Translations under genes and position numbers: made by a program
Shown: positions 1-64,000 of the stretch, in pieces
How positions within the stretch are numbered: position 1 is the stretch's first letter
How the letters are laid out: every line of letters begins with the position of its first letter
Notes under the pieces: model-generated
What the model was told of the DNA's origin: nothing
Databases searched by the model: none
The model's input: the letters and a program-made list of their open reading frames with translations, nothing else
NCBI GenBank assembly: GCA_030374765.1
Contig: JARGXX010000013.1
Coordinates: forward strand, 930,001-994,000
Source: Agarophyton chilense
Lineage: Eukaryota > Rhodophyta > Florideophyceae > Gracilariales > Gracilariaceae
Direction of reading: 5' to 3'
Length of the DNA stretch: 64,000 nucleotides

Positions 1-1835
1 TTTTTGATGGGATAAATATGTAGATGGAAAACTGCGCAGTAAACAAGATGGGCTTGCAAGACGGAGAAAGGGGACGGTAGCAATATTGTGCAGGGTAATT
101 GTACTAAATTGTACGTGGCTGACCTAATAGAAAGTCAGCCTCCCGATTTTCGAAACAGCTTGGCTCCAACAGACGAAGACGTTTTATCGAAAGCAATGGA
201 CACGTTGTGCGGTACATAAGCAGACGTGGCGCTGGAGCCGGCGCGACTTAGGCCGCGCACACTTTCCAGTACAGAGGCACTTTGTTCAGTGCTTTGCTTT
301 GTAGCGCAACATCGTGGTAGAATGAACGAACGAAACTAAATACGTTCGGATGTAAAGAAAGCCTTCCCGCTGTAAGGCAAGAGACTCTGGGACAGAGCCA
401 GTCGTCGGCAATTTACACTCAGACACTGCGCAGTGCAAGTGCAGTTAGAGCGTACTGCTTCCAGAGCCACCTTTGGTTGTACGAGGGATAGCGCTCGTTA
501 GCTGGAACCCTGCAGTTGTCCTATCCTTGACGCCAGATCGTCGTTGGGTTTTGATTCACTCGCTGGTTTTAATGTACACGTGTCGTTGTTGTTGATGGTA
601 GCAATCGCAAACCCTCTCTGCAGCAGGACTGCAAACGCTACTCTTCAACCTTCAACACCGGTAGTCAACGAAGGGTTCGTTATCTTCATGGAAATTGGAG
701 GAACGAGATTATGATTTTTCTGAATAGCAGCGAAAACGTGGACATCATTGTCTGCGGCTGTCTCTCACGAAAAGCTTAGTAAGTACTTCATATTTGGATC
801 AAAAGACAATGAGAATTTTGTTGAGCTCTGGTTCTCATGTCGACATCCCATTTAGCGGAAAGGCTTGCTCGGCGGCGATCATTTTCTTTCGACCTCAGCG
901 ATCTTGTTCTCGTCTCCTGACTTTCTTTTTCCCACCCCCTCCACCCTAGTCTAAAGGGGTATCACAGCTTTGAGTTATTTTAACACCTTTCAGTAAATCA
1001 AAGTATTCACTACGTGGATGTTCTGGGTGCCGAGTTGTAGCAAAACAAACTCCTGCATTACTGTCCAGATAAACACGATCCGCATTGCCGTTTCCGATGG
1101 ATCATTTTCTGTACAAGAAAAGCTTAAACTGAAAGTAGCGCACTTTGGTTTGAGAGCATGTTGATTACTAGAGTCAATTTAAACCGATGTATTGTCTCTT
1201 GCCCGCTCGAACACCGAAATGAGTCAAGGTCTCAAGGTCAAAACCCATGCATGATTTGACCACAAAAGCGTCAAGCGTTCCTGAGGGGCCTTTTTGCAGC
1301 ACTTCCACCACCATTGTCCAATAAATGCACGTGTAAGAAAACGAGTAAGAGAATCGAGGCGTCGGGGAAAGTGATGTGTCGAGGGAAAAGCTAGAGTAAG
1401 ACGCGTGACAACAACACTGTTTTCTGCCATATCCAGTCAGAGACCATTCTTTCATGCTGTACGAGTCACCCAAAAGCGCTGCACAACTTCCATGGCAAGA
1501 AAAATGTCCATCAAGAATTCATGAACCAATGACTTTTCTTGGAGAAGCGCAGATTTGCGACCAAAGCAATGTTTTCTGCCGGTACCAAAGCTTAAATGTA
1601 TGACGTAACATCTACGTTCCGCGCATCATGTGCTCAGCTCACTCTAAATAAGCGCATTACGTCATGCGCTTATGCTCTGATATACAAACCAAATATTGTC
1701 ATGCTTTCGCTTGTGTACTAGATCATGCTATTGACTGCGCTTTCACGGTCAAATAACGTCAAGATGCCAGCTTCTCCGTACAATAAACAAACTGTTTTTA
1801 AAAAATTAGTTGCTCGTCAGTTCTAACCTTATTAG
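1..1835. other. Intergenic, no gene supported
   Basis: I see no reading frame with recognisable protein character here; the frames of 60-100 codons are unrecognised and lack typical coding composition. The right end holds the 3' flank of the minus-strand oxidase-like gene. An exon of a spliced gene running in from the left cannot be excluded. Confidence 0.5.
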
Positions 1836-3488
1836 CTATTCTTTCCAAGTTGCCACCTCGTCGTCAAAAAACGAAGCCACGTTGATCGCAGAGAGACAGT
1901 CTAAGTTGATATCGTTCGCCACTCTGTCCACGCACGCAGCGTTCAAAAACCGATTCCCTAGAATGAGAGAGGGCGCATGACTATCGTTGAGTTCTGGAAG
2001 AGGGGCGCAGCTATACGGCCTCTTCGGGTGCTCGTATACGAAAATGCTCTCTACTGAAGTAAAAAGAAGACGGATGGCATTAGAAGTTCTGGAGGGCTCT
2101 TCACCAGTCACTATACGCCACGTATCCGGCTCTATTCGCTGAATTTCTGAGCAATTGACGGAATTCACCACGGTGACACTGGTGGGCAAGTCATTTGGCG
2201 ATGACATCCTGAAATAACTCGCATTGAGAGCACCCTTAACAATTGCTGTGTACCTGGCGACGTTGACATCTGATTTTTGAGCACCTGTCTCCTTGAGTTT
2301 CGCAGAAAGAGCGAGAGATTCGGTCAAGTGTTCTTGGAGACCTGAGACAGAAAATCGACTGGGGTCAATCACTGCTGCAAGAATAACAGCGTCAAATGTT
2401 CCAAGCGACTCTCGTTCTGCGTTGTCTCCAACAGAAAAACACTCCCAACCTGATGAAGTCTTCACCACCTCTGTGATCTCAGTATTCAAGCGCACGTTAG
2501 CAGAACAGGAAGCCGCAAGTTGTGGACAAACATTCTGCGCGTCTCGAGGTGAGAGTAAGGCAGGCTTGCCCCTTAAATTGCTGGGTATTGGGGCCGTGGA
2601 CAACATACCAAGCAACATGGCTAAGGCGTTCATGTTGGGTGTGACATTCGAATCAGCATATGGTTGGCTGAAACAAGGATAAATTGCATCATCAAGGATG
2701 GAAGGGTGTAGTCTGAAGTGAGACAGGTAACGGGTTGCCGGTTGTTTGACGTATTTTCCGAAGCCACAGGCCGAAAGTAGATGGCCCAGAGTGACGCAAC
2801 TCGAGGCTGCGTTGTGTTTTTGGATGGTGCTCAGGTGCTGGTGCATCTGAGATATGACAGATGACAAGACTGCAAGTGATTCACCTCCATATGTGATGGA
2901 AGCAACCATTCTGATGCGAAACACGTACAACAAATAGTTCCAAAAACGGAGCATGAGTCTCATAGGAATGAGGCCAAAACCGAGCGCGGCTGCGTTTGCA
3001 AACAGGAGAATAGAGGGGTAATGCACATAGTAGCCCGTTCGGTGCGCATAACGTAGAAAAGGAGACGAACGCGAGTAAAATGCGGATGCGAAATATAGCG
3101 AGATACACAGCGCAACCAGCTGCAGCAAGGCAGGCGCAATGTTTGACGCCAGAAGTTTTCGAATCCACCGGGAATGGGTTCGAGACAATCTGATGGAATC
3201 TTGCTTCCAATCGAATAGCGCCCATTCGGCGCGGCGTTTTTGAGCATCCAAGCTAACTTGAGCGTCGTTGAGCAGAGCGGAGAACAAGGGAGCGGAGGCT
3301 ACGTCGGCAGAGGCCGCACTGCCCACGACGACGTTTTGCACAGTGGCGAACTTATTGCCGCCGAGTTGACGCCGCCGTTCGAAGATCTCAATACGTGCGT
3401 TGGGGCGCACGCGACGTGTGTAGAAAGCGGTGGCACAGCCGAGAAGGTTACCGCCCAGAATGGCAACACGCATGTCCGGCGCGCTCAT
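1836..3488 (-). CDS. Prenylcysteine-oxidase-like FAD protein with membrane segments
   Basis: About 550 aa. The first ATG of the frame lies at 3486-3488; the frame is open further upstream, but only with a TTG. An N-terminal dinucleotide-binding fold is visible: VAILGGNLLGCATAFY (a GxGxxG-type loop), then an acidic strand end and GG motif (IEIFERRRQLGGN). Near the C-terminus, a stretch with VYEHPKRPYS and, further on, LILGNRFLNAA and LDCLSAINVA resembles the end of the prenylcysteine oxidase (lyase) family, which releases cysteine from farnesyl- or geranylgeranyl-cysteine during turnover of prenylated proteins. Family members are about 500 aa, so the length fits. Two hydrophobic stretches around residues 115-140 and 155-180 (LLQLVALCISLYFASAFY; ILLFANAAALGFGLIPM) suggest membrane anchoring inside an insertion. 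No intron is needed. Another FAD-dependent amine oxidase relative is the main alternative. Confidence 0.7.
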   Translation of the reverse strand: MSAPDMRVAILGGNLLGCATAFYTRRVRPNARIEIFERRRQLGGNKFATVQNVVVGSAASADVASAPLFSALLNDAQVSLDAQKRRAEWALFDWKQDSIRLSRTHSRWIRKLLASNIAPALLQLVALCISLYFASAFYSRSSPFLRYAHRTGYYVHYPSILLFANAAALGFGLIPMRLMLRFWNYLLYVFRIRMVASITYGGESLAVLSSVISQMHQHLSTIQKHNAASSCVTLGHLLSACGFGKYVKQPATRYLSHFRLHPSILDDAIYPCFSQPYADSNVTPNMNALAMLLGMLSTAPIPSNLRGKPALLSPRDAQNVCPQLAASCSANVRLNTEITEVVKTSSGWECFSVGDNAERESLGTFDAVILAAVIDPSRFSVSGLQEHLTESLALSAKLKETGAQKSDVNVARYTAIVKGALNASYFRMSSPNDLPTSVTVVNSVNCSEIQRIEPDTWRIVTGEEPSRTSNAIRLLFTSVESIFVYEHPKRPYSCAPLPELNDSHAPSLILGNRFLNAACVDRVANDINLDCLSAINVASFFDDEVATWKE

Positions 3489-4363
3489 TGCAGCAGCAGC
3501 CAACAGCCGAGGCGTGCAGCGACGAAGACGAACGGCGCCGAAGACGAGCCGGTGACTATGATAGGATGAAGTCGCCCGCAATATCTGCAGGGGTGCACGG
3601 CAGCAATCCTAAGGCCTGTACACGCAATGCGGGCCAAAAAGATTCCGCGCGCTTACAGCGCGCCGTGCTTTACACCTGTGATGCTTGAGACGACGCCGAC
3701 GAAGAGACGCACGCGAAGTGGATGCAGCGGCGCGTGGAACGTGCATGCAGAGCGCGCAGGGAGTGGCAGCGCGCGGGCGTGAACGAGGGTAGCGCGCGTT
3801 TCCGAAACGCTATGGACACTGCGCTCGCCCACCAACGCGCTCGAGCTTGTCCGCTCTCCTTCTCCTGCGAGTTTTTGAGATTACACACATCAACATCCTT
3901 TTTTGCGTGCGCATTGGTCACCGGCTCCAAGTCTGTCGCGCTGAGTTGGTGTTGCTCGCATACACGGATACTTTTGCCGCGGCCAAAGTAACATTTTATC
4001 TGGTTGGCTGCACAAGCAAGTTTTTGTTGCCCCAAGTCTTACACCGCTATCAGTCGCGAGACCCGCTGTCGGCGTTGAGCAATGAGCGGTTGCGTTGCAA
4101 CGCATCCGGTCACTGTATCTCGCGCGCTTTATACTCGAGTGCATAACTCCAATTCGGACAACAATTTATTTGCTTCTTTTACTCTAGTGCTCTACAATCG
4201 ATTTCCTTCTGCTCACACCAAATGCATAGAATAGATTTTTAGATGGCCTAAGTGATCGATCACCGTTGTTCTGAGGAGAACGGTGCCATAACATTCGGAC
4301 GACACTAAATGACGCTCCGTGGGGGGGCTTGCAGAGCGAATACCATCATGTAGACACAGTCGG
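3489..4363. other. Intergenic between two minus-strand genes
   Basis: This holds the upstream region of the oxidase-like gene and the 3' flank of the bZIP gene. It is GC-rich with many GCGC steps. A TATAAAG on the minus strand at 4127-4133 is too far from the oxidase start to assign. The short overlapping frames on both strands are not convincing genes. Confidence 0.45.
4165..4170 (-). terminator. Poly(A) signal AATAAA for the bZIP gene
   Basis: Canonical AATAAA on the minus strand, about 195 nt downstream of the bZIP stop codon, a plausible 3' UTR length. Confidence 0.5.
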
Positions 4364-5224
4364 TCAACGACGACCGGGTGGACCACGTTTCTTGGCAGCT
4401 TTGCCACTTCTTGAAGATCCCGCTTTTCCACCGCGAGAAGATCCAGCCTTACCGCCACGAGAAGATCCGGCCTTGCCACCGCCAGAAGATGATCCCGGCT
4501 TCCCCCCCTCATCAGGCGGCATAGGCGGCCTAGGTCCAGCCAAAGGACCACCCTTTGACACAGATCCCCTGCCCCGTGCGTTCGGGCCGAGGATGTCCAT
4601 GCCGCCGTGCTTCTCCACGTATTGATAGGGTCGCGGCTGATCCCTTGGTGCCTTCCCCATCGCGGTCTCCCAAGCTCTGCAGAGGTCTGGATCAAGTGGT
4701 GGCCCCTTTCCTTGACTCCCGGAGAGAGCACGATCAAGTAAATCCACCAAGACCTTCGATTCCAATTCGCTCTTCTTCGCCAGTTTCCTCAGCGCCGGAC
4801 CAAGTTCTGTGTAACCGGGCTTCATGGACGGCATCCTTTGCAGCGGAGCGGCCGGCGGTAAAGCGTCACTTTCCGACATGTTGAGACGCGCTCTGAGCAT
4901 TGCATTAACTTCATTCAGACGGGCATGCTCTTGTTCCAAGGCGGATATGCTCTCTCGTTTACGTTGGCGGGAGGCCTTGGCAGAGGCGAGGTTCCTTTCG
5001 CGACGGATATCACGTGCAGTCTTGCGGGTAGCGTTGACAAGAGAGGACCCGCCGCCGGTAGATGGGCCAGCGGCACCGGATGGGCCAGCGCCTCCGGATG
5101 GGCCGGCGCCACCGGATGGGCCGGCGCCACCGGATGGGCCAGCGCCACCGGATGGGCCGGCTCCGCTGGAAGGGCCGGCGCCGCTTGAAGGGCCTGGATT
5201 GCCGCTGCTACTTCCGCCTGCCAT
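4364..5224 (-). CDS. bZIP transcription factor with low-complexity tails
   Basis: 286 aa from the first ATG (5222-5224). The N-terminus is a run of GAGPSGG repeats (residues about 12-58). A classical bZIP domain follows at about 70-117. The basic region RERNLASAKASRQRKRE keeps the invariant N-x7-R spacing, and leucines in the following helix (ISALEQEHARLNEVNAMLRARL) fall every seventh position. Proteins with this fold dimerise through the zipper and bind DNA in the nucleus. A middle segment (LGPALRKLAKKSELESKVLVDLLDRALSG) looks helical and is unrecognised. The C-terminus is a basic KAGSSRGG repeat. A TATA box 155 bp upstream of the ATG and an AATAAA downstream frame a complete single-exon gene. 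Target genes cannot be inferred. Confidence 0.85.
   Translation of the reverse strand: MAGGSSSGNPGPSSGAGPSSGAGPSGGAGPSGGAGPSGGAGPSGGAGPSGAAGPSTGGGSSLVNATRKTARDIRRERNLASAKASRQRKRESISALEQEHARLNEVNAMLRARLNMSESDALPPAAPLQRMPSMKPGYTELGPALRKLAKKSELESKVLVDLLDRALSGSQGKGPPLDPDLCRAWETAMGKAPRDQPRPYQYVEKHGGMDILGPNARGRGSVSKGGPLAGPRPPMPPDEGGKPGSSSGGGKAGSSRGGKAGSSRGGKAGSSRSGKAAKKRGPPGRR
5065..5195. repeat. 18-bp minisatellite inside the bZIP gene
   Basis: About seven imperfect 18-bp units with the core GGATGGGCCAGCGCCACC (plus-strand sense) encode the GAGPSG repeat of the bZIP protein. Units keep the reading frame, as expected for a coding minisatellite that may vary in copy number. Confidence 0.75.
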
Positions 5225-5378
5225 TTGAGATAACACGTGAAGGGGGCGGAGTGGGAGGATGCGGGGGTAGACGCGACAAGTTGTTGTTACGAAAACACTA
5301 GTTGCACAGTGCAGTTATCAGCTGAGGATGAGAGGACGGACGATGGGGCGGGAAGAAGCATTGGGTGGGGGCGATGGG

Positions 5379-5386
5379 TTTTTATA
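5379..5386 (-). promoter_or_regulatory. TATA box of the bZIP gene
   Basis: TATAAAAA on the minus strand in otherwise GC-rich sequence, 155 bp upstream of the bZIP ATG. This implies transcription starting near 5350. Confidence 0.6.
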
Positions 5387-8300
5387 GAGGAGCTGCGAAC
5401 GGTAGAGATACGGACGTGTATGGGTGCGGACGGGCGTGCGTGCGGACAAGGCTCTCTTAGCACCAGGGCGATTGGGTAAACAAGGAGAGGCGCGGTATGG
5501 CTACGGCGCGCGCGCGAAACGCCATAGCGGATGCAGCCAGAAGCTGCTGAGGGCGTGCAGCAGAGTCTGCCGGGCAGACGTCAAGTGCACACCAATGGCG
5601 CCGATAAAACGGGCGCCGATCAACTTGTGCGTGATTGTGTCACGAATCTCGCGCAAAGCGAGCGAAGCATGGCTCGACTGTAACCTCCGCGCGTGTCCCA
5701 CACGCGCCGCGCATCCACGCAGGGAAAACAGCCGTCGCGCGTGCACAGCGGTGCGTGGTTGACACGTGATTGATATGCAGCCGCTGAGCCACGCCACCAA
5801 CCAAAAATGATCTGCTGATCGCTTCGCTCGTCGGCTGCACGCGTCCATCGCGTGCCCATTGGTCGAATCCAACTGGCGCGATGCAGCCGACGGTCGCGCA
5901 CCTGTTGTTTGACGTGGCATGCGGTGTGCACGCAGCTCGTGCATCGTCGTGCGTTGGTCTCGCTATTTTTACTCCGCGACGCAACGCCGCCCGTCGTGAC
6001 TGGTCTGTCACAAAATTGTCTGCTCCACTGTAATAAACACGAGCATCGTTCTGGTAAGTTATATATATTGTCTCTTTTCGTGCGCGCTGTCCCCTCCCCT
6101 CTTGTTCTCCGCACTACCTGCGCATCTTCGCCACATTTCACTTCCCTCCCCCCCCGCCCCCCCCCTCTGTCCGCCATTTTCTCAACCTGTAATATTTGCC
6201 CCGACTCTCCCGCTGCGTCAAACGTATTTAGCTCTGTTCCACCGCAGTTGCTCCAGCTACGAGTCCACATATCACGAAGCGTCGACTCTCCACGTATCTT
6301 CGCAGCACAAACAAATTCCCAACTTCTTTTTCCACGTCGAACATCTTCGTCGTTTTTGATTTGCTCCCACCCATCAACACAATTTAAGAAAAACAGCCAA
6401 ACTCGCCAGAGCTTCCAATGCCCCTGCCCATCCTTCATCAGACAAGCAATCTAAGACCAATTTCTGTCCAACACCACAAAACAACATAAAAATTTGCTAT
6501 GTGACTATTTTCGAGAACTGTCATGTGCACTGGTATCCATAGGGGTATAGGGTTACCTAAACATATGTGGTCGCTAGTCACATGTTTCAATTAGGCAGTC
6601 CTTGCACAATTTACCAAACCCTCGGTGCCAATTCCATTGTCAAAACCAGGTACAATGTTCATCACTTGCAAGTCTGTTCTAAATTCATTTGGGCACAGCA
6701 CGTACGGCGAACTATTAAAAAAAAACTCTCTCTCCCGCTCTCGCTGTCTCTTTGCATGGACAACAAAATCAAAAGTCACTGCAGGTCGACAGTTTTAAAC
6801 GCAATTGCTTGAGTACGAAGGTAGATAACACGCATTTCACTCAAAGCGGCTGCGGATGCTGAATCGCGTCGGTCCACATTAATTAGCTCGCAGAGCAAAA
6901 ACATAAAGCGCCACAACCTCGCGTAAATGACTTTTTTCTAGCAATATCCAGATGGCTTGCTGGAACACAACATGCCAGCAACACGAACCACTCGATTTGT
7001 TTACGTTCACTACCCAACAAACGTTCACAAGAGCTCTCTCGTGTTTACTTTTAAAAAATATCGCCATTCAGCGATGCTTGTATGAATGCACTGGCCTTCA
7101 ACTGGACAACTGGTTTTGTCACTCTGAGTCGCTTACTGTCACGCAGCTTCTGGAAATGCTCCTATGGAATCGAATTGATAGAACAAATTGATAGCATGCA
7201 CCACATCAGCACCCAACTCGCAATAAACTTCTTCCGTCGCTTTTCCCCTTGCATTTCGCACCATCCCATGTGGAACAACTCGCATATATCCAGCACTCGG
7301 CATGGAACTGCACACCTTGATGGTCAAACCGAGTTTGTATCTTCTCACTAGCCGCTTCCTTTTGGGGAAGACTGCTACGGCGACCAGCAATGCTAGCCTA
7401 GCATAGTTATATTTCTAACTTTAGTAATGCCACCATGCACTCCAGTTTCTGAGCTTCAGTCCAGCCCTTTGCAAGTTTCATATTACTATACACCAAACAG
7501 CTGTTCACGAAACGGAACCCATTTAATTTGCCCTGCCAGAACCTTTAGTTGCAAACATTTCTGGCAGAACCTTTTAGTTCACAACAAAATTGAACATGCT
7601 TCGCAAGGACGGATGAAAAAAAATTCACCTGCAGACAGTATTCTGAGAGACGGCGAGGGAAATTGGATGACGTCAAGGTTAATGTAAAAGATTGTTTAGC
7701 TCATGTTTACAAAACGCAAAGGACATGGTGTTCGCTTTAGAATTTCTTGCTGCCAGGGTCGCTGTAGCTGCATAAAGATCACACGTTGTCATTCAAGTGC
7801 GCGTCAATACCATCTCTAAAGAGGTTGTCTCAAAACTTATGCCAAACATCACCACTTTGCTCAACTAGAGAATCTCGAGACAAGTAGCTTCTATTCCGAT
7901 TTTCCGTTGGGCTTCCACACATGTTCTTGAAAACCTTGAGACTTCAAACATGATGTTTTTCGAAGGCTGCGGACAAAAGAGGCACTCGTGCTATTGAGCA
8001 ATTTGGCGCAGTCTCCGTTCTAGCAGAGCATACGCATTTGTCGACGGCTCGTGCATAACGTTGTTCACATTGTCTCTTCAAGTTATACTCAATATGGAGA
8101 GCGGATTAGGGGTAGAGAACAGGCCGAGATGATCCAGGAAACATTCACGGGCTTCCCTTCCCATTTTGTATGCAAAAGAAACACTTGTGCATATTTCTTG
8201 TTCTCTTCCGAAAACAAAGAACTACGTTCATTTTTCAGATGGCAAAGACATCTGAAGATATTCTTCGCAACTAGAATTCCAAAAGTGCATGCTTCGTAAA

Positions 8301-9950
8301 GCCCATTCTAAACGTCATCGTCTCTCAAGACACCAATCGTTCCACTCAGTTCTGAATTTTATACACGAACTTGAATTGAAAAGGCAACTGTCCACAAGGC
8401 GTTCGGTTTGCTGAGTCACACCATGTCGGCAAGTTTCAGAAAGAACAAATCAAAAGTTTCAGAAGCGCCACACAATCTCGCTCTATTCGTATGAACAGGC
8501 TGTGAGAACGGCTTTGCACAAGTTGCTCTTGAGACTTTGTGAACTCCATTTCTCCGGAGAGAATATGAGCTTTTAGATCGCCTCGTATTTTCGTAACTTC
8601 AGCTAGCCGTATGAGCTTGGAAGCAACTCGGTGCTTTCGTCGTGCTTTTGTTTCCTATACACAATTGTCACACCAAAAGATGATGATAGTAGTATAGATA
8701 TCTTTTCAGTTTAGTTTCAACTTCCACCTACAAGAAAACAAAAATTTCCAGAGACAGTCTTGACATTAAAGCAAGAAAGAAATATTTTTCTGTTTGCGTA
8801 ACTTCCAGGTTTCATATACAGCTTGCTGTTTGGTATCTGACAGGCTGTCATGCAAAGCGAAAATGAAGTCAGTTTTTTCAATTCATGTAGTGTACACTAG
8901 ATATTGAAAGTAAAAGAAGAAATCTTAGACCATCACTCATTAGAGTGGAGAGGTGTGTTCTCTGTGAGAACTTCTCACAAGGAAAAGAATATGAAAACGA
9001 GAATGCCAATTACACTGGTTTGGGGACTTCTTCCTTTTGAAGTTCATGTGAAGGCTGTGGCTATTTCTCATTCTTGTCAGAATAGACGGTGTTTAAATTG
9101 ATCAGTACACGAGAGGCACCGAACTTCATCATCAAAACCGCAGCTCACGTCGTTCGTCACAAAGGTATTAATAATCACTGCGAGCAAATGTTGAAGTTCT
9201 TCATATCAATTGAAATATTTGCGTCAAACCATGCATAACATGGTAGCGGCGATGCCAGAATTTCTCACCATCTCTGATAAAGGCTTTACAAAATAAGATC
9301 GTACTGCACATTTTTTCTCATTGACTGCAGTGACAGCTCGCTACGCTGGTACTATCAAGTACCAAATGTTGGGTCAAATTGAAAAAAATTAAAAATATAT
9401 GTAGTTATCGTACACTGTATACCTTGAGACCTCTCCCATACAACCGTTACCTTTTAAACGACATATCCGTAAAAGTAGGAAGAGGACACAACGTGGGTGG
9501 TTACAACCGAAGGGGACACAAGTACTGGATGTGCTCTCAAGAGCACAAACCCAGAATAGGGCTAACAAAAGAAGCGAAAGAAAGACGACAGAAAAATCTT
9601 AATTACGTAGAGCGAATAAAAAAATGATCACTGTATGTGAAGCAGACAGAAGATAAGATATAAAGATGTGATGTAATAAATGAAAATGTGTAACAGCCCA
9701 TACCACGATGTTTAAAGAGTACATTTTTATAACAAAAACATTCTAAAAAATACAATTGTTCTGTTTTCTAACGCAATTTTATAAAAAAGACTTTTTTGAT
9801 GTACTGGAGATCGGCAGCTTCAAAACACTTGATATTAGATACCTAAAACTCAACGATTCTTCTTTAAACGCACTCCAAAGTGCATTATAGTGCGTACAAT
9901 CGCTTTTCAGAACCTATAGTAGTCACTGAGTATGATAAATAATGCTGCAG
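5387..9950. other. Long stretch without a supportable gene
   Basis: At 5.4-6.45 kb the sequence is GC-rich with pyrimidine-rich runs on the plus strand near 6090-6450. From about 6.5 kb it becomes AT-richer and featureless. Frames of up to 272 codons exist (for example 5620-6438 minus, 5852-6454 plus), but they overlap on opposite strands and show no recognisable motif. A plus-strand frame at 9379-9627 (82 codons, lysine and arginine-rich) is unrecognised. Regulatory DNA or decayed repeats are the likely content. Confidence 0.4.
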
Positions 9951-10990
9951 TCCCCAAAAAGCTTAAAAAAGCCCTTAAAAGAGAAAACAGACGTCAAAGA
10001 GTCTCAGGTTGAGCAGAAATGTGACAAATGTGCCAAGGTCTGTGATACAGAAAAAGTTCGGAGGAAAGTTGTAGTAGAGTAGCGAAACCATGCGGTTGAG
10101 AGAAAATGGCATACCGGACGAACTGTGGTGTATACAAGGTTTTCGGCCACGCACTTACGTTAGGCTGCCGAAAACCCGAAGAAAAATGCCGCTAACAGGA
10201 TAAGTGGACAGTTTGTAGAGCAATCTCAGATGGGTAAATACCTCTCGAGTGTTCTAGTACCGCTCTCGTGAAAAGGAGCACCTCAGCGAACGAGTCTTCG
10301 TGCCACCGATGCGTGGGTGTAAGACCACGGTGGATCAGGCAGTACCTACGAAGGTGAGGAACCCAGTAAAAGGTGAAGGATCAAAGAGAGATCCAAGGAA
10401 AATTATATTCGGCGGACAACGGCAAAGTGTAGGGCGAAAATGTAGAGCGAAATAGGACGCACGACCAAGCGTACAGACCTATGAAAGGGTTATCCACACT
10501 GGATAGGCGAAATAAAGACGGGTAAAAACAACCCTATACAGGAGCGGTGCACTGACCTAAACACAGAAAAACCAACAAAACAAAGAAACACACCAATAAC
10601 GATGGTACAGTGACGCCTGAGTTTCCCGAGGGGATAGATTGGTCAAACCGGTCGCGGGTACTCCCGTTAAGAGACAGAGAATTTTGTAGGCGACATATTC
10701 TAGAGCCAAGCAATCGATTACCATTTACTTTGTGGTAGCGATGGCGGTGAAGCCATCGCTTAAGTATATTCTAGACAGTGAACTACACGTGTAGACTATA
10801 GTAGTGCAAACCAATCCTGGTCCATACACGTATCATGTGTGTAACCCCAGCCTTGCACGCCCATCTGTCCACTACTGTGCTACTGTAAACTTAACTAACA
10901 TACTTTCTAAGGTGTCTAAAATACTAAAAACTAATATTAATCATAAAATCGTTGACGTCGTTCACGATATATCGGACGCCATATGAATGG
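9951..10990 (+). other. Hairpin-rich stretch followed by a short NPGP-containing frame
   Basis: About 800 bases rich in GAAA and GTGAA-type loops between short complementary arms. A perfect 10-bp stem joins 10138-10147 with 10167-10176, and a perfect 9-bp stem joins 10737-10745 with 10752-10760. Downstream, an open frame near 10795-10986 starts VVQTNPGPYTYHVCN. An NPGP motif after QTN or ELN is typical of the start of CR1/L2-like LINE ORF2 proteins and of 2A-type sequences, but here the residues before it do not match a 2A motif. The stretch could be the leader of a LINE remnant or another structured RNA; I cannot decide. Confidence 0.3.
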
Positions 10991-11084
10991 TGCCGCAACC
11001 GGTTATACGCGCACGCGTTGCTCTACACAGTTGGATGAAAAAACGTCTTACTGTGAAAAGGACGACGTGAAAACGGAAAATGTA

Positions 11085-11450
11085 CACGTGAATGAACACA
11101 GATATGTTTCATAATTATTTAATAATTCGTTAGTATAGGGTAGGATTACAGTAGGGTCTGAGCACCGCTGCACCTAAATATTGGAACTGAGCTACTGAGC
11201 TTTGAAGTAAAAGGTTAGCACGCCAAGCTTATTCCCTTCTTCTTCTGCGCAGATCAGCGACTACTCCGAACAGTTCTACTACAGGTTTCCAAGCCTGTAT
11301 TCCACTCTGCACTTTCATGGCGGTTCCTGGTAACAGCGAGCGTCCATTCTAACCACCGCCCACCAATGCTTCCGTTCGTACGCGTGGTACACTCACACAC
11401 GACGCTCAACGGCTCGGTACAATCCTGCTTCTAAGAACTATCTTAAATTG
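11085..11450 (+). repeat. Diverged repeat D, plus-oriented copy
   Basis: This matches the reverse complement of 52130-52490 over most of its length. Anchors include the shared TCAGCGACTA/TAGTCGCTGA block, CTGCGCAGA, AGGGTCTGAGC and AATCCTGCTTCTA. The partner copy lies where the 3' LTR of gypsy copy E is expected, so D may be an LTR of that family. Alternatively it may be the arms of an older inverted-repeat element. Confidence 0.5.
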
Positions 11451-11800
11451 GTCTCACATCCTAGAAGTTGGATTTGCAAACGACAGAGGTGGAATGAGTC
11501 ATGTGTTCAACTCGAGACTCAGAATCGATCAGAAATTCGCGACTGTACAGCCTCGCATACTACCTTATGGTTATGGCTGACATAGAACCCGCCCCGTCGG
11601 CTTCGGCTCGCCGAAGGACAGTTTCTGAGTTTATGTCGATCGGTTGCAGGAGCACTCGAACCTCCGCCCGAGCCTGCGCCCGTTCGTTCCATAAATATGA
11701 AGATCTAATCCGTACAGGTTCTTCTCGCATCCCCGGTCCACCATCCGGAAAAACTTTAACGTCCGCCACAAGCGCTGTGGGTCGTCTCTCTGTGAATGAT
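11451..11800 (+). other. Segment between repeat D and the A LTR
   Basis: A plus-strand open stretch reads through here (MADIEPAPSASARRRTVS and on) and ends in the A LTR. Its serine, arginine and proline-rich character resembles the start of gypsy gag proteins elsewhere in the window, so it may be the gag leader of another gypsy copy whose 5' LTR is repeat D. Weakly supported. Confidence 0.25.
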
Positions 11801-12246
11801 TGTGAAGGAGCGATAATAACGGTTGAGTTCTGTAAGCCGCCGGGCCCTGAGATATCTTACAGGCGACACGTGGACGGGTCGACCTCAGGTGGACTCATGT
11901 ACATTATTAATGTGTTTTAATTAGTGTAATAGATTAGCATTACAGTGCCAGGGAGATCTCAGCGCCTCGCCAGTACTATTTACTTGGCTCGAGTGACGCT
12001 TCTCTCTTAGAGTACGGTAGGCACCGTGAGGATACTAAATAACCCCCTTTGAGATACTAGTTCCACCCTTTGCACTTCAAGCCATCGTTTCCGTAGCTCC
12101 CACCTGTAGGGCTATGCAGTAAACGCCAGCTTATTGCACCAAGTACTTTGGGAGTGCCGCCGTCAAGGATTCGAACCTTAGGACCCGCTCTACAAGGCTA
12201 CCACCGGTCAAGACCCGTACGCTGACCCAACAGTCATTGCGTTACA
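11801..12246 (+). repeat. 5' LTR of copy A
   Basis: Begins TGTGAAGGAG and ends TTACA. It aligns end to end, same length, with 51476-51921, and in reverse with 60303-60746. It contains an antisense tRNA-like segment near its 3' end. Confidence 0.75.
12160..12230 (-). other. Antisense tRNA-like segment in the A LTR
   Basis: On the minus strand it reads as a tRNA 3' half: a variable-loop-like stretch, a T arm with GGTTCGAATCC, then an acceptor-like strand. A D-arm-like segment precedes it, but no room is left for an anticodon arm. The same segment recurs in the LTRs at 51835-51900 and 60335-60390. Confidence 0.5.
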
Positions 12247-12271
12247 TTTCAGTCTCCGAACTTATAACCCT

Positions 12272-14506
12272 TTGGAATATTTGAACGGATCACTGGAACG
12301 AAGAATTATCCGGATTCTAACCTTTGGTTTGATTCCCCAACGGACTAGAAGTACAGAAGCAACCGCAATTGTGGATGCAGGAAACACACCCCACCGACCA
12401 GACCATAGGACTTCTACGGCAGGACGAACTGCGACTACAACACCAGCGATGTCGCCTGACCCTCAGGTTAATACCGCTAGCGACCGCATGAGCACGAGGA
12501 GCCAGCCGCGAGAAATACTGACCCCCCTGGATAACCCTGAAAGGATTCGCCGAGAACCCACGGTGGCAGCGCGTTTACGAGAACGCTTCATCAGGGCCCC
12601 CTCTAGGCCAAAGACACCTCAAATGGAAACACACCAGACCGAAGGAATTAGAGAAAACATGCCCGCAGGGCTTGCCGACCTTCTCTGGCCCCGTCTCCTT
12701 GAGCTCTCCTCAGCTCATATGGATTCCAATATGGACGTGCGACTCGCTACGGCGATCGCTGACCATACGGATTACCTCATCACGGGAATCGTCCCTAAGG
12801 TAATGGAGTCTGAATTATTCATAGACTCCCTCCTACAGGCAGTCCAAGGACAAGTCACCCGCCCGGCAGGAAATTTGGTCCCTAGGACCACTCCACCACA
12901 GAATAACCATCCGCTCTCCATATGGCAACCCCCTACCGAACCCCCAGGAGTGGCGGCATTATCCGCCCCTCGCCGGGAATACCATCAGGAAAACCCCATG
13001 GTGAGACAATCCAGGAGCAGAAGAGAAGCTCCGCGTCTAGAAGAGAGACCGCTTGTCCCACCCGACGTATTATATGAGGTACAGCGACCTCAGGGCTCCA
13101 TCGGATCTGATAGAGAGATCGATCCTTTAGGTCCCTATTCGGCTGGGAAGAAATGAAGCAACCGTAGGAAAAGAAGAACAGAAGAAGCAAAAGAAGAGAC
13201 CATTCGGACACGAGTGACTCCGAGTCGGCCTCGACCGAAACGACCAACTCGGAAGTGGATGAGGCTGCCGTTAGAGGCCTCAGACCACTGAAAACAACCA
13301 ACAAACTTTTCCTTGAGGTTCTAGACTACCGGAATTACCGACTGGCCGACAGGTCCGCGCAATATTCTGGTTCGGTGCCTCGCAGAGTCGCCAAATGGGC
13401 CAAACGGATGCAACTAACCATTACGGACAAGTTCTAGGGTTCCGATCCCATTTCTGTCCTTATGTTTTTCACTTTGTTCCGTACGGCCTGCGATCAGAAC
13501 AGTGTCCACGAAGGCGCCGCTCTGTACCTTTTCCAATTCTTCCGTACAGGACAGGCACGTGACCGAGTGATTTCGAAATTATCTGGCACAACTGACCACG
13601 TAGATGGTCAAGACCGTGAGCTCCTCACGTCATACTCTCAGGTTGTTCATTATCTCTTGGAAACCAAGGCCACGGATGACGTTATGATGGATGCCCACAG
13701 GAAGGCATCTCTTTTAGGCAGAGCTCCAACATGATCGAATTGGCTTTCAAAGACGACCTATGGAATAAGGCTTACCGACGTGGAAACGTGTTCTCCGAAG
13801 GACAGCTTAAACGTCATTTCACCTCGGCATTGCTCCCTGCCCTTCGGACACATGTGCGCAATCAACACACGGAAAACCTGCAATACTCTTCCGTAGGCTC
13901 GTTACCTACGCCGAGGGTTACGGCAAAACCTACAGGATATCCAGACGCAATGCTAAAATATCCAGAGGACACGCAGCTCTATTGTAAACACCCAACCAAG
14001 CCCATTTGGTTAGCTCCACGGAGTCGGACATGGATGCTTCACTCCATTACGCCGATTCGGGATACGTCCTGGCAGTCAGTTTCAGTGCTCCTCCGTCCGG
14101 GCCCCCATCATATACCTCCCAGGGAACGACAGCGACCACTGGAGCACCTACACCCAAGTATTCTCCCTTTCCGCCCCGCAAGGACGTTTTTGTTCGCTCC
14201 CCAAGGGCTTGCTTCCTCTGCCTTTTCGTGACCCAACCTTGTGACTGTACGAGGTATCTACCTGAGGACGCACGTAAAACCCTCCTAGCCCTAAGGAAAG
14301 AGAATTACCGGGTGCGGAGATCCGAAGAAATATATCACAGGGCACAGCAACGAACCACAGGGACCCCTAGAAGCTCACGCTATGCCACGCATCCGGACAC
14401 TCCGATCAAAGCCCCACAGGTCCACGCAATTGTAGATCCTACGCACGACCCCGTAGAAGAACCCTATCCTCAGGAAGAAACGGAAACCCCATCGGAAAAT
14501 TCCTAG
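12272..14506 (+). pseudogene. gag region of gypsy copy A
   Basis: Starts just inside the 5' LTR with a basic, threonine and proline-rich N-terminus. A capsid-like helical block follows (FFTLFRTACDQN, HEGAALYLFQFF), aligning with copy B's gag (LARFVQEADI, AQAYLALLYFLKG). A zinc-knuckle-like CFLC or similar cysteine cluster is seen near the end. The region is broken and treated as a fossil. Confidence 0.65.
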
Positions 14507-14635
14507 AGGGACGATTCCAGGTAAATCGTCCCTCTTTAAGCCCCTGCCTCAACCAATTGGACAGCCATGAGCCAGAGAGCTTCTCACCTCCCACTTGAAA
14601 ACCACGCACAATAGACGACTCAGGTTGAACCACGA

Positions 14636-17600
14636 TTGGGACACAATAACGACCCCGTCTGTATCCTCAGGAAAGAGAACTATAATGTTCGAGTAACCGT
14701 AAGACTTCGTTCCAACAACTCTCGAGTGACCACAGATGTATTGGACACATACGCTGGTCCAAACATGGTCCATCCTAAACTGCTCCCAATGGGGTGGCAA
14801 GATTTCGTTCAGGCAAGAAAGACCCCAAGGATTACTGATGCATCACGTAGACCAATGGACATTAAAGAGATAGTACCACTTTACCTCCAGGTAGGACAAT
14901 TAAAAATCGGCAAGTGGTTCCTTGTATGTCCTAGCTTGGGCGCTGAGGAAATCCTAGGGACCTCCTTTATCGATCGATACATTAAGGCCATTTATTCAGG
15001 CCTTAGGAAAGTCGCATTCCACCGCGCACCTTCCATCTCCATAAATGGTTCCGCCCCAGGGCCAGAAGCTAATCGCAAACGAGCGGTTGTCTCCGAAAAC
15101 ACGAAGTCCAATAAGGTTCGCCTGTCAAAGGCCATAACGATACCCCCGATGACCCAAATCGCTGTATCGGTCCATTCCCATTTCTCAGGTCTCGGAACGA
15201 TTCAGAACCACCCGAAAACGGTTCTGAAGCACCTTACCTTGATGGCCAATGAAGTAATGGACATCCACCCCAACAGGTCCTTTTTGGTCACAATCAGCAA
15301 CTTCCGAGATGAACCCGTGGGGTCACCGAAAGGTAGAGTGATTGGTATCACTCTACCCGCGCCCGTGGCCATTATGGAAGCCCAAATGGAAAACCATGCG
15401 ACGCCAACTCCCGACGAGGACGTCTACTCTTGGGAGGGGATGGTCGCCATCGGCGCAGAATTCGAATCCTATGGGCCCCAGGTACTTGATCTCCTCAGGG
15501 AATACCAGGCCATGTCGTCAGGTAGATTGGACACAATCACAGCCACTACACACCACATCATCGCCAACCAGATGGACAAGATGCGCAAAGCTCAAGTCAT
15601 AGAGCCAGCGCCTTCAAACCAATCCGAATGGGCAAGCCTCGTGGCGAAGAAAGATGGCTCGGTCAGGTTCTGTGTCGACTAAAAGAAGCAGAACGCAGTA
15701 ACCAAGGGGGACTCATACCCAATACCCCGCATGGAAGACTGTCTGAATTCTTTAGGCGAAGCTGTCGTATTATCCACACTGAACGCTAGCTCCGGATACT
15801 GGCAAATCACTTTGGCCGAAAATTCGAGAACGCTGACAACTTCTACCATCCATGAAGGTCTATTCAGGTTTAATCCCATGCCCTTTGGGTTGAAGAATGC
15901 ACCAGCCACTTTCCAACTGGTAATGGACATTATAATGTCCAGAGTCAAATGTAAGTTCGCCCTGGTCTATTTGGATGACGTTATAATCTTTTCACGGACC
16001 GTAAAGGAACACCTTCGCCACGTTAAGAAGGTGCTAACAATCCTACAGGACGCTGGAGTAACACTGAAACTCCGCAAATGCGACTTCTTATAGGCCTCGG
16101 TGGACTATTCCGGTCACGTCGTTCATCCTGGAAAGCTTAAGTTGGCCACACGGACCACAAATGCGATTCGCCAGGATAAGCCTCCTAGGACCCACACGGA
16201 ACTACGATCCTCCGTGGGCTTGTGCAACGTTTACCGACGGTTCGTCCAAGGGTTTGCCATGATCTTGGCCCCTTTAAACGCGATGCTGAAGAAGTGAACA
16301 CCTTCGGAGTTCGAAGCCCTTACGGACGACCAGTACGAAGCATTTCAGACCCTAAAGGACAAATTGCTGAACACACCTATATTAGCCTTACCAAAGCCCA
16401 ATAGGCCTTTCTTCCGGGACACAGATGCTTCTGATGTCCAAGTGGGTTGTGAACTGCCACAGTAACAGAAGTTACCGAAGGACTGTCGACCTATTGGCTA
16501 CTGGAGCAAAACGCTCACCAGCGCGGAGCGAAACTACACTACGACCGAAAAGGAAGGTCTACCCATCGTATGGTCCGTATTGACACTCCGTCCGTACCTC
16601 GAGGGAACCAGGTTTACCATTAGGACAGACCATGATTGACTCGGCTGGTTACTCAATATGACCGATGCCTCGAGTTCCCTCGCTAGGTGGCGCCTCAGGC
16701 TGTCAGAATATGACTTCGAGATAACCTACAGGCCAGGCATCAAGCACCAGGCAGGGGACGCCATCTCGCCAATCATTACCGACGGAATTGATGACACCCC
16801 ATCGGACGACCTAATTCCCACCCACTTTACAGACGATGGATCACAGGACTATACGGAAACAGATGACCTTATGGGTAAGGTGCAATCGGAGGATCCTGAC
16901 GTAAAGGAGAACGAAGTTTACCTTTTGGACTGGGAGACAGTACCACCCAATTCGGCACCACCTCAGGTTAATGCGATAGCTCCGTAGGAAAAAGAAATCC
17001 TCCCTATATCTATTGAGGAACTCCTACAGGCGCAGGTCGAAGAAGAGTACTGCAAGGAAACAGCCCAATTGGTAGGAACCACAGGATGCCTGTTCGACTA
17101 TGACCGATTCGGACTACTTTGTCGCCACTCACCGCTGGATGGCGCACTCCAACGGGTAATACCAACCTCGCTAAGAGTTCGATTCCTATACCTCGCCCAT
17201 TTCCCCCGCTTGGCTGGCCATCCTGGAGGCCGGCGAATGCACCAGACCTTAAGGAAGTTCTTCTTCTGGCCACTAATGGCGCAGGACTTATGGAAAACCG
17301 CACAGAACTGTGCATCATGCGCACAGATCCGAGGGTCTCGCGCCAACCATCAGGCCAAATTGAAGCTCTTCCCCGCTGCAGGTCCGATGGAATTTGTCTC
17401 AATGGATGTAATCGGGCCTTTGCCTAAGTCGTCCCATAGGAAACGGTTTGTTTTGGTTATAACCGATAGATTTACCAAACTTACCCGAGCCCTACCCCTA
17501 GGAAAGACAACGGCCACGGATGTAGCCACGGCCTCCTTGTCCCACTGGGTATATCCATATGGCATGCCACTCTACCTCCTTACGGATAACGGCAGCCAGT

Positions 17601-18628
17601 TTGTATCCAAATTCTTCTCGCATACCTGTACTACCTTGGATATCAAACATATGACCACCAAAGCGTAGCACCGGAAAACCAATGGCCAAGCCGAAGGCTT
17701 CAACTGCACACCTCTGGATCGATTTGCGCACTACATTTCGGAGCACTGATTGGACTCGGGCGACTACGTTGAGCCACTGATTTATGCCTACAACACGCAG
17801 GTGCACGGTTCCACGGGGACAGCGCCTTTCGACTTAACGCTAACGAGAGCGCCACCGTCGATAGCTGCTGACATTCAGAAGTCTATCATACCCCAGGACA
17901 TAACCTAAGGGATATCTCCTACGTAGGCGAAGCGCTACTCGCGCCGACGCATTGACCGCATTATCCAATCGGCCAGAATTGTACTAACCAAAACCCAACG
18001 GCGCTACCAGATCAATTTTGACAAAGCCGTTTGGAACACACCGACCTTTGGGATAGGAGACCTGGTTTACCTGTACCGGCCACCGAATGACAGTGAGAAA
18101 CTAGAGGACACTACGCGGAAGCTCTTACCCCGCTCTACAAGACCATACAAATTCCTTCAGGCCAATGAACACAACATCACATTACTCATTGACGGCCTAC
18201 AGGACACCGTGTCTATTGACCGCGTGACACAAGCTCCCAGTTCCTCCGGACCACCAAAGTCCCAGCCCCCTGGCCCAACGGAAGCACCACGACCTCAGGT
18301 CAACGATCACGTCTCCATACCCTCTAAGGCAGTTGCGGAGGACTCGAGTAGCCCCACGGACACAATGGTTAATGCCAACTACTATGATCCATCGCTCCCA
18401 AACGACTCCGATGGATTCGCCCCTCTGGACCACACTTTCCTTCCGGAGGATGAACATCAACCGGAATATGTGAGTGAGCGCATCATCTTCGCCAGTCGAG
18501 GAAAAGATGGAACTTTGCGCCATTGCGTTCGTTGCTTCGGCTACACACCTGAGAAAGATACTCGGCAAGAGCTTCAAACAATTGCGGCTAAGTTTATCCC
18601 CCGCTATCGGCGCAGAATCAGCCACTAG
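14636..18628 (+). pseudogene. pol region of gypsy copy A with chromodomain
   Basis: In order: an aspartic-protease-like DT-x-AGPN near 14750; reverse transcriptase with FALVYLDDVIIFS near 15960-15990; and an RNase H segment. Integrase follows, with an HHCC-type zinc region and a DDE core (FVSMDVIGPLP, LLTDNGSQFVS) at about 17069-17800. The integrase C-terminus ends in a chromodomain-like block (YVSERII...GYTPEKDT) near 18460-18620, which places it among the chromodomain-bearing Ty3/gypsy elements. The region is broken in several places. Confidence 0.75.
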
Positions 18629-19240
18629 GCGCGCGGCCTTCAAAAGGGGGCAGCCATTGGTCCGAATAATCCCAGAACGCTTCCCAAACCGCCTCCAGAC
18701 ACGACGGTTCGCCGAAACACGACAGTTTGTCGTAGCTCCCGCATCAGGGAACAACTTCAGTCCTTCGGAGACACCTGAGGAAGACTCGAGACGTTTTCAA
18801 GATTTGACGCCGTCCCGGGGCACGCAAGTTTGAGATACAAGAACTACCTTGGGAAAGCACAAGCATTAGTTTTTTCGACAACTAACAGTGGTAGAACAGC
18901 CCTCACCATGACTTGAAGGTTTGCAGAAGCGCTCGGAACACCAACAGGACTCACGGGGGCGGCGCAGGAGTAACTCCGGCGTCATCATTAGAACCTGCAG
19001 GAGCGAAACCAGTACTACGGTCACCCGAGGTGCCCACTGGACCACCGGAGCCGGCCCCAGCGAGCTGAGCACGCTTGTTCGGCTGAGATTCCCTTTAAGA
19101 ACTATTTTCACCTTCGGAAGCCTCACGGTCACTCAAATTTAGACAATACCGGGGATCCTAGTCGGCAAGAATCCTCTGGGACATCGTCTGCGCAGTCTTC
19201 TGCAGGAGATTGGCCATAGCGGTCTTTGCACCTAACCCTG

Positions 19241-20005
19241 TTAGACAAACGCGGCGTAGCGCGCCGAGCGACGCGCCCAGTAGCAGGCTTCCCTCAGGAA
19301 TATCGCAATGTCCATCGAGGCCGTAATACCAAAGGTACGACAGAGATGACGGAGGTCCGCGGCGGCAGCCGTGACCGAAGCAGGAAAGTGGACCAACGGA
19401 GAGGACGGAGCGATATCGACGCCCCCAGTGGACGTTTGAGCCAGTGCATCACTTACAGGACTTTCAGATTCGACAGTAACCTCGCCAGGAAGGATGTCCA
19501 CGTGTGCGACGGGCGGTTCATACGAGAGCTCATCCTTAGGAGCTGCGACCGGAGGAGCTGGAGGAGGTGAAGCAGTCAGCAACACCACAGTGGACTCGAC
19601 CGGAGGATGAACACCCTCCATTGTCAGTACGAGGGGATCTTCACCGAAGGATTCTCCGTCGGACAGAGCAGCAGGAACCAATGGGGTGGCTTCCACATCA
19701 GGCTCGAAGCAAAGAGGATCAAAAACGATGGCCTTCTGATAATAGTCGGGTACATGACGCCTCCGAATGTCCGATGGTTGATTCCTCAAAGGCTTGGCCG
19801 GATTGGCACGAGCGTCGTCCCGACCCTGCGGATGCAGCAGAATCGACTTGAATGAGTCGGCATCCCAGTCATACCAAAGGAACCCGGACCTCTTGCCCCA
19901 CTCCACCTGTAGGACATGATCCAAAAAGGTCTTGGTCTTCTCGACGTCGATCTGGGTCCAGCGGACTGTATTCTGGAAGCCCAGGTTCCTTAGGAAACGG
20001 ATCAC
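19241..20005 (-). pseudogene. Antisense ORF of copy A, C-terminal portion
   Basis: Long minus-strand open stretch downstream of A's chromodomain, opposite to gag-pol. Recognisable blocks: FLRNLGFQNTVRW, SGFLWYDWDADSF, DYYQKAIVFDPLCFEPDV, then an acidic proline-rich tail. Copies E (MGLQNIQ, PGVLWYDNYQNLF, DFFPVGFMESYFEPISV) and B (TQWDRV, SGNWVYYNPFEG) carry matching blocks in the same relative place. The function is unknown; antisense extra ORFs are known in some plant gypsy lineages. The rest of A's antisense region lies beyond copy B at 50035-51064. Confidence 0.6.
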
Positions 20006-20921
20006 TGTAGAGCAACGCCCAGCTAGGGGATACTTGAAGATGCAACTCATAGAATGAGGATTGAACCCTCCGCGGGTTATGATTATGATCCCCTCTAAGG
20101 TGTGCTGAGGTGGCACTGTTTTCTGGTTATATCTCGCCTATAAGGGAAAATTCGGATGGCCCATGGTTGGATTGGCCCCGTGATACACGTGGCTTAATTT
20201 TGGCACCGATTTTCGGATATTTGTTAGAACGTTGGATTTTTGGGCCCTGACAGTGGGATCTCCACGTGTATGGCCCTGAGCAGGTGTGCACTACTGTAGA
20301 GTTTAGTTAGTGGGCCCTACTTAGGGAGACGAGATCTGACAGTCCGAAGCTCAGAGTAAAAGGGTAACCAAGGTTGGTCTTCGATACCTTTAAAGGCTCT
20401 TCGTCGCCATCGTTTCGGCCTTACAACCCGGAACGGGCTCTGGTTAGCAACGCCTGCGTAGGGACACGACTCCACTTGGAGAGTGCCCACGTTTGGGTTC
20501 CGTGCAACCACCCCCTTGGGACCGCTCAGACGACCTGCGTGCACGATACCCCGTGGGGGTTCTGCTTACTTGTTGCGTGCTTTTTGTGTTTCCTTTCGAG
20601 GACAGGTTTTCGCCCCTGTATTGGGTTTCTTTTGTTGTTTCGCCCCTTTTCTGGTTCTCGGGTTCGGTGCCTGTTAGTGCCCGACCCTCGCCCCGTCTTT
20701 CCTCTTCGCCGGATTTTCCCCCATTCTTTGGGATACCCATACCCATTTCCGACCCAACGGTTTCTACCCCTCACCTCCGTCGGTACTGCCGGAATCCCCC
20801 GTGGGAGTTACACCTCACACTACGGGTGGAACGGAGGGCTCTATCTCTGAGTCTGCCTCCCCCAGGGAGCAAGGCTTCGAACACCTTGAGAGCACTTCCC
20901 GTCGCCGGGTTTTGTTCCACA
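20006..20921 (+). repeat. 5' LTR of copy B
   Basis: 916 bp, TG...CA ends. It aligns with 49112-50034 and with the solo LTR at 59250-60166 over its whole length. Confidence 0.85.
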
Positions 20922-20923
20922 AG

Positions 20924-20941
20924 TGGTCTCCCGACTTAGAA
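20924..20941 (+). promoter_or_regulatory. Probable primer-binding site of copy B
   Basis: TGGTCTCCCGACTTAGAA begins two bases inside the 5' LTR end. A TGG start just after the LTR is the usual form for a site complementary to a tRNA 3' end. The tRNA was not identified. Confidence 0.45.
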
Positions 20942-21148
20942 TCTGTTCTCGGACTTTTGGGTTGGTCATCCACGTGTTGGAATATCTCTTGGAAGAGGAG
21001 GCACCGTCGTGAAGATTTGTTGTAGTGGTCTCCTTTGGAAAGGGTGGAATTGGTTTTTATTTTTGTTTTGTGTTACGTCATCCTTTCTCCGGGAATCTCG
21101 TGATCGAATTTCATCGTTACATCGAATCGTCGGTGTCTTGTCTGCAGC

Positions 21149-22047
21149 ATGTCGCCGATTACCCGTGGTTCCAGGACTGGATCGAACCGTCAAGCGGATT
21201 CAGTGCCCCCGGCCCCGCCTAGGTCGAGGAGCTCAATTCCCGAAGATCGGAACGATTCCGGTATCGATCCGGACACTCGGAGAGCACCCTCAGTGGTTTC
21301 CGGTCCTCTAGTGGTCGTGGCTGTGGGCCCAGCTCCAGTGGTGGAGACCCCCTCAGCAGCACCCCGAAGTCGGGCCGACCCTGAATTACAGCGCCTGGAG
21401 ACTCGAATCGATATCGCCAACGCGGCTCACGTCGAGCTCCTTCAGGAGGTTACTATCCTCCGCCGCAAGGTGGAGAACGCCCAGGTGCGGGGAGTCGCCG
21501 ATGACCTTCGTACTTTGAGGAGGGATGTGAACTCCCTTTTGGAAAGCTTTGGTACCCCTGGGGTCTTTATCCAAGAGTACCGGAGCCTCGTGGAGGAACA
21601 CCGCGTGCAAGCGGAACGCTTCCGAGCTCGGCTGGACACCCTCGAGGCCATTATCCGTATGGACGGAGACACAGAAGCCTCGAAGGATAAACCCGACGTC
21701 TCGGAAGACGAAGAACACCGCTCCGCTAAACGGGACCGCCGCAAGTCCAAGAAGAGGGTTCACCTCCAAGAGGATTTATCGGATCCTGATCCCAATCGCT
21801 CGTCATCGAGTTCGTCCTCCGAATCTTCGGATAGTGAAGATGGACGCCGGTCATCCCGGGCGACTCGGTCGAAGGCTACTTACACCTCTCAAGGGGCAAT
21901 CCGTACGCGGAAGAAGGGTAGGAAACACCTTGGATTAAGGGAGCTGAAGCCGACGAATCCTCTCTATCGGAAGCTGCTATCGTACCGCTATTACCGGTTG
22001 GATAACCCTTCGGGAGATCGAACATCCCACGGAATGGGTAACCTCTG
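21149..22047 (+). pseudogene. gag of copy B, part before the transposon insertion
   Basis: The N-terminal gag begins MSPITRGSRTGSNRQ. It has a predicted coiled coil (LQRLETRIDIANAAHVELLQ and following), then a serine, acidic and lysine-rich linker. It is cut by the left end of the 18 kb DNA transposon; gag sequence resumes at 40309. Confidence 0.7.
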
Positions 22048-22064
22048 TGTTCTCGGAATGCTAG
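22048..22064 (+). repeat. Left terminal inverted repeat of the 18 kb transposon
   Basis: TGTTCTCGGAATGCTAG, exact reverse complement of 40292-40308. The base outside each end (G at left, C at right) would extend the match to 18 bp, but is better read as part of the CTG target duplication. Confidence 0.8.
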
Positions 22065-22139
22065 ATAAGTGTGCTAGATAGCTAGTTTTGTAAATAAAAA
22101 GCCAAAAAATCTAAGAATTTTGCAGATTGCGCTAGTTCT
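22065..22139. repeat. Left sub-terminal CTAG motifs
   Basis: GCTAG recurs at 22073-22077, 22081-22085 (GCTAGTTTT) and 22131-22135 (GCTAGTTCT), repeating the inner end of the terminal repeat. It is a candidate transposase-binding array, matched by similar motifs at the right end. Confidence 0.5.
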
Positions 22140-22297
22140 GCACTTGAAAAAAAAAAATTTTTGGAAATAAGAACTCCATGCATCTTAGTGTTTTGACCAC
22201 TTAATGCAGTTTAATCTGCATTTGCAGTTTACTGGTCACTTTTGACCGCTCTAGGTGGAGATCCATACCAAGGCAGTCGTCAGTACCTTCTACCTCA

Positions 22298-22729
22298 TTA
22301 CTGGCCCTTTTGCTTACTAGGCTCCAGGGTTCTACCGGGAGGGTATTTGAGGTTGAAGATGTCCACCACCGCATTCTCAACCTCGTCCACCTCCCCACTG
22401 CTCAAGTTCTTCACACTCGGCTGCCCCACCACACACACATTCCCACCCTTCTTCTCCACATCCTTACCAACCCTCCTCTTCTTCATCCGACTCTCTCCAA
22501 CTCCTCCCCCTTTCCATTTCTCTCTCCCCTTCTTCATCCCAGCCGGCTCCCCGCGTCTCCCTGGCGTCACTGGCGACCCTTTCGCTCTCCCCCTCTCCTC
22601 TCCCACCTCCTTCAACACCTTCCGCGCACCCCAAATCTCCCCCACCCCTTCCATGTGCACTTCCAACACCTTCACACGCCTCTTCAGTTCCTCATTCGCC
22701 CTCCACAGCTTCCCCATCTCCAGCTCCAT
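22298..22729 (-). CDS. Short coiled-coil protein of the 18 kb transposon
   Basis: 143 aa from an ATG in good context (CCCCATGGAG). The N-terminus is a heptad-patterned helix (ELEMGKLWRANEELKRRVKVLEVHM). A basic, glycine-rich middle follows, and then a C-terminal stretch VDEVENAVVDIFNLKYPPG. No family recognised. The minus strand is purine-rich throughout, the same strand composition as the other minus-strand genes of this transposon, which favours coding use on this strand over the proline and serine-rich plus-strand frame across it. It could be a small DNA-binding or adaptor protein for transposition; that is a guess. Confidence 0.4.
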   Translation of the reverse strand: MELEMGKLWRANEELKRRVKVLEVHMEGVGEIWGARKVLKEVGEERGRAKGSPVTPGRRGEPAGMKKGREKWKGGGVGESRMKKRRVGKDVEKKGGNVCVVGQPSVKNLSSGEVDEVENAVVDIFNLKYPPGRTLEPSKQKGQ

Positions 22730-23335
22730 GGGGATCCGCTCGACCTCGCCAACGCCCGCGAAAGCTATCGACAAGAGCCACCGCAAGCGCACTCACCTTA
22801 GTGCGGCCAGTAGTACTCGCAGCCTCCCACACAGCACCCCCCCTCGAAAATCCTCTCGCCCACCTCCGGCATTTTATCTCCTTTTTTTGACCCGCTTTTC
22901 GCGCGCGCTCGCCCAATTTCAGTACCCTCGTACACCCCTGCATCTACGCTCCGGATGCCCTTCACCCCCACTAATGGCTCACTCACACACTCCCATCCAT
23001 ATTCCTACACCTTCTATCATGTTCAGCGCTCCCTCACTACTCCCAATTTCATAGCCTTCTCATTTATAATAAATCACACTCATTCGTAATACAAACCGCC
23101 GATTACTCATAAGCCCTCTTTCCCGTTATGACTTCCATAACAACACACACTCCTACACTTTTAACACAATAAACACCATTCAATATCATAAATCTAACCT
23201 CCTTCCCAAAAACCCCTAACACCCATTCCTCCACAACCATACTCCTTCTCTATTTAATCACATCTCCACACTCGCCACCCCCACCACTTCTTCAATTCCA
23301 AGCACACCGCACTCCAAACACCTTTCGCAATCAAC
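22730..23335. other. Spacer between divergent cargo genes
   Basis: Pyrimidine-rich on the plus strand, becoming AT-rich after 23050. A TATTTAAT stretch near 23250 lies about 85 bp before the ATG of the reductase-like gene and is a candidate TATA element. No other gene is visible. Confidence 0.4.
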
Positions 23336-24073
23336 ATGACCGACTCTCTCACTGCCATCCCTTGCACCTCCGACCCAGCCGTTATTGTCGGCAGAGGCCG
23401 AATCGGCACTTTGCTTCGCAACAACGGCACCCCACAAGATGCTTTTCTCTCAACTCAATAATTCATCTCCGCGCAATACATTCCGGACGGCCCCATTTTC
23501 TCCTGCGGCAGAAATCATTCACTCGAAGACGTCATTCAATTCTGCCCTTCCTCCCGCAGAGAGGATCTGGTCTTCCTTCAGAACGGAAACATTCTCCCTC
23601 TTCTTTCAACCTATGGGCTCCAAAACTGCACCAAAGCCGTTCTCTTCCTCGCCGTCTCCTCCCTTAACGCACCCCCCGAGGACGGTTTCACCCTCCTCAG
23701 TCCCCATGGTCTCACAACTGCCACCGGCAAATGGGCTCCCGCACTCTCCAATCGCCTCAGTACCACAGGCCTCACTTGTCATGTCGTCGACCAGCCCTCC
23801 TTCTCTAAAGCTTACTACGAAAAACTCGTATGGATATCAGCTTTTAATCTCGTCGGCTCCTCTTATGGCTTTATCACAATGCACGAAGTTGCAGTACAAC
23901 ACCGCACAGTCGTTTCAACCATAATGAAAGAGCTCCTCGCCATCGTCACATCCGAAACAGGAATCGCCTACAATACAACAGAAACACTCCAAAAACTTCT
24001 GGCCCACGGAAAAACACTTACACAGTTCCCCACCTCGTTCTCAGACTTTGAGTTCCGGAACGTCTACTTCTAA
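23336..24073 (+). pseudogene. Ketopantoate-reductase-like NAD(P) protein with one internal stop
   Basis: A continuous 245-codon frame from ATG 23336, interrupted only by an in-frame TAA at 23459-23461 (codon 42). The N-terminus has a dinucleotide-binding loop (VIVGRGRIGTLL). Later blocks REDLVFLQNGN, GLTTATGKWAPAL and YEKLVWISAFNLVG match a family of ketopantoate-reductase-like proteins of plants, algae and cyanobacteria whose substrate is uncertain. The EKL lysine corresponds to a conserved position of PanE enzymes. Since recognisable family sequence lies on both sides, the TAA is inside the gene, not a gene boundary. It looks like a captured host metabolic gene. A poly(A) signal follows 110 nt after the stop. 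Decay, an assembly error or read-through would all explain the TAA. Confidence 0.65.
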
Positions 24074-24183
24074 AACGTTTCTAACGCCCAAAAATCCATT
24101 GGAAACCGTGACCCCGCCCCTTTCCATACCAACTTCTTGAACGTCCTCCTCAATGGGTAGTACTTCATTCATATACCCCTTCC

Positions 24184-24189
24184 AATAAA
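24184..24189 (+). terminator. Poly(A) signal of the reductase-like gene
   Basis: AATAAA on the plus strand, 110 nt after the stop codon of the reductase-like frame. Confidence 0.5.
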
Positions 24190-24575
24190 AACAAGTCCTC
24201 CTTTCTAAAGCATATGTCCATCTCCTTCGCTGCCTCGATAAAGACTGCTATCCGCACGACACCACGTCAGAATATATGAAACGATATTAAGAATTGCTTC
24301 GTACATCACAAATCATCACTACAACCACTCTTCATAAATCTTCCAACTTTGCAATTAAGTCTGTAGCAAATAACCGCTCCTACAGCCTATCAAAGGTTTT
24401 CATTCATAACAACTATTCATACTCCACGACAGAGATACGGCAACAACCTAAGAACTACTTTGATAACTACATATATATATCCACCGATGACCACCCTACT
24501 TCATTGCGCTCAACATACTGTATCCAGTCCCTCACAAATACCTTTCTACACAACACTCTCCTCTCCTTCTCAAGC

Positions 24576-24917
24576 ATGCAGCGCTACGAAGCACGTCTTT
24601 CCCTACCCCCTGGTTCTTCTGTCTAATGCTCAGCAGCTGTGGATATTATTCCACAAGGAACGGTTATCACGATCGACGAAGTCCTTCAAATCAAACTTCC
24701 AACCACCCAGAATGTAGTCGAAGTCAGAGGGTTCCAGAATCATATCACCGAAAAGCTCATGGACGAGATTCGTGACATTTGTAAGACCACCAGGAGGCTC
24801 CCCACTCGCAACTCCCTACAGCAGCAAGATACTCTGAAACAACTGTTCAAAGAACGGTATCATATCGTTACCTATGTGCAGCATACAAGGAAGAGTAGCA
24901 AACCGGAACGCCTTTAA
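24576..24917 (+). pseudogene. Small unknown protein with one internal stop
   Basis: A 113-codon frame from ATG 24576, with a single in-frame TAA at 24624-24626 after MQRYEARLSLPPGSSV. The downstream part reads like real protein (VDIIPQGTVITIDEVLQIKLP, VVEVRGFQNHITEKLMDEI). No family recognised. The first AAs after the TAA would lack an ATG start, so the stop is either a mutation or marks a missed exon boundary. It sits between the reductase-like gene and the membrane-protein gene on the same strand. Confidence 0.35.
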
Positions 24918-24933
24918 TAAGATATTCAGTTAG

Positions 24934-25761
24934 CAAACACTCTTCACATCGACCTTAACGTTCACAATCACACTAACTACACTCTTCGGAGTTATAGACC
25001 CAGCTCTGCAATATACGCTTCCATTCAGATTCAACTCTCTCCTTCGGTTCATTCTCATAACGCTATTGAGGTGTTCTATCCAAAGCCTGCTACACATTCT
25101 CATAATCGAAGGAGGCGTATAATGTATAAACGCGTTATACGGGTCTCTACAAACTACGCCGTTCAATCCAAACCAGCGATATACCTGGAAGAAACGAGCC
25201 TTGCTGGAATTCGGGGCTCTTCTCCTTACTCTACTCATCCCCCTCAACGCCATACTTTTCCTCGTTCACCGCTTCATTCCAGTCAGCGGTACCCTTTCTT
25301 CAGACGTTAAGACAAATTGTATCGCCTTCTCTACAGGAGGGGCCGCAGTTGGCGCTTTGGCATATCTTCTCCAGCTTGTTTCTATATCCTTCTTTCCAGA
25401 GTCCTATCTTAACACAAAGATCACAATGACCCCGGAACCACGGAGAACCTCTTTTATGAACCTCGTGCTTGGCGCCCTCTCCCACTCCTTTCAACAGGCT
25501 TTATTCATATCCAGTCCGGATGTAACCTTCCGACTACTCGGTTTGAGGCTGTCGGCATGCACTTTCGCTGCACTCTCTTCAACCGCCTTCTCCACCTCTC
25601 GCATTGAGGGACCTGGTGTTCCAATACTGCTTGGTAACACTGTGGATGTCGTAATCTTGATATCTTCGACAGTTGTCATTCACTATGAGAAAGTGAAAGC
25701 AAGTGCTACTCTCACGCGTTTCAATCCAGTTGTTCAGGAGTTTCTACTGAAAGACGACTGA
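24934..25761 (+). pseudogene. Multi-pass membrane protein, start unclear
   Basis: Open frame of 276 codons with an in-frame TAA at 25120-25122 and no ATG in its first half, so the true start, perhaps in an upstream exon, is unknown. At least five hydrophobic segments are visible: around FTITLTTLFGVI, LLRFILITLL, FGALLLTLLIPLNAILFL, GGAAVGALAYLLQLVSIS, and VDVVILISSTVVIHY at the end. No family recognised. Nothing links it functionally to the DNA-modification genes beyond being inside the same element. Confidence 0.4.
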
Positions 25762-25813
25762 TCACTATTACAAGAAAAGAGGACTACTCCACATATTACC
25801 TCAAATTGTACTC

Positions 25814-25819
25814 TTTATT
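25814..25819 (-). terminator. Poly(A) signal of the oxygenase-like gene
   Basis: AATAAA on the minus strand, 24 nt after the stop of the oxygenase-like frame. Confidence 0.55.
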
Positions 25820-25842
25820 GTTCAATAGGTAACAGATACTAT

Positions 25843-27591
25843 CTAGTCGTCGTCGTCATCCATTATCATACCGCCGTCTTCGTAGTCTCCATCTGTGTTA
25901 GCCGAGTTGAGAACCATCCCAGGTTCATCATCCTCTTTCTCATACTCCTCTTTCTCATACTCCTCTTCCCCACTTTCAACAACTTCCATTTTATAATCTT
26001 CATCCAACTCCTCATCTTCATCTACCTGGACGTCTTCATCATCACCCTTGTTGGAATCATCTTCTTCGAACTTAGGCCGAAATGCTGGTTGCCTATGCAC
26101 TGCGTCCGGTAGCTTGTACCCATCCGGTACCAAGTACATGTGATACCTCATGCAAACTTCCTTAACCAATGCATCCTCGTATCCAGCTCCAGCATGAAAC
26201 ACATCTCCTCTTCCAATAAAAATGGAGTACGGCGGAATCTTGAACTTCCTCACTACCATCGTCCGAGACAGCCGCTTCAAGCTCCTGTTGTCGGGCACGT
26301 ACATGTTATGTGACCTCTCACAAACCCAAAGCATAAACGAACTCGCTCCCGACGCCATCATGAAGAACCCTGGAACCTCTCCGACGTTCTTCTCGTCATC
26401 GGTCAGTCCTCGAAAGTCCGTATGTAACACCTGCCTTTGACAGCCCTCCACCGTACACAGCACTCGCCCCCCTGTTTCAGGGGCATACATCCTCTTTTTC
26501 CCCGACCGGTTGTTGCACAACCGAAGAGCGGCCGCAATCTGTCCAAACCTCGCATCCAACAATGCCCTTTTCCTCACCATTAAAACGTTGTTCTCTTCCC
26601 CCTCCACAGAATCCACAATCCCCACCTTCGTCGTAATGTACCGCCCAACTCCCTTCATTCTATCTCCAGCGTCTCTCTCCTCACCAGCGTTGATTATAGG
26701 GTCCCATTTCTTTCTATTCCCTTCAATCGTCAAGTCCGAGTGGTTCAAGAAATCCGTCTGAAAAAACTCTAGCAGAGTCCCAGTCACATCCCCATCGAAG
26801 TTTACCCCCCTCTTCTTCGCCTCATCCGCCATCCCCTCGTCCGTGGCAAACTCTTCCAGCACTTAAAATCCTTTCTCCATCAGCTCACTTCTCTTGGTCG
26901 CGAAGTACTCGCGGGCCAAGTCATCCCTCTCCATTGCTGCCATCCATATCGCCTGCTCTTCATTCACAGGGTGGTTCTTCGTCGGTAGAATCACACCAAG
27001 AACCGGTTCTTTCGTGGAACCCAGTTCCTTGTGCCTGTTATGAGCAGCACGCCAATAAACCGCATGTTACACACTTTTCAAGTCTTCTACCCTCAAGCAC
27101 TCCGCCCTGTGCTTGTTTTGTAGGTAAATCATCTGCATCCCGAGGTGCTGATGCTTCACTTCATTTTCACCCGCCGGCCACTCGCTCGGAAGTGCATTCA
27201 CCAAGTACACCCACGACATACCCGACCCCCCCGCATACGGTCCCGCCCTCTTCAGCCCCTTCGGAACACCCTCCGGATTATTGTCTTCGAATCCACGCAT
27301 TTGCACACCTTCCTCCTCTTCGTCCCCTACAAATGCACCCTGCCCCCCGTCATCATCCAGTTCATCCTCACTCGATGAGAAAACATTGAGTACATGTTCC
27401 TTCAAGAAGCGCTTCAGCTCTTTCCTGCTCATCTTCTTGAACACATCCACCACGTCAGCCGGTATTTGAGCCGCAGATGTGCCCACCGTCTTTCTCCTCT
27501 TCCTCTTCCGCTTTAAAGGCTGTTCATACTCGCGTTCATCATCACTAATGACCACAGCCTTTCTCTTCCCCTTTCTCTGTCTAGGTTCCAT
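25843..27591 (-). pseudogene. 2OG-Fe(II)-oxygenase-like protein with acidic tail, two internal stops
   Basis: One minus-strand frame of 583 codons from ATG 27589-27591, broken by TAA codons at 27067-27069 and 26863-26865. The N-terminus is basic and nuclear-looking (RQRKGKRKAVVIS, KRKRKRRKTVG), then acidic. The C-terminal 339 codons are open and hold a double-stranded-beta-helix signature: LHTDF supplies an H-x-D pair, and about 75 residues on VFHAGAGYED and VCMRYHMYL supply the distal histidine and an arginine. This HTDF...HAGAxY...RxHxY pattern is that of 2-oxoglutarate/iron oxygenase-like proteins of algae and oomycetes. Such folds include TET/JBP and AlkB enzymes that oxidise methylated bases. 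A very acidic tail ends the protein. An eraser role opposite the neighbouring methyltransferase is inference. A cupin-like, non-enzymatic protein is the alternative. Confidence 0.55.
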
Positions 27592-27881
27592 CACCCTCTC
27601 ACCCGCAGCATCCAGCCCGCGCTCAGTACCTTTTCTAGTTTGTGTGATGCGTCTGGGAACCACGGTTTCCTAGTGGGTTACAGACTCCCCAGCAATAGAC
27701 GAAGGAACATTCACAGAAGGTGGCACCTCCACCCATCCTTCTCCGCACTTGGGGACGCCAGACTCACTTTCAGACCGCCTTCAATCCGCCTTTGTGCGAT
27801 TTTCATCCTCTTCGGCACCAACCCCGGCCACAACCGCTTCGGACCACTGAGCTCCATCTTCGCCGTTTGCATGCAAAGGTA

Positions 27882-29543
27882 CTACCTTAAAGACACCTCG
27901 TTCTTTCCCATCACAATTGTGCTGTCTAGAACCTTCCCCGCCGTTAGACCCTTCTCCTTTCCCGCCCTTTCACATAGTTGGAACATTCCTATGGCGCATT
28001 GGAAGAACTGCTTTTGCGTCTCCTGGAAACGTCCCATATTCCCCGTAGAACCCATCCTCACCCTCACATGTAGCTGCAAACAACGGATTTCGAAACGGAA
28101 TATTTCGTCTTCGAGTCCTAACAACAAGTGACTCGACACATGCGCAAGCGTTAGCACTGGACCCTCCTTGCATACGTTCTCAAAGAACTCCAGGAGACCT
28201 TCGCTCCTGACGAATTTCAACCCAAGAGTCGCATAGCGATTCAAGTGGCGCAAGCTGTAGATTCCTATAGCTTCGCTCGTCTTCAGCGCCCCAGCTATCC
28301 GTGTCGGAGTAAGGTCAGCCAACTTGGTTCTCTTATCGTCAATCAAGTTGCAAATGAAGGACACTGTCGATTGAACCTTGTCGGCGACACTCATCTTCAA
28401 CACATTTGAACTCATTTCATTGAGTACATTACCAAGACCGAGCACTTCGTTCAGCGATAAAGGCTTCCGGTCCTTTCGTCCCCAAAGAACGACATCAAGA
28501 GACCGCACAATTTCCAACCACTTTCTCCCTTCAGAGAGATCATTCTTCAGATCTCGCAGAACCAGGACGCGGTGATGACCGTCAATGAGTATGACAGGCA
28601 CCACTACCCTCCCATTGTGAACAATTTCACTGAAATCTAATTCCATTCCTCCGACGATGGCAACACCAATCGACCCTGCCGACGCAAGCCAGCCAAACGT
28701 TTTGCACTTTGCCATCGTCGCCGCCTTGTGTTCCGCATTTACACTTCTGACAGTCTTCTCGGGGATTTGTATGTCATCTATGTCCACAATCAAGCGGCAC
28801 TGGTCATAGTCTGAAGCAGAGATCTTCTTTTCCACGAGAGTCCTATCCACTTCCTGCGAAGGAACGGCATCGCCCTCATCGAATAACTCCAACTCGGGAC
28901 CGGTGTGCGAATCCCCGCGTACATTCACCGCTGACCCCACCTCCACAACATCTTCATCAGAATCATCCACTATGGTCACCCTCTTTTTCGGCTTGACGGG
29001 TTGCTTCATGGCCGGCGGCACTGTTGTTGGCTGTGCCCTCTTCCCCCTCAAAGGCGTAGCAGACTCCTTCGAGGCGGTCGCGCTTTTGGGAGTCACCGGC
29101 CGAGAAGGCCCTGGAGTCAGCACAGAGGAGACGCGTGTCATCATCGAGGTATCCCATGCGTATATACCTGCCGACACCATATCCTTCAGCAACTCCGGCG
29201 GCTCCTCTGCTCCCTTGAAGGAGTACGGATACTTGGAGTTGATCCCCTCCTTAATTTCAGTCCTCCAGATGGCCACCAAGTCCTCTCCCGGCTTCGCAGA
29301 ATCGCGCAACGAATGGCCATGCATCGCTCTGCAAAGCGCCTTCCCGGCCGCTCCACTGCCCCCAACACATCTCAACTCCGCAGTGCCAACCATAGTACCC
29401 TTCTTCTTCCCTGTCCCATCCGCCAGGAAAAACGCCACCCTATCCCCACCAGCCAGATTGTTTCCCGATGTAGCTTTTCGCGGAGTGGCGCGTGGAGTAC
29501 CCCGCGGAGTACCCCTCGCTTTCGCTTTGCCTCGAGTCATCAT
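27882..29543 (-). CDS. ParB-like protein of the 18 kb transposon
   Basis: 553 aa, uninterrupted, from ATG 29541-29543. The first 240 residues hold a basic start (RGTPRGTPRATPRK), a globular block (DLVAIWRTEIKEGI) and a low-complexity linker with an acidic IVDDSDEDVVEV stretch. Residues about 250-335 match the ParB N-terminal (ParB/sulfiredoxin-like) domain: IQIPEKTVRSVNAEHKAATM, FGWLASAG, then VPVILIDGHHRVLVLRDL with the GHHR motif at about 322-325. In bacteria and phages this domain, a CTPase/nuclease fold, acts in partition or sits beside DNA methyltransferases. The C-terminal 220 residues are helical and unassigned. It is transcribed away from the methyltransferase, with the palindrome array between them, so these palindromes are its most obvious candidate target. 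Confidence 0.7.
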   Translation of the reverse strand: MMTRGKAKARGTPRGTPRATPRKATSGNNLAGGDRVAFFLADGTGKKKGTMVGTAELRCVGGSGAAGKALCRAMHGHSLRDSAKPGEDLVAIWRTEIKEGINSKYPYSFKGAEEPPELLKDMVSAGIYAWDTSMMTRVSSVLTPGPSRPVTPKSATASKESATPLRGKRAQPTTVPPAMKQPVKPKKRVTIVDDSDEDVVEVGSAVNVRGDSHTGPELELFDEGDAVPSQEVDRTLVEKKISASDYDQCRLIVDIDDIQIPEKTVRSVNAEHKAATMAKCKTFGWLASAGSIGVAIVGGMELDFSEIVHNGRVVVPVILIDGHHRVLVLRDLKNDLSEGRKWLEIVRSLDVVLWGRKDRKPLSLNEVLGLGNVLNEMSSNVLKMSVADKVQSTVSFICNLIDDKRTKLADLTPTRIAGALKTSEAIGIYSLRHLNRYATLGLKFVRSEGLLEFFENVCKEGPVLTLAHVSSHLLLGLEDEIFRFEIRCLQLHVRVRMGSTGNMGRFQETQKQFFQCAIGMFQLCERAGKEKGLTAGKVLDSTIVMGKNEVSLR

Positions 29544-29597
29544 TTGAATCGGATCGTAGTCGGTCGAGGTTGCAAATGGTCGCAGAGCGCTTTGAGC

Positions 29598-29605
29598 CTT
29601 TTATG
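29598..29605 (-). promoter_or_regulatory. TATA-like element of the ParB-like gene
   Basis: CATAAAAG on the minus strand, about 55 bp upstream of the ATG. The palindromes begin about 230 bp further upstream. Confidence 0.4.
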
Positions 29606-29832
29606 GTATACAGACTAAGACGAATTAGATCGAGCTCCTTTGGTGGCGACTATCCGGAACACTCCCGAGAGCAATTCGTTGCAATCAGCCTGAACTACGT
29701 CCGCTTAGTTTCAACCTGAGCTACGTCCGCTTAGTTTCAAACTCAAAAAACTCCTTGTCTCTTTCCATCACAAACACGCCTATTGGCTTGGTAGGCGATA
29801 CAAGAAAATAAAATTAAAAAACTAAAAATATC

Positions 29833-30164
29833 CTGACGGCCGACAGAGGTGCACTCCGACTTCATCGGGGCTCCCGATGAAGTCAGAGCGCACCTCTGTC
29901 GGCCGACATAATACATATAATTTTGTAATTTTTAGGACGCCCAGGTGTACACGGAGCATTCTGTCGGCCGACAGAGGTGCGCTCCGACTTCATCGGGGGT
30001 CCCGATGAAGTCCCCGCGCACCTCTGTCGGCCGACATAATACATATAATTTTGTAATTTTTGGAACGCTCAGGTGTACACGGTGCACTCTGTCGGCCGAC
30101 AGAGGTGCGCGGGGACTTCATCGGGACCCCCGATGAAGTCGGAGCGCACCTCTGACGGCCGACA
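29833..30164. repeat. Array of three 75-76 bp palindromes
   Basis: Units at 29833-29908, 29962-30036 and 30090-30164, each a near-perfect inverted repeat with 37-bp arms and almost no loop. Each arm starts with the 12-bp palindrome TGTCGGCCGACA (one variant has TGACGG), continues AGAGGTGCGC, and ends GACTTCATCGGG at the centre. The two 53-bp spacers are nearly identical to each other (TAATACATATAATTTTG..., then CAGGTGTACACGG), giving a 128-129 bp period. The array fills the gap between the divergent ParB-like and methyltransferase-SET genes. Candidate roles: ParB-type binding or partition site, operator of the divergent promoters, or hairpin-forming origin. A duplicated hairpin RNA source is another option. 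Confidence 0.9.
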
Positions 30165-30337
30165 GAATGCAACCAGGATAGCTGCTAAGTCGTTCCGCAA
30201 CAACCGTTCTTCCGTGCGCGCTCCTCAACCGTACTCACAATCTTTCCATACCCACCCGCACCCACCCACACCCACTGCTCTCTTTCACTCAGGCTCTCGT
30301 GACGACCGCCCGTGAGGTTGTTTGAACATGTACATAA

Positions 30338-33300
30338 ATGGCTCCAGAACCCACGAGAACTTCTTCATCGCCTACGGCAGACACCTTCGAAATGGATAAA
30401 CTGTTTGGTACGGGGGATGAAGTTATCAGGGCGTCTCTGGATTTGCGTGATCGTTACGCATTAACGAGGCCGGAGGAAGATGAGCCGCGAAAAGTGGGGC
30501 ACACTGCATTCATCGATTTCACAATTGCCAATCGCCACATCCTACCGGAGACCGTGAAGTTTTTTTTATACTCTCCTAGGTCCCGACCACACCAATTACA
30601 CAGAACATGAGCTTCGAGTTGTAGAAATGATAGGCTGGAACTGTCAGAATTATTTCTCGGCGAGGTTGCTGGATATAAGGGATGGGGACCCAGATAGGCG
30701 CGTGAGGGACTTTTGGAACGCGTCCGAGGCGGTGGAGTTCAAGGGCATCCCGAAGAATGTCACTTTGACAGAGTTCTTCGAAGGTCTGGATACAACCCGA
30801 AAGAAGGCGAGCAAAAGCCGGGCTCCATTCGCGACCGACTTTCCGACAATGTTCCAGAGGTTGCTGTTCCTCATTTGTATTCAGTCGGTCTCTATTGAGA
30901 AGAAAAGAGTCTCCCGTAAGCGAAGAAAGCGGGACAGAACCTACGATACGCCATTTTCGAAGGTGGCGATTTATGACAAACCAGTAGCTCAGCGTGTGGG
31001 CTTTTGTGTGCAGCTCGTCAATAACGCGTGGGACAGCTTCGCCCAGTATTTGGGATTCCCTGGCGTGGAATTCATGGTTTTGCCCTTTATCCATCTACGA
31101 TATTCTGGTATGCAGTTCCAGGCAATCGGAAACAGAAGAAATGGGTTCTCTCACAAGGACATGGCCGAACGACTCCTTCCTGGTAGAAACCGAACTTTAT
31201 TGGAGGAGGATGTCGTCCCATGGGCGTGGAACCTGCCGGAGTACGTTGACACTCTACTTCGTATGTTGGCCAAAGAGTTTCTCGCTGACCTGCACAAAGT
31301 GGTGGTGAATGAGCAGCTTTACTCTATATCAGCTCCGGAAAGATGGGACGTTCTAAAACCGTTTACATACACTTTGCCTAGAGTGTTTGCGGAGAGATTC
31401 GACTGCTTCTCGAACTCTCTTATCTCTACCATCTCGGAATACATATCGCCACTAAAGCTGCGAGGGAGTGTGGAGGTGGAAGTGGTGGCTGCGACAAAGG
31501 CGGAACCTACTATGGTTATGGAAGAAGACGAGATAGAAGTTGTACCCCCTGAGAAAGATTCGGAGGCTCCGGCGGTGGAGGGTGGAGAGGGAGTGGAGGG
31601 TGGGACCGGGAATGAGGAAGAGAACATGGGTGTTGGTCAGCATTCTTCCACAGCTGGACCAAGGTCGGTCGAATCTGAGTCGGTGGATATTCTGCCGCCT
31701 CACGACCTTACCTCTCTGGATGATATAATGTCTCTCCAAAAGTGCGAGTCGGAGATGGATAAGCACTGTCGAATGTACAATTGTACTTTCGAGAATCTGG
31801 TGGAGATTGACGAAACATTGCGCAGCAATGGGGTCTCTCCGATAGGGAAAGTGCAGTTGGTTCTCATGGACGCTCCGTATAATATACGTGCGAAGAAGAA
31901 CAGGAAAAACAGCTGGTACGACGTTCTTAACCGGCAAGACATGGTGAAGACGGCGAAGCTCATCTCTAAACTTCTGCGTCCGGGAGGGCATTTCGTTATA
32001 TTCTGCGCGATTGAGCAGGTGAACGAATGGAAAGAAGTGTTGGGTCGAATTGGTGCAAAGTATGAGAATGGACAGAAGAGCAGGTCCTTTGTCGTGGACA
32101 AGGTCCAGCTGCACTTCATTCGCTCTCAAGGCAATCCGATGCGTAATCCCGGACGTAGTTCGTGCTCCCTGTTTCCCGGAACAGAGTACGCCATTCATGG
32201 AGTTCGCAGCGGGTTGTCCTACGCCGAACAACATGGCATGGTGAACTATGAGAACTTCAGCTATGTACCATCGCGATATCCGGGTTACCATAGCGTGATT
32301 GACCAAGTGCCTCCCATGTCGAATGGTGAAATACTTCTATGGAGAAGGAAGAATGCCAAAGGAGCAGTTACATTTCAGAAAGTGCGGGCGGAACAGAAGT
32401 CACGCGCTTTGCTGAAGGAGCTCATCAGCAGGTTTTCTCAGCCGGGAGACATAGTGGTGGACCTCTTCGCCGGAACATTTTCAACGGCCATGGCATGCAT
32501 GGAACTGGAAAAGCACCGTCAGTTTCTAGGGTGTGAGCCAGATCCGCAGTGCTTTGCTCATGCGAAGCACGCCGCTACAGTGAAATTTGCGTCATGCATG
32601 CGGAACAACGAGACGGACATTCATATAACGCAAGATGTTCGGAACGCTGTGACTCGAGTGACATGCTTGTTTCCGGACGTCGTCATAAAGCGTTCGAAGT
32701 CCTGGAAAACACCTACCGGATTTCCCGAGCATCAGATGTTTCCACCCCATATCGTGGATTTTCTCTCCTCCATGTGGCAGGATAAGAATATACCGGAGAT
32801 TGGGCGACGGCAGGCGCTGTATGAGTGGCCAAGAAGTTTTCAAGGAAAGATGTCACTGTTGGATTGGAATGCTATTCTGGCAGTGGAGGCGACAGTATGT
32901 GGTTGTCGGATTGCAAAGTCGACGATAAGGCACCCGAATGCTGGAGTTGGTGTGTACAAAACACGCCGGGTGATACAAGGTGAGACTGTTTGTTACTTTT
33001 ACGGAACTTTGGTGTACCATAATCTTTCAAAGCGGAAGGAAGTTCATAAGGCATACGGAGGGGGGCTATTGAAAGCTACTGCTGATCGTTTTCGGCAGTA
33101 CGCGATGGAGATAAGCGTCCGAGGGGAAGTGTTTCACAAGCTACCAGGAAGAATTAGTGGGGTGTCTCTTATTCCGGTGTGGATTGTTTCTGCTCCATTT
33201 TGCTTGGGGGGAACAATTAACGACCCCAAGTATGTGGAAGGGGATAGGGACAGGGATGCGGTTGAAGACGGGTTAATGAGACGCCGAACTGCAAATGTTC

Positions 33301-33470
33301 GGGTCATCAGAACTCCGGGGACGGGGCGGACCCCATTTCAGTTGAGAGACTATAGATTGCTTTCTGTGCAAGCAATTCGAGATATAGAAATAGGAGAGGA
33401 GCTGTTCGCGGATTATGCGACAGAGTATATCTGGAGTATGAATAACACGCCAGTCATAGTAATCGATTAA
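30338..33470 (+). CDS. Beta-class DNA amino-methyltransferase fused to a SET domain
   Basis: About 1,040 codons from ATG 30338, with a +1 offset at an 8-T run (30560-30567) joining the first 75 or so codons to a 947-codon open frame. Numbering in the long frame: an N-terminal 400 residues of unknown fold with an acidic linker; motif IV DAPYN at about 415-419 (the DPPY position); then motif I VDLFAGTFSTAMAC at about 611-624. Motif IV before motif I is the beta-class order of N4-cytosine/N6-adenine DNA methyltransferases of bacteria and phages. The last 180 residues form a SET domain: GVGVYKTRRVIQGETVCYFYG near 773, RTANVRV, then GEELFADYATEY near 923. SET domains methylate protein lysines, usually histones. 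The fusion would mark DNA and chromatin from one polypeptide. The offset may be mutation, an assembly error or frameshifting. Which base is methylated cannot be told. Confidence 0.75.
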
Positions 33471-33794
33471 AAGTGCATCGCTTTTGTTACTTTACTTCAT
33501 TGTAGTGTACCAGATATTGTGGGCTTTTACTATGTTTGTCGCTACATATAACGTCAAAGCGTGACGTAGTACATATGCTAAAGGAAAGTCATGTACACCG
33601 AAGGAGAATACTTTCCCAATATCTAGTGCGTTCGAGCGCATATTTAAAATATCTGAAAAGTTTGGGGGTTTTCTGAGAACACGAAAAGGGTGGAGGTATA
33701 TTTTTGGAAGCAGAATGTTTTGAAGCTTCTCTCCCATTCATCGCATTGCAACGCGTGGAAGACCATACCACGATCGCTCTCTCTCTCTTCAACC
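33471..33794 (+). promoter_or_regulatory. Promoter region of the 884-aa gene
   Basis: AT-rich spacer with TATATTTT at 33697-33704, about 98 bp before the ATG at 33795, a plausible TATA box. No other gene seen. Confidence 0.4.
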
Positions 33795-36449
33795 ATGGCT
33801 CCGAAGCGCAAATCGAGAAGCGAGAACACTAGCGGGCGCGGTACAAAATCACGGCGGCATGGAGGGGATGCGGAGAGCGGAAGGGACAAGGGGCGTAGGC
33901 TCCAGGGCGCGAGTGGAGAGAAGGGAGGCGTGCGCCTGAGAGGTAGATCAAGGCAAGATGGTGGGGAAAGAGAGGCGAGTGGGGGCAAAGGAAAGGCTGT
34001 TCGCGCAAAGGAGACGGTGACGGAGGAGAGTGCGGAGCAAATCACGTCTCCTACGGAGCAAATCACGTCGCCTACGGGAGAGATGGTGTGGAGCGGCGAT
34101 GGAAAACGGGATGGCGTGCGAGGCAACCGCACGCGTGTACCTAGAAGTGGATTGCGGGGGAGGGCGAGCAGAGCTCCAGGGAGGACAAGGAGAGGGGATG
34201 CATCCGAGCGGACTCTAAGTGCTGTACTCACGTCTTCAGCTGATGTGGAGCCGGTAAATCCATGCTCTGCACCTGGAGGAGGTGAAGAGATTCCGAATGA
34301 GAGGACGAAGGGGCGTAAGGAGGGAGAGAGAATGATCGGAGAACGTGGATCCCGCCTCAGAGGTGTTGAAGAAGCAGGGGCATCGTTTACGGGTATGAGG
34401 GAAGAGGACGCTGATGATGAGATACAGAAAGAAAGAATAGAGAGTAGCCGTGGTGGGGAGGGTAGAATAGGTGGACCCAGTAGTGGTATAATCACGGGCG
34501 CAAGAGTCATTGGAGAGAGAACAGAAGGAGAGAGTGTTGGAGTTACCGCGGGGGAACAGGCGGAAAGATGGGAGGGGGCGAACTTGGATTACGTGGAAGA
34601 AAGGAGAGAGCGTGCAAGGGAAAGAATGGGGAGTGTTCGAGTTACAGGAAGAAGAGCGATAGACGAAAGGGAAAGCAAAGAAGTGCATGTGAGTGAGGGG
34701 GGGAGAAGGGGGTTTGCTGGAGGGAGAACACGTGGTTCAGGGGACAAAGGCGATGGAAGAGCAGCAGTTCTTTCTCATCAGGGAGAAGATGTCGAGCGTT
34801 TGCCACCGAGGAGAGGGGTGGGTTTGGAAGTTGAAGGGTTTGAGGTGAACGCAAGGCGAAGAACGCCGGAAGGTATGCGAGTAAGGAGAAACATTGTATT
34901 CACAAGGAATAATGATAACGGGGAGAATGCGAATTTAAATGTCGTGGAGAACGCCGTCTGTATAGTGGAAGATGAAGCAAATGATGATGACATAGGTTTG
35001 TTGCCGCGGTCGATGCTAATTGAGAAGATGAATGTGTTGAAGGGACAAATGGGACGTATGAAGGAAGACAGCTACAGTGTGATGGTGAGTTTGAAAATGA
35101 CCCAAACGGAGCTGGATCGGGCGAGGGAGGAAATGAAGCAGCAGAATGTGCTGATTGAGAGTTTGAGGGAGGCGTTGAAAAGTAGAATCGCTGGGGAAGG
35201 GAGGGGGGAGGGAGGCGTGACGCGGCGACGAAAGTATGACATTGGAGTGCAGGAGTGCTTTTATGGATTTGCACGTCGTGTGTATGATAGGATTCTTCAT
35301 TGTGAAAAACTGGAGGCATCGGAACTTTGCTTCGACACCGAGAATGTGGGTCGAAGCTGGAAGAATAGAAGTGAGGCGGTTGGGGAGAGTAGGGAGGAAA
35401 GTTTGTTTGTGGTGGGAAAGAAGGAAATGGTTCCGAGATGTCCAATTGAGGTTGCATATGAGATGAGACCGTATACGCCGTTGACAGAGGGCGGGAGCCA
35501 TTTGTTGTTGAAGCACGTGGTAGAGACTGAGTTAATGGGAGAGAAATGGGAGTCGATAAGGGAAGCGGGGAGGAGAGAGGAGTGCGTGGAAAATGTAAGT
35601 GCAGATCGGTGCTTGAGACAGAGGATGAAGCAAGCATTGAGCGATGTGGTTGGGGTGCGGAAGCGAGCAGCGCGTGATAAGCTGTTTTCCATGCTTGGAT
35701 ATGATTTGATCGCGAAACGAGCTAAGGTGACTGAAGGGACGGAGCTTTGGGCGGAGTTGAAGAAGCAGATTAAGGAGGCGCAGGAGAAGTTGATGGGGTC
35801 GGGGGAGGATGGGAGAGGTAAGCTGTGTGCGTGGAGAACGAGTGCGATTGAAGATATTACTTATTCTGGATCGAAGGTGTCTGAGAACTTGGAGGACTTT
35901 GGTGAGGCAGATATGTATTTTCGAAATCAGGTGTCATTGAAAGTGTTGGAGGAGTTTATGGGCTACGCGGTAGAGAGTCACAGAAATGGAGAAAGGCAGT
36001 ATGTGGATGGGACGGTGATGCATCTTGCGCGACTTGATGCATGGATTGGATGTGTGGTGACCACGATGGATAAAGACGTTGGGCGGGGAGGCCATAGGCA
36101 ACTTTTGTTCTCGACGCTCTTTGGGAGGTTTCTGCCACTGGCTGTTGAGGACATATTGAGGGTTGCCTGGAACATGGTGAAGGATGAGTATGCTGAGGAG
36201 TTTGAGAATGATGGATTCTGTGGAGGGAATCGTAGAGATGTGAGTGGGAATAAGGAGAGAATCGCGACGGTTGGGCTATGGATACCGTCAAGACAGAAAA
36301 TCTATCTGGCGATAAGGGAGGAGTTTTTCATGGAGATTCTCACGAGAAGACTTGGAGCGGTGTTAGATTGCTATATAGCGTCATGTGGACCAGAAGAACC
36401 ACGGTCCAAGAGCTTAGCGTTGGGGAGTAGGCAAGGAGTGGGAGAGTAA
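33795..36449 (+). CDS. 884-aa protein: disordered basic N-terminus, coiled coil, unknown C-terminal domain
   Basis: Starts MAPKRKSRSENTSGRG at an ATG in strong context (CAACCATGG); the frame is open upstream but without another good start. The first 430 residues are arginine, glycine and glutamate-rich and look disordered. They include a tandem SPTEQIT repeat. A coiled coil follows (MLIEKMNVLKGQMGRMKEDSY, TQTELDRAREEMKQQNVLIE). The final 350 residues look globular (QECFYGFARRVYDRILHCEKL, LDAWIGCVVTTMDKDVG, LLFSTLFGRFLPLAVEDILR). No family recognised. It converges with the transposase gene, whose stop lies only 88 bp beyond. A nuclear partner of transposition or a chromatin-binding protein fits its charge, but that is inference. 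The frame is intact, unlike several neighbours, which suggests it is real. Confidence 0.6.
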   Translation: MAPKRKSRSENTSGRGTKSRRHGGDAESGRDKGRRLQGASGEKGGVRLRGRSRQDGGEREASGGKGKAVRAKETVTEESAEQITSPTEQITSPTGEMVWSGDGKRDGVRGNRTRVPRSGLRGRASRAPGRTRRGDASERTLSAVLTSSADVEPVNPCSAPGGGEEIPNERTKGRKEGERMIGERGSRLRGVEEAGASFTGMREEDADDEIQKERIESSRGGEGRIGGPSSGIITGARVIGERTEGESVGVTAGEQAERWEGANLDYVEERRERARERMGSVRVTGRRAIDERESKEVHVSEGGRRGFAGGRTRGSGDKGDGRAAVLSHQGEDVERLPPRRGVGLEVEGFEVNARRRTPEGMRVRRNIVFTRNNDNGENANLNVVENAVCIVEDEANDDDIGLLPRSMLIEKMNVLKGQMGRMKEDSYSVMVSLKMTQTELDRAREEMKQQNVLIESLREALKSRIAGEGRGEGGVTRRRKYDIGVQECFYGFARRVYDRILHCEKLEASELCFDTENVGRSWKNRSEAVGESREESLFVVGKKEMVPRCPIEVAYEMRPYTPLTEGGSHLLLKHVVETELMGEKWESIREAGRREECVENVSADRCLRQRMKQALSDVVGVRKRAARDKLFSMLGYDLIAKRAKVTEGTELWAELKKQIKEAQEKLMGSGEDGRGKLCAWRTSAIEDITYSGSKVSENLEDFGEADMYFRNQVSLKVLEEFMGYAVESHRNGERQYVDGTVMHLARLDAWIGCVVTTMDKDVGRGGHRQLLFSTLFGRFLPLAVEDILRVAWNMVKDEYAEEFENDGFCGGNRRDVSGNKERIATVGLWIPSRQKIYLAIREEFFMEILTRRLGAVLDCYIASCGPEEPRSKSLALGSRQGVGE

Positions 36450-36528
36450 TAAGGTACGGGGGGTATAAGGGGGTAAGGAGGTGGAGCAAGATGGGGGTCG
36501 GCAATGGAAGAAAAGCAGCGGTGACTAT

Positions 36529-36534
36529 TTTATT
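36529..36534 (-). terminator. Poly(A) signal of the transposase-like gene
   Basis: AATAAA on the minus strand, within ten bases after the TGA at 36538-36540. It supports that TGA as the true end of the gene. Confidence 0.55.
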
Positions 36535-36537
36535 GGA

Positions 36538-39500
36538 TCATGTGCCTTGGGAGGTATTATTATGAGTGCCACCCAGTGGTGGTGTTGTGCCACCAGTGGT
36601 GGTGTTGGAGAAGTAGGGCTTCGCAGTTGGGTCTCGGTAGAATCTGTTGAGGTAAAATCGATGGAAGTGCCAGTGCAATCGAGGGGTGAAAGGGGGTGCG
36701 GGGTAGTTTTGGCGAAGTACATGAACGGGGCCGAGAATGGAAGAGGATGGTACGAGGCCGAACCAGGGGGAGACGTTGTCGGAGTTGGAAGTGTTTGAGA
36801 TAGGAAGGAGGTAAGCGGTGTGGTTTTGTTCGTCGTCTGTTGCCCATCGGAGGCAGATGCAATTGAGAGAGACATCGACTTGATCCTGGGGTGGAACGAG
36901 TTCGAGGAACTGAACGAAGGCGAACTCGTTATGAGTGGAAGGGGAAGAAGGGGTGGTGAAGCGAAGAAGAGAGTTGAGCTTGCAGACCCAGGCGGTGGGA
37001 GTGGGGTTGGAAAAGCTGGAACCGGCAACGAGGATGTGGGAGAACTTTGGGGTTTTAGAGGGACCGAAGGAGGGAGCAGCGAAGATACGTTGAATGAGTG
37101 GGAGTGGGGGATCTTTGACGGCGAGCTCGTTTCGATCGGCGATGTAGTCGTCTAGGGTTGGGGTGAAGCCGCCGACGACGTATGCGGAATTGACGAATGT
37201 GAGACGGGTTTGGCGGAGAGTCGGGGAGTCCTGGTTGAGAGCTAGTGTTTCGAGTGTGAGTGTGACGAAGGAGGGGAGTGCGAGGGTTCCAATCTGTGAG
37301 ATGATGGCGATAGTGTCTGGGGAGAAGAGGTCCTAAAGGGAAGAGATTGTTGAGTGGGGGTTTGCTTGAAGTAATTTGTGAGCGGTGATGAGATCGGAAA
37401 AGGAGGTGTGCTTGCCATCACGGACGAAACCTGGTTTGCGGGCTTGGAAGGGAGGAGGAGGGGCATGGGAGGATGAGGTGACGGAAGGATCAGCGGAGAG
37501 AGAAATCCAATTGTTGACGGCATCGGAGCGTTCGATGGCACGAATGGTTTCGTTGTGCGCGGTGGGTCTGCGCTTGGAGGTTCGGGAGTAATGTGCTTTG
37601 AAGAGGGTATGGGCTTGTTCGAAGATGCCTGCATCGTTGAAGTGGAGACCCTCTAAGCGTCTAATGTCGTCTACGATGTGATCGAGGATGTGGAATTTGA
37701 GGGTGCCAAGGTTGGAGGTATGGTATGGACCGAGAACATCGACAGCTCTGTGCTTGAAGGAATGGATTTGGGAGGCGAGTTTGGCAAGACGAGAAGTGGT
37801 CCATTCGGGGACGGAGTTGTAGCACATGGAGGTGAGGAGGAGGTCTGTGTACTTGGAAAAGACAGTTGTGATGGGAGCGGAATTGGCTTCGTCACAGCAG
37901 CGGTCGAAGAAGGCGCCGATAAAGGGGAAGACCATGTCGAGGGCGCGGTAGTCTTTTGCTTTTAGCATGCCGCGGACGCCGTCAGTTGTGAAGAAGCCGT
38001 TGAGGGACTGCCCGCTTTCGGAAGTAGAGAAGTCGATGTGGAGGCCGGTAGCTGGGGAATGATTTTCGATGGCGGTGAGGATGAAGTTGGAGTGCTTGAG
38101 GATGGAGGTGCGGAAGGAGTGGAAGGAACGGCGGGAGTTTGTGCAGCTGATGGTGGTGAAGAGGTGTTCTGATCTGAGACGTTCGATGGCGGCGAGCTTG
38201 ATGAGTTTGGAAACGCCGAGGTGGAAGTTGTGGAGGGGTTCGAAGGGGAAGATGTTGTATGGAGTGAGGAGGGGGGTGATGTTGAAAAGGGGGTAAGACT
38301 CGAAGAGGGAGGGGTATTTCGCGAGGGAGAGGGAGTGGAGTGCTTGGAGAGCTTGTTCCTTGAAGTTGCGAGAGACTCTTGGCTTGCGGGCGAGGAGAGC
38401 TGCTTCGGAGTCCTTGAGGAGGGAGAAGAGTTTGTTGCGGGCTGCAAGGGTGAGGGGAAGAGATCGAGGGGGATGGGCGTGAGAGTGTTGGTGGAGTTGT
38501 GAGCGAGGGACAGAGCATCTGTGGCAGGGGTGCTGGGGGCGGGTGCCGTGGGAGATGGCGAGAATATCCTTTGCCTCGGGAATGTCTGCGCAGTAGCTGG
38601 CGATGATGTGGTGGCATTGACGAAGAACGCCGTCTGCGTCGCGGAAGGGGAAACCGGGGAGGGCGGAAGAGAAGAGAGGTTGAAGGAGGGAAGAGATGGT
38701 CTGCTGTATGAGTTCCATTTTTGTTTGGCGGGGGATGGAGGAGGAATGAGTGATGATATCTGCATCTGGAGAAGGAGTGAGTGGGGTGAAGGAGGTGGGA
38801 AGATAGCCGAGGAGTGTGAGATTGTCGGAGATGCATTTGCGGCGAAAGGAGTCGGAGAAGTTGAGAAGGGTGATGTGGAGGGGGTAGGAGGTGATGGAAG
38901 AAGATTTGAGAGAGGTAGAGGACTTTTCGGAGTAGATTTGGACGAGGCCGATGAAGGAGTCGATACCGGTGGAGTGAGGGAGATGCCAGACGAAGTTATC
39001 TTTTGTGGACTGCATGATGGCGGTCTTGAGTGCGGGGACGACTTTTGAGCCGAGGGTGGCTGCCATGGGGTGTGCGAAGGCGGGGGAGCCGGAGGCGGAT
39101 GTTTGAGAGATGGGGTGGAAAAAGGTGTTCTTGAAGTATGCGAGGCCGAGCTGTTGTTTGAGGACATGGATTGCGTCTTTCTGGAAGAGGGTTGCGGAGA
39201 AGCTTTTGTGGAGATCGAAGATGGTGGAGGGGGCGAAACCAATAAAACTGATTCTCTGGTGGAAGAGGTCTGCCTGGAGCTCGAGGCATTGCTTTGCGGA
39301 GGAGACTGAGTTCTGGAATGTTGATTCGGAGAAGTGGGGATCATTAAAGAGAGTGATGAGTTCGTCAGCCTTTCGTTGTCCAAGCTTTGAGGCGATGGAG
39401 GAGATGTAGAGGACCATTTTCTCCAGGTGGGGGTTGTCGAGTGGGGGAGTGGAAGGAGGGAGGGGGGAGAGAGCGAGAGAGGAGGGGGAACCGAGAGGGG

Positions 39501-39799
39501 CAGTGGCGACGTGGATGGCGTCCTGGGTGTGGAGGGAGAGAGAGCTGGTCTTGGAGATAGGAGTCATGGTGTGCGAGAGGGACGTTGTCGGAAGGGCGAT
39601 GTGAGGGAGGAGTATGAGTGGGGAGTTGTGAGGTGGACTAGTGGCGTTTTGTGCGGGGGGGGAAGTTGGGTTCATTTCTGCCAGGGGAGAGGAAGCGCTT
39701 GTTGGCGGAGAGGCGATGAGGGCACCTTCTCTGGTGCCGCTGGAGGGCGGGGATTTCTCGGGCGAAGAAGGAGCAACCGTTGAAGCAGCAGGAAGGCAT
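36538..39799 (-). pseudogene. Zinc-finger transposase-like gene (Plavaka/CACTA/KDZ-type candidate)
   Basis: Best read as starting at ATG 39797-39799 in strong context (CCACCATGCC). The first 50 codons give a C2H2/C2HC finger (CCFNGCSFFAREIPALQRHQ, then RRCPH). The main frame follows after a +1 offset at an 8-C run (39655-39662) and stays open for over 770 codons. An in-frame TAG at 37333-37335 interrupts it, but the frame continues 265 codons to a TGA followed at once by AATAAA. Family-like features: AKDILAISHGTRPQHPCHRC (a PCxxC block after a G) and FEPLHNFHLGVSKLIK (a P-x-LH...G block). These are the two landmarks of Plavaka-like transposases. I did not identify the DDE residues. The terminal position next to the right inverted repeat, and the size near 1,090 codons, fit an autonomous transposase now damaged in this copy. 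Confidence 0.5.
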
Positions 39800-40117
39800 G
39801 GTGGGTGGAGGAGAGGTGGTGGGAAAGAAGTTGGTAGGGGGCGTAGACGGAGAGAGAGTATGGCGCACACAGGGCACGTGACAGGGGAGGGCGGTGGAGA
39901 ATAATATAGAATGCAAGGCACGTGAGGTCTGCCAGGTCGGGCTGCGATTCTATTGCCATTGATATGGATGGTACTAAATGTTCAATTTCTATTTTGAGGT
40001 CCATTTTGGAACCGGTTGTTTGTACTAATCTGGCAATCTAGAGCGCACAAAGATTGAATCTGCTCCTGCACCACTTCTCTAATTTTACCTTTAGACTGCG
40101 GCGACAGAAAGATTCAC
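39800..40117. other. Upstream region of the transposase-like gene
   Basis: A TATATTA-like stretch on the minus strand near 39904-39911 lies about 110 bp before the transposase ATG. Otherwise AT-rich, with no gene. Confidence 0.35.
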
Positions 40118-40291
40118 GCTAGTTTTACCTCCATCAAAACTAGAAAAACTGCAGATATGTGCTATTTTTCCTTTCCATACAAACTAGCACTAATGAACGA
40201 ATGAAAATATTTTCGGAAATTAACACCTCCAAATTTGGATAAATTCACGGGTTTTTCGGTCATTTCAATTCGTCCTTTTTTGACCAGTGAA
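40118..40291. repeat. Right sub-terminal CTAG motifs
   Basis: GCTAGTTTT at 40118-40126, AAAACTAGAAAA around 40140-40143, AAACTAGC around 40181-40188, then AACTAGC running into the terminal repeat. They mirror the GCTAGTTTT and GCTAGTTCT motifs of the left end, often in the opposite orientation. Confidence 0.5.
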
Positions 40292-40308
40292 CTAGCATTC
40301 CGAGAACA
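40292..40308 (-). repeat. Right terminal inverted repeat of the 18 kb transposon
   Basis: CTAGCATTCCGAGAACA, exact reverse complement of 22048-22064, followed by CTG, the same three bases that precede the left end. Confidence 0.8.
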
Positions 40309-41454
40309 CTGACGAAGGTCAAGGACTACATCAAAAGGCTGAGCATCCCCCTACAGAAGAGGGAGTTCACAGGAACAGACCCAATTCTGGTGCTCGATTT
40401 CCTTGCGAGGTTCGTCCAGGAGGCTGACATCCTCGGTATGAGTGAAGCGCAAGCGTATCTTGCATTACTCTATTTCTTAAAGGGGATGGCTGAAGACCAG
40501 TTCAGCTCCGTTCTTGGATCATCCCGAGCCTCGGAAGTGGGAGTCACGTGCTGGCCCGAAGCGGTGCAGTACCTCTTGAGGTCATACGCTACTGGAAATG
40601 CGATTCAGGAAGCAATCCTTTTATTAAGGGATACGCGGCAGAAGCCGATGGAAACCGAAACGGTGTATTCAACTCGCTTGAATAAAGCGTTTCACCGATG
40701 CGGGAATGTATTCCCCCCCTACGAGAGATGCACCATGTTTTTGGATGGTTTGGACCCCTCGATAAGGGCATTGGTTGCCCGACATCGGGAAGAGAAGCGC
40801 AAGCTGACCTACTTGGAACTGGTTCAGTACGCCCAGGCTGAGGGGGATACTCTCCATGCCCGGCAGAACCGAAACAGTCAGCCGACACGTGCACTCCTCG
40901 CCGATGGAGGTAACTCGTCTTTGTCACTCGCAGGAGGCCCTGCCCCTGTGGGGGTCAACGATAACATTCACTTCATGGGAAGTAACCCCGAATCTATGGG
41001 TACGTCTGAGTTGCCGTCGACATCCGCTCCGACTACGGATGAAGACCCTGCGCTCTATACCCAAGGACGGAGGGTGCCAGCCGCATCGCTACCTTTTGCG
41101 AATACCGCTGCTCGGTTCTCTCGCCCCGGATGGAGAGATACAGCACCACGTCGCGTGGATTTACGTCCACAACCGAACCCGGCAGAGCTGATTTGCTATT
41201 TGTGTTACCTCCGTGGTCACAAAGCACCAGACTGCACATTTCCCCTGCGGGAGGGTTCACGAATTATCGCTCACTACGAAACTCTGACCCCTGAGGAGAA
41301 AGCTCGAGTCCCGAGTAGGTCCTATGAGAAACAAAGGATACTCCGAGCTCACCTTGCTGACAGGGATACAGAACTTGTACCCGCGAACGGGGAACAACCG
41401 GTCCCCTTCGAGGCAGCTGCACCGAATTCGGTGAAGTCCGCTTCGAAAAACTAA
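40309..41454 (+). pseudogene. gag of copy B, part after the transposon insertion
   Basis: Capsid-like region (DFLARFVQEADILGM, AYLALLYFLKGMAEDQF) and, near the end, a zinc knuckle CYLCYLRGHKAPDC with the CX2CX4HX4C spacing typical of Ty3/gypsy nucleocapsids. It is the distal half of the gag cut by the 18 kb transposon. Confidence 0.75.
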
Positions 41455-41456
41455 AC

Positions 41457-44400
41457 TTGGGAGTCTCCCCTGCGGGAGGGGCGTCTTCTAAGCCGGAGTT
41501 GAAGACGCCCGAGGCGGTCCAGCTTCGCTCCCCGGCTGTGACTATCCTTTCAAGAAGAACGGCTGACACCTACGTTAACTCGGGATACTTTAGTGTCCTC
41601 CGTCGCCCGTGGATACGGTCCCGTAATCTTCGTATTCCGGATCGAGTTATGGTAATGGCCAAGCGGAATTATAAAGTATTCGCCGACTTCGGCCTGTCCA
41701 ACCAGTTTATGGTTCGTCAAATATCTGTCCTGGATACAGGAGCCGCTCCTAATTTAATTCATGTTGAATTGTTACCCCCGCTGCTCCGGGTTCAAGTTCG
41801 TACCGGTCCACGTTTGGATATCGCCGATGCGAACAACAACCCGCTACGGACACTGGGTACTATTACCCTCATGGTGAGGTTAGGCTCCTATCTCGTTCAG
41901 CTAGAGTTTATTGTATGCAAGTCACTTGGAGCACCAGTCATACTGGGTTGTGACTTTTGCGACCGCTTCGTGGAAGCCATCCGTCCTCGGAATAGAACTG
42001 TGGAACTCGAAGACGAGTCTACGATCCCAATCGTTCGTAAACCCTTACGGGGAGCAGCGCGAACACGCGTTCCTCTCCCTGTCGCGCAGGAATCTGTGAA
42101 GAAGGACCCGGTGTCTACACGGGTAAAGGTTGCGATGTCAGTGGCTATCCTGCCAGAAACCCAGGTTTGGGTCACAGTTGTTACCAAGCAAATTGGTGTG
42201 CATGTGGTACAACCGAACCCGTCTCTGTATACGCGGCGTCAACTCGCCCTTTCGAATGGGTTTGTCTCCGTGGAACCGGATAAACCTTTCAAGGTTTTGG
42301 TAGCCAACTTTGGAAAGACAACGCAGCATTTGGTCAAACACCAGATCCTGGGTTCCGTTCTTCCACACCCGCATGCGGTCCTACCTACAAAGATCTCTAT
42401 CGCAGAGGTCCTTGGTGTGGCGGACCCTAAGGAGGGAGAGGACACTGCCGAAATCGCGGAAGACGGTGAGCATACGACTGCAGCTCCACACGCTGAGCAC
42501 TTTAAACCTCAGGAGGTTACGGCCCCTATCACAGGAGCAGACCAGATGGATCCTGTTCAGGAATTGGAGAAATGGGATCTCAACCATGTACCTGCATCTC
42601 ATCGGGAGAAGCTGAGGCACATGCTTCGTGAATTTACCCCCATGTGGGATGGTTCCCTTGGAACTATTGGGATTACAGAACACCGCATCGACTTGTTACC
42701 GAACACTCGGCCTATTGCCCAACACCCTTACAGGGCTGGACCGAAAGCTCGGGAAGAGGAGAAATCTCAGGTGGAGAAGATGCTTAAAGCGGGCGTAATT
42801 GAACCTGCCCAGTCCGCTTGGGCCTCACCAGTGGTGTTAGTTCCGAAACCGGATGGATCGTGGCGTTTCTGCATCGATTGCAGACGCCTGAACGAGGTAA
42901 CCATTAAGGATGTGTACCCGATCCCTCGGATGTACGAATACATCGACTCCCTTGGGAGCGCTACTGCTTTCTCTACCCTCGACGCCAATTCGGGCTACTG
43001 GCAAGTCCTTATTAGGGAAGAAGATCGAGTCAAAACGGCTTTCGTGTGTCACCAAAGACTTTTCCGATTCTGGAGGATGCCTTTTGGGTTGACAAATGCC
43101 CCCGCAACGATTCAACGGGCGATAGACATTCTGTTGGCTCCCTTCAAGTGGAGGACGTGTCTAGTGTATTTAGACGACATTATTGTCTTCTCCAACAACC
43201 TGGATGACCACCTCGAACACGTCAGGGACGTAATGAAGATACTCCGCGACGCGGGAATCACCTTGAAACTCAAGAAGTGCGAGTTTTTCACCGATTCGGT
43301 TAAGTATCTGGGTCATATCATCCGTCCCGGACAGCTTTCAATCGATGAAGTACGAGTGAAATCCTTGAAGGAAGCAAAACACCCGAAAACTCAAACGGAG
43401 TTGCGATCCTTCTTAGGTCTATGTAACGTGTATCGCCGATTCGTCCCGAACTTTGCGGATATTGCCACCCCCCTCAACAGGCTCCTGACGAAGGGACAAC
43501 CAGTTGAACTGGAACCTTTTGGCGACGCGGAAGCGTCTGCCTTCACGGCACTGGTGAATGCCGTAACATCACCGCCAATCTTGGCTCTACCCAATTCTGG
43601 GCTCCCTTACGAAGTGGACACCGATGCTAGTGCAAACCAAGTAGGGTGTGCACTGTTCCAATCCTCTGAGGATGGTGAACGTCACCCTATTGGGTACTGG
43701 TCACGTTCCCTGAATGTCCATGAAAGGAACTACTCGGTCTCCGAGAAAGAATGTTTAGCCGTTGTGTGGGCCTTAGCTACACGTCGCCCCTATCTGATGG
43801 GTACTCGTTTCAAAGTCCATACGGACCACGCATGATTGCGTTGGCTCCTGGATATCTCCGAACCCTCGGGTCGCCTTATGCGCTGGCGTCTCCGACTGTC
43901 GGAATTGGACTTTGAGATCCTGTACAAGAAAGGGAAGCTGAACACTCAGGCTGATGCACTATCCCGCTTGGGAACCACAGCGGAAACGGAACCCTACGAG
44001 GACGATGACATCCCATGCTTTATGGTATCGGACCTCGAGGGAGGAGCTCAACCGCTGACGGATGATGTTTGTGACGATATACTCGTCAACGAGAGTCTGG
44101 ATTCGCCGACCGGCTCTTTTATACCTATCTCTCCAGAGGAGATGATACGCGAGCAACAGCTCGACCCATTCTGTACACGGATTCGGGATCGCCTCAACGG
44201 AGGATTTCAGTTACCTTTCGAGGACGACGATCAGGGTTACCTAATCAGGACCGTTGGACCTCGCCCGAGGATAGTGGTGCCGCACACCCTACAACAGAGG
44301 GTATTACACCTCACTCACTATGTGAAGGTTGGCGCCCACCCCGGGGGAAGAAAACTGTACCTCACGTTGAGAAGGGACTTTTACTGGCCGGCAATGGCAT

Positions 44401-46774
44401 TTGATTGTTACGCCGTCAGACGGGCCTGTGCCAATTGCGCCAAGAATGACGTCAAACTTAGGAAGCACTCTAAGAAGTTGACGCTGTTCCCGGCACGGGC
44501 TCCACTCGAATTCGTGGCCATAGACATCCTAGGGGAGTTTATCAGGACGCCCCGAGGTCATCGGTATCTGCTTGTCATTTCTGACAGATTCTCTAAGCTA
44601 ACGAGAACTGTGCCGCTGAAGTGGATCACCGCCGCTACCGTCGCGCAAGCGTTCGTGACCCATTGGGGGTTCGTATATGGACCGCCGGTGCAGTTGTTAT
44701 CCGACAACGGAGGGCAATTCGCATCAAAGTTCTTTCAGGATGTATGTCGAATCCTTGATGTAAGGAATTTATTTGTTACTACGTATCACCCTCAGGGGAA
44801 TGGCCAGGTGGAGAGGCTTAACCGCACGATACTCAACGCTTTAAGATCGTATGTTGCGGATCACCCCAAAAATTGGGACTTGTACACAGACGCTATCACG
44901 TATGTATACAACACCCAGGTACATCGGGTTACATCGTTATCCCCATTGGAACTGGTACTGTCGAGAACACCGCCGCCGGTCGCCATCGACGCTAAACCGA
45001 CGCTGTCGACGTACCCGTCCCCGGGATTGTACCGAGAAGCATGGAAGAAGTGGCTTACGAAGATGGTGCCGATAGCCCGGAAAGCAATGGACAAAGCTCA
45101 ACGCGCCTACAAGAAGGACTTTGACAATCGGGTTCGCAAACCTCTACCTCAGGTGGAGCCCCACGACTTCGTCTTCCTTCGAAAGGAATAGTAGAATCCT
45201 GAAAAGGAACGTAGGCACAAGCTTTCGCCAATTGTGGACGGACCCTATCGTGTGGTTTCTTTAGACCCGGACACGGTGGTATTGGATATCGCTAACCGCC
45301 ACGAACGGATCTCCAGGGACCGCATCACACGAGCGCCCAACCCAAATGTGGAAGTGGTGTCGGCACCAACGCCCTCCACAGGGGATGATTCAACGGAAGT
45401 TAACCCGTCAGGCGGAGATTCGAACACCCGCCCCGTTATACTTCCGCACCAAGAACGTGGTTTAACCGACCTACCGGAAACTTCGGATACTCCCGAACCT
45501 GGGCCCGCTCCCTCAAGGGCCCAGTCAACGAACTCTTACAGAGTTACTCTCCCACCGGAGGTAATCAAGCCTCCTGGCTCTCCGCCTAAGGAGGGGGAGG
45601 AGGACTTAGTTCCTTCGCAGGACGATGCTTTGGCGTCAGCCAGTCGCCCTAACAGGGAATCTAGTTCTCACAGTGAGACGTCGAGCCCGACCGAGCCGGC
45701 GACAGAGAATTCACAACCCCAGCGTATGGGTAGCGACATCACCGCCGACCCAGCCGAGCACGACGTCAGAAAAGATGACGAAACCCCGCCTAGGGAGAGT
45801 CGTGTGGAGAACGCCGCACCCGGAACGCCTACAGAGCCGACGATCACCCGCCGCCGCGGACAAGACACTGAGGTGTCGCACACTCAAACCCCGCTTTCTC
45901 GGGAACGAGCTGTGTCAGCGGACCCGCACGGAGAAGATCTAGACGACGAGGTTGACCAAATTTGGCTCTCTGTTATGGAATGGGAAAAGGAACTCCTATG
46001 GAGACACTGGAACCCTCAGGAATGGGAAAGAAATGAGTGAGACCCGTCAGGGACAGCTCAGGAGAGTGCTAGCGCGTGTCGAAAGCGCCACCTCACATCC
46101 GCTTGCGGAGTGGGAACCGGCGCCCGCGCATTTATGTGGCACACGTCGAATGGCACCAATCAAAAGGCTCTGACGACCAACCGTCGCGCAAACCGCCTCC
46201 GTCGCACGGCGCGTTGCACAAGAGCAACCTTCGTCCCCGTAGCTCGGGTTGACGTTGAAGTCTTACCCCCCTGACATTGAAGACGCTACCGCGTCGCTGT
46301 TTCTCAAACGTCACGGAATCTAAGAACACTGTTGTTATCGGGAAGATCTCAGCTTTAAGGAGAATTCAAAACTGGGCCGTTTTGACTCCGTAGACGAAAG
46401 TTACAACGTAGCCCACAGGCCACTCGGCGCCGTTTGGACGAAGTGCTGAGACCCGCTCGCAACACGGAAAAGAACCCACCGGGGTGTGTCTAGACCCTAC
46501 GTTGACACCCTCAAGGGAACTAGAGCGTTCCAAGATGGAAGAGAAGCCCGAACAGAGAAAAGTGTACCAGCAGGAATTCGTTATCGATCGCATCGTGCGT
46601 CACATCAACACCCCCGAGGGAGAAGTTCGCTACCAAGTCCGATGGTACGGATTCTCGCCTGATGAGGATACAGTGGAACCCATTGAGCACCTTCCGAGGT
46701 CTAAAGTTTTATCCTATCACCGACGCGCTCGGGTAACCTTGCCTCCAAATCTGGATTGTGCCCAAGTCGGATAA
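41457..46774 (+). pseudogene. pol region of copy B with chromodomain
   Basis: Starts right after gag. Aspartic protease with SVLDTGAAPNLIH near 41730. Reverse transcriptase with FSTLDANSGYWQ and LVYLDDIIVFSN (about 43160). RNase H with YEVDTDASANQVG near 43610. Integrase with an HHCC-type region (AHPGGRKLYLTLRRDFYW, CANC), then DDE landmarks EFVAIDILGEF and LLSDNGGQFAS, and YHPQGNGQVERLNR. A proline-rich tail follows. A chromodomain (FVIDRIVRHI, VRYQVRWYGFSPDEDT) sits at about 46570-46700. In chromoviruses this domain steers integration to marked chromatin. The copy has only a few breaks in pol and is kept as a fossil here. Confidence 0.85.
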
Positions 46775-47175
46775 GCCACCACGGGAACTGGTGTGGATGC
46801 AACCTCGAAGAGAGGAAGATGTTGGACCTCTGAAGAGGAATTGAGGAGAGTATCCCGAAGAACACGTATTGAGAGGGAGTGTCTACTGGCCCTCGGCCTA
46901 GCGCCGTTAACCGGGGATTACAGCACCGGTTATCGGGACAGTTTATGATGAAAAAAAGGAAAAGAAGACCCACAAAGTGGAGAAGAAGATTAAGAAGAAG
47001 ATTGGACCCTAGGAAGGGAAGAAGATGAAGACGAAAATGAAGAAGATCCTAAGAAGGAAGAAGAAAAGAAGTAGAAGTTAAGATCCTAAAAAGGAAGAAG
47101 AAAATAAGTTATGCAAATATCAGAAGTTTACTATTGTGGCCAAGCTATGGACTCCACGATTGCCCGAAGGCGGAA

Positions 47176-48902
47176 CTACGGAAAGCCCGAGGAGGGACCC
47201 GCCCCACCGTTGAGATTCTGACCCTGATGGTACGCCGAGGCGAAAGCCAACGTCTGGCTCACATCCGTCATACCCGGGAGAATCGGAATGCCCTCGTTCA
47301 CGAGGCCTTTTCGCACACTATCCGCTTGCGGAGTGGCAACCGGCGCCTGCGCAAGGGTGTTAACACCCCAACCGGGGGGAGCAGATGGACCGCAACCGGA
47401 TGCATTCGCCGCCGCAGCTGAGGTCGTTCCCACTGGTTGGAAGGGTGCAGACGGCTCCACAGGGAGTACTCCACTAGGAGCTGGCATGTCTTTATCCAAC
47501 GCTGGATCGTACAGGTCTACTGGAGGCTGGTACTCGTAATCGTCGGTATAAATGAACCCCGTCGGGTGTCCCACCGGCATCGGTCGAGGCGAGTCAATCA
47601 GCGCCCGTGCTTGCGCCGCGCTGATGCGAACCCCTTCGAAGGGATTGTAATAGACCCAGTTACCGGAGCCCGGATCGTACCGGCCAGGAGACTTGTCTCG
47701 CGTGGATCCTTCCCCTGCGGGCTGATTTTCCACTGGAACTCGATCCCATTGGGTGTTGTCGATCACGTCCGAGATTGGATACAGGTCCTGCACGCTGCTG
47801 GCCGAACCCAACGCTGGGACAAGGTTGATCTGACGCATGATGGTCCGTAGCATCGGAGGAATATACCAGATACGGAAATGGTCATGAGCATCCCAGAGGA
47901 GGTGCGCCGCTACGCGGGCTGCCCACTCGGCTGCAACGAGGGCCCAGTATCCCGGGTTCGGGTCGTGCATCAAACGAGATCCGATATAGTAGATGCATGG
48001 GGGCAGTTCAGCAAAGCACCCTCGGGGGACCTCGACCTTACTCCACCAAGCTGGAAGGGGCACGAATCGCCCAACCTTCGCCGTGTTACGGATACGCTCC
48101 AGTTCCACGTGAGGATACGGGACAAGGAACCCGAAACGGGAGCGCGAGCGGCGCTCGAAGCGCACGCGTCGATCGAACCCATACTGGGTAAACTGCCGTT
48201 GAAGGTATCGGAATTCAGCCCGAAGGATGGGACGACTCCATTGGAGCATATCTTCTCGGAGAGGAAAACTCGGTCCGCGGAACTCGGCTTCGGGAAAGGC
48301 TGCCAGGTTATCCCCGTAGGAGACCTCACCGTACGTGCGGTAATAGGCGACATCTAACCCGTACTCCGGGGGAACCAGATGGTCAAAGCGTGACTCTCCA
48401 ATCGCTGGTAGGCCAAAGCCACCATCGCTGCGCGCGCCTTGTCCAGGGACTCCCCGCGACCGCGGTATAGATACTGAGGCTCTATGGCTACCGGCGCCCT
48501 CCAATCGGGAGAACGTACAACCTCGACAGGTAGGCCACCCGGCAATAAGCCGTCCTCCACGTAGGAGTCGATGAGCTCATCGTCGCGAACCGCTGTCGGA
48601 TGGAACCACGGAGCGCGGGAATATATCACCGGATCGGTAAGGGGACTCCACCTTCGAAAGGATTCGTTTGAGATCCAACCTCTGGAGTTTGCTACCAAGG
48701 GCATCGCATGAGCGGAGTTCCACAAAACCGCGTTAATGTCTAAATCCTCCTGAGGATGTCGGTTGCTCGCCAAGGCGGAAGGTTCGGTATCCGACGGAGC
48801 CGCATCAAAACTGGAGAGATATCCACCCTGCTGGGGAGCTTCGTTGTCCGCCGGCGCGGAGGCCGATGACCCCGAGAGTGGGTTGATGACGTATGGGTTC
48901 AT
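47176..48902 (-). pseudogene. Antisense ORF of copy B
   Basis: Minus-strand coding-like block between the chromodomain and the 3' LTR, opposite to gag-pol. The likely start is MNPYVINPLSGSSAS at 48900-48902. A TATATATA on the same strand lies about 140 bp upstream. Notable blocks: VRFERRSRSRFGFLVPYPHV, YIGSRLMHDPNPGYWALVAA, LLWDAHDHFRIWYIPP, TQWDRVPVE, SGNWVYYNPFEGV. Blocks near the end correspond to those of copies A and E. The product would be 550-600 residues, rich in tyrosine and tryptophan, with no membrane anchor I can see, so it does not look like an envelope protein. It holds at least one break. Confidence 0.6.
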
Positions 48903-49041
48903 TCTCTTGAGAGGGCTGGTTGAGACTGCTGTTGCGAGAAGTTGCTTATCGCCGAAAGTCGGAGGAGTAGAAGCAAGTTGTACCGATGTGCCGGTTTTGT
49001 GGCGATTCTCAGAAGTGGTGAAGGACCCATTGGGAGAGAAG

Positions 49042-49049
49042 TATATATA
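49042..49049 (-). promoter_or_regulatory. TATA box for the antisense ORF of copy B
   Basis: TATATATA (palindromic) in GC-rich surroundings, upstream of the antisense start and just inside the 3' LTR. It suggests the antisense ORF has its own promoter. Confidence 0.5.
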
Positions 49050-49111
49050 GTGACCGGAAAGCGAGACACCCGCGGCTCGGGATGTTCTTCCTCGTATTAA
49101 GGAGGGGGAGA

Positions 49112-50034
49112 TGTAGAGCAACGCCTAGTTAGGGGAAACTTGAAGATGCAACTCATAGAATGAGGGTTGAACCCTCCGAGGGTTATGACTATGATCCCCT
49201 CTAAGGTGTGCTGAGGTGGCACGGTTTTCTGGTTAGAGTTCGCCTGCGAAGAAAGGATTCGGATGGCCCATGGTTGGATTGGCCCCGTGATACTCGTGGC
49301 TTAATTTCGGCACCGATTTTCGGATATTTGTTAGAACGTTGGACTTTTGGGCCCTGACAGTGGGATCTCCACGTTTATGGCCCTGAGCAGGTGTGCACTA
49401 CTGTAATTAGTAGAGTTTAGCTAGCGGGCTCTACTTAGGGAGACGAGATCTGACAGTCCGAAGCTCAGAGTAAATGGTAACCAAGGTTGGTCTTCGATAC
49501 CTTTAGAGGCTCTTCGTCGCCATCGTTTCGGCCTTATAACCCGGAACGGGCTCTGGTTAGCAACGCCTGCGTAGGGACACGACTCCACTTGGAGAGTGCC
49601 CACGTTTGGGTTCCGTGCAACCACCCCCTTGGGACCGCTCAGACGACCTGCGTGCACGATACCCCGTGGGGGTTCTGCTTACTTGTTGCGTGCTTTTTGT
49701 GTTTCCTTTCGAGGACAGGTTTTCGCCCCTGTATTGGGTTTCTTTTGTTGTTTCGCCACTTTTCTGGTTCTCGGGTCCGGTGCTTGTTAGTGCCCGACCC
49801 TCGCCCCGTTTTTCCCCTTCGTCGGATTTTCCCCCATTCTTTGGGATACCCATACCCATTCCCGAACCAACGGTTTCTACCCCTCAACTCCGTCGGTACT
49901 GCCGGAATCCCCCGTGGGAGTTACACCCCACACTACGGGTGGAACGGAGGGCTCTGTCTCTGAGTCTGCCCCCCCCAGGGAGCAAGGCTTAGAACACCTT
50001 GAGAGCACTTCACGTCGCCGGGTTTTGCTCCACA
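49112..50034 (+). repeat. 3' LTR of copy B
   Basis: 923 bp, TGTAGAG...TCCACA, preceded by a polypurine tract AAGGAGGGGGAGA at 49099-49111 and followed by ATCAT, near-identical to the ATCAC before the 5' LTR. Confidence 0.85.
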
Positions 50035-51064
50035 ATCATGATGTGCAGGAGTTGGACCAGGCGACCTCGAGAACCGGGTATTATCTCATCGTACGACACC
50101 CTCCAATCCTCCGAACGGACATTACCACGGATTCCGTACTTTGCCGTATCCAGAAAGGCCATCAGGGAAATCACCCTGAACTCAACGAAGACTACCTTCC
50201 AGGACAGCCACGACCTTCGGTCATTTCCTCGCCCATGAGTTGGAAAGAGTGGTACGCCACCACGGACGGTGTGGGAACCAGAAGGTGCGGCGAGACACGT
50301 CAATATATGGGCCATTGGTTCTCATCTTCGTGGGGAAGCCAGAGGTACAACGGAAGGTGTTTGTCGGCGCTCATGTCGTGAAACTCGACTTGGTGCCAAC
50401 AAAAGAATAACCCCAGGGATTGACGCATACGACTATCGGGCTCGTGCATCTCGTTCTAATGGCCCCGGATGGACATCCAGAACAAGCGGTCATACGGCGG
50501 CCGGAAGCACATAAACTCCAAGAAGTTGTGACCAGCCGGAGGAAAGCGCACACGAGGCGAGATGAAACCCGTGTATAGGTACGAAAGGAGTTTGTTAACC
50601 CTGGACTGGTAATCAGCTTCCTCTTCGCAGCGGACCTATGGCATGTCCGCTTGGATGAGGGTGCGACATTGCGTCGTCGAACGCGGATCCACAGGACAAT
50701 GCAACCATCGGCTATACCACGAGACGCTGCGCGCGTTCTTGCTGCCCCTCCAAACAACGGGTATCTAGGCAAACCTTCGGACGTCGAGATACATATGGCA
50801 AAACCGCTGGTATCCTTCCACAGAGGACTGAAGTATGGCATGACGCACTGCCCGCGGATTCCGTCCGATGGTATGGCCATAGTGGTGCCCGGGACGCTCG
50901 TAGGTTACTTGGTAACCCGAAGAACTCCCCGCTTGATTGTTCGAAGCCATGGTCTTGCTTCCCATAGGCTTGTACGCCGGGAAGTGAATAGGACGACCAA
51001 CGGAAGCGATAAAGTCCGCAGGGAGAACGCCATATCCGACGGGCCTATAAGGCGGGTCCGCCAT
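50035..51064 (-). pseudogene. Antisense ORF of copy A, N-terminal portion
   Basis: Continuation of A's antisense region beyond the inserted copy B. The block MASNNQAGSSSGYQV at about 50920-50960 is the likely start (ATG in good context, GACCATGGCTTC). It matches MASNNQEGCSFGYQL of copy C and MATRNPKRTRAATWQERW of copy E. YERPGHHYGHTIG parallels ERWNHYRGITG of copy E. A CTTATAGG on this strand lies about 100 bp upstream. The region is broken in several places. Confidence 0.5.
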
Positions 51065-51475
51065 CGCACGCGCTCAATTGAAAAGTACCGAGATGGTAAG
51101 GCGAAGTGACGGAATCGACCCGGACGGACTGTAAGGCGTGAATTACGGTGAACTAAACGCGGAGGGTCGCCAAAGGAAGAACGGAGACTAAGAAAGAAAC
51201 CGATGGGACGTCTCGGCCACGCGACGCGATGAATACTCCGGCGATGCAACTATGGCCAACGCTCATGGCGCGTCGGAGTTTCAGTCTTTAGGCCAATTAA
51301 TTTCCCTTCGGCTCCAATGATCGGCTCACGCTTCCCCGCATTTCCACAGGCGATGACGACGCGACGTCCCGTCGCGCCGAACGGTACCGAGAGCAACAAA
51401 GTGCTCGCGTCCCCTGGGACAAGCATGAGGCAATCGCGTCTTCGCCGTGACGGCCGGATCCTAAGGAGGGAGATA

Positions 51476-51921
51476 TGTGAAGGAGCGATGATAACGGTTA
51501 AGCATTGTAAGTCGCCGGGCCCTGAGGTATCTTGCAGTGGACACGTGTATGGGTCGACCTCAGGTGGACTCATGTAGATTATTAATTTATCTTAGTTAGT
51601 GTAATAGATTAACATTACAGTGCAAGGGAGATCCCAGCGCCTCGCCAGTACTATTTACTTGGCCCAAGTGACGCTTCTCCGTTAGAGTACGGTATGCACC
51701 GTTAGGATACTAAATAACCCCCTTGGGTATATTAGTTCCACCCTTTTGTCTTCAAGCCATCGATTCCGTAGCTCCAACCTGTAGGAGTACGCAGTAAACG
51801 CCTGCCCAATGCACCAAGTACTCTGGGAGTGCTGCCGTCAAGGATTCGAACCTTACGACCCACTCTACCACGCTACCGCCGGTCGAGACCCGTACGCTGA
51901 CCCAACAGTAATTTCGATACA
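51476..51921 (+). repeat. 3' LTR of copy A
   Basis: 446 bp, same length as the 5' LTR, preceded by the purine tract AAGGAGGGAGATA (51463-51475). It contains the antisense tRNA-like segment at about 51835-51900. Confidence 0.75.
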
Positions 51922-52129
51922 CACCTCAAGACAATTAGGCATTCTTTCAACAGTAGGTAGCTCTCATTGACCTTTGGGAATGGACTGCAAGTACTGACTT
52001 TTCTTTGTCTTTCATTTGTTGCCACCGTTTGCGATATCATTGCGCCACAATTCAACTGTTCGAGATTCTGAAACGGAAATGATAGCCATAAAAGTCACCA
52101 AAAAACCAACATCCAACACTAAATCTTCA
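51922..52129. other. Spacer between the A LTR and repeat D
   Basis: Short unassigned sequence; no gene seen. Confidence 0.4.
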
Positions 52130-52490
52130 GCTTTGTGAGATAGTTCCTAGAAGCAGGATTGCACCCAGCGTTTGAGCGTCTTGTGTGAGTGTACCACGCG
52201 TCGGCACATAAGCATTAGAAGGCGGTATGTAGAATGGGCGCTCGCTTCCACCAGGCATGGTCATGAACGTTTAAAGGGGAGGGACGGCTTGAAAACCTGT
52301 AGCAGAACCGTTCGATGTAGTCGCTGATCTGCGCAGACGACGAAGAGGAAAGGCTTGGCTTGCTTACCGTTTACTGACAAGGCGACCGAGCCCGGGTTCT
52401 TCAGTGCACCGGAGCTCAGACCCTATTGTAAAGCCTAACTTATTCTAAAGAAAAAATAAAAAGTTACTAAAGCTATCTCAGTGTTCCTTC
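52130..52490 (-). repeat. Diverged repeat D, minus-oriented copy
   Basis: Reverse complement of most of 11085-11450 with many differences. It lies beyond the 3' side of the minus-strand gypsy copy E, where that copy's 3' LTR should be. A purine tract on the minus strand (AAGAAGGGGGG) near 52692-52705 may precede that LTR. Confidence 0.45.
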
Positions 52491-53446
52491 ATATGTACCC
52501 ATGCTGTTGTTAGGTGGTACGTTTCGAAGTGGAGCGGTCCTTCCCATCCCATTGCTTACGTGTTTCGTCCACGGCATCTCAGTTCGGGTTGACGGCAGCC
52601 CCACGTAAGCGCGTGGCCGTCCACAGCCGTGTCTACACCGCCGTTCGTCGGGTATGCCATTCTCACTCATCCGCCCGGTTTCCTCATTATTTTTCAGACC
52701 CCCCTTCTTAAATTGAGCTCCGTTCTTGCAGTGCAAAAAAAGGGAGGGGTATCGTGCCAGTCGAACGAGTCCGAACGGCTTCATAGAGCAAACGGCTGTA
52801 ATAGACTCCGGTCACATAGATTGCGATCCCACGGTGGTCAAAGCATTCGGCCTCGCGCCCTCGCGCCCTCGCAGCGAACTGACAATGCCCCGCGCGATGC
52901 CAGTACAGACTCCAAACCATGCAGGGTGTTCGGTTGAATTGAGACCATTCGGCGTCTCTGTCCCTTCGAGAGGAGTCGAATTCGACGCCCCAAGCGGCAG
53001 TCCCGAGAAGAACGTGGCTGGCACTGCCGGTCTAAGATTCGATCGCGTGAATACGACGACTTCTTTTCGGTGGTAACCCACGGAGGAGCCACCGGCTTTT
53101 GTATTTGTGCGTGCGAGCGCCACGGCGGAGGAATTCCGTACGGTGTCTCTTGGTATTAATGGGAGGACGTATGCAAAAGCTTCCAGTTGGTTCTGACTCA
53201 GAACTCGTCGACTTCAAGACTGTCAGTGTGTTGGAGATGTCAAAACAGCCGATCTGTAGGGCAGGTAATGGCGGGTCATTTCCGTCCGGTAGCGATGCAG
53301 GGAATGCACCCGTGCTGGCCCCTCTCCGCTCGCTTCCATTACCAGGACACGAGTTGGATCACGGCTATTAGCGAGCACATCCGGGCCTAGAAGGCAGGCG
53401 CAGGTTCCGTTTTCTGTGAGCTAACACGTCCAGTACGTTCATCAAT

Positions 53447-54928
53447 ATGTGGACCGGACGGCGATTAGGTCGTTTTCATGCGAGGCGCCCCTTGTCCTCA
53501 ATGGCGACGAGAAACCCGAAACGGACGAGAGCCGCGACATGGCAGGAAAGATGGAACCACTATCGAGGAATTACCGGTGCAGGCCTTGACAAAACAAAAG
53601 TGAAGTGCGTTATGCCGTTTGTGCTGTGCGTTGACGAACAGGAGTACCAGACGGGATTACAGAATCTGCTGAAGAAGATGAGCGAGGACCCAGGCTTCTC
53701 AGCTGTCGATTCCATTCCCCTCGGTTTGGTCATGGTAAAGGCGGCGTATTACAAGCTTTACTGGTTATCAAGGAAGTGATGGGGTGATAATTCCGCAGCG
53801 GAGAGTCAAATACGAGCCTCAATGGGTTATTTCTTCTGCTGGCACAACGTCGAGGTCTTCGACTTGCAGAAGAAAGACCGAGTCAGTGTGTACATGCTCA
53901 TTACCGCCGTTTGGAAACGTATCAGCGTGACCAGGAATCTTGCGGTGCTAACGCTGATGGTGATCGTGTACCATACATATGAGATCATAGCGTCGACCCC
54001 GTTCGATCAGAACGTAATGCAAGTTTCCTACTTCGAGTGGGCCCTGTTAGTTTTCATGAGGTTCTTGCAGGCGGCCCACGATGGTGTCGTCACGTTCACC
54101 CGTTTGGTTGATGCACGCTTATACCATTCTTCGGGTGGAGAAAACACGCAGTACGGTCGGCTGTTGCTGCTGCCGTACCAGTTGGTGTGCTTATTATCGG
54201 AGATGGGGCTTCAGAACATCCAATCGTGTACGGCTTCCCGCCGTAAGAGGCTGGGAAGCTGTTGAAGTACGCTTCAGAAACTGATTGAACGAAGACGCCC
54301 GGGGTTCTGTGGTACGACAACTACCAGAATTTGTTCCCGCAGATACCGTTTTCCAGAGTGGTTATCACTGCGAATGGTCAATCGATGTTTCCATCCGGCC
54401 GGATACCTCCTTTGACTTTCAAACGTAAACCTGATTTCTTCCCCGTGGGCTTCATGGAGTCCTACTTCGAACCAATTTCGGTGCATCCAACCGCAGCGGC
54501 GGTTGCCGAGCCACCCACCCCCACCCAGGAAGGTGAAGACCGTTGAGGCAGGTGTCCAGACGGAAAGAGCCGCCGTGAAGGACGAGTTGGAAGCCTTCAA
54601 GGCTGCTTGCGTACCGCTCGGTGAAATCAGCCGAGCAAATGTGGCGCAGTCCCTGTTGTTTTTTCGTACTCGGTTACGCCGTAAGGTTGTCGTAGAGGTT
54701 TCGCTTCGACGTGCGGCAAAGAGTCAGGTAAACCTAATCGAGGTGATACGAGAGCATGCCGTGAAGGTAATAGGTCAGTTCGGTGAGGCCATCCAATCTT
54801 TAATCCATGTAGAGGCTCCACTTTTGTCATGGACTGCCCTAAAATTGCTGGATATCAACGAATCCGCGCGGAAATATTTGGATCAGCCATATGCGGTAGA
54901 GTCTCAGGTGGAGCTTAGGATGAGGTAG
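53447..54928 (+). pseudogene. Antisense ORF of copy E
   Basis: Plus-strand coding-like block, opposite to E's pol. Likely start MATRNPKRTRAATWQERW near 53500. Blocks: HYRGITGAG, EYQTGLQNLLKKMSEDPG, VSYFEWALLVFMRFLQAAHDG, LLSEMGLQNIQ, PGVLWYDNYQNLFPQ, FKRKPDFFPVGFMESYFEP. They parallel blocks of the antisense ORFs of A and B in the same order, including the acidic proline-rich stretch after FEP. Broken; function unknown. Confidence 0.5.
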
Positions 54929-55849
54929 CCGTGGGAAGCGACCGTGCGGATTGCCGAAATCGGTAAGTCGTTCCATCCCAACGCGGCGGTGCTTGAGGTG
55001 AAGCCTCAACCGAGTGAAGGGCAACCGGATGTGGACATGCCAGTTGAACTTCCTGGTGGCGGGCAGCGATTTCGGCAGCGGTTCCGTCCAGTGTACCACT
55101 CAGTCCTAGAGAGGTCGGTAAGCCGTTAGAAGGGGGAGGGATTGGCCCGCCCGGTGGGAGTACCCCCGTCATGACGCGCGGTCGCGGAAATGGTTCCGCC
55201 TAGCTTCGTGGTCGCGGAAGGGGCACTTTGGAAGTACGTCCGCCATGACTCGCGGTCGCAGGCATGGCCCCGCTTCGGTTCGTTGTCGCAGGAGCTACAT
55301 CAGAGGCCGTGATATCTCTTAGAAGTTTCCATATTCGTTTAAGAAATCCAAGTCGGCTAATTGACCGGGTGTCTAGTGCGCAACGCGATGCGTGATCAAT
55401 AAACATTTTCGTGGATCCCAAAGGGTTGCGATTAAAAACGTTGCGAGCCGTGCGGAAGCGGAAGAGACGGGTCAGTCAAGGGGCTCTTTTGGCGCGCCGT
55501 GTCGGGGGCGTGGCGTGTGTGGTCACCTTTCCATATAAATAGCCACGGAGGATATCAGTGGTGGACGGTGTTCTGGCTTGCTATGAGAACGGGGGTCAGG
55601 CATCAGGATATCGCGCGTCTACCGAGCGGTATTTATGCCTGCCAATGTGGGGGTTAAGCTATATCATGCCATGCATAATACTACGAACGGGACGGTCTTC
55701 CCAAAAGGTAGTTGTGTCCCATCTTGTGGTAGTTCCTCCCCCCCTTCTCAGTGGTACGCAATAAATGAGCCGTTAGTGCGGCGCCAGTACTGGTGGATAG
55801 AGTATGGTGGTATGTGTGCGGGAGGTTCTGTCGTGTTGGCAGCAGTTTT

Positions 55850-58800
55850 ATAAACTTAGTAGCGAACACGGTATAAAAAACCGCTGGGGGTGTGTCGATA
55901 GGCGGCGATGCGCTCGAAAAAGCTCGGGGCTGTGTCGACCGGGTCGGAGGAAACGGGAAACATGTGAAAAAGCGTTGTCGGAACGGAGCGGAATAGAGTG
56001 CGGGCTACTTCCGTTACACGATCGATGCTGACGGTATTATGTACACCGGCTTCATCGATCGTCACCGCATCATTGGTAGCGGTAATAACGTCGAAGGGCC
56101 CAACCGTTTTGGAGACTAGCTTTCGGTAAGTGCAGTCATGATCGGCAAGGTCTACATCCTCCAAGCGGTAAGTGGGGGTGTCTATGAAGTCTTTGTCTTC
56201 TTGTTTCAGAAGCGGCGTTAACCGTAAGAATTTATCAAAGTCCGCTTTGAAGAGCCGTTGCGCATACGTCAGTTTACGCCGTGCGGCTTGGAGGGTAGCT
56301 TTGAAACGTTTCGAGGTTTACCGCTTCATTTGAACCGTTGTTGGCTGCTCGGGGATCTCTGGTGCGTGTGAGCACGAAGTCCAACGGAGCCGTTTAACCG
56401 TGCGGTGTAACTGCAAATCATAGCAGTAAGTGAGCGGTTGAATAAACGCATGCCAGTTCGGTTGATGGTCTGCGACGTGATGTCATAGGCGTTGTAGCAA
56501 GTCCTTGGTAAACCGTTCGCCTTGCCCGTTTGTTTGCGGGTGATACGCCGTAGTGAGTACGTGTTTGACGCCGAGTACGGTATAGATGGACTCGAAAAAC
56601 TTCGAGACGAACTTGGTACCGTTGTCGAGTACCAAGTAATTGGAAGTACCGTATGGGTAGAATCAGTGTTCAAGAAATGCTTCGGCGACGACCGGTGCGG
56701 TCATGGACTGAAGTGGGATAGGGAAACATATCTTGCTGAACCGATCGGTGATTGCTAATATGTACTGGAAGCCGTTGGGGCACTTCTGAAATAGACAGAA
56801 AATGTTCAAGGAGACAAGTTCCAGGGGCCTCACGGCGTAGAAGAGCTTGGGGTACTTCTGCGACTGATAGTAGGTACCCCGCACGTGAGTACAGGAGCAG
56901 CAATCCAAAACGGTTTAAAAAGCGTCGTCAGCCATCTGCGCCCAGTAGAAGTCTCGCCGTAGGGACTTGTACATTCTGGTGGAACTAGGATTACCACAAA
57001 TCTCGGGTAATGGGCCAGGTAGAGAATCCGTGATCGGAGACAGCTAGGAACAACCATTTGCAAGGAGCCGCCCAGACGAGAGCTCCACACCATTATACCG
57101 TTCCGGTTGATGTCGAAGCGGAAGAAACTTTCCCCGATGGTTTTCCGAACGGCTTTGAAGAAAGCGTTGTGCGTTTGAGCTCGCACGAATTCTTCAACCG
57201 TGATAGGCGAAATGTCTGTCTCTTTGGAGAAGGCGGGAAAGACCTATTCGGGGACGCAGCGAGAGTTCCGTTCGGGTTGCCCCCAGTCAATAACCACATT
57301 GGCATGGGCCCAACTGTCTATAATAACTGTTGCAACCGTCTTGGGATTGCGACCCTCCTCTTCCGTTACTGTAAGGCAGGGCACGTCCTCGTCCAACGAG
57401 GTTGTATCGTGGCCCTTCTTACAGATACGCAAAAGAGCATCTACCGCTTGGTGTTTAATTCTCGGACTGTTGACGACGTCAAAGTTGTATTACATCAGGC
57501 GAACTTTTCATCGGGCGGGACGTCTGGATGCATCTGCTAGGTTCAGTCCCCACTGTAGAGAATAATGGTCCGTGCGAACAGTAAAGCGAAGCGGTTCCAT
57601 ATCCGGCCGTAAGTGGAGGATAGAAGAGACAACGGCGGCAAGACATTCCCAGTCGGCGGTGGTTTATTTCCGTTCGGTTTTGCTGAGCGTGCGGCTCCAA
57701 TGCCCGACAGGTAGTAATTCACCGTCCGGTTGTTTCTGAAGTAGTGGGCATCCAACTTGGCGGTTGCAGGCATCCGTATCCAAGATGTATGGAAAGTTGT
57801 GACGGGGGATATCCGGTATCGGTGCACGTATCAGCCGTTATCGAAGCTCATCGAAGGCTTGGTATTCTGCATCCGTTAATGTCTAGAAGTCAAAAACTGT
57901 CCATCTTACATCTTGCAGTTAAGGGGCGCCGAGCTGCGTGCGACATTGGGAACGAACCGTCGGAACACGTTACAGAGGCCCAGGAACGAACGGGTCTCCG
58001 TCTGGTTCGTGGGCCTCTTTGCCTCACGAATGGCATCACACGCCTTGCTGGATACATCCAGCTTCCCTGGACGGACAGATAAAGTAACTCAATTATTCGA
58101 CAGTTTCCCTAAAAAAGTGACACTTCTCCAAACGGAGGGTGATACCAGCGGACTGTAATAAGGTGAGAACAGGTTACACATGTTAGTAATTCCATTGAAC
58201 CGTATGGGAGTAAATGAAAACGTCGTATAGGTACAAGAAGGCGTATTCCGATTTCACGCGTGAAAGGATAATGTCCAAGGCCCTCTACAATGTCGCCGGG
58301 GCATTCTTAAAACCGAACTGTATTTTCTTATCCCGATATAGGCCGATTTGCGACGCGAAAGTCATCTTATCTCGATCGGCTCCGTCGATCTGGACTTGCG
58401 AGTAACCGCTATTCACATCTGATGTAGTAAAAATCTGTGCATCTCTGAGTGGGTTGATTCACTCGTGCAGTCGCGGAAGTGGGTAGATATCCGGTACGAT
58501 AACAGAGCTAAGGCGACGGTGGTCTACGTGAAAGCGTAAACTGCCATCCTTCTTTTGTGCAAACACCACTGGGCTGGCCCGCTATACGGAAGACGGTTCT
58601 ATGACGTCCGACTTGAGTTGCTTCTCCAATTTGATTCGTTCTTTCTCGCGGTGCTAGTGCCCCGAGCGGTAGGGAATATGATATATAGGCTCAGTACCTA
58701 TGATGGGTTCAATGCGGTGTTTAGCGGGGGCCACGAACAGCTCGATGATCCTTTCTCGGTCGGTTTTAGAGCCAGGAAACACTTGTACTTTAGATCTCCA

Positions 58801-59249
58801 GTCACCCGCATCGGTTCCGTCTACGTTGGATGGTTTTGTAGCAGTATCCTTCCAATCGAAATACGGGGGACTAGTACCATCCTTCTTGGCGTCTGCGCAC
58901 TAAACCTCTACACCGCTCGGGTGCAATGAGCGCAATCGGAGAAGAAGGCGCTAAACCGGTAATGCAGCGCTTGTAGAGGCGAATCGGTCTGCCAGATAAA
59001 TTAGCAACCAGAATATAAAAAGGGATATCCGGTCGGAGTTATATGACGCCGTTGGAAATGAGCGCGAGCTCTTTATTACACGTACGGTGATGGGACTGAA
59101 TGTAGGAAAGACCAAAGGCCTTTGTGGTGGCCACAAAGTGAACTTCCGACATCGCTGAAATTACAGTCTGGTGAGCGACTCGCAACTTGGTCGAAGGAGT
59201 CTTTTGAGCGGTATTAGGTTGTGGTGTACGTTGATTAATCGGTACGGAT
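55850..59249 (-). pseudogene. pol region of copy E
   Basis: From the right: a reverse-transcriptase core with a YLDD-like block near 58205-58235; an RNase H-like segment around 57500-57900; then integrase with a zinc-like region. Its DDE core (ILAITDRFSK near 56780, NGQ-type block near 56520) and a C-terminal GPF-containing stretch (KTVGPFDVITATNDAVTIDE) follow near 56100. A chromodomain may follow at about 55850. Heavily broken. Confidence 0.6.
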
Positions 59250-60166
59250 TGTAGAGCAACGCCCAGTCAGGGGACACTTGAAGATGCAACTCATAGAATG
59301 AGGATTGAACCCTCCGAGGGTTATGACTATGATCCCCTCTAAGGTGTGCTGAGGTGGCACTGTTTTCTGGTTAGAGCTCGCCTATGAAGTGAAAATTCGG
59401 ATGGCCCATGGTTGGATTGGCCCCGTGATACACGTGGCTTAGTTTTGGCACCGATTTTCGGATATTTGTTAGAACGTTGGACTTTTGGGCCCTGACAGTG
59501 AGATCTCCACGTGTATGGCCCTGATCAGGTGCGCACTACTGTAGAGTTTAGTTAGTGGGCCCTACTTAGGGAGACGATATCTGATAGTCCGAAGCTCAGA
59601 GTAAAAAGGTAACCAAGGTTGGTCTTCGATATCTTTAGAGGCTCTTCGTCGCCATCGTTTCGGCCTTACAACCCGGAACGGGCTCTGGTTAGCAACGCCT
59701 GCGTAGGGACACGACTCCACTTGGAGAGTGCCCACGTTTGGGTTCCGTGCAACCACCCCCTTGGGACCGCTCAGACGACCTGCGTGCACGATACCCCGTG
59801 GGAGTTCTGCTTACTTGTTGCGTGCTTTTTGTGTTTCCTTTCGAGGACAGGTTTTCGCCCCTGTATTGGGTTTCTTTTGTTGTATCGCCCCTTTTCTGGT
59901 TCTCAGGTCCAGTGCCTGTTAGTGCCCGACCCTCGCCCCGTTTTTCCTCTTCGCCGGATTTTCCCCAATTATTTGGGATACTCATACCCATTCCCGACCC
60001 AACGGTTTCTACCCCTGACCTCCGTCGGTACTGCCGGAATCCCCCGTGGGAGTTACACCCCACACTACGGGTGGAACGGAGGCCTCTGTCTCTGAGTCTG
60101 CCTCCCCCAGGGAGCAAGGCTTCAAACACCCTGAGAGCACTTCCCGTCGCCGGATTTTGGTCCACA
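59250..60166 (+). repeat. Solo LTR of the B family
   Basis: 917 bp aligning over its full length with the LTRs of copy B. It is flanked by a perfect 5-bp duplication CGGAT (59245-59249 and 60167-60171), which fixes both LTR ends. No internal sequence, as after recombination between two LTRs. Confidence 0.9.
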
Positions 60167-60302
60167 CGGATGAACTATAATTGGATTCCAGGAAGGCAAT
60201 TGGTCGGGAGTGCCGCAAGAGGACCTTACGTTTCGGGGGGACGATTCCCAACCCGTATTGGTTTACAAAGTAAGTGCGAAGGATGCAGATGGTGGCGAGA
60301 GT

Positions 60303-60746
60303 TCTAACGAAATAACTTTTGGGTCATCGCACGGGTCTCGACCGATGGTAGCGTGGTATAGCGGGTCCTAAGGTTCGAATCCTTGACGGCGGGACTCCCA
60401 GAGAACTTGGTGCATTGGGCAGACGGTTACTGCGTAGTCCTACAGGTTGGAGCTACTAAAAAGATGGCGTGAAGACCAAAGGGTGGACCTAATATACCAA
60501 AGGGGGTTATTTAGTATCCTAACGGTGCATACCGTACTCTAAGGGAGAAGCGTCACTTGGACAAAGTAAATAGTACCGGCAAGGCGCTGAGATCTCCTTG
60601 GCAGTGTAATGCTAATCTATTTCACTAATTAAAATAAAATAATAATCTACATGAGTCCACCTGAGGTCGACCGCCCACGTGTCATCTGCAAGATCCTTCG
60701 GGGCCCTGCAGCTTACAGGGCTCAATCGTTATCATCGCTCCTTCAA
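60303..60746 (-). repeat. 3' LTR of copy C
   Basis: About 444 bp, reverse-oriented match to the A LTRs, preceded on the minus strand by a purine tract (TAGGAGGAAGATAT). The tRNA-like segment is at about 60335-60390. Confidence 0.7.
60335..60390 (+). other. tRNA-like segment in the C LTR
   Basis: TGGTAGCGTGG (A-box-like) at 60346-60356 and GGTTCGAATCC (exact B box and T loop) at 60372-60382. Only 15 nt separate the two, about 17 fewer than in a tRNA, the size of an anticodon arm. The acceptor strands pair poorly, so it is not a working tRNA gene. Confidence 0.55.
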
Positions 60747-61249
60747 ATATCTTCCTCCTAAGGATTCGACCGTCACGGCGAAGTCCAAATTGCGTCACAC
60801 CTTCCTAGGGGTCTGGCTCTAGTTGGACCCATGGGTGAACCTCCGATCTTGCCTTCGGGGTCAGAACGTCGTGATCCTCAGCGTCCTAATGGCCTTGACA
60901 CGAGCGGTGCTTTACATGTAGGCGTCTCATGACAAGTCCGGTATTTGGTCGCTCTCGTTACCAGTGACCGCGACGGGGCGTCGCATCGCCACCATCCTCG
61001 GGGGTGCCAGTGCGTGAGAGCTGACCCTTTGCACCAGATTGGCAACTAGTTCACCTAAGGTACTTTACGCGCACCGGGGGGGTTCCTTGCCGCTTTTCCC
61101 ATCCCTAGGTACTCCTTTGGGGACCCTCCGCGCGTTGTCCGCCGTGAACCACCGTGCGCGCTTCGTCCATTTAATGTCACGTCAGTCATTTTGCCCGATT
61201 CGGTTTCATCTTTCCCTATTCCCGTCGTGGTATTCCTCCATTGGTCGCG

Positions 61250-61845
61250 CGCGATGCCGCCATCGCTTTATGAGCCCGTCGGATATGCCATTCTCCCTCC
61301 GGACTATGTCACTTCCGTTGGTTTTCCTATCCATTTCCCTGCGAACCAGCCTGTGGGCAGCGGCACCATGGCTTCGAACAACCAAGAGGGGTGTTCCTTT
61401 GGATACCAATTAGCTTAAAAGCACTCCGGAGACCGCTATGAACAAACCATTGGACGAAATCCGCAGGCACTGCGTCATGCCCTTCTGCCGTCCAGTTGGT
61501 ATTACTTCCTCGATGGAAATTGAGACACTCCTGAGAAAAGCTTGCTCCTGAGCGCGTCGTTCGGTGCGCTAAGCCGCGGTGGTCCAACAGGGTCAAGATC
61601 TGAAGACCTCCATGATCAATATCCGGTAGCAGAATGCCCATGTGATGTCCCGGAGGGTTATTGCGGACTTGGATGCCCAGTATAATCTAAATTTGAGCGA
61701 CCAGGAGGCTTCCGATGGTGGCATTGGTTCCTCAGGTGAGTCTCCGCCGAAAAAGGGTGCTCGGCACGCTGGGGCCGGTTCTGGTGGTCCAGTTGTCTCA
61801 TCGAGTGACCCTAGTCTAGGTTTCGCTCCCGCAGGTTCCAATTAG
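61250..61845 (+). pseudogene. Antisense ORF remnant of copy C
   Basis: Plus-strand block containing PVGYAILPPDYVTSVGFPI and MASNNQEGCSFGYQL, nearly the same as the start region of A's antisense ORF (PVGYGVLPADFIASVGRPI, MASNNQAGSSSGYQV). It supports the antisense ORF as a regular part of this family. Broken and short. Confidence 0.5.
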
Positions 61846-62059
61846 GACGACCTAGTTACTCCAGTGCCGCCCCAGTGAGTCCTGTTATTGTTCGGAGCGC
61901 TTCTGCGAACCTTGAGGTCATGCCGAGGGCTGTTAGGACTCCGTTAGTGTCTCGAATTAGTTAAGTAAAGTAGTGCTTCTGGTTTCCCAAGGTGGTTCCT
62001 GTATCTCAAATGTGCGTGTCCCGAAGTGGCGTCCGATTTTGAGATCATCTGGGTCTTCC

Positions 62060-63480
62060 TCAGGTGTTTCCGAAGGGCTGATCTTGTTCCCTGATGCGGG
62101 AGCTACGACAAACCGTTGCGGTACGGCGAACCGTCGTGTCAAGAGGCGATTTGGGAGGAGTTTGGAGATTATACGGACCAATGGTTTGATTATTCCGACC
62201 AATGGTTGACCCCTCCTGAAGGCCGCGCTCCGAGTGGCTGATTCTGCGCCAATAGCGGGCGATAAGTTTAGCTGGAATGGTTTGAGGCTCTTGCCAAGTA
62301 TCTTCATCAGGTGTGTAGCCGAACCAACGGACGCGATAGCGCATAGTCCCATCTTCTCCATGACCGGCGGAGATGATGCGCTTACTCACATATTCCGGTT
62401 GATGTTCATCCTCCGGAAGGAAAAGGTGGTCCAGAGGGGCGAATCCATCGGAGTCGGTCGGGAGCGATGGGTCATAGTAGTTGGCATTGACCATCGGGTC
62501 CGTGGGGATAGTCGAGTCCTCGGGAACTGTCTTAGGGGGTGTGGAGACGTGATCGTCGAAATGAGGTCGTGATGCTTGCGTTGGCCCAGGGGGCTGGGAC
62601 TTTGGTGGTCCGGAGGAACTGGGAGCTCGTGTCACGCGGTCAATAGATACGGTGTCCTGTACGCCGTCAATGAGCAACGTGATGGTGTGTTTATTGGCCT
62701 TAAGGACTTTTTATGGTCCCGTAGAGCAGGGTAAGAGCTTCCGCGTAGTGTCCTCAAATTCCTCACTGTCTTTCGGTGGCCGGTCTAGGTAAACCAGGTC
62801 TCCCTTCCCAAAAGTCGGTGTGTTCCAAACTGCTTTGTCGAAATTGATCTTGTAGCGCCGTTGGGGCTTTGGTTAGTACAGTTCTGGCCAATTGAAGAAT
62901 GCAGTCAATGCGTCGGCGCGAGTAGCGCTTCGCCTGGGTAAGAGTCATCCCTTCGGTTATGTCCTGGGGTATGATACACTCCTGAAGGTCAACAGCTGTC
63001 GGCGGCGGCGCTCTTGCCAGCGTTAAGTCGAAAGGCGTTGTCCCCGTGGAAGCGTGCACCTGCGTAATGTAGGCATAAACCAGTGGCTCAACGTAGTCGT
63101 CCCAGTTCAATTGGTGCTCCGAAACGTAGTGCGCCAATCGGTCCAGAAGGAGGCGGTTGAAGCGTTCGGATTTGCCATTGGTTTGCGGGTGGTACGCCTT
63201 GGTGGTCACATGTTTCATATCTTAGGTAGAACATACCTGCCAGAAGAATTTGGATACAAATTGGCTGCCCATATCCGTAAGGAGGTAGATTGGCCTGCCA
63301 TATGGAGGTACCCAGTGGGAGAAGAAGGCCTTGGCGACATCCGTGGCCGTTGTCTTTTCTAGGGGTAGGGATCTGGTAAGTTTTGTAAATTTATCGGTTA
63401 TAACCAAAAAAACCGTTTCCCATGGGATGACTTAGGCAAAGGCCCAAGTATATCCATTGCGACAAATTCCATCGGACGTG
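62060..63480 (-). pseudogene. Integrase and chromodomain of copy C
   Basis: Integrase with FTKLTRSLPLEKTTATDV, LLTDMGSQFVSKFFW and AYHPQTNGKSERFNRLL on the minus strand, then a C-terminal region with SIDRVTRAPSSSGPP. A well-kept chromodomain (YVSKRIISAG, MRYRVRWFGYTPDEDT) lies at about 62235-62400, including the aromatic residues used to bind methyl-lysine in chromodomains. Confidence 0.7.
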
Positions 63481-63489
63481 CGGCGGGGA

Positions 63490-63982
63490 AGAGCTTCAAT
63501 CTGGAAGTCCTGTAGGTTTTTCCGTAGCCCTCGGCGTAGGTAACGAGCCTACGGAAGAGTATTGCAGGTTTTCCGTGTGTTGATTGCTCACATGTGTCCG
63601 AAGGGCAGGGAGCAATGCCGTGGTGAAGTGACGTTTAAGCTGTCCTTCGGAGAACACGTTTCCACATCGGTAAGCCTTCTTCTATAGGTCGTCTTCGAAA
63701 GCCAATTCGATCATGTTAAAGCTCTGCCTAAAAGAGATGCCTTCCTGTGGGCTTCCATTATAACTTCATCCGTGGCCTTGGTTTCCAAGAGGTAATGAAC
63801 AACCTGAAGGTATGACATGAGGAGCTCACGGTCTTGACCATCCACGAGGTCAGTTGTGCCAGATATCTTCGAAACCACTCGGTCACGCGCCTGTCCTGTA
63901 AGGAAGAATTGGAAAGGTACAGAGCTGCGCCTTCGTGGACACCGTTCTGATTGCAGGCCGTACGGAACAAAGTGAGAAACAT
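63490..63982 (-). pseudogene. gag-like part of copy C
   Basis: LTLFRTACNQNGVHEGAALYL matches the capsid-like block of copy A's gag (LFRTACDQNSVHEGAALYL). It continues beyond the window. Confidence 0.6.
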
Positions 63983-64000
63983 AAAAACAGCAATGGGATC

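Follow-up and report, generated by a model that had tools for sequence, protein, structure and literature searches.

An 18-kb block in the genome of the red alga Agarophyton chilense places genes resembling DNA- and histone-modifying enzymes between inverted repeats. It lies within the 64,000-nucleotide stretch analysed here, which we call the window (contig JARGXX010000013.1, positions 930,001 to 994,000). The locus raises two questions: whether these genes move together as one transposon and, if they do, what such a cargo would do for its carrier. We find that positions 22042-40314 (18,273 bp) are one decayed copy of a high-copy DNA transposon. Membership of the Plavaka superfamily and co-mobilisation of the cargo are close to certain, and the fuller account, in which the window copy is one member of a recently active, high-copy, autonomous Plavaka family carrying a chromatin toolkit, is in our judgment probable. 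The window copy has the following features.

22040..22041, no strand: left target-site duplication (TSD), AA; a single AA stands at 9/9 uninterrupted gag loci
22042..22064, plus strand: left 23-bp imperfect terminal inverted repeat (TIR), from end comparison over copies
23336..24073, plus strand: remnant of accessory open reading frame (ORF) A, limits by eye; a 300-codon frame in copy C86
24930..25761, plus strand: accessory ORF B, hydrophobic and membrane-like by eye; a 275-codon frame in other copies
25843..29543, minus strand: fusion of a ParB/Srx-like domain (N-terminal) and a putative 2OG-Fe(II) oxygenase (C-terminal)
29830..30170, no strand: tandem array of a 128-bp unit with ~75-bp palindromes, 3 units (6 cores)
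30338..33470, plus strand: fusion of a DNA methyltransferase (MTase; N6_N4_Mtase) and a SET domain, start by eye
33690..36449, plus strand: ORF of 919 aa, its N-terminus basic and of low complexity as judged by eye
36536..39949, minus strand: Plavaka transposase, limits calculated from those in copy C10
40292..40314, minus strand: right 23-bp imperfect TIR, from end comparison over copies
40315..40316, no strand: right TSD, AA; a single AA stands at 9/9 uninterrupted gag loci

Ends, target site and transposase

The sequence-only reading had delimited the element by a perfect 17-bp inverted repeat with CTG on both sides. That repeat is present (22048-22064 and 40292-40308), and comparison of 20 copies with both ends read, deletion derivatives among them, identifies it as the inner portion of the 23-bp TIR. 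The left end is CGTCT in 19/20 copies, the window copy having CCTCT instead, and the right end is ...GACG in 19/20; these bases belong to the element, so its ends lie outside the 17-bp repeat. The 2 bp flanking the element are identical left and right in 17 of the 20 copies (binomial p 3e-18 at 1/16), with dinucleotides that vary from copy to copy (AA, TA, AG, CA, AT, TG, TT and AC), and are mismatched in three (C71, C1 and C79b). As had been proposed, the insertion lies inside the gag of another element: this LTR retroelement gag is uninterrupted at all nine other fetched loci, which read ...GGGT-AAGGTCAA..., with one AA and no insert. Rejoining the window flanks on one AA gives a single open gag frame, and rejoining them on CTG gives a stop. 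Copy ends, empty gag sites and gag frame restoration thus rule out CTG as a 3-bp duplication, the true TSD being 2 bp, and it is because of this evidence, together with the 2-bp TSD itself, that we draw the element's limits where we do.

The host retroelement has LTRs at 20006-20921 and 49112-50035; these and a third LTR-like copy at 59250-60166, each of ~920 bp, are 94-96% identical. Its gag flank matches at 40/40 scored places, of 325 candidates in the genome. Other dispersed repeats in the window (17355-19344 and 61484-63504; 13444-13945 and 63500-64000; 11798-12246, 51472-51921 and 60305-60748) are 84-93% identical, and some are inverted.

The gene that had been described as zinc-finger transposase-like is indeed a transposase, assigned to Plavaka by PF18759 (window, 74.5 bits against a cut-off of 26.3, E 1e-20; C10, 80.8 bits), and a Cys/His cluster is seen at its N-terminus in C10. 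It is open over 1137-1155 codons in C10, C117, C70, C86 and C12, while in the window it is split and frameshifted, with an 862-aa ORF at 37333-39921. The strings CHRC and HILDH/HLLDH in the translations fit, by eye, the Plavaka C(2)C and H(3-4)H motifs, which sit between the second D and the last E, the catalytic residues also being assigned by eye. Plavaka elements are further recognised by a TIR and a TSD of 2-3 bp, and the 23-bp TIR, the 2-bp TSD and the empty sites found here agree with this. The founding paper of the superfamily is reportedly that of Iyer et al. 2014. A link to KDZ transposons, drawn in the sequence-only reading, has to be given up: Plavaka is a CACTA/EnSpm relative, the transposase has no KDZ Pfam match at E <= 1, and the TSD is 2 bp, not 7-8 bp. 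The PlavakaA subgroup (termini TGT..ACA, 2-bp TSD) was likewise rejected as a placement, TGT..ACA sitting here 6 bp inside the true ends.

Two fusion proteins and a palindrome array

The MTase-SET fusion is open over 1036-1043 codons in C10, C117 and C86, and in the window only from 30627 (947 aa). Both of its parts, as first described, were recovered by profile, the SET part below the Pfam cut-off in the window. The MTase part matches PF01555 (E 4e-16) and the phage-type phrog_67 (E 3e-22), and its profile matches include DpnA, MboIIA and CcrM, that is, phage and prokaryotic DNA MTases, for which no SET domain is named. The catalytic motif is DPPY in C10 and in the relative P0001 and DPPF in the relatives P0002 and P0003; the window copy departs from it. 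Judged from its sequence, the enzyme is probably of the adenine type, and 6mA is a likelier product than 4mC, given that its closest relatives of solved structure methylate adenine. Against PF00856 (cut-off 22.4 bits) the SET domain scores 18.5 bits in the window, 20.5 in P0001 and 28.5, above the cut-off, in P0002, and profile matches of the SET region include KMT2C, SETD8 and EZH2. Thirty phage records matched, through the MTase region of P0001 only among the 15 listed. PADLOC returned general MTase matches for P0002, including one MADS-type MTase (E 1e-7).

In C10, C117 and C86 the second fusion is encoded by a single open frame of 1247 codons. In the window it is broken into 27882-29543, 27067-27663 and 25843-26862, which is why the sequence-only reading had counted a ParB-like protein and an oxygenase-like protein separately; the ParB-like domain is retained on modest evidence and the oxygenase as a putative one, and their separateness does not hold. 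The criteria for the ParB/Srx superfamily are a ParB-N fold and a DGxHR box. Foldseek with the ParB model found nothing at E <= 0.001 and no ParB among its best 50 rows, the profile of the whole fusion gave nothing meaningful against solved structures, phage records gave no match to the window ParB piece at E <= 1, and PADLOC returned nothing for P0005 or the C10 protein. The ParB-like domain appears to include a helical segment, possibly an HTH. In the C-terminal part, HTD, GRGDxFHxGxG and RYHMY are invariant in three diverged ParB-oxygenase proteins, and we take these to be the HxD...H...R metal/2OG motif of a 2OG-Fe(II) oxygenase. The domain matched no Pfam profile, Tet_JBP included, and its structure model (pLDDT 33) is too low in confidence to show a double-stranded beta-helix. 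The suggestion that the element erases marks is therefore carried by the HxD...H...R motifs, no profile or usable structure model having confirmed the putative oxygenase.

Between these divergently encoded genes lies the palindrome array, in which the window has one near-perfect unit and two less perfect ones. Near-perfect palindromes (36-bp arms, about 10% mismatch allowed; four of the nine full-length copies searched) number 1 in the window, 1 in C10, 4 in C117 and 1 in C86. Cores, counted with one mismatch allowed, number 6 in the window, 12 in C10, 14 in C117, 10 in C79, 12 in C70, 9 in C104, 1 in C71, 11 in C86 and 15 in C12, so that seven of the eight other full copies exceed the window. 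Genome-wide, a 20-base half-site (<=2 mismatches) is found 341+328 times, and its reversed control 0+0 times. Among 100 half-site places listed, 68 have a listed left end within 10 kb or a listed MTase-SET gene within 2.5 kb, and 32 have neither.

Among the remaining ORFs, remnant A resembles 2-dehydropantoate 2-reductase only very weakly (NF004887, E 0.0013, 18 bits where the cut-off is 360), and it adjoins the hydrophobic ORF B, which has no Pfam family and a very weak NCBIfam transporter likeness far under the cut-off (NF011571, E 0.0031). The 919-aa ORF has no family match; in other copies it is one 923-codon frame (C12) or two overlapping frames (C10). The ten coding regions first proposed look too many, and about six genes are plausible.

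Copies, decay and relatives

Searches covered the 79.8-Mb assembly in 135 contigs, and copy counts are lower bounds. All 40 scored places match the left 353 bp at 96-100% (108 candidates), and all 40 match the right 350 bp at 97-100% (134 candidates). Nine full-length copies were read, the window included. They measure 17,913-18,934 bp and share 97.1-99.5% pairwise identity, the same gene order and the same cargo, while differing in the array and by local indels; the expectation of multiple full-length copies alike in cargo is thereby borne out, with a TSD of 2 bp rather than 3 bp. C10, C117 and C86 keep the transposase, MTase-SET and ParB-oxygenase frames all open. The window copy ranks with the most diverged of the nine, and each of these three frames is broken or altered in it.

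The same association is seen beyond the full-length set. We scored 48 MTase-SET loci (of 222 candidates), and 30 of them have a scored transposase in opposite orientation, 3.8-4.0 kb downstream in 29 and 1.5 kb downstream in one. One or more of these three features, left end, right end and transposase, accompanies 37/48, and 11/48 have none among the matches listed. Similarly, a divergent scored MTase-SET lies within 4 kb at 26 of 37 scored ParB-oxygenase places (of 337 candidates), the other 11 being without one among the matches listed. Over the matched stretch, 14/48 MTase-SET loci and 12/37 ParB-oxygenase places are stop-free, and 34/48 and 25/37 contain stops.

Private changes separate old copies from young ones. 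Summed over five older copies (the window, C79, C104, C71 and C12), private N:S is 134:61 = 2.2 for ParB-oxygenase and 101:39 = 2.6 for MTase-SET, both with a no-selection expectation of 2.8, and 122:49 = 2.5 for the transposase, with an expectation of 2.6. These values are near the no-selection expectation, and single copies therefore degenerate once inserted. C10 and C117 look young: neither has a private change in its ParB-oxygenase or MTase-SET frame, the transposase has one in C10 and none in C117, and the left part has 15 and 8, respectively. In C86 (L041-L042) the cargo is almost that of most copies, with 5 private changes in ParB-oxygenase and none in MTase-SET, but the transposase carries 40 and the left part 51; recombination between subfamilies may lie behind this. 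A 4.5-kb non-autonomous derivative (L055, C3:96950-102949) has lost both fusion genes and retains the left end, palindrome array, part of the transposase and right end, with TSD TA. In a second derivative of 6.8 kb (L056) the duplication does not match, and the search for an array gave no match.

Diverged relatives of both fusions, at 31-49% identity, occur in other sequence sets, and domain order and motifs are kept in both across this deep divergence. The A1 profile search, which scored the ~8,000 candidates sharing most words, found no relatives beyond P0001-P0003, and the patterns used found no MTase-SET or ParB-oxygenase relatives in viral contigs.

What the cargo may do

Of the element-borne DNA- and histone-modification gene set first proposed, a multi-copy transposon with a phage-type DNA MTase (phrog_67) stands and the KDZ theme falls. 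A protective or silencing function was part of that proposal and may be inferred from the cargo; the reading we place foremost, with about an even chance of being right, is that the set serves anti-silencing or self-marking. After insertion, the ParB-like domain would recognise the element's own intergenic palindrome array and bring the fused oxygenase, which would remove or alter methyl marks there. The MTase-SET protein, transcribed divergently, would write an amino-methyl DNA mark (6mA, less likely 4mC) and also put a lysine-methyl mark on local histones. Together the two proteins would counter host silencing by keeping the element's promoters expressed or by labelling its copies as self; transposase would then be made and the family would spread. 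We infer the domain activities, the DNA mark, the array as a ParB-type target and the benefit. More tentative, and rather doubtful, is the specific form of ParB-guided self-recognition, in which a ParB-type protein on a parS-like array delivers a DNA-mark eraser while a single-chain MTase-SET protein writes DNA (6mA/4mC) and histone marks; if true, the element would determine the state of its chromatin itself, independently of the host.

Other readings must account for the same observations. Captured host or foreign genes might simply hitchhike, with no role for the transposon, and the stops in most scored matches of both fusions, the near-neutral private N:S and the cargo-less derivative (L055/C3d) with both ends and a TA duplication all agree with this; we nevertheless consider it unlikely, since the domain order and motifs of both fusions have persisted through deep divergence and three copies keep all three genes open. 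The fusions could instead silence other copies or competitors in a form of superinfection control, damping copy number. High copy number would favour damping, and a bacterial-type amino-MTase can serve silencing in eukaryotes, as N4CMT does in bdelloid rotifers according to the available part of PMC8885841, but the many recent, nearly identical copies speak against effective damping and make this decidedly unlikely. It is quite improbable that MTase and oxygenase build a hypermodified base to guard the element against nucleases or to help in recognition by the transposase: the MTase does match phage and prokaryotic enzymes, and phages join MTases, oxygenases and glycosyltransferases for base modification (PMC12730594, available text), but no glycosyltransferase or other finishing enzyme was found among the ORFs scanned, and the SET domain would be left unexplained. 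Finally, that unrelated host genes happen to lie between two coincidental repeats is refuted by the co-linear copies, empty sites and duplications, and retains a negligible probability; the sequence-only reading was right to see one element.

Under the anti-silencing or self-marking reading, several known systems invite comparison. VANC of Arabidopsis is the closest functional precedent, as an element-encoded anti-silencing protein whose targets are often tandem repeats, the comparison being one of how the systems would work (PMC5735166, available text). Among transposons, the TET-positive Plavaka elements described by Kojima 2025 (PMC12730594, of which we cite the available text throughout) are near in kind. 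PlavakaB of Agaricus bisporus and Gymnopus confluens (Plavaka as a whole belonging to the CMCT clade) shares the Plavaka transposase, a 2-bp TSD and an oxygenase-type gene, and its termini CATCA..TGATG are similar, though not identical, to the CGTCT..TGACG found here; in contrast to PlavakaB, the present element has no detectable TET/JBP profile, and its MTase-SET, ParB-oxygenase and palindrome array are not mentioned for PlavakaB in that text. KDZ (Kyakuja-Dileera-Zisupton) elements with TET/JBP are also DNA transposons, of fungi, with a putative DNA-modifying oxygenase, but their transposase is unrelated and their TSD is 8 bp in Zisupton and 7 bp in Kyakuja (PMC12730594). SET genes are named in oomycete transposons: HarbingerS and MuDR of Phytophthora encode a SET histone methyltransferase, but belong to other transposase superfamilies, with no SET-DNA MTase fusion mentioned there (PMC12730594). 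N4CMT too is tied to histone marks; its chromodomain fusion reads histones, writes DNA and serves host silencing of transposons (PMC8885841, available part), whereas the present fusion would write DNA and putatively histones, and is transposon-borne. Phages pair ParB domains with MTases, whereas here the two domains belong to separate proteins.

Transposons were previously known with single epigenetic enzymes (TET/JBP, SET), and the present family appears to carry a whole set. Neither fusion was found in the literature searched, nor was a Plavaka element with this cargo found described in the open-access literature searched. Searches of open-access PMC, PMC12730594 and PMC8290104 included, listed no Plavaka with MTase-SET or ParB, though a mention in Iyer et al. 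2014 is possible, and the main text of PMC12730594 does not contain 'ParB'. A 2026 review of fungal DNA methylation, in its available part, names transposon-encoded TET/JBP as uncharacterised and gives a 6mA signal of 0.05-0.21% in Dikarya, reportedly hard to separate from background (PMC13297926). As one assembly contains many near-identical copies, both intact and cargo-less, a direct test of self-written chromatin would be feasible. The private C-to-T changes of the window copy (n=118: CpG 30, CpT 22, CpA 26, CpC 38) show no RIP-like context, and CpG o/e is mildly low in the element, at 0.84, against 0.99-1.07 around it.
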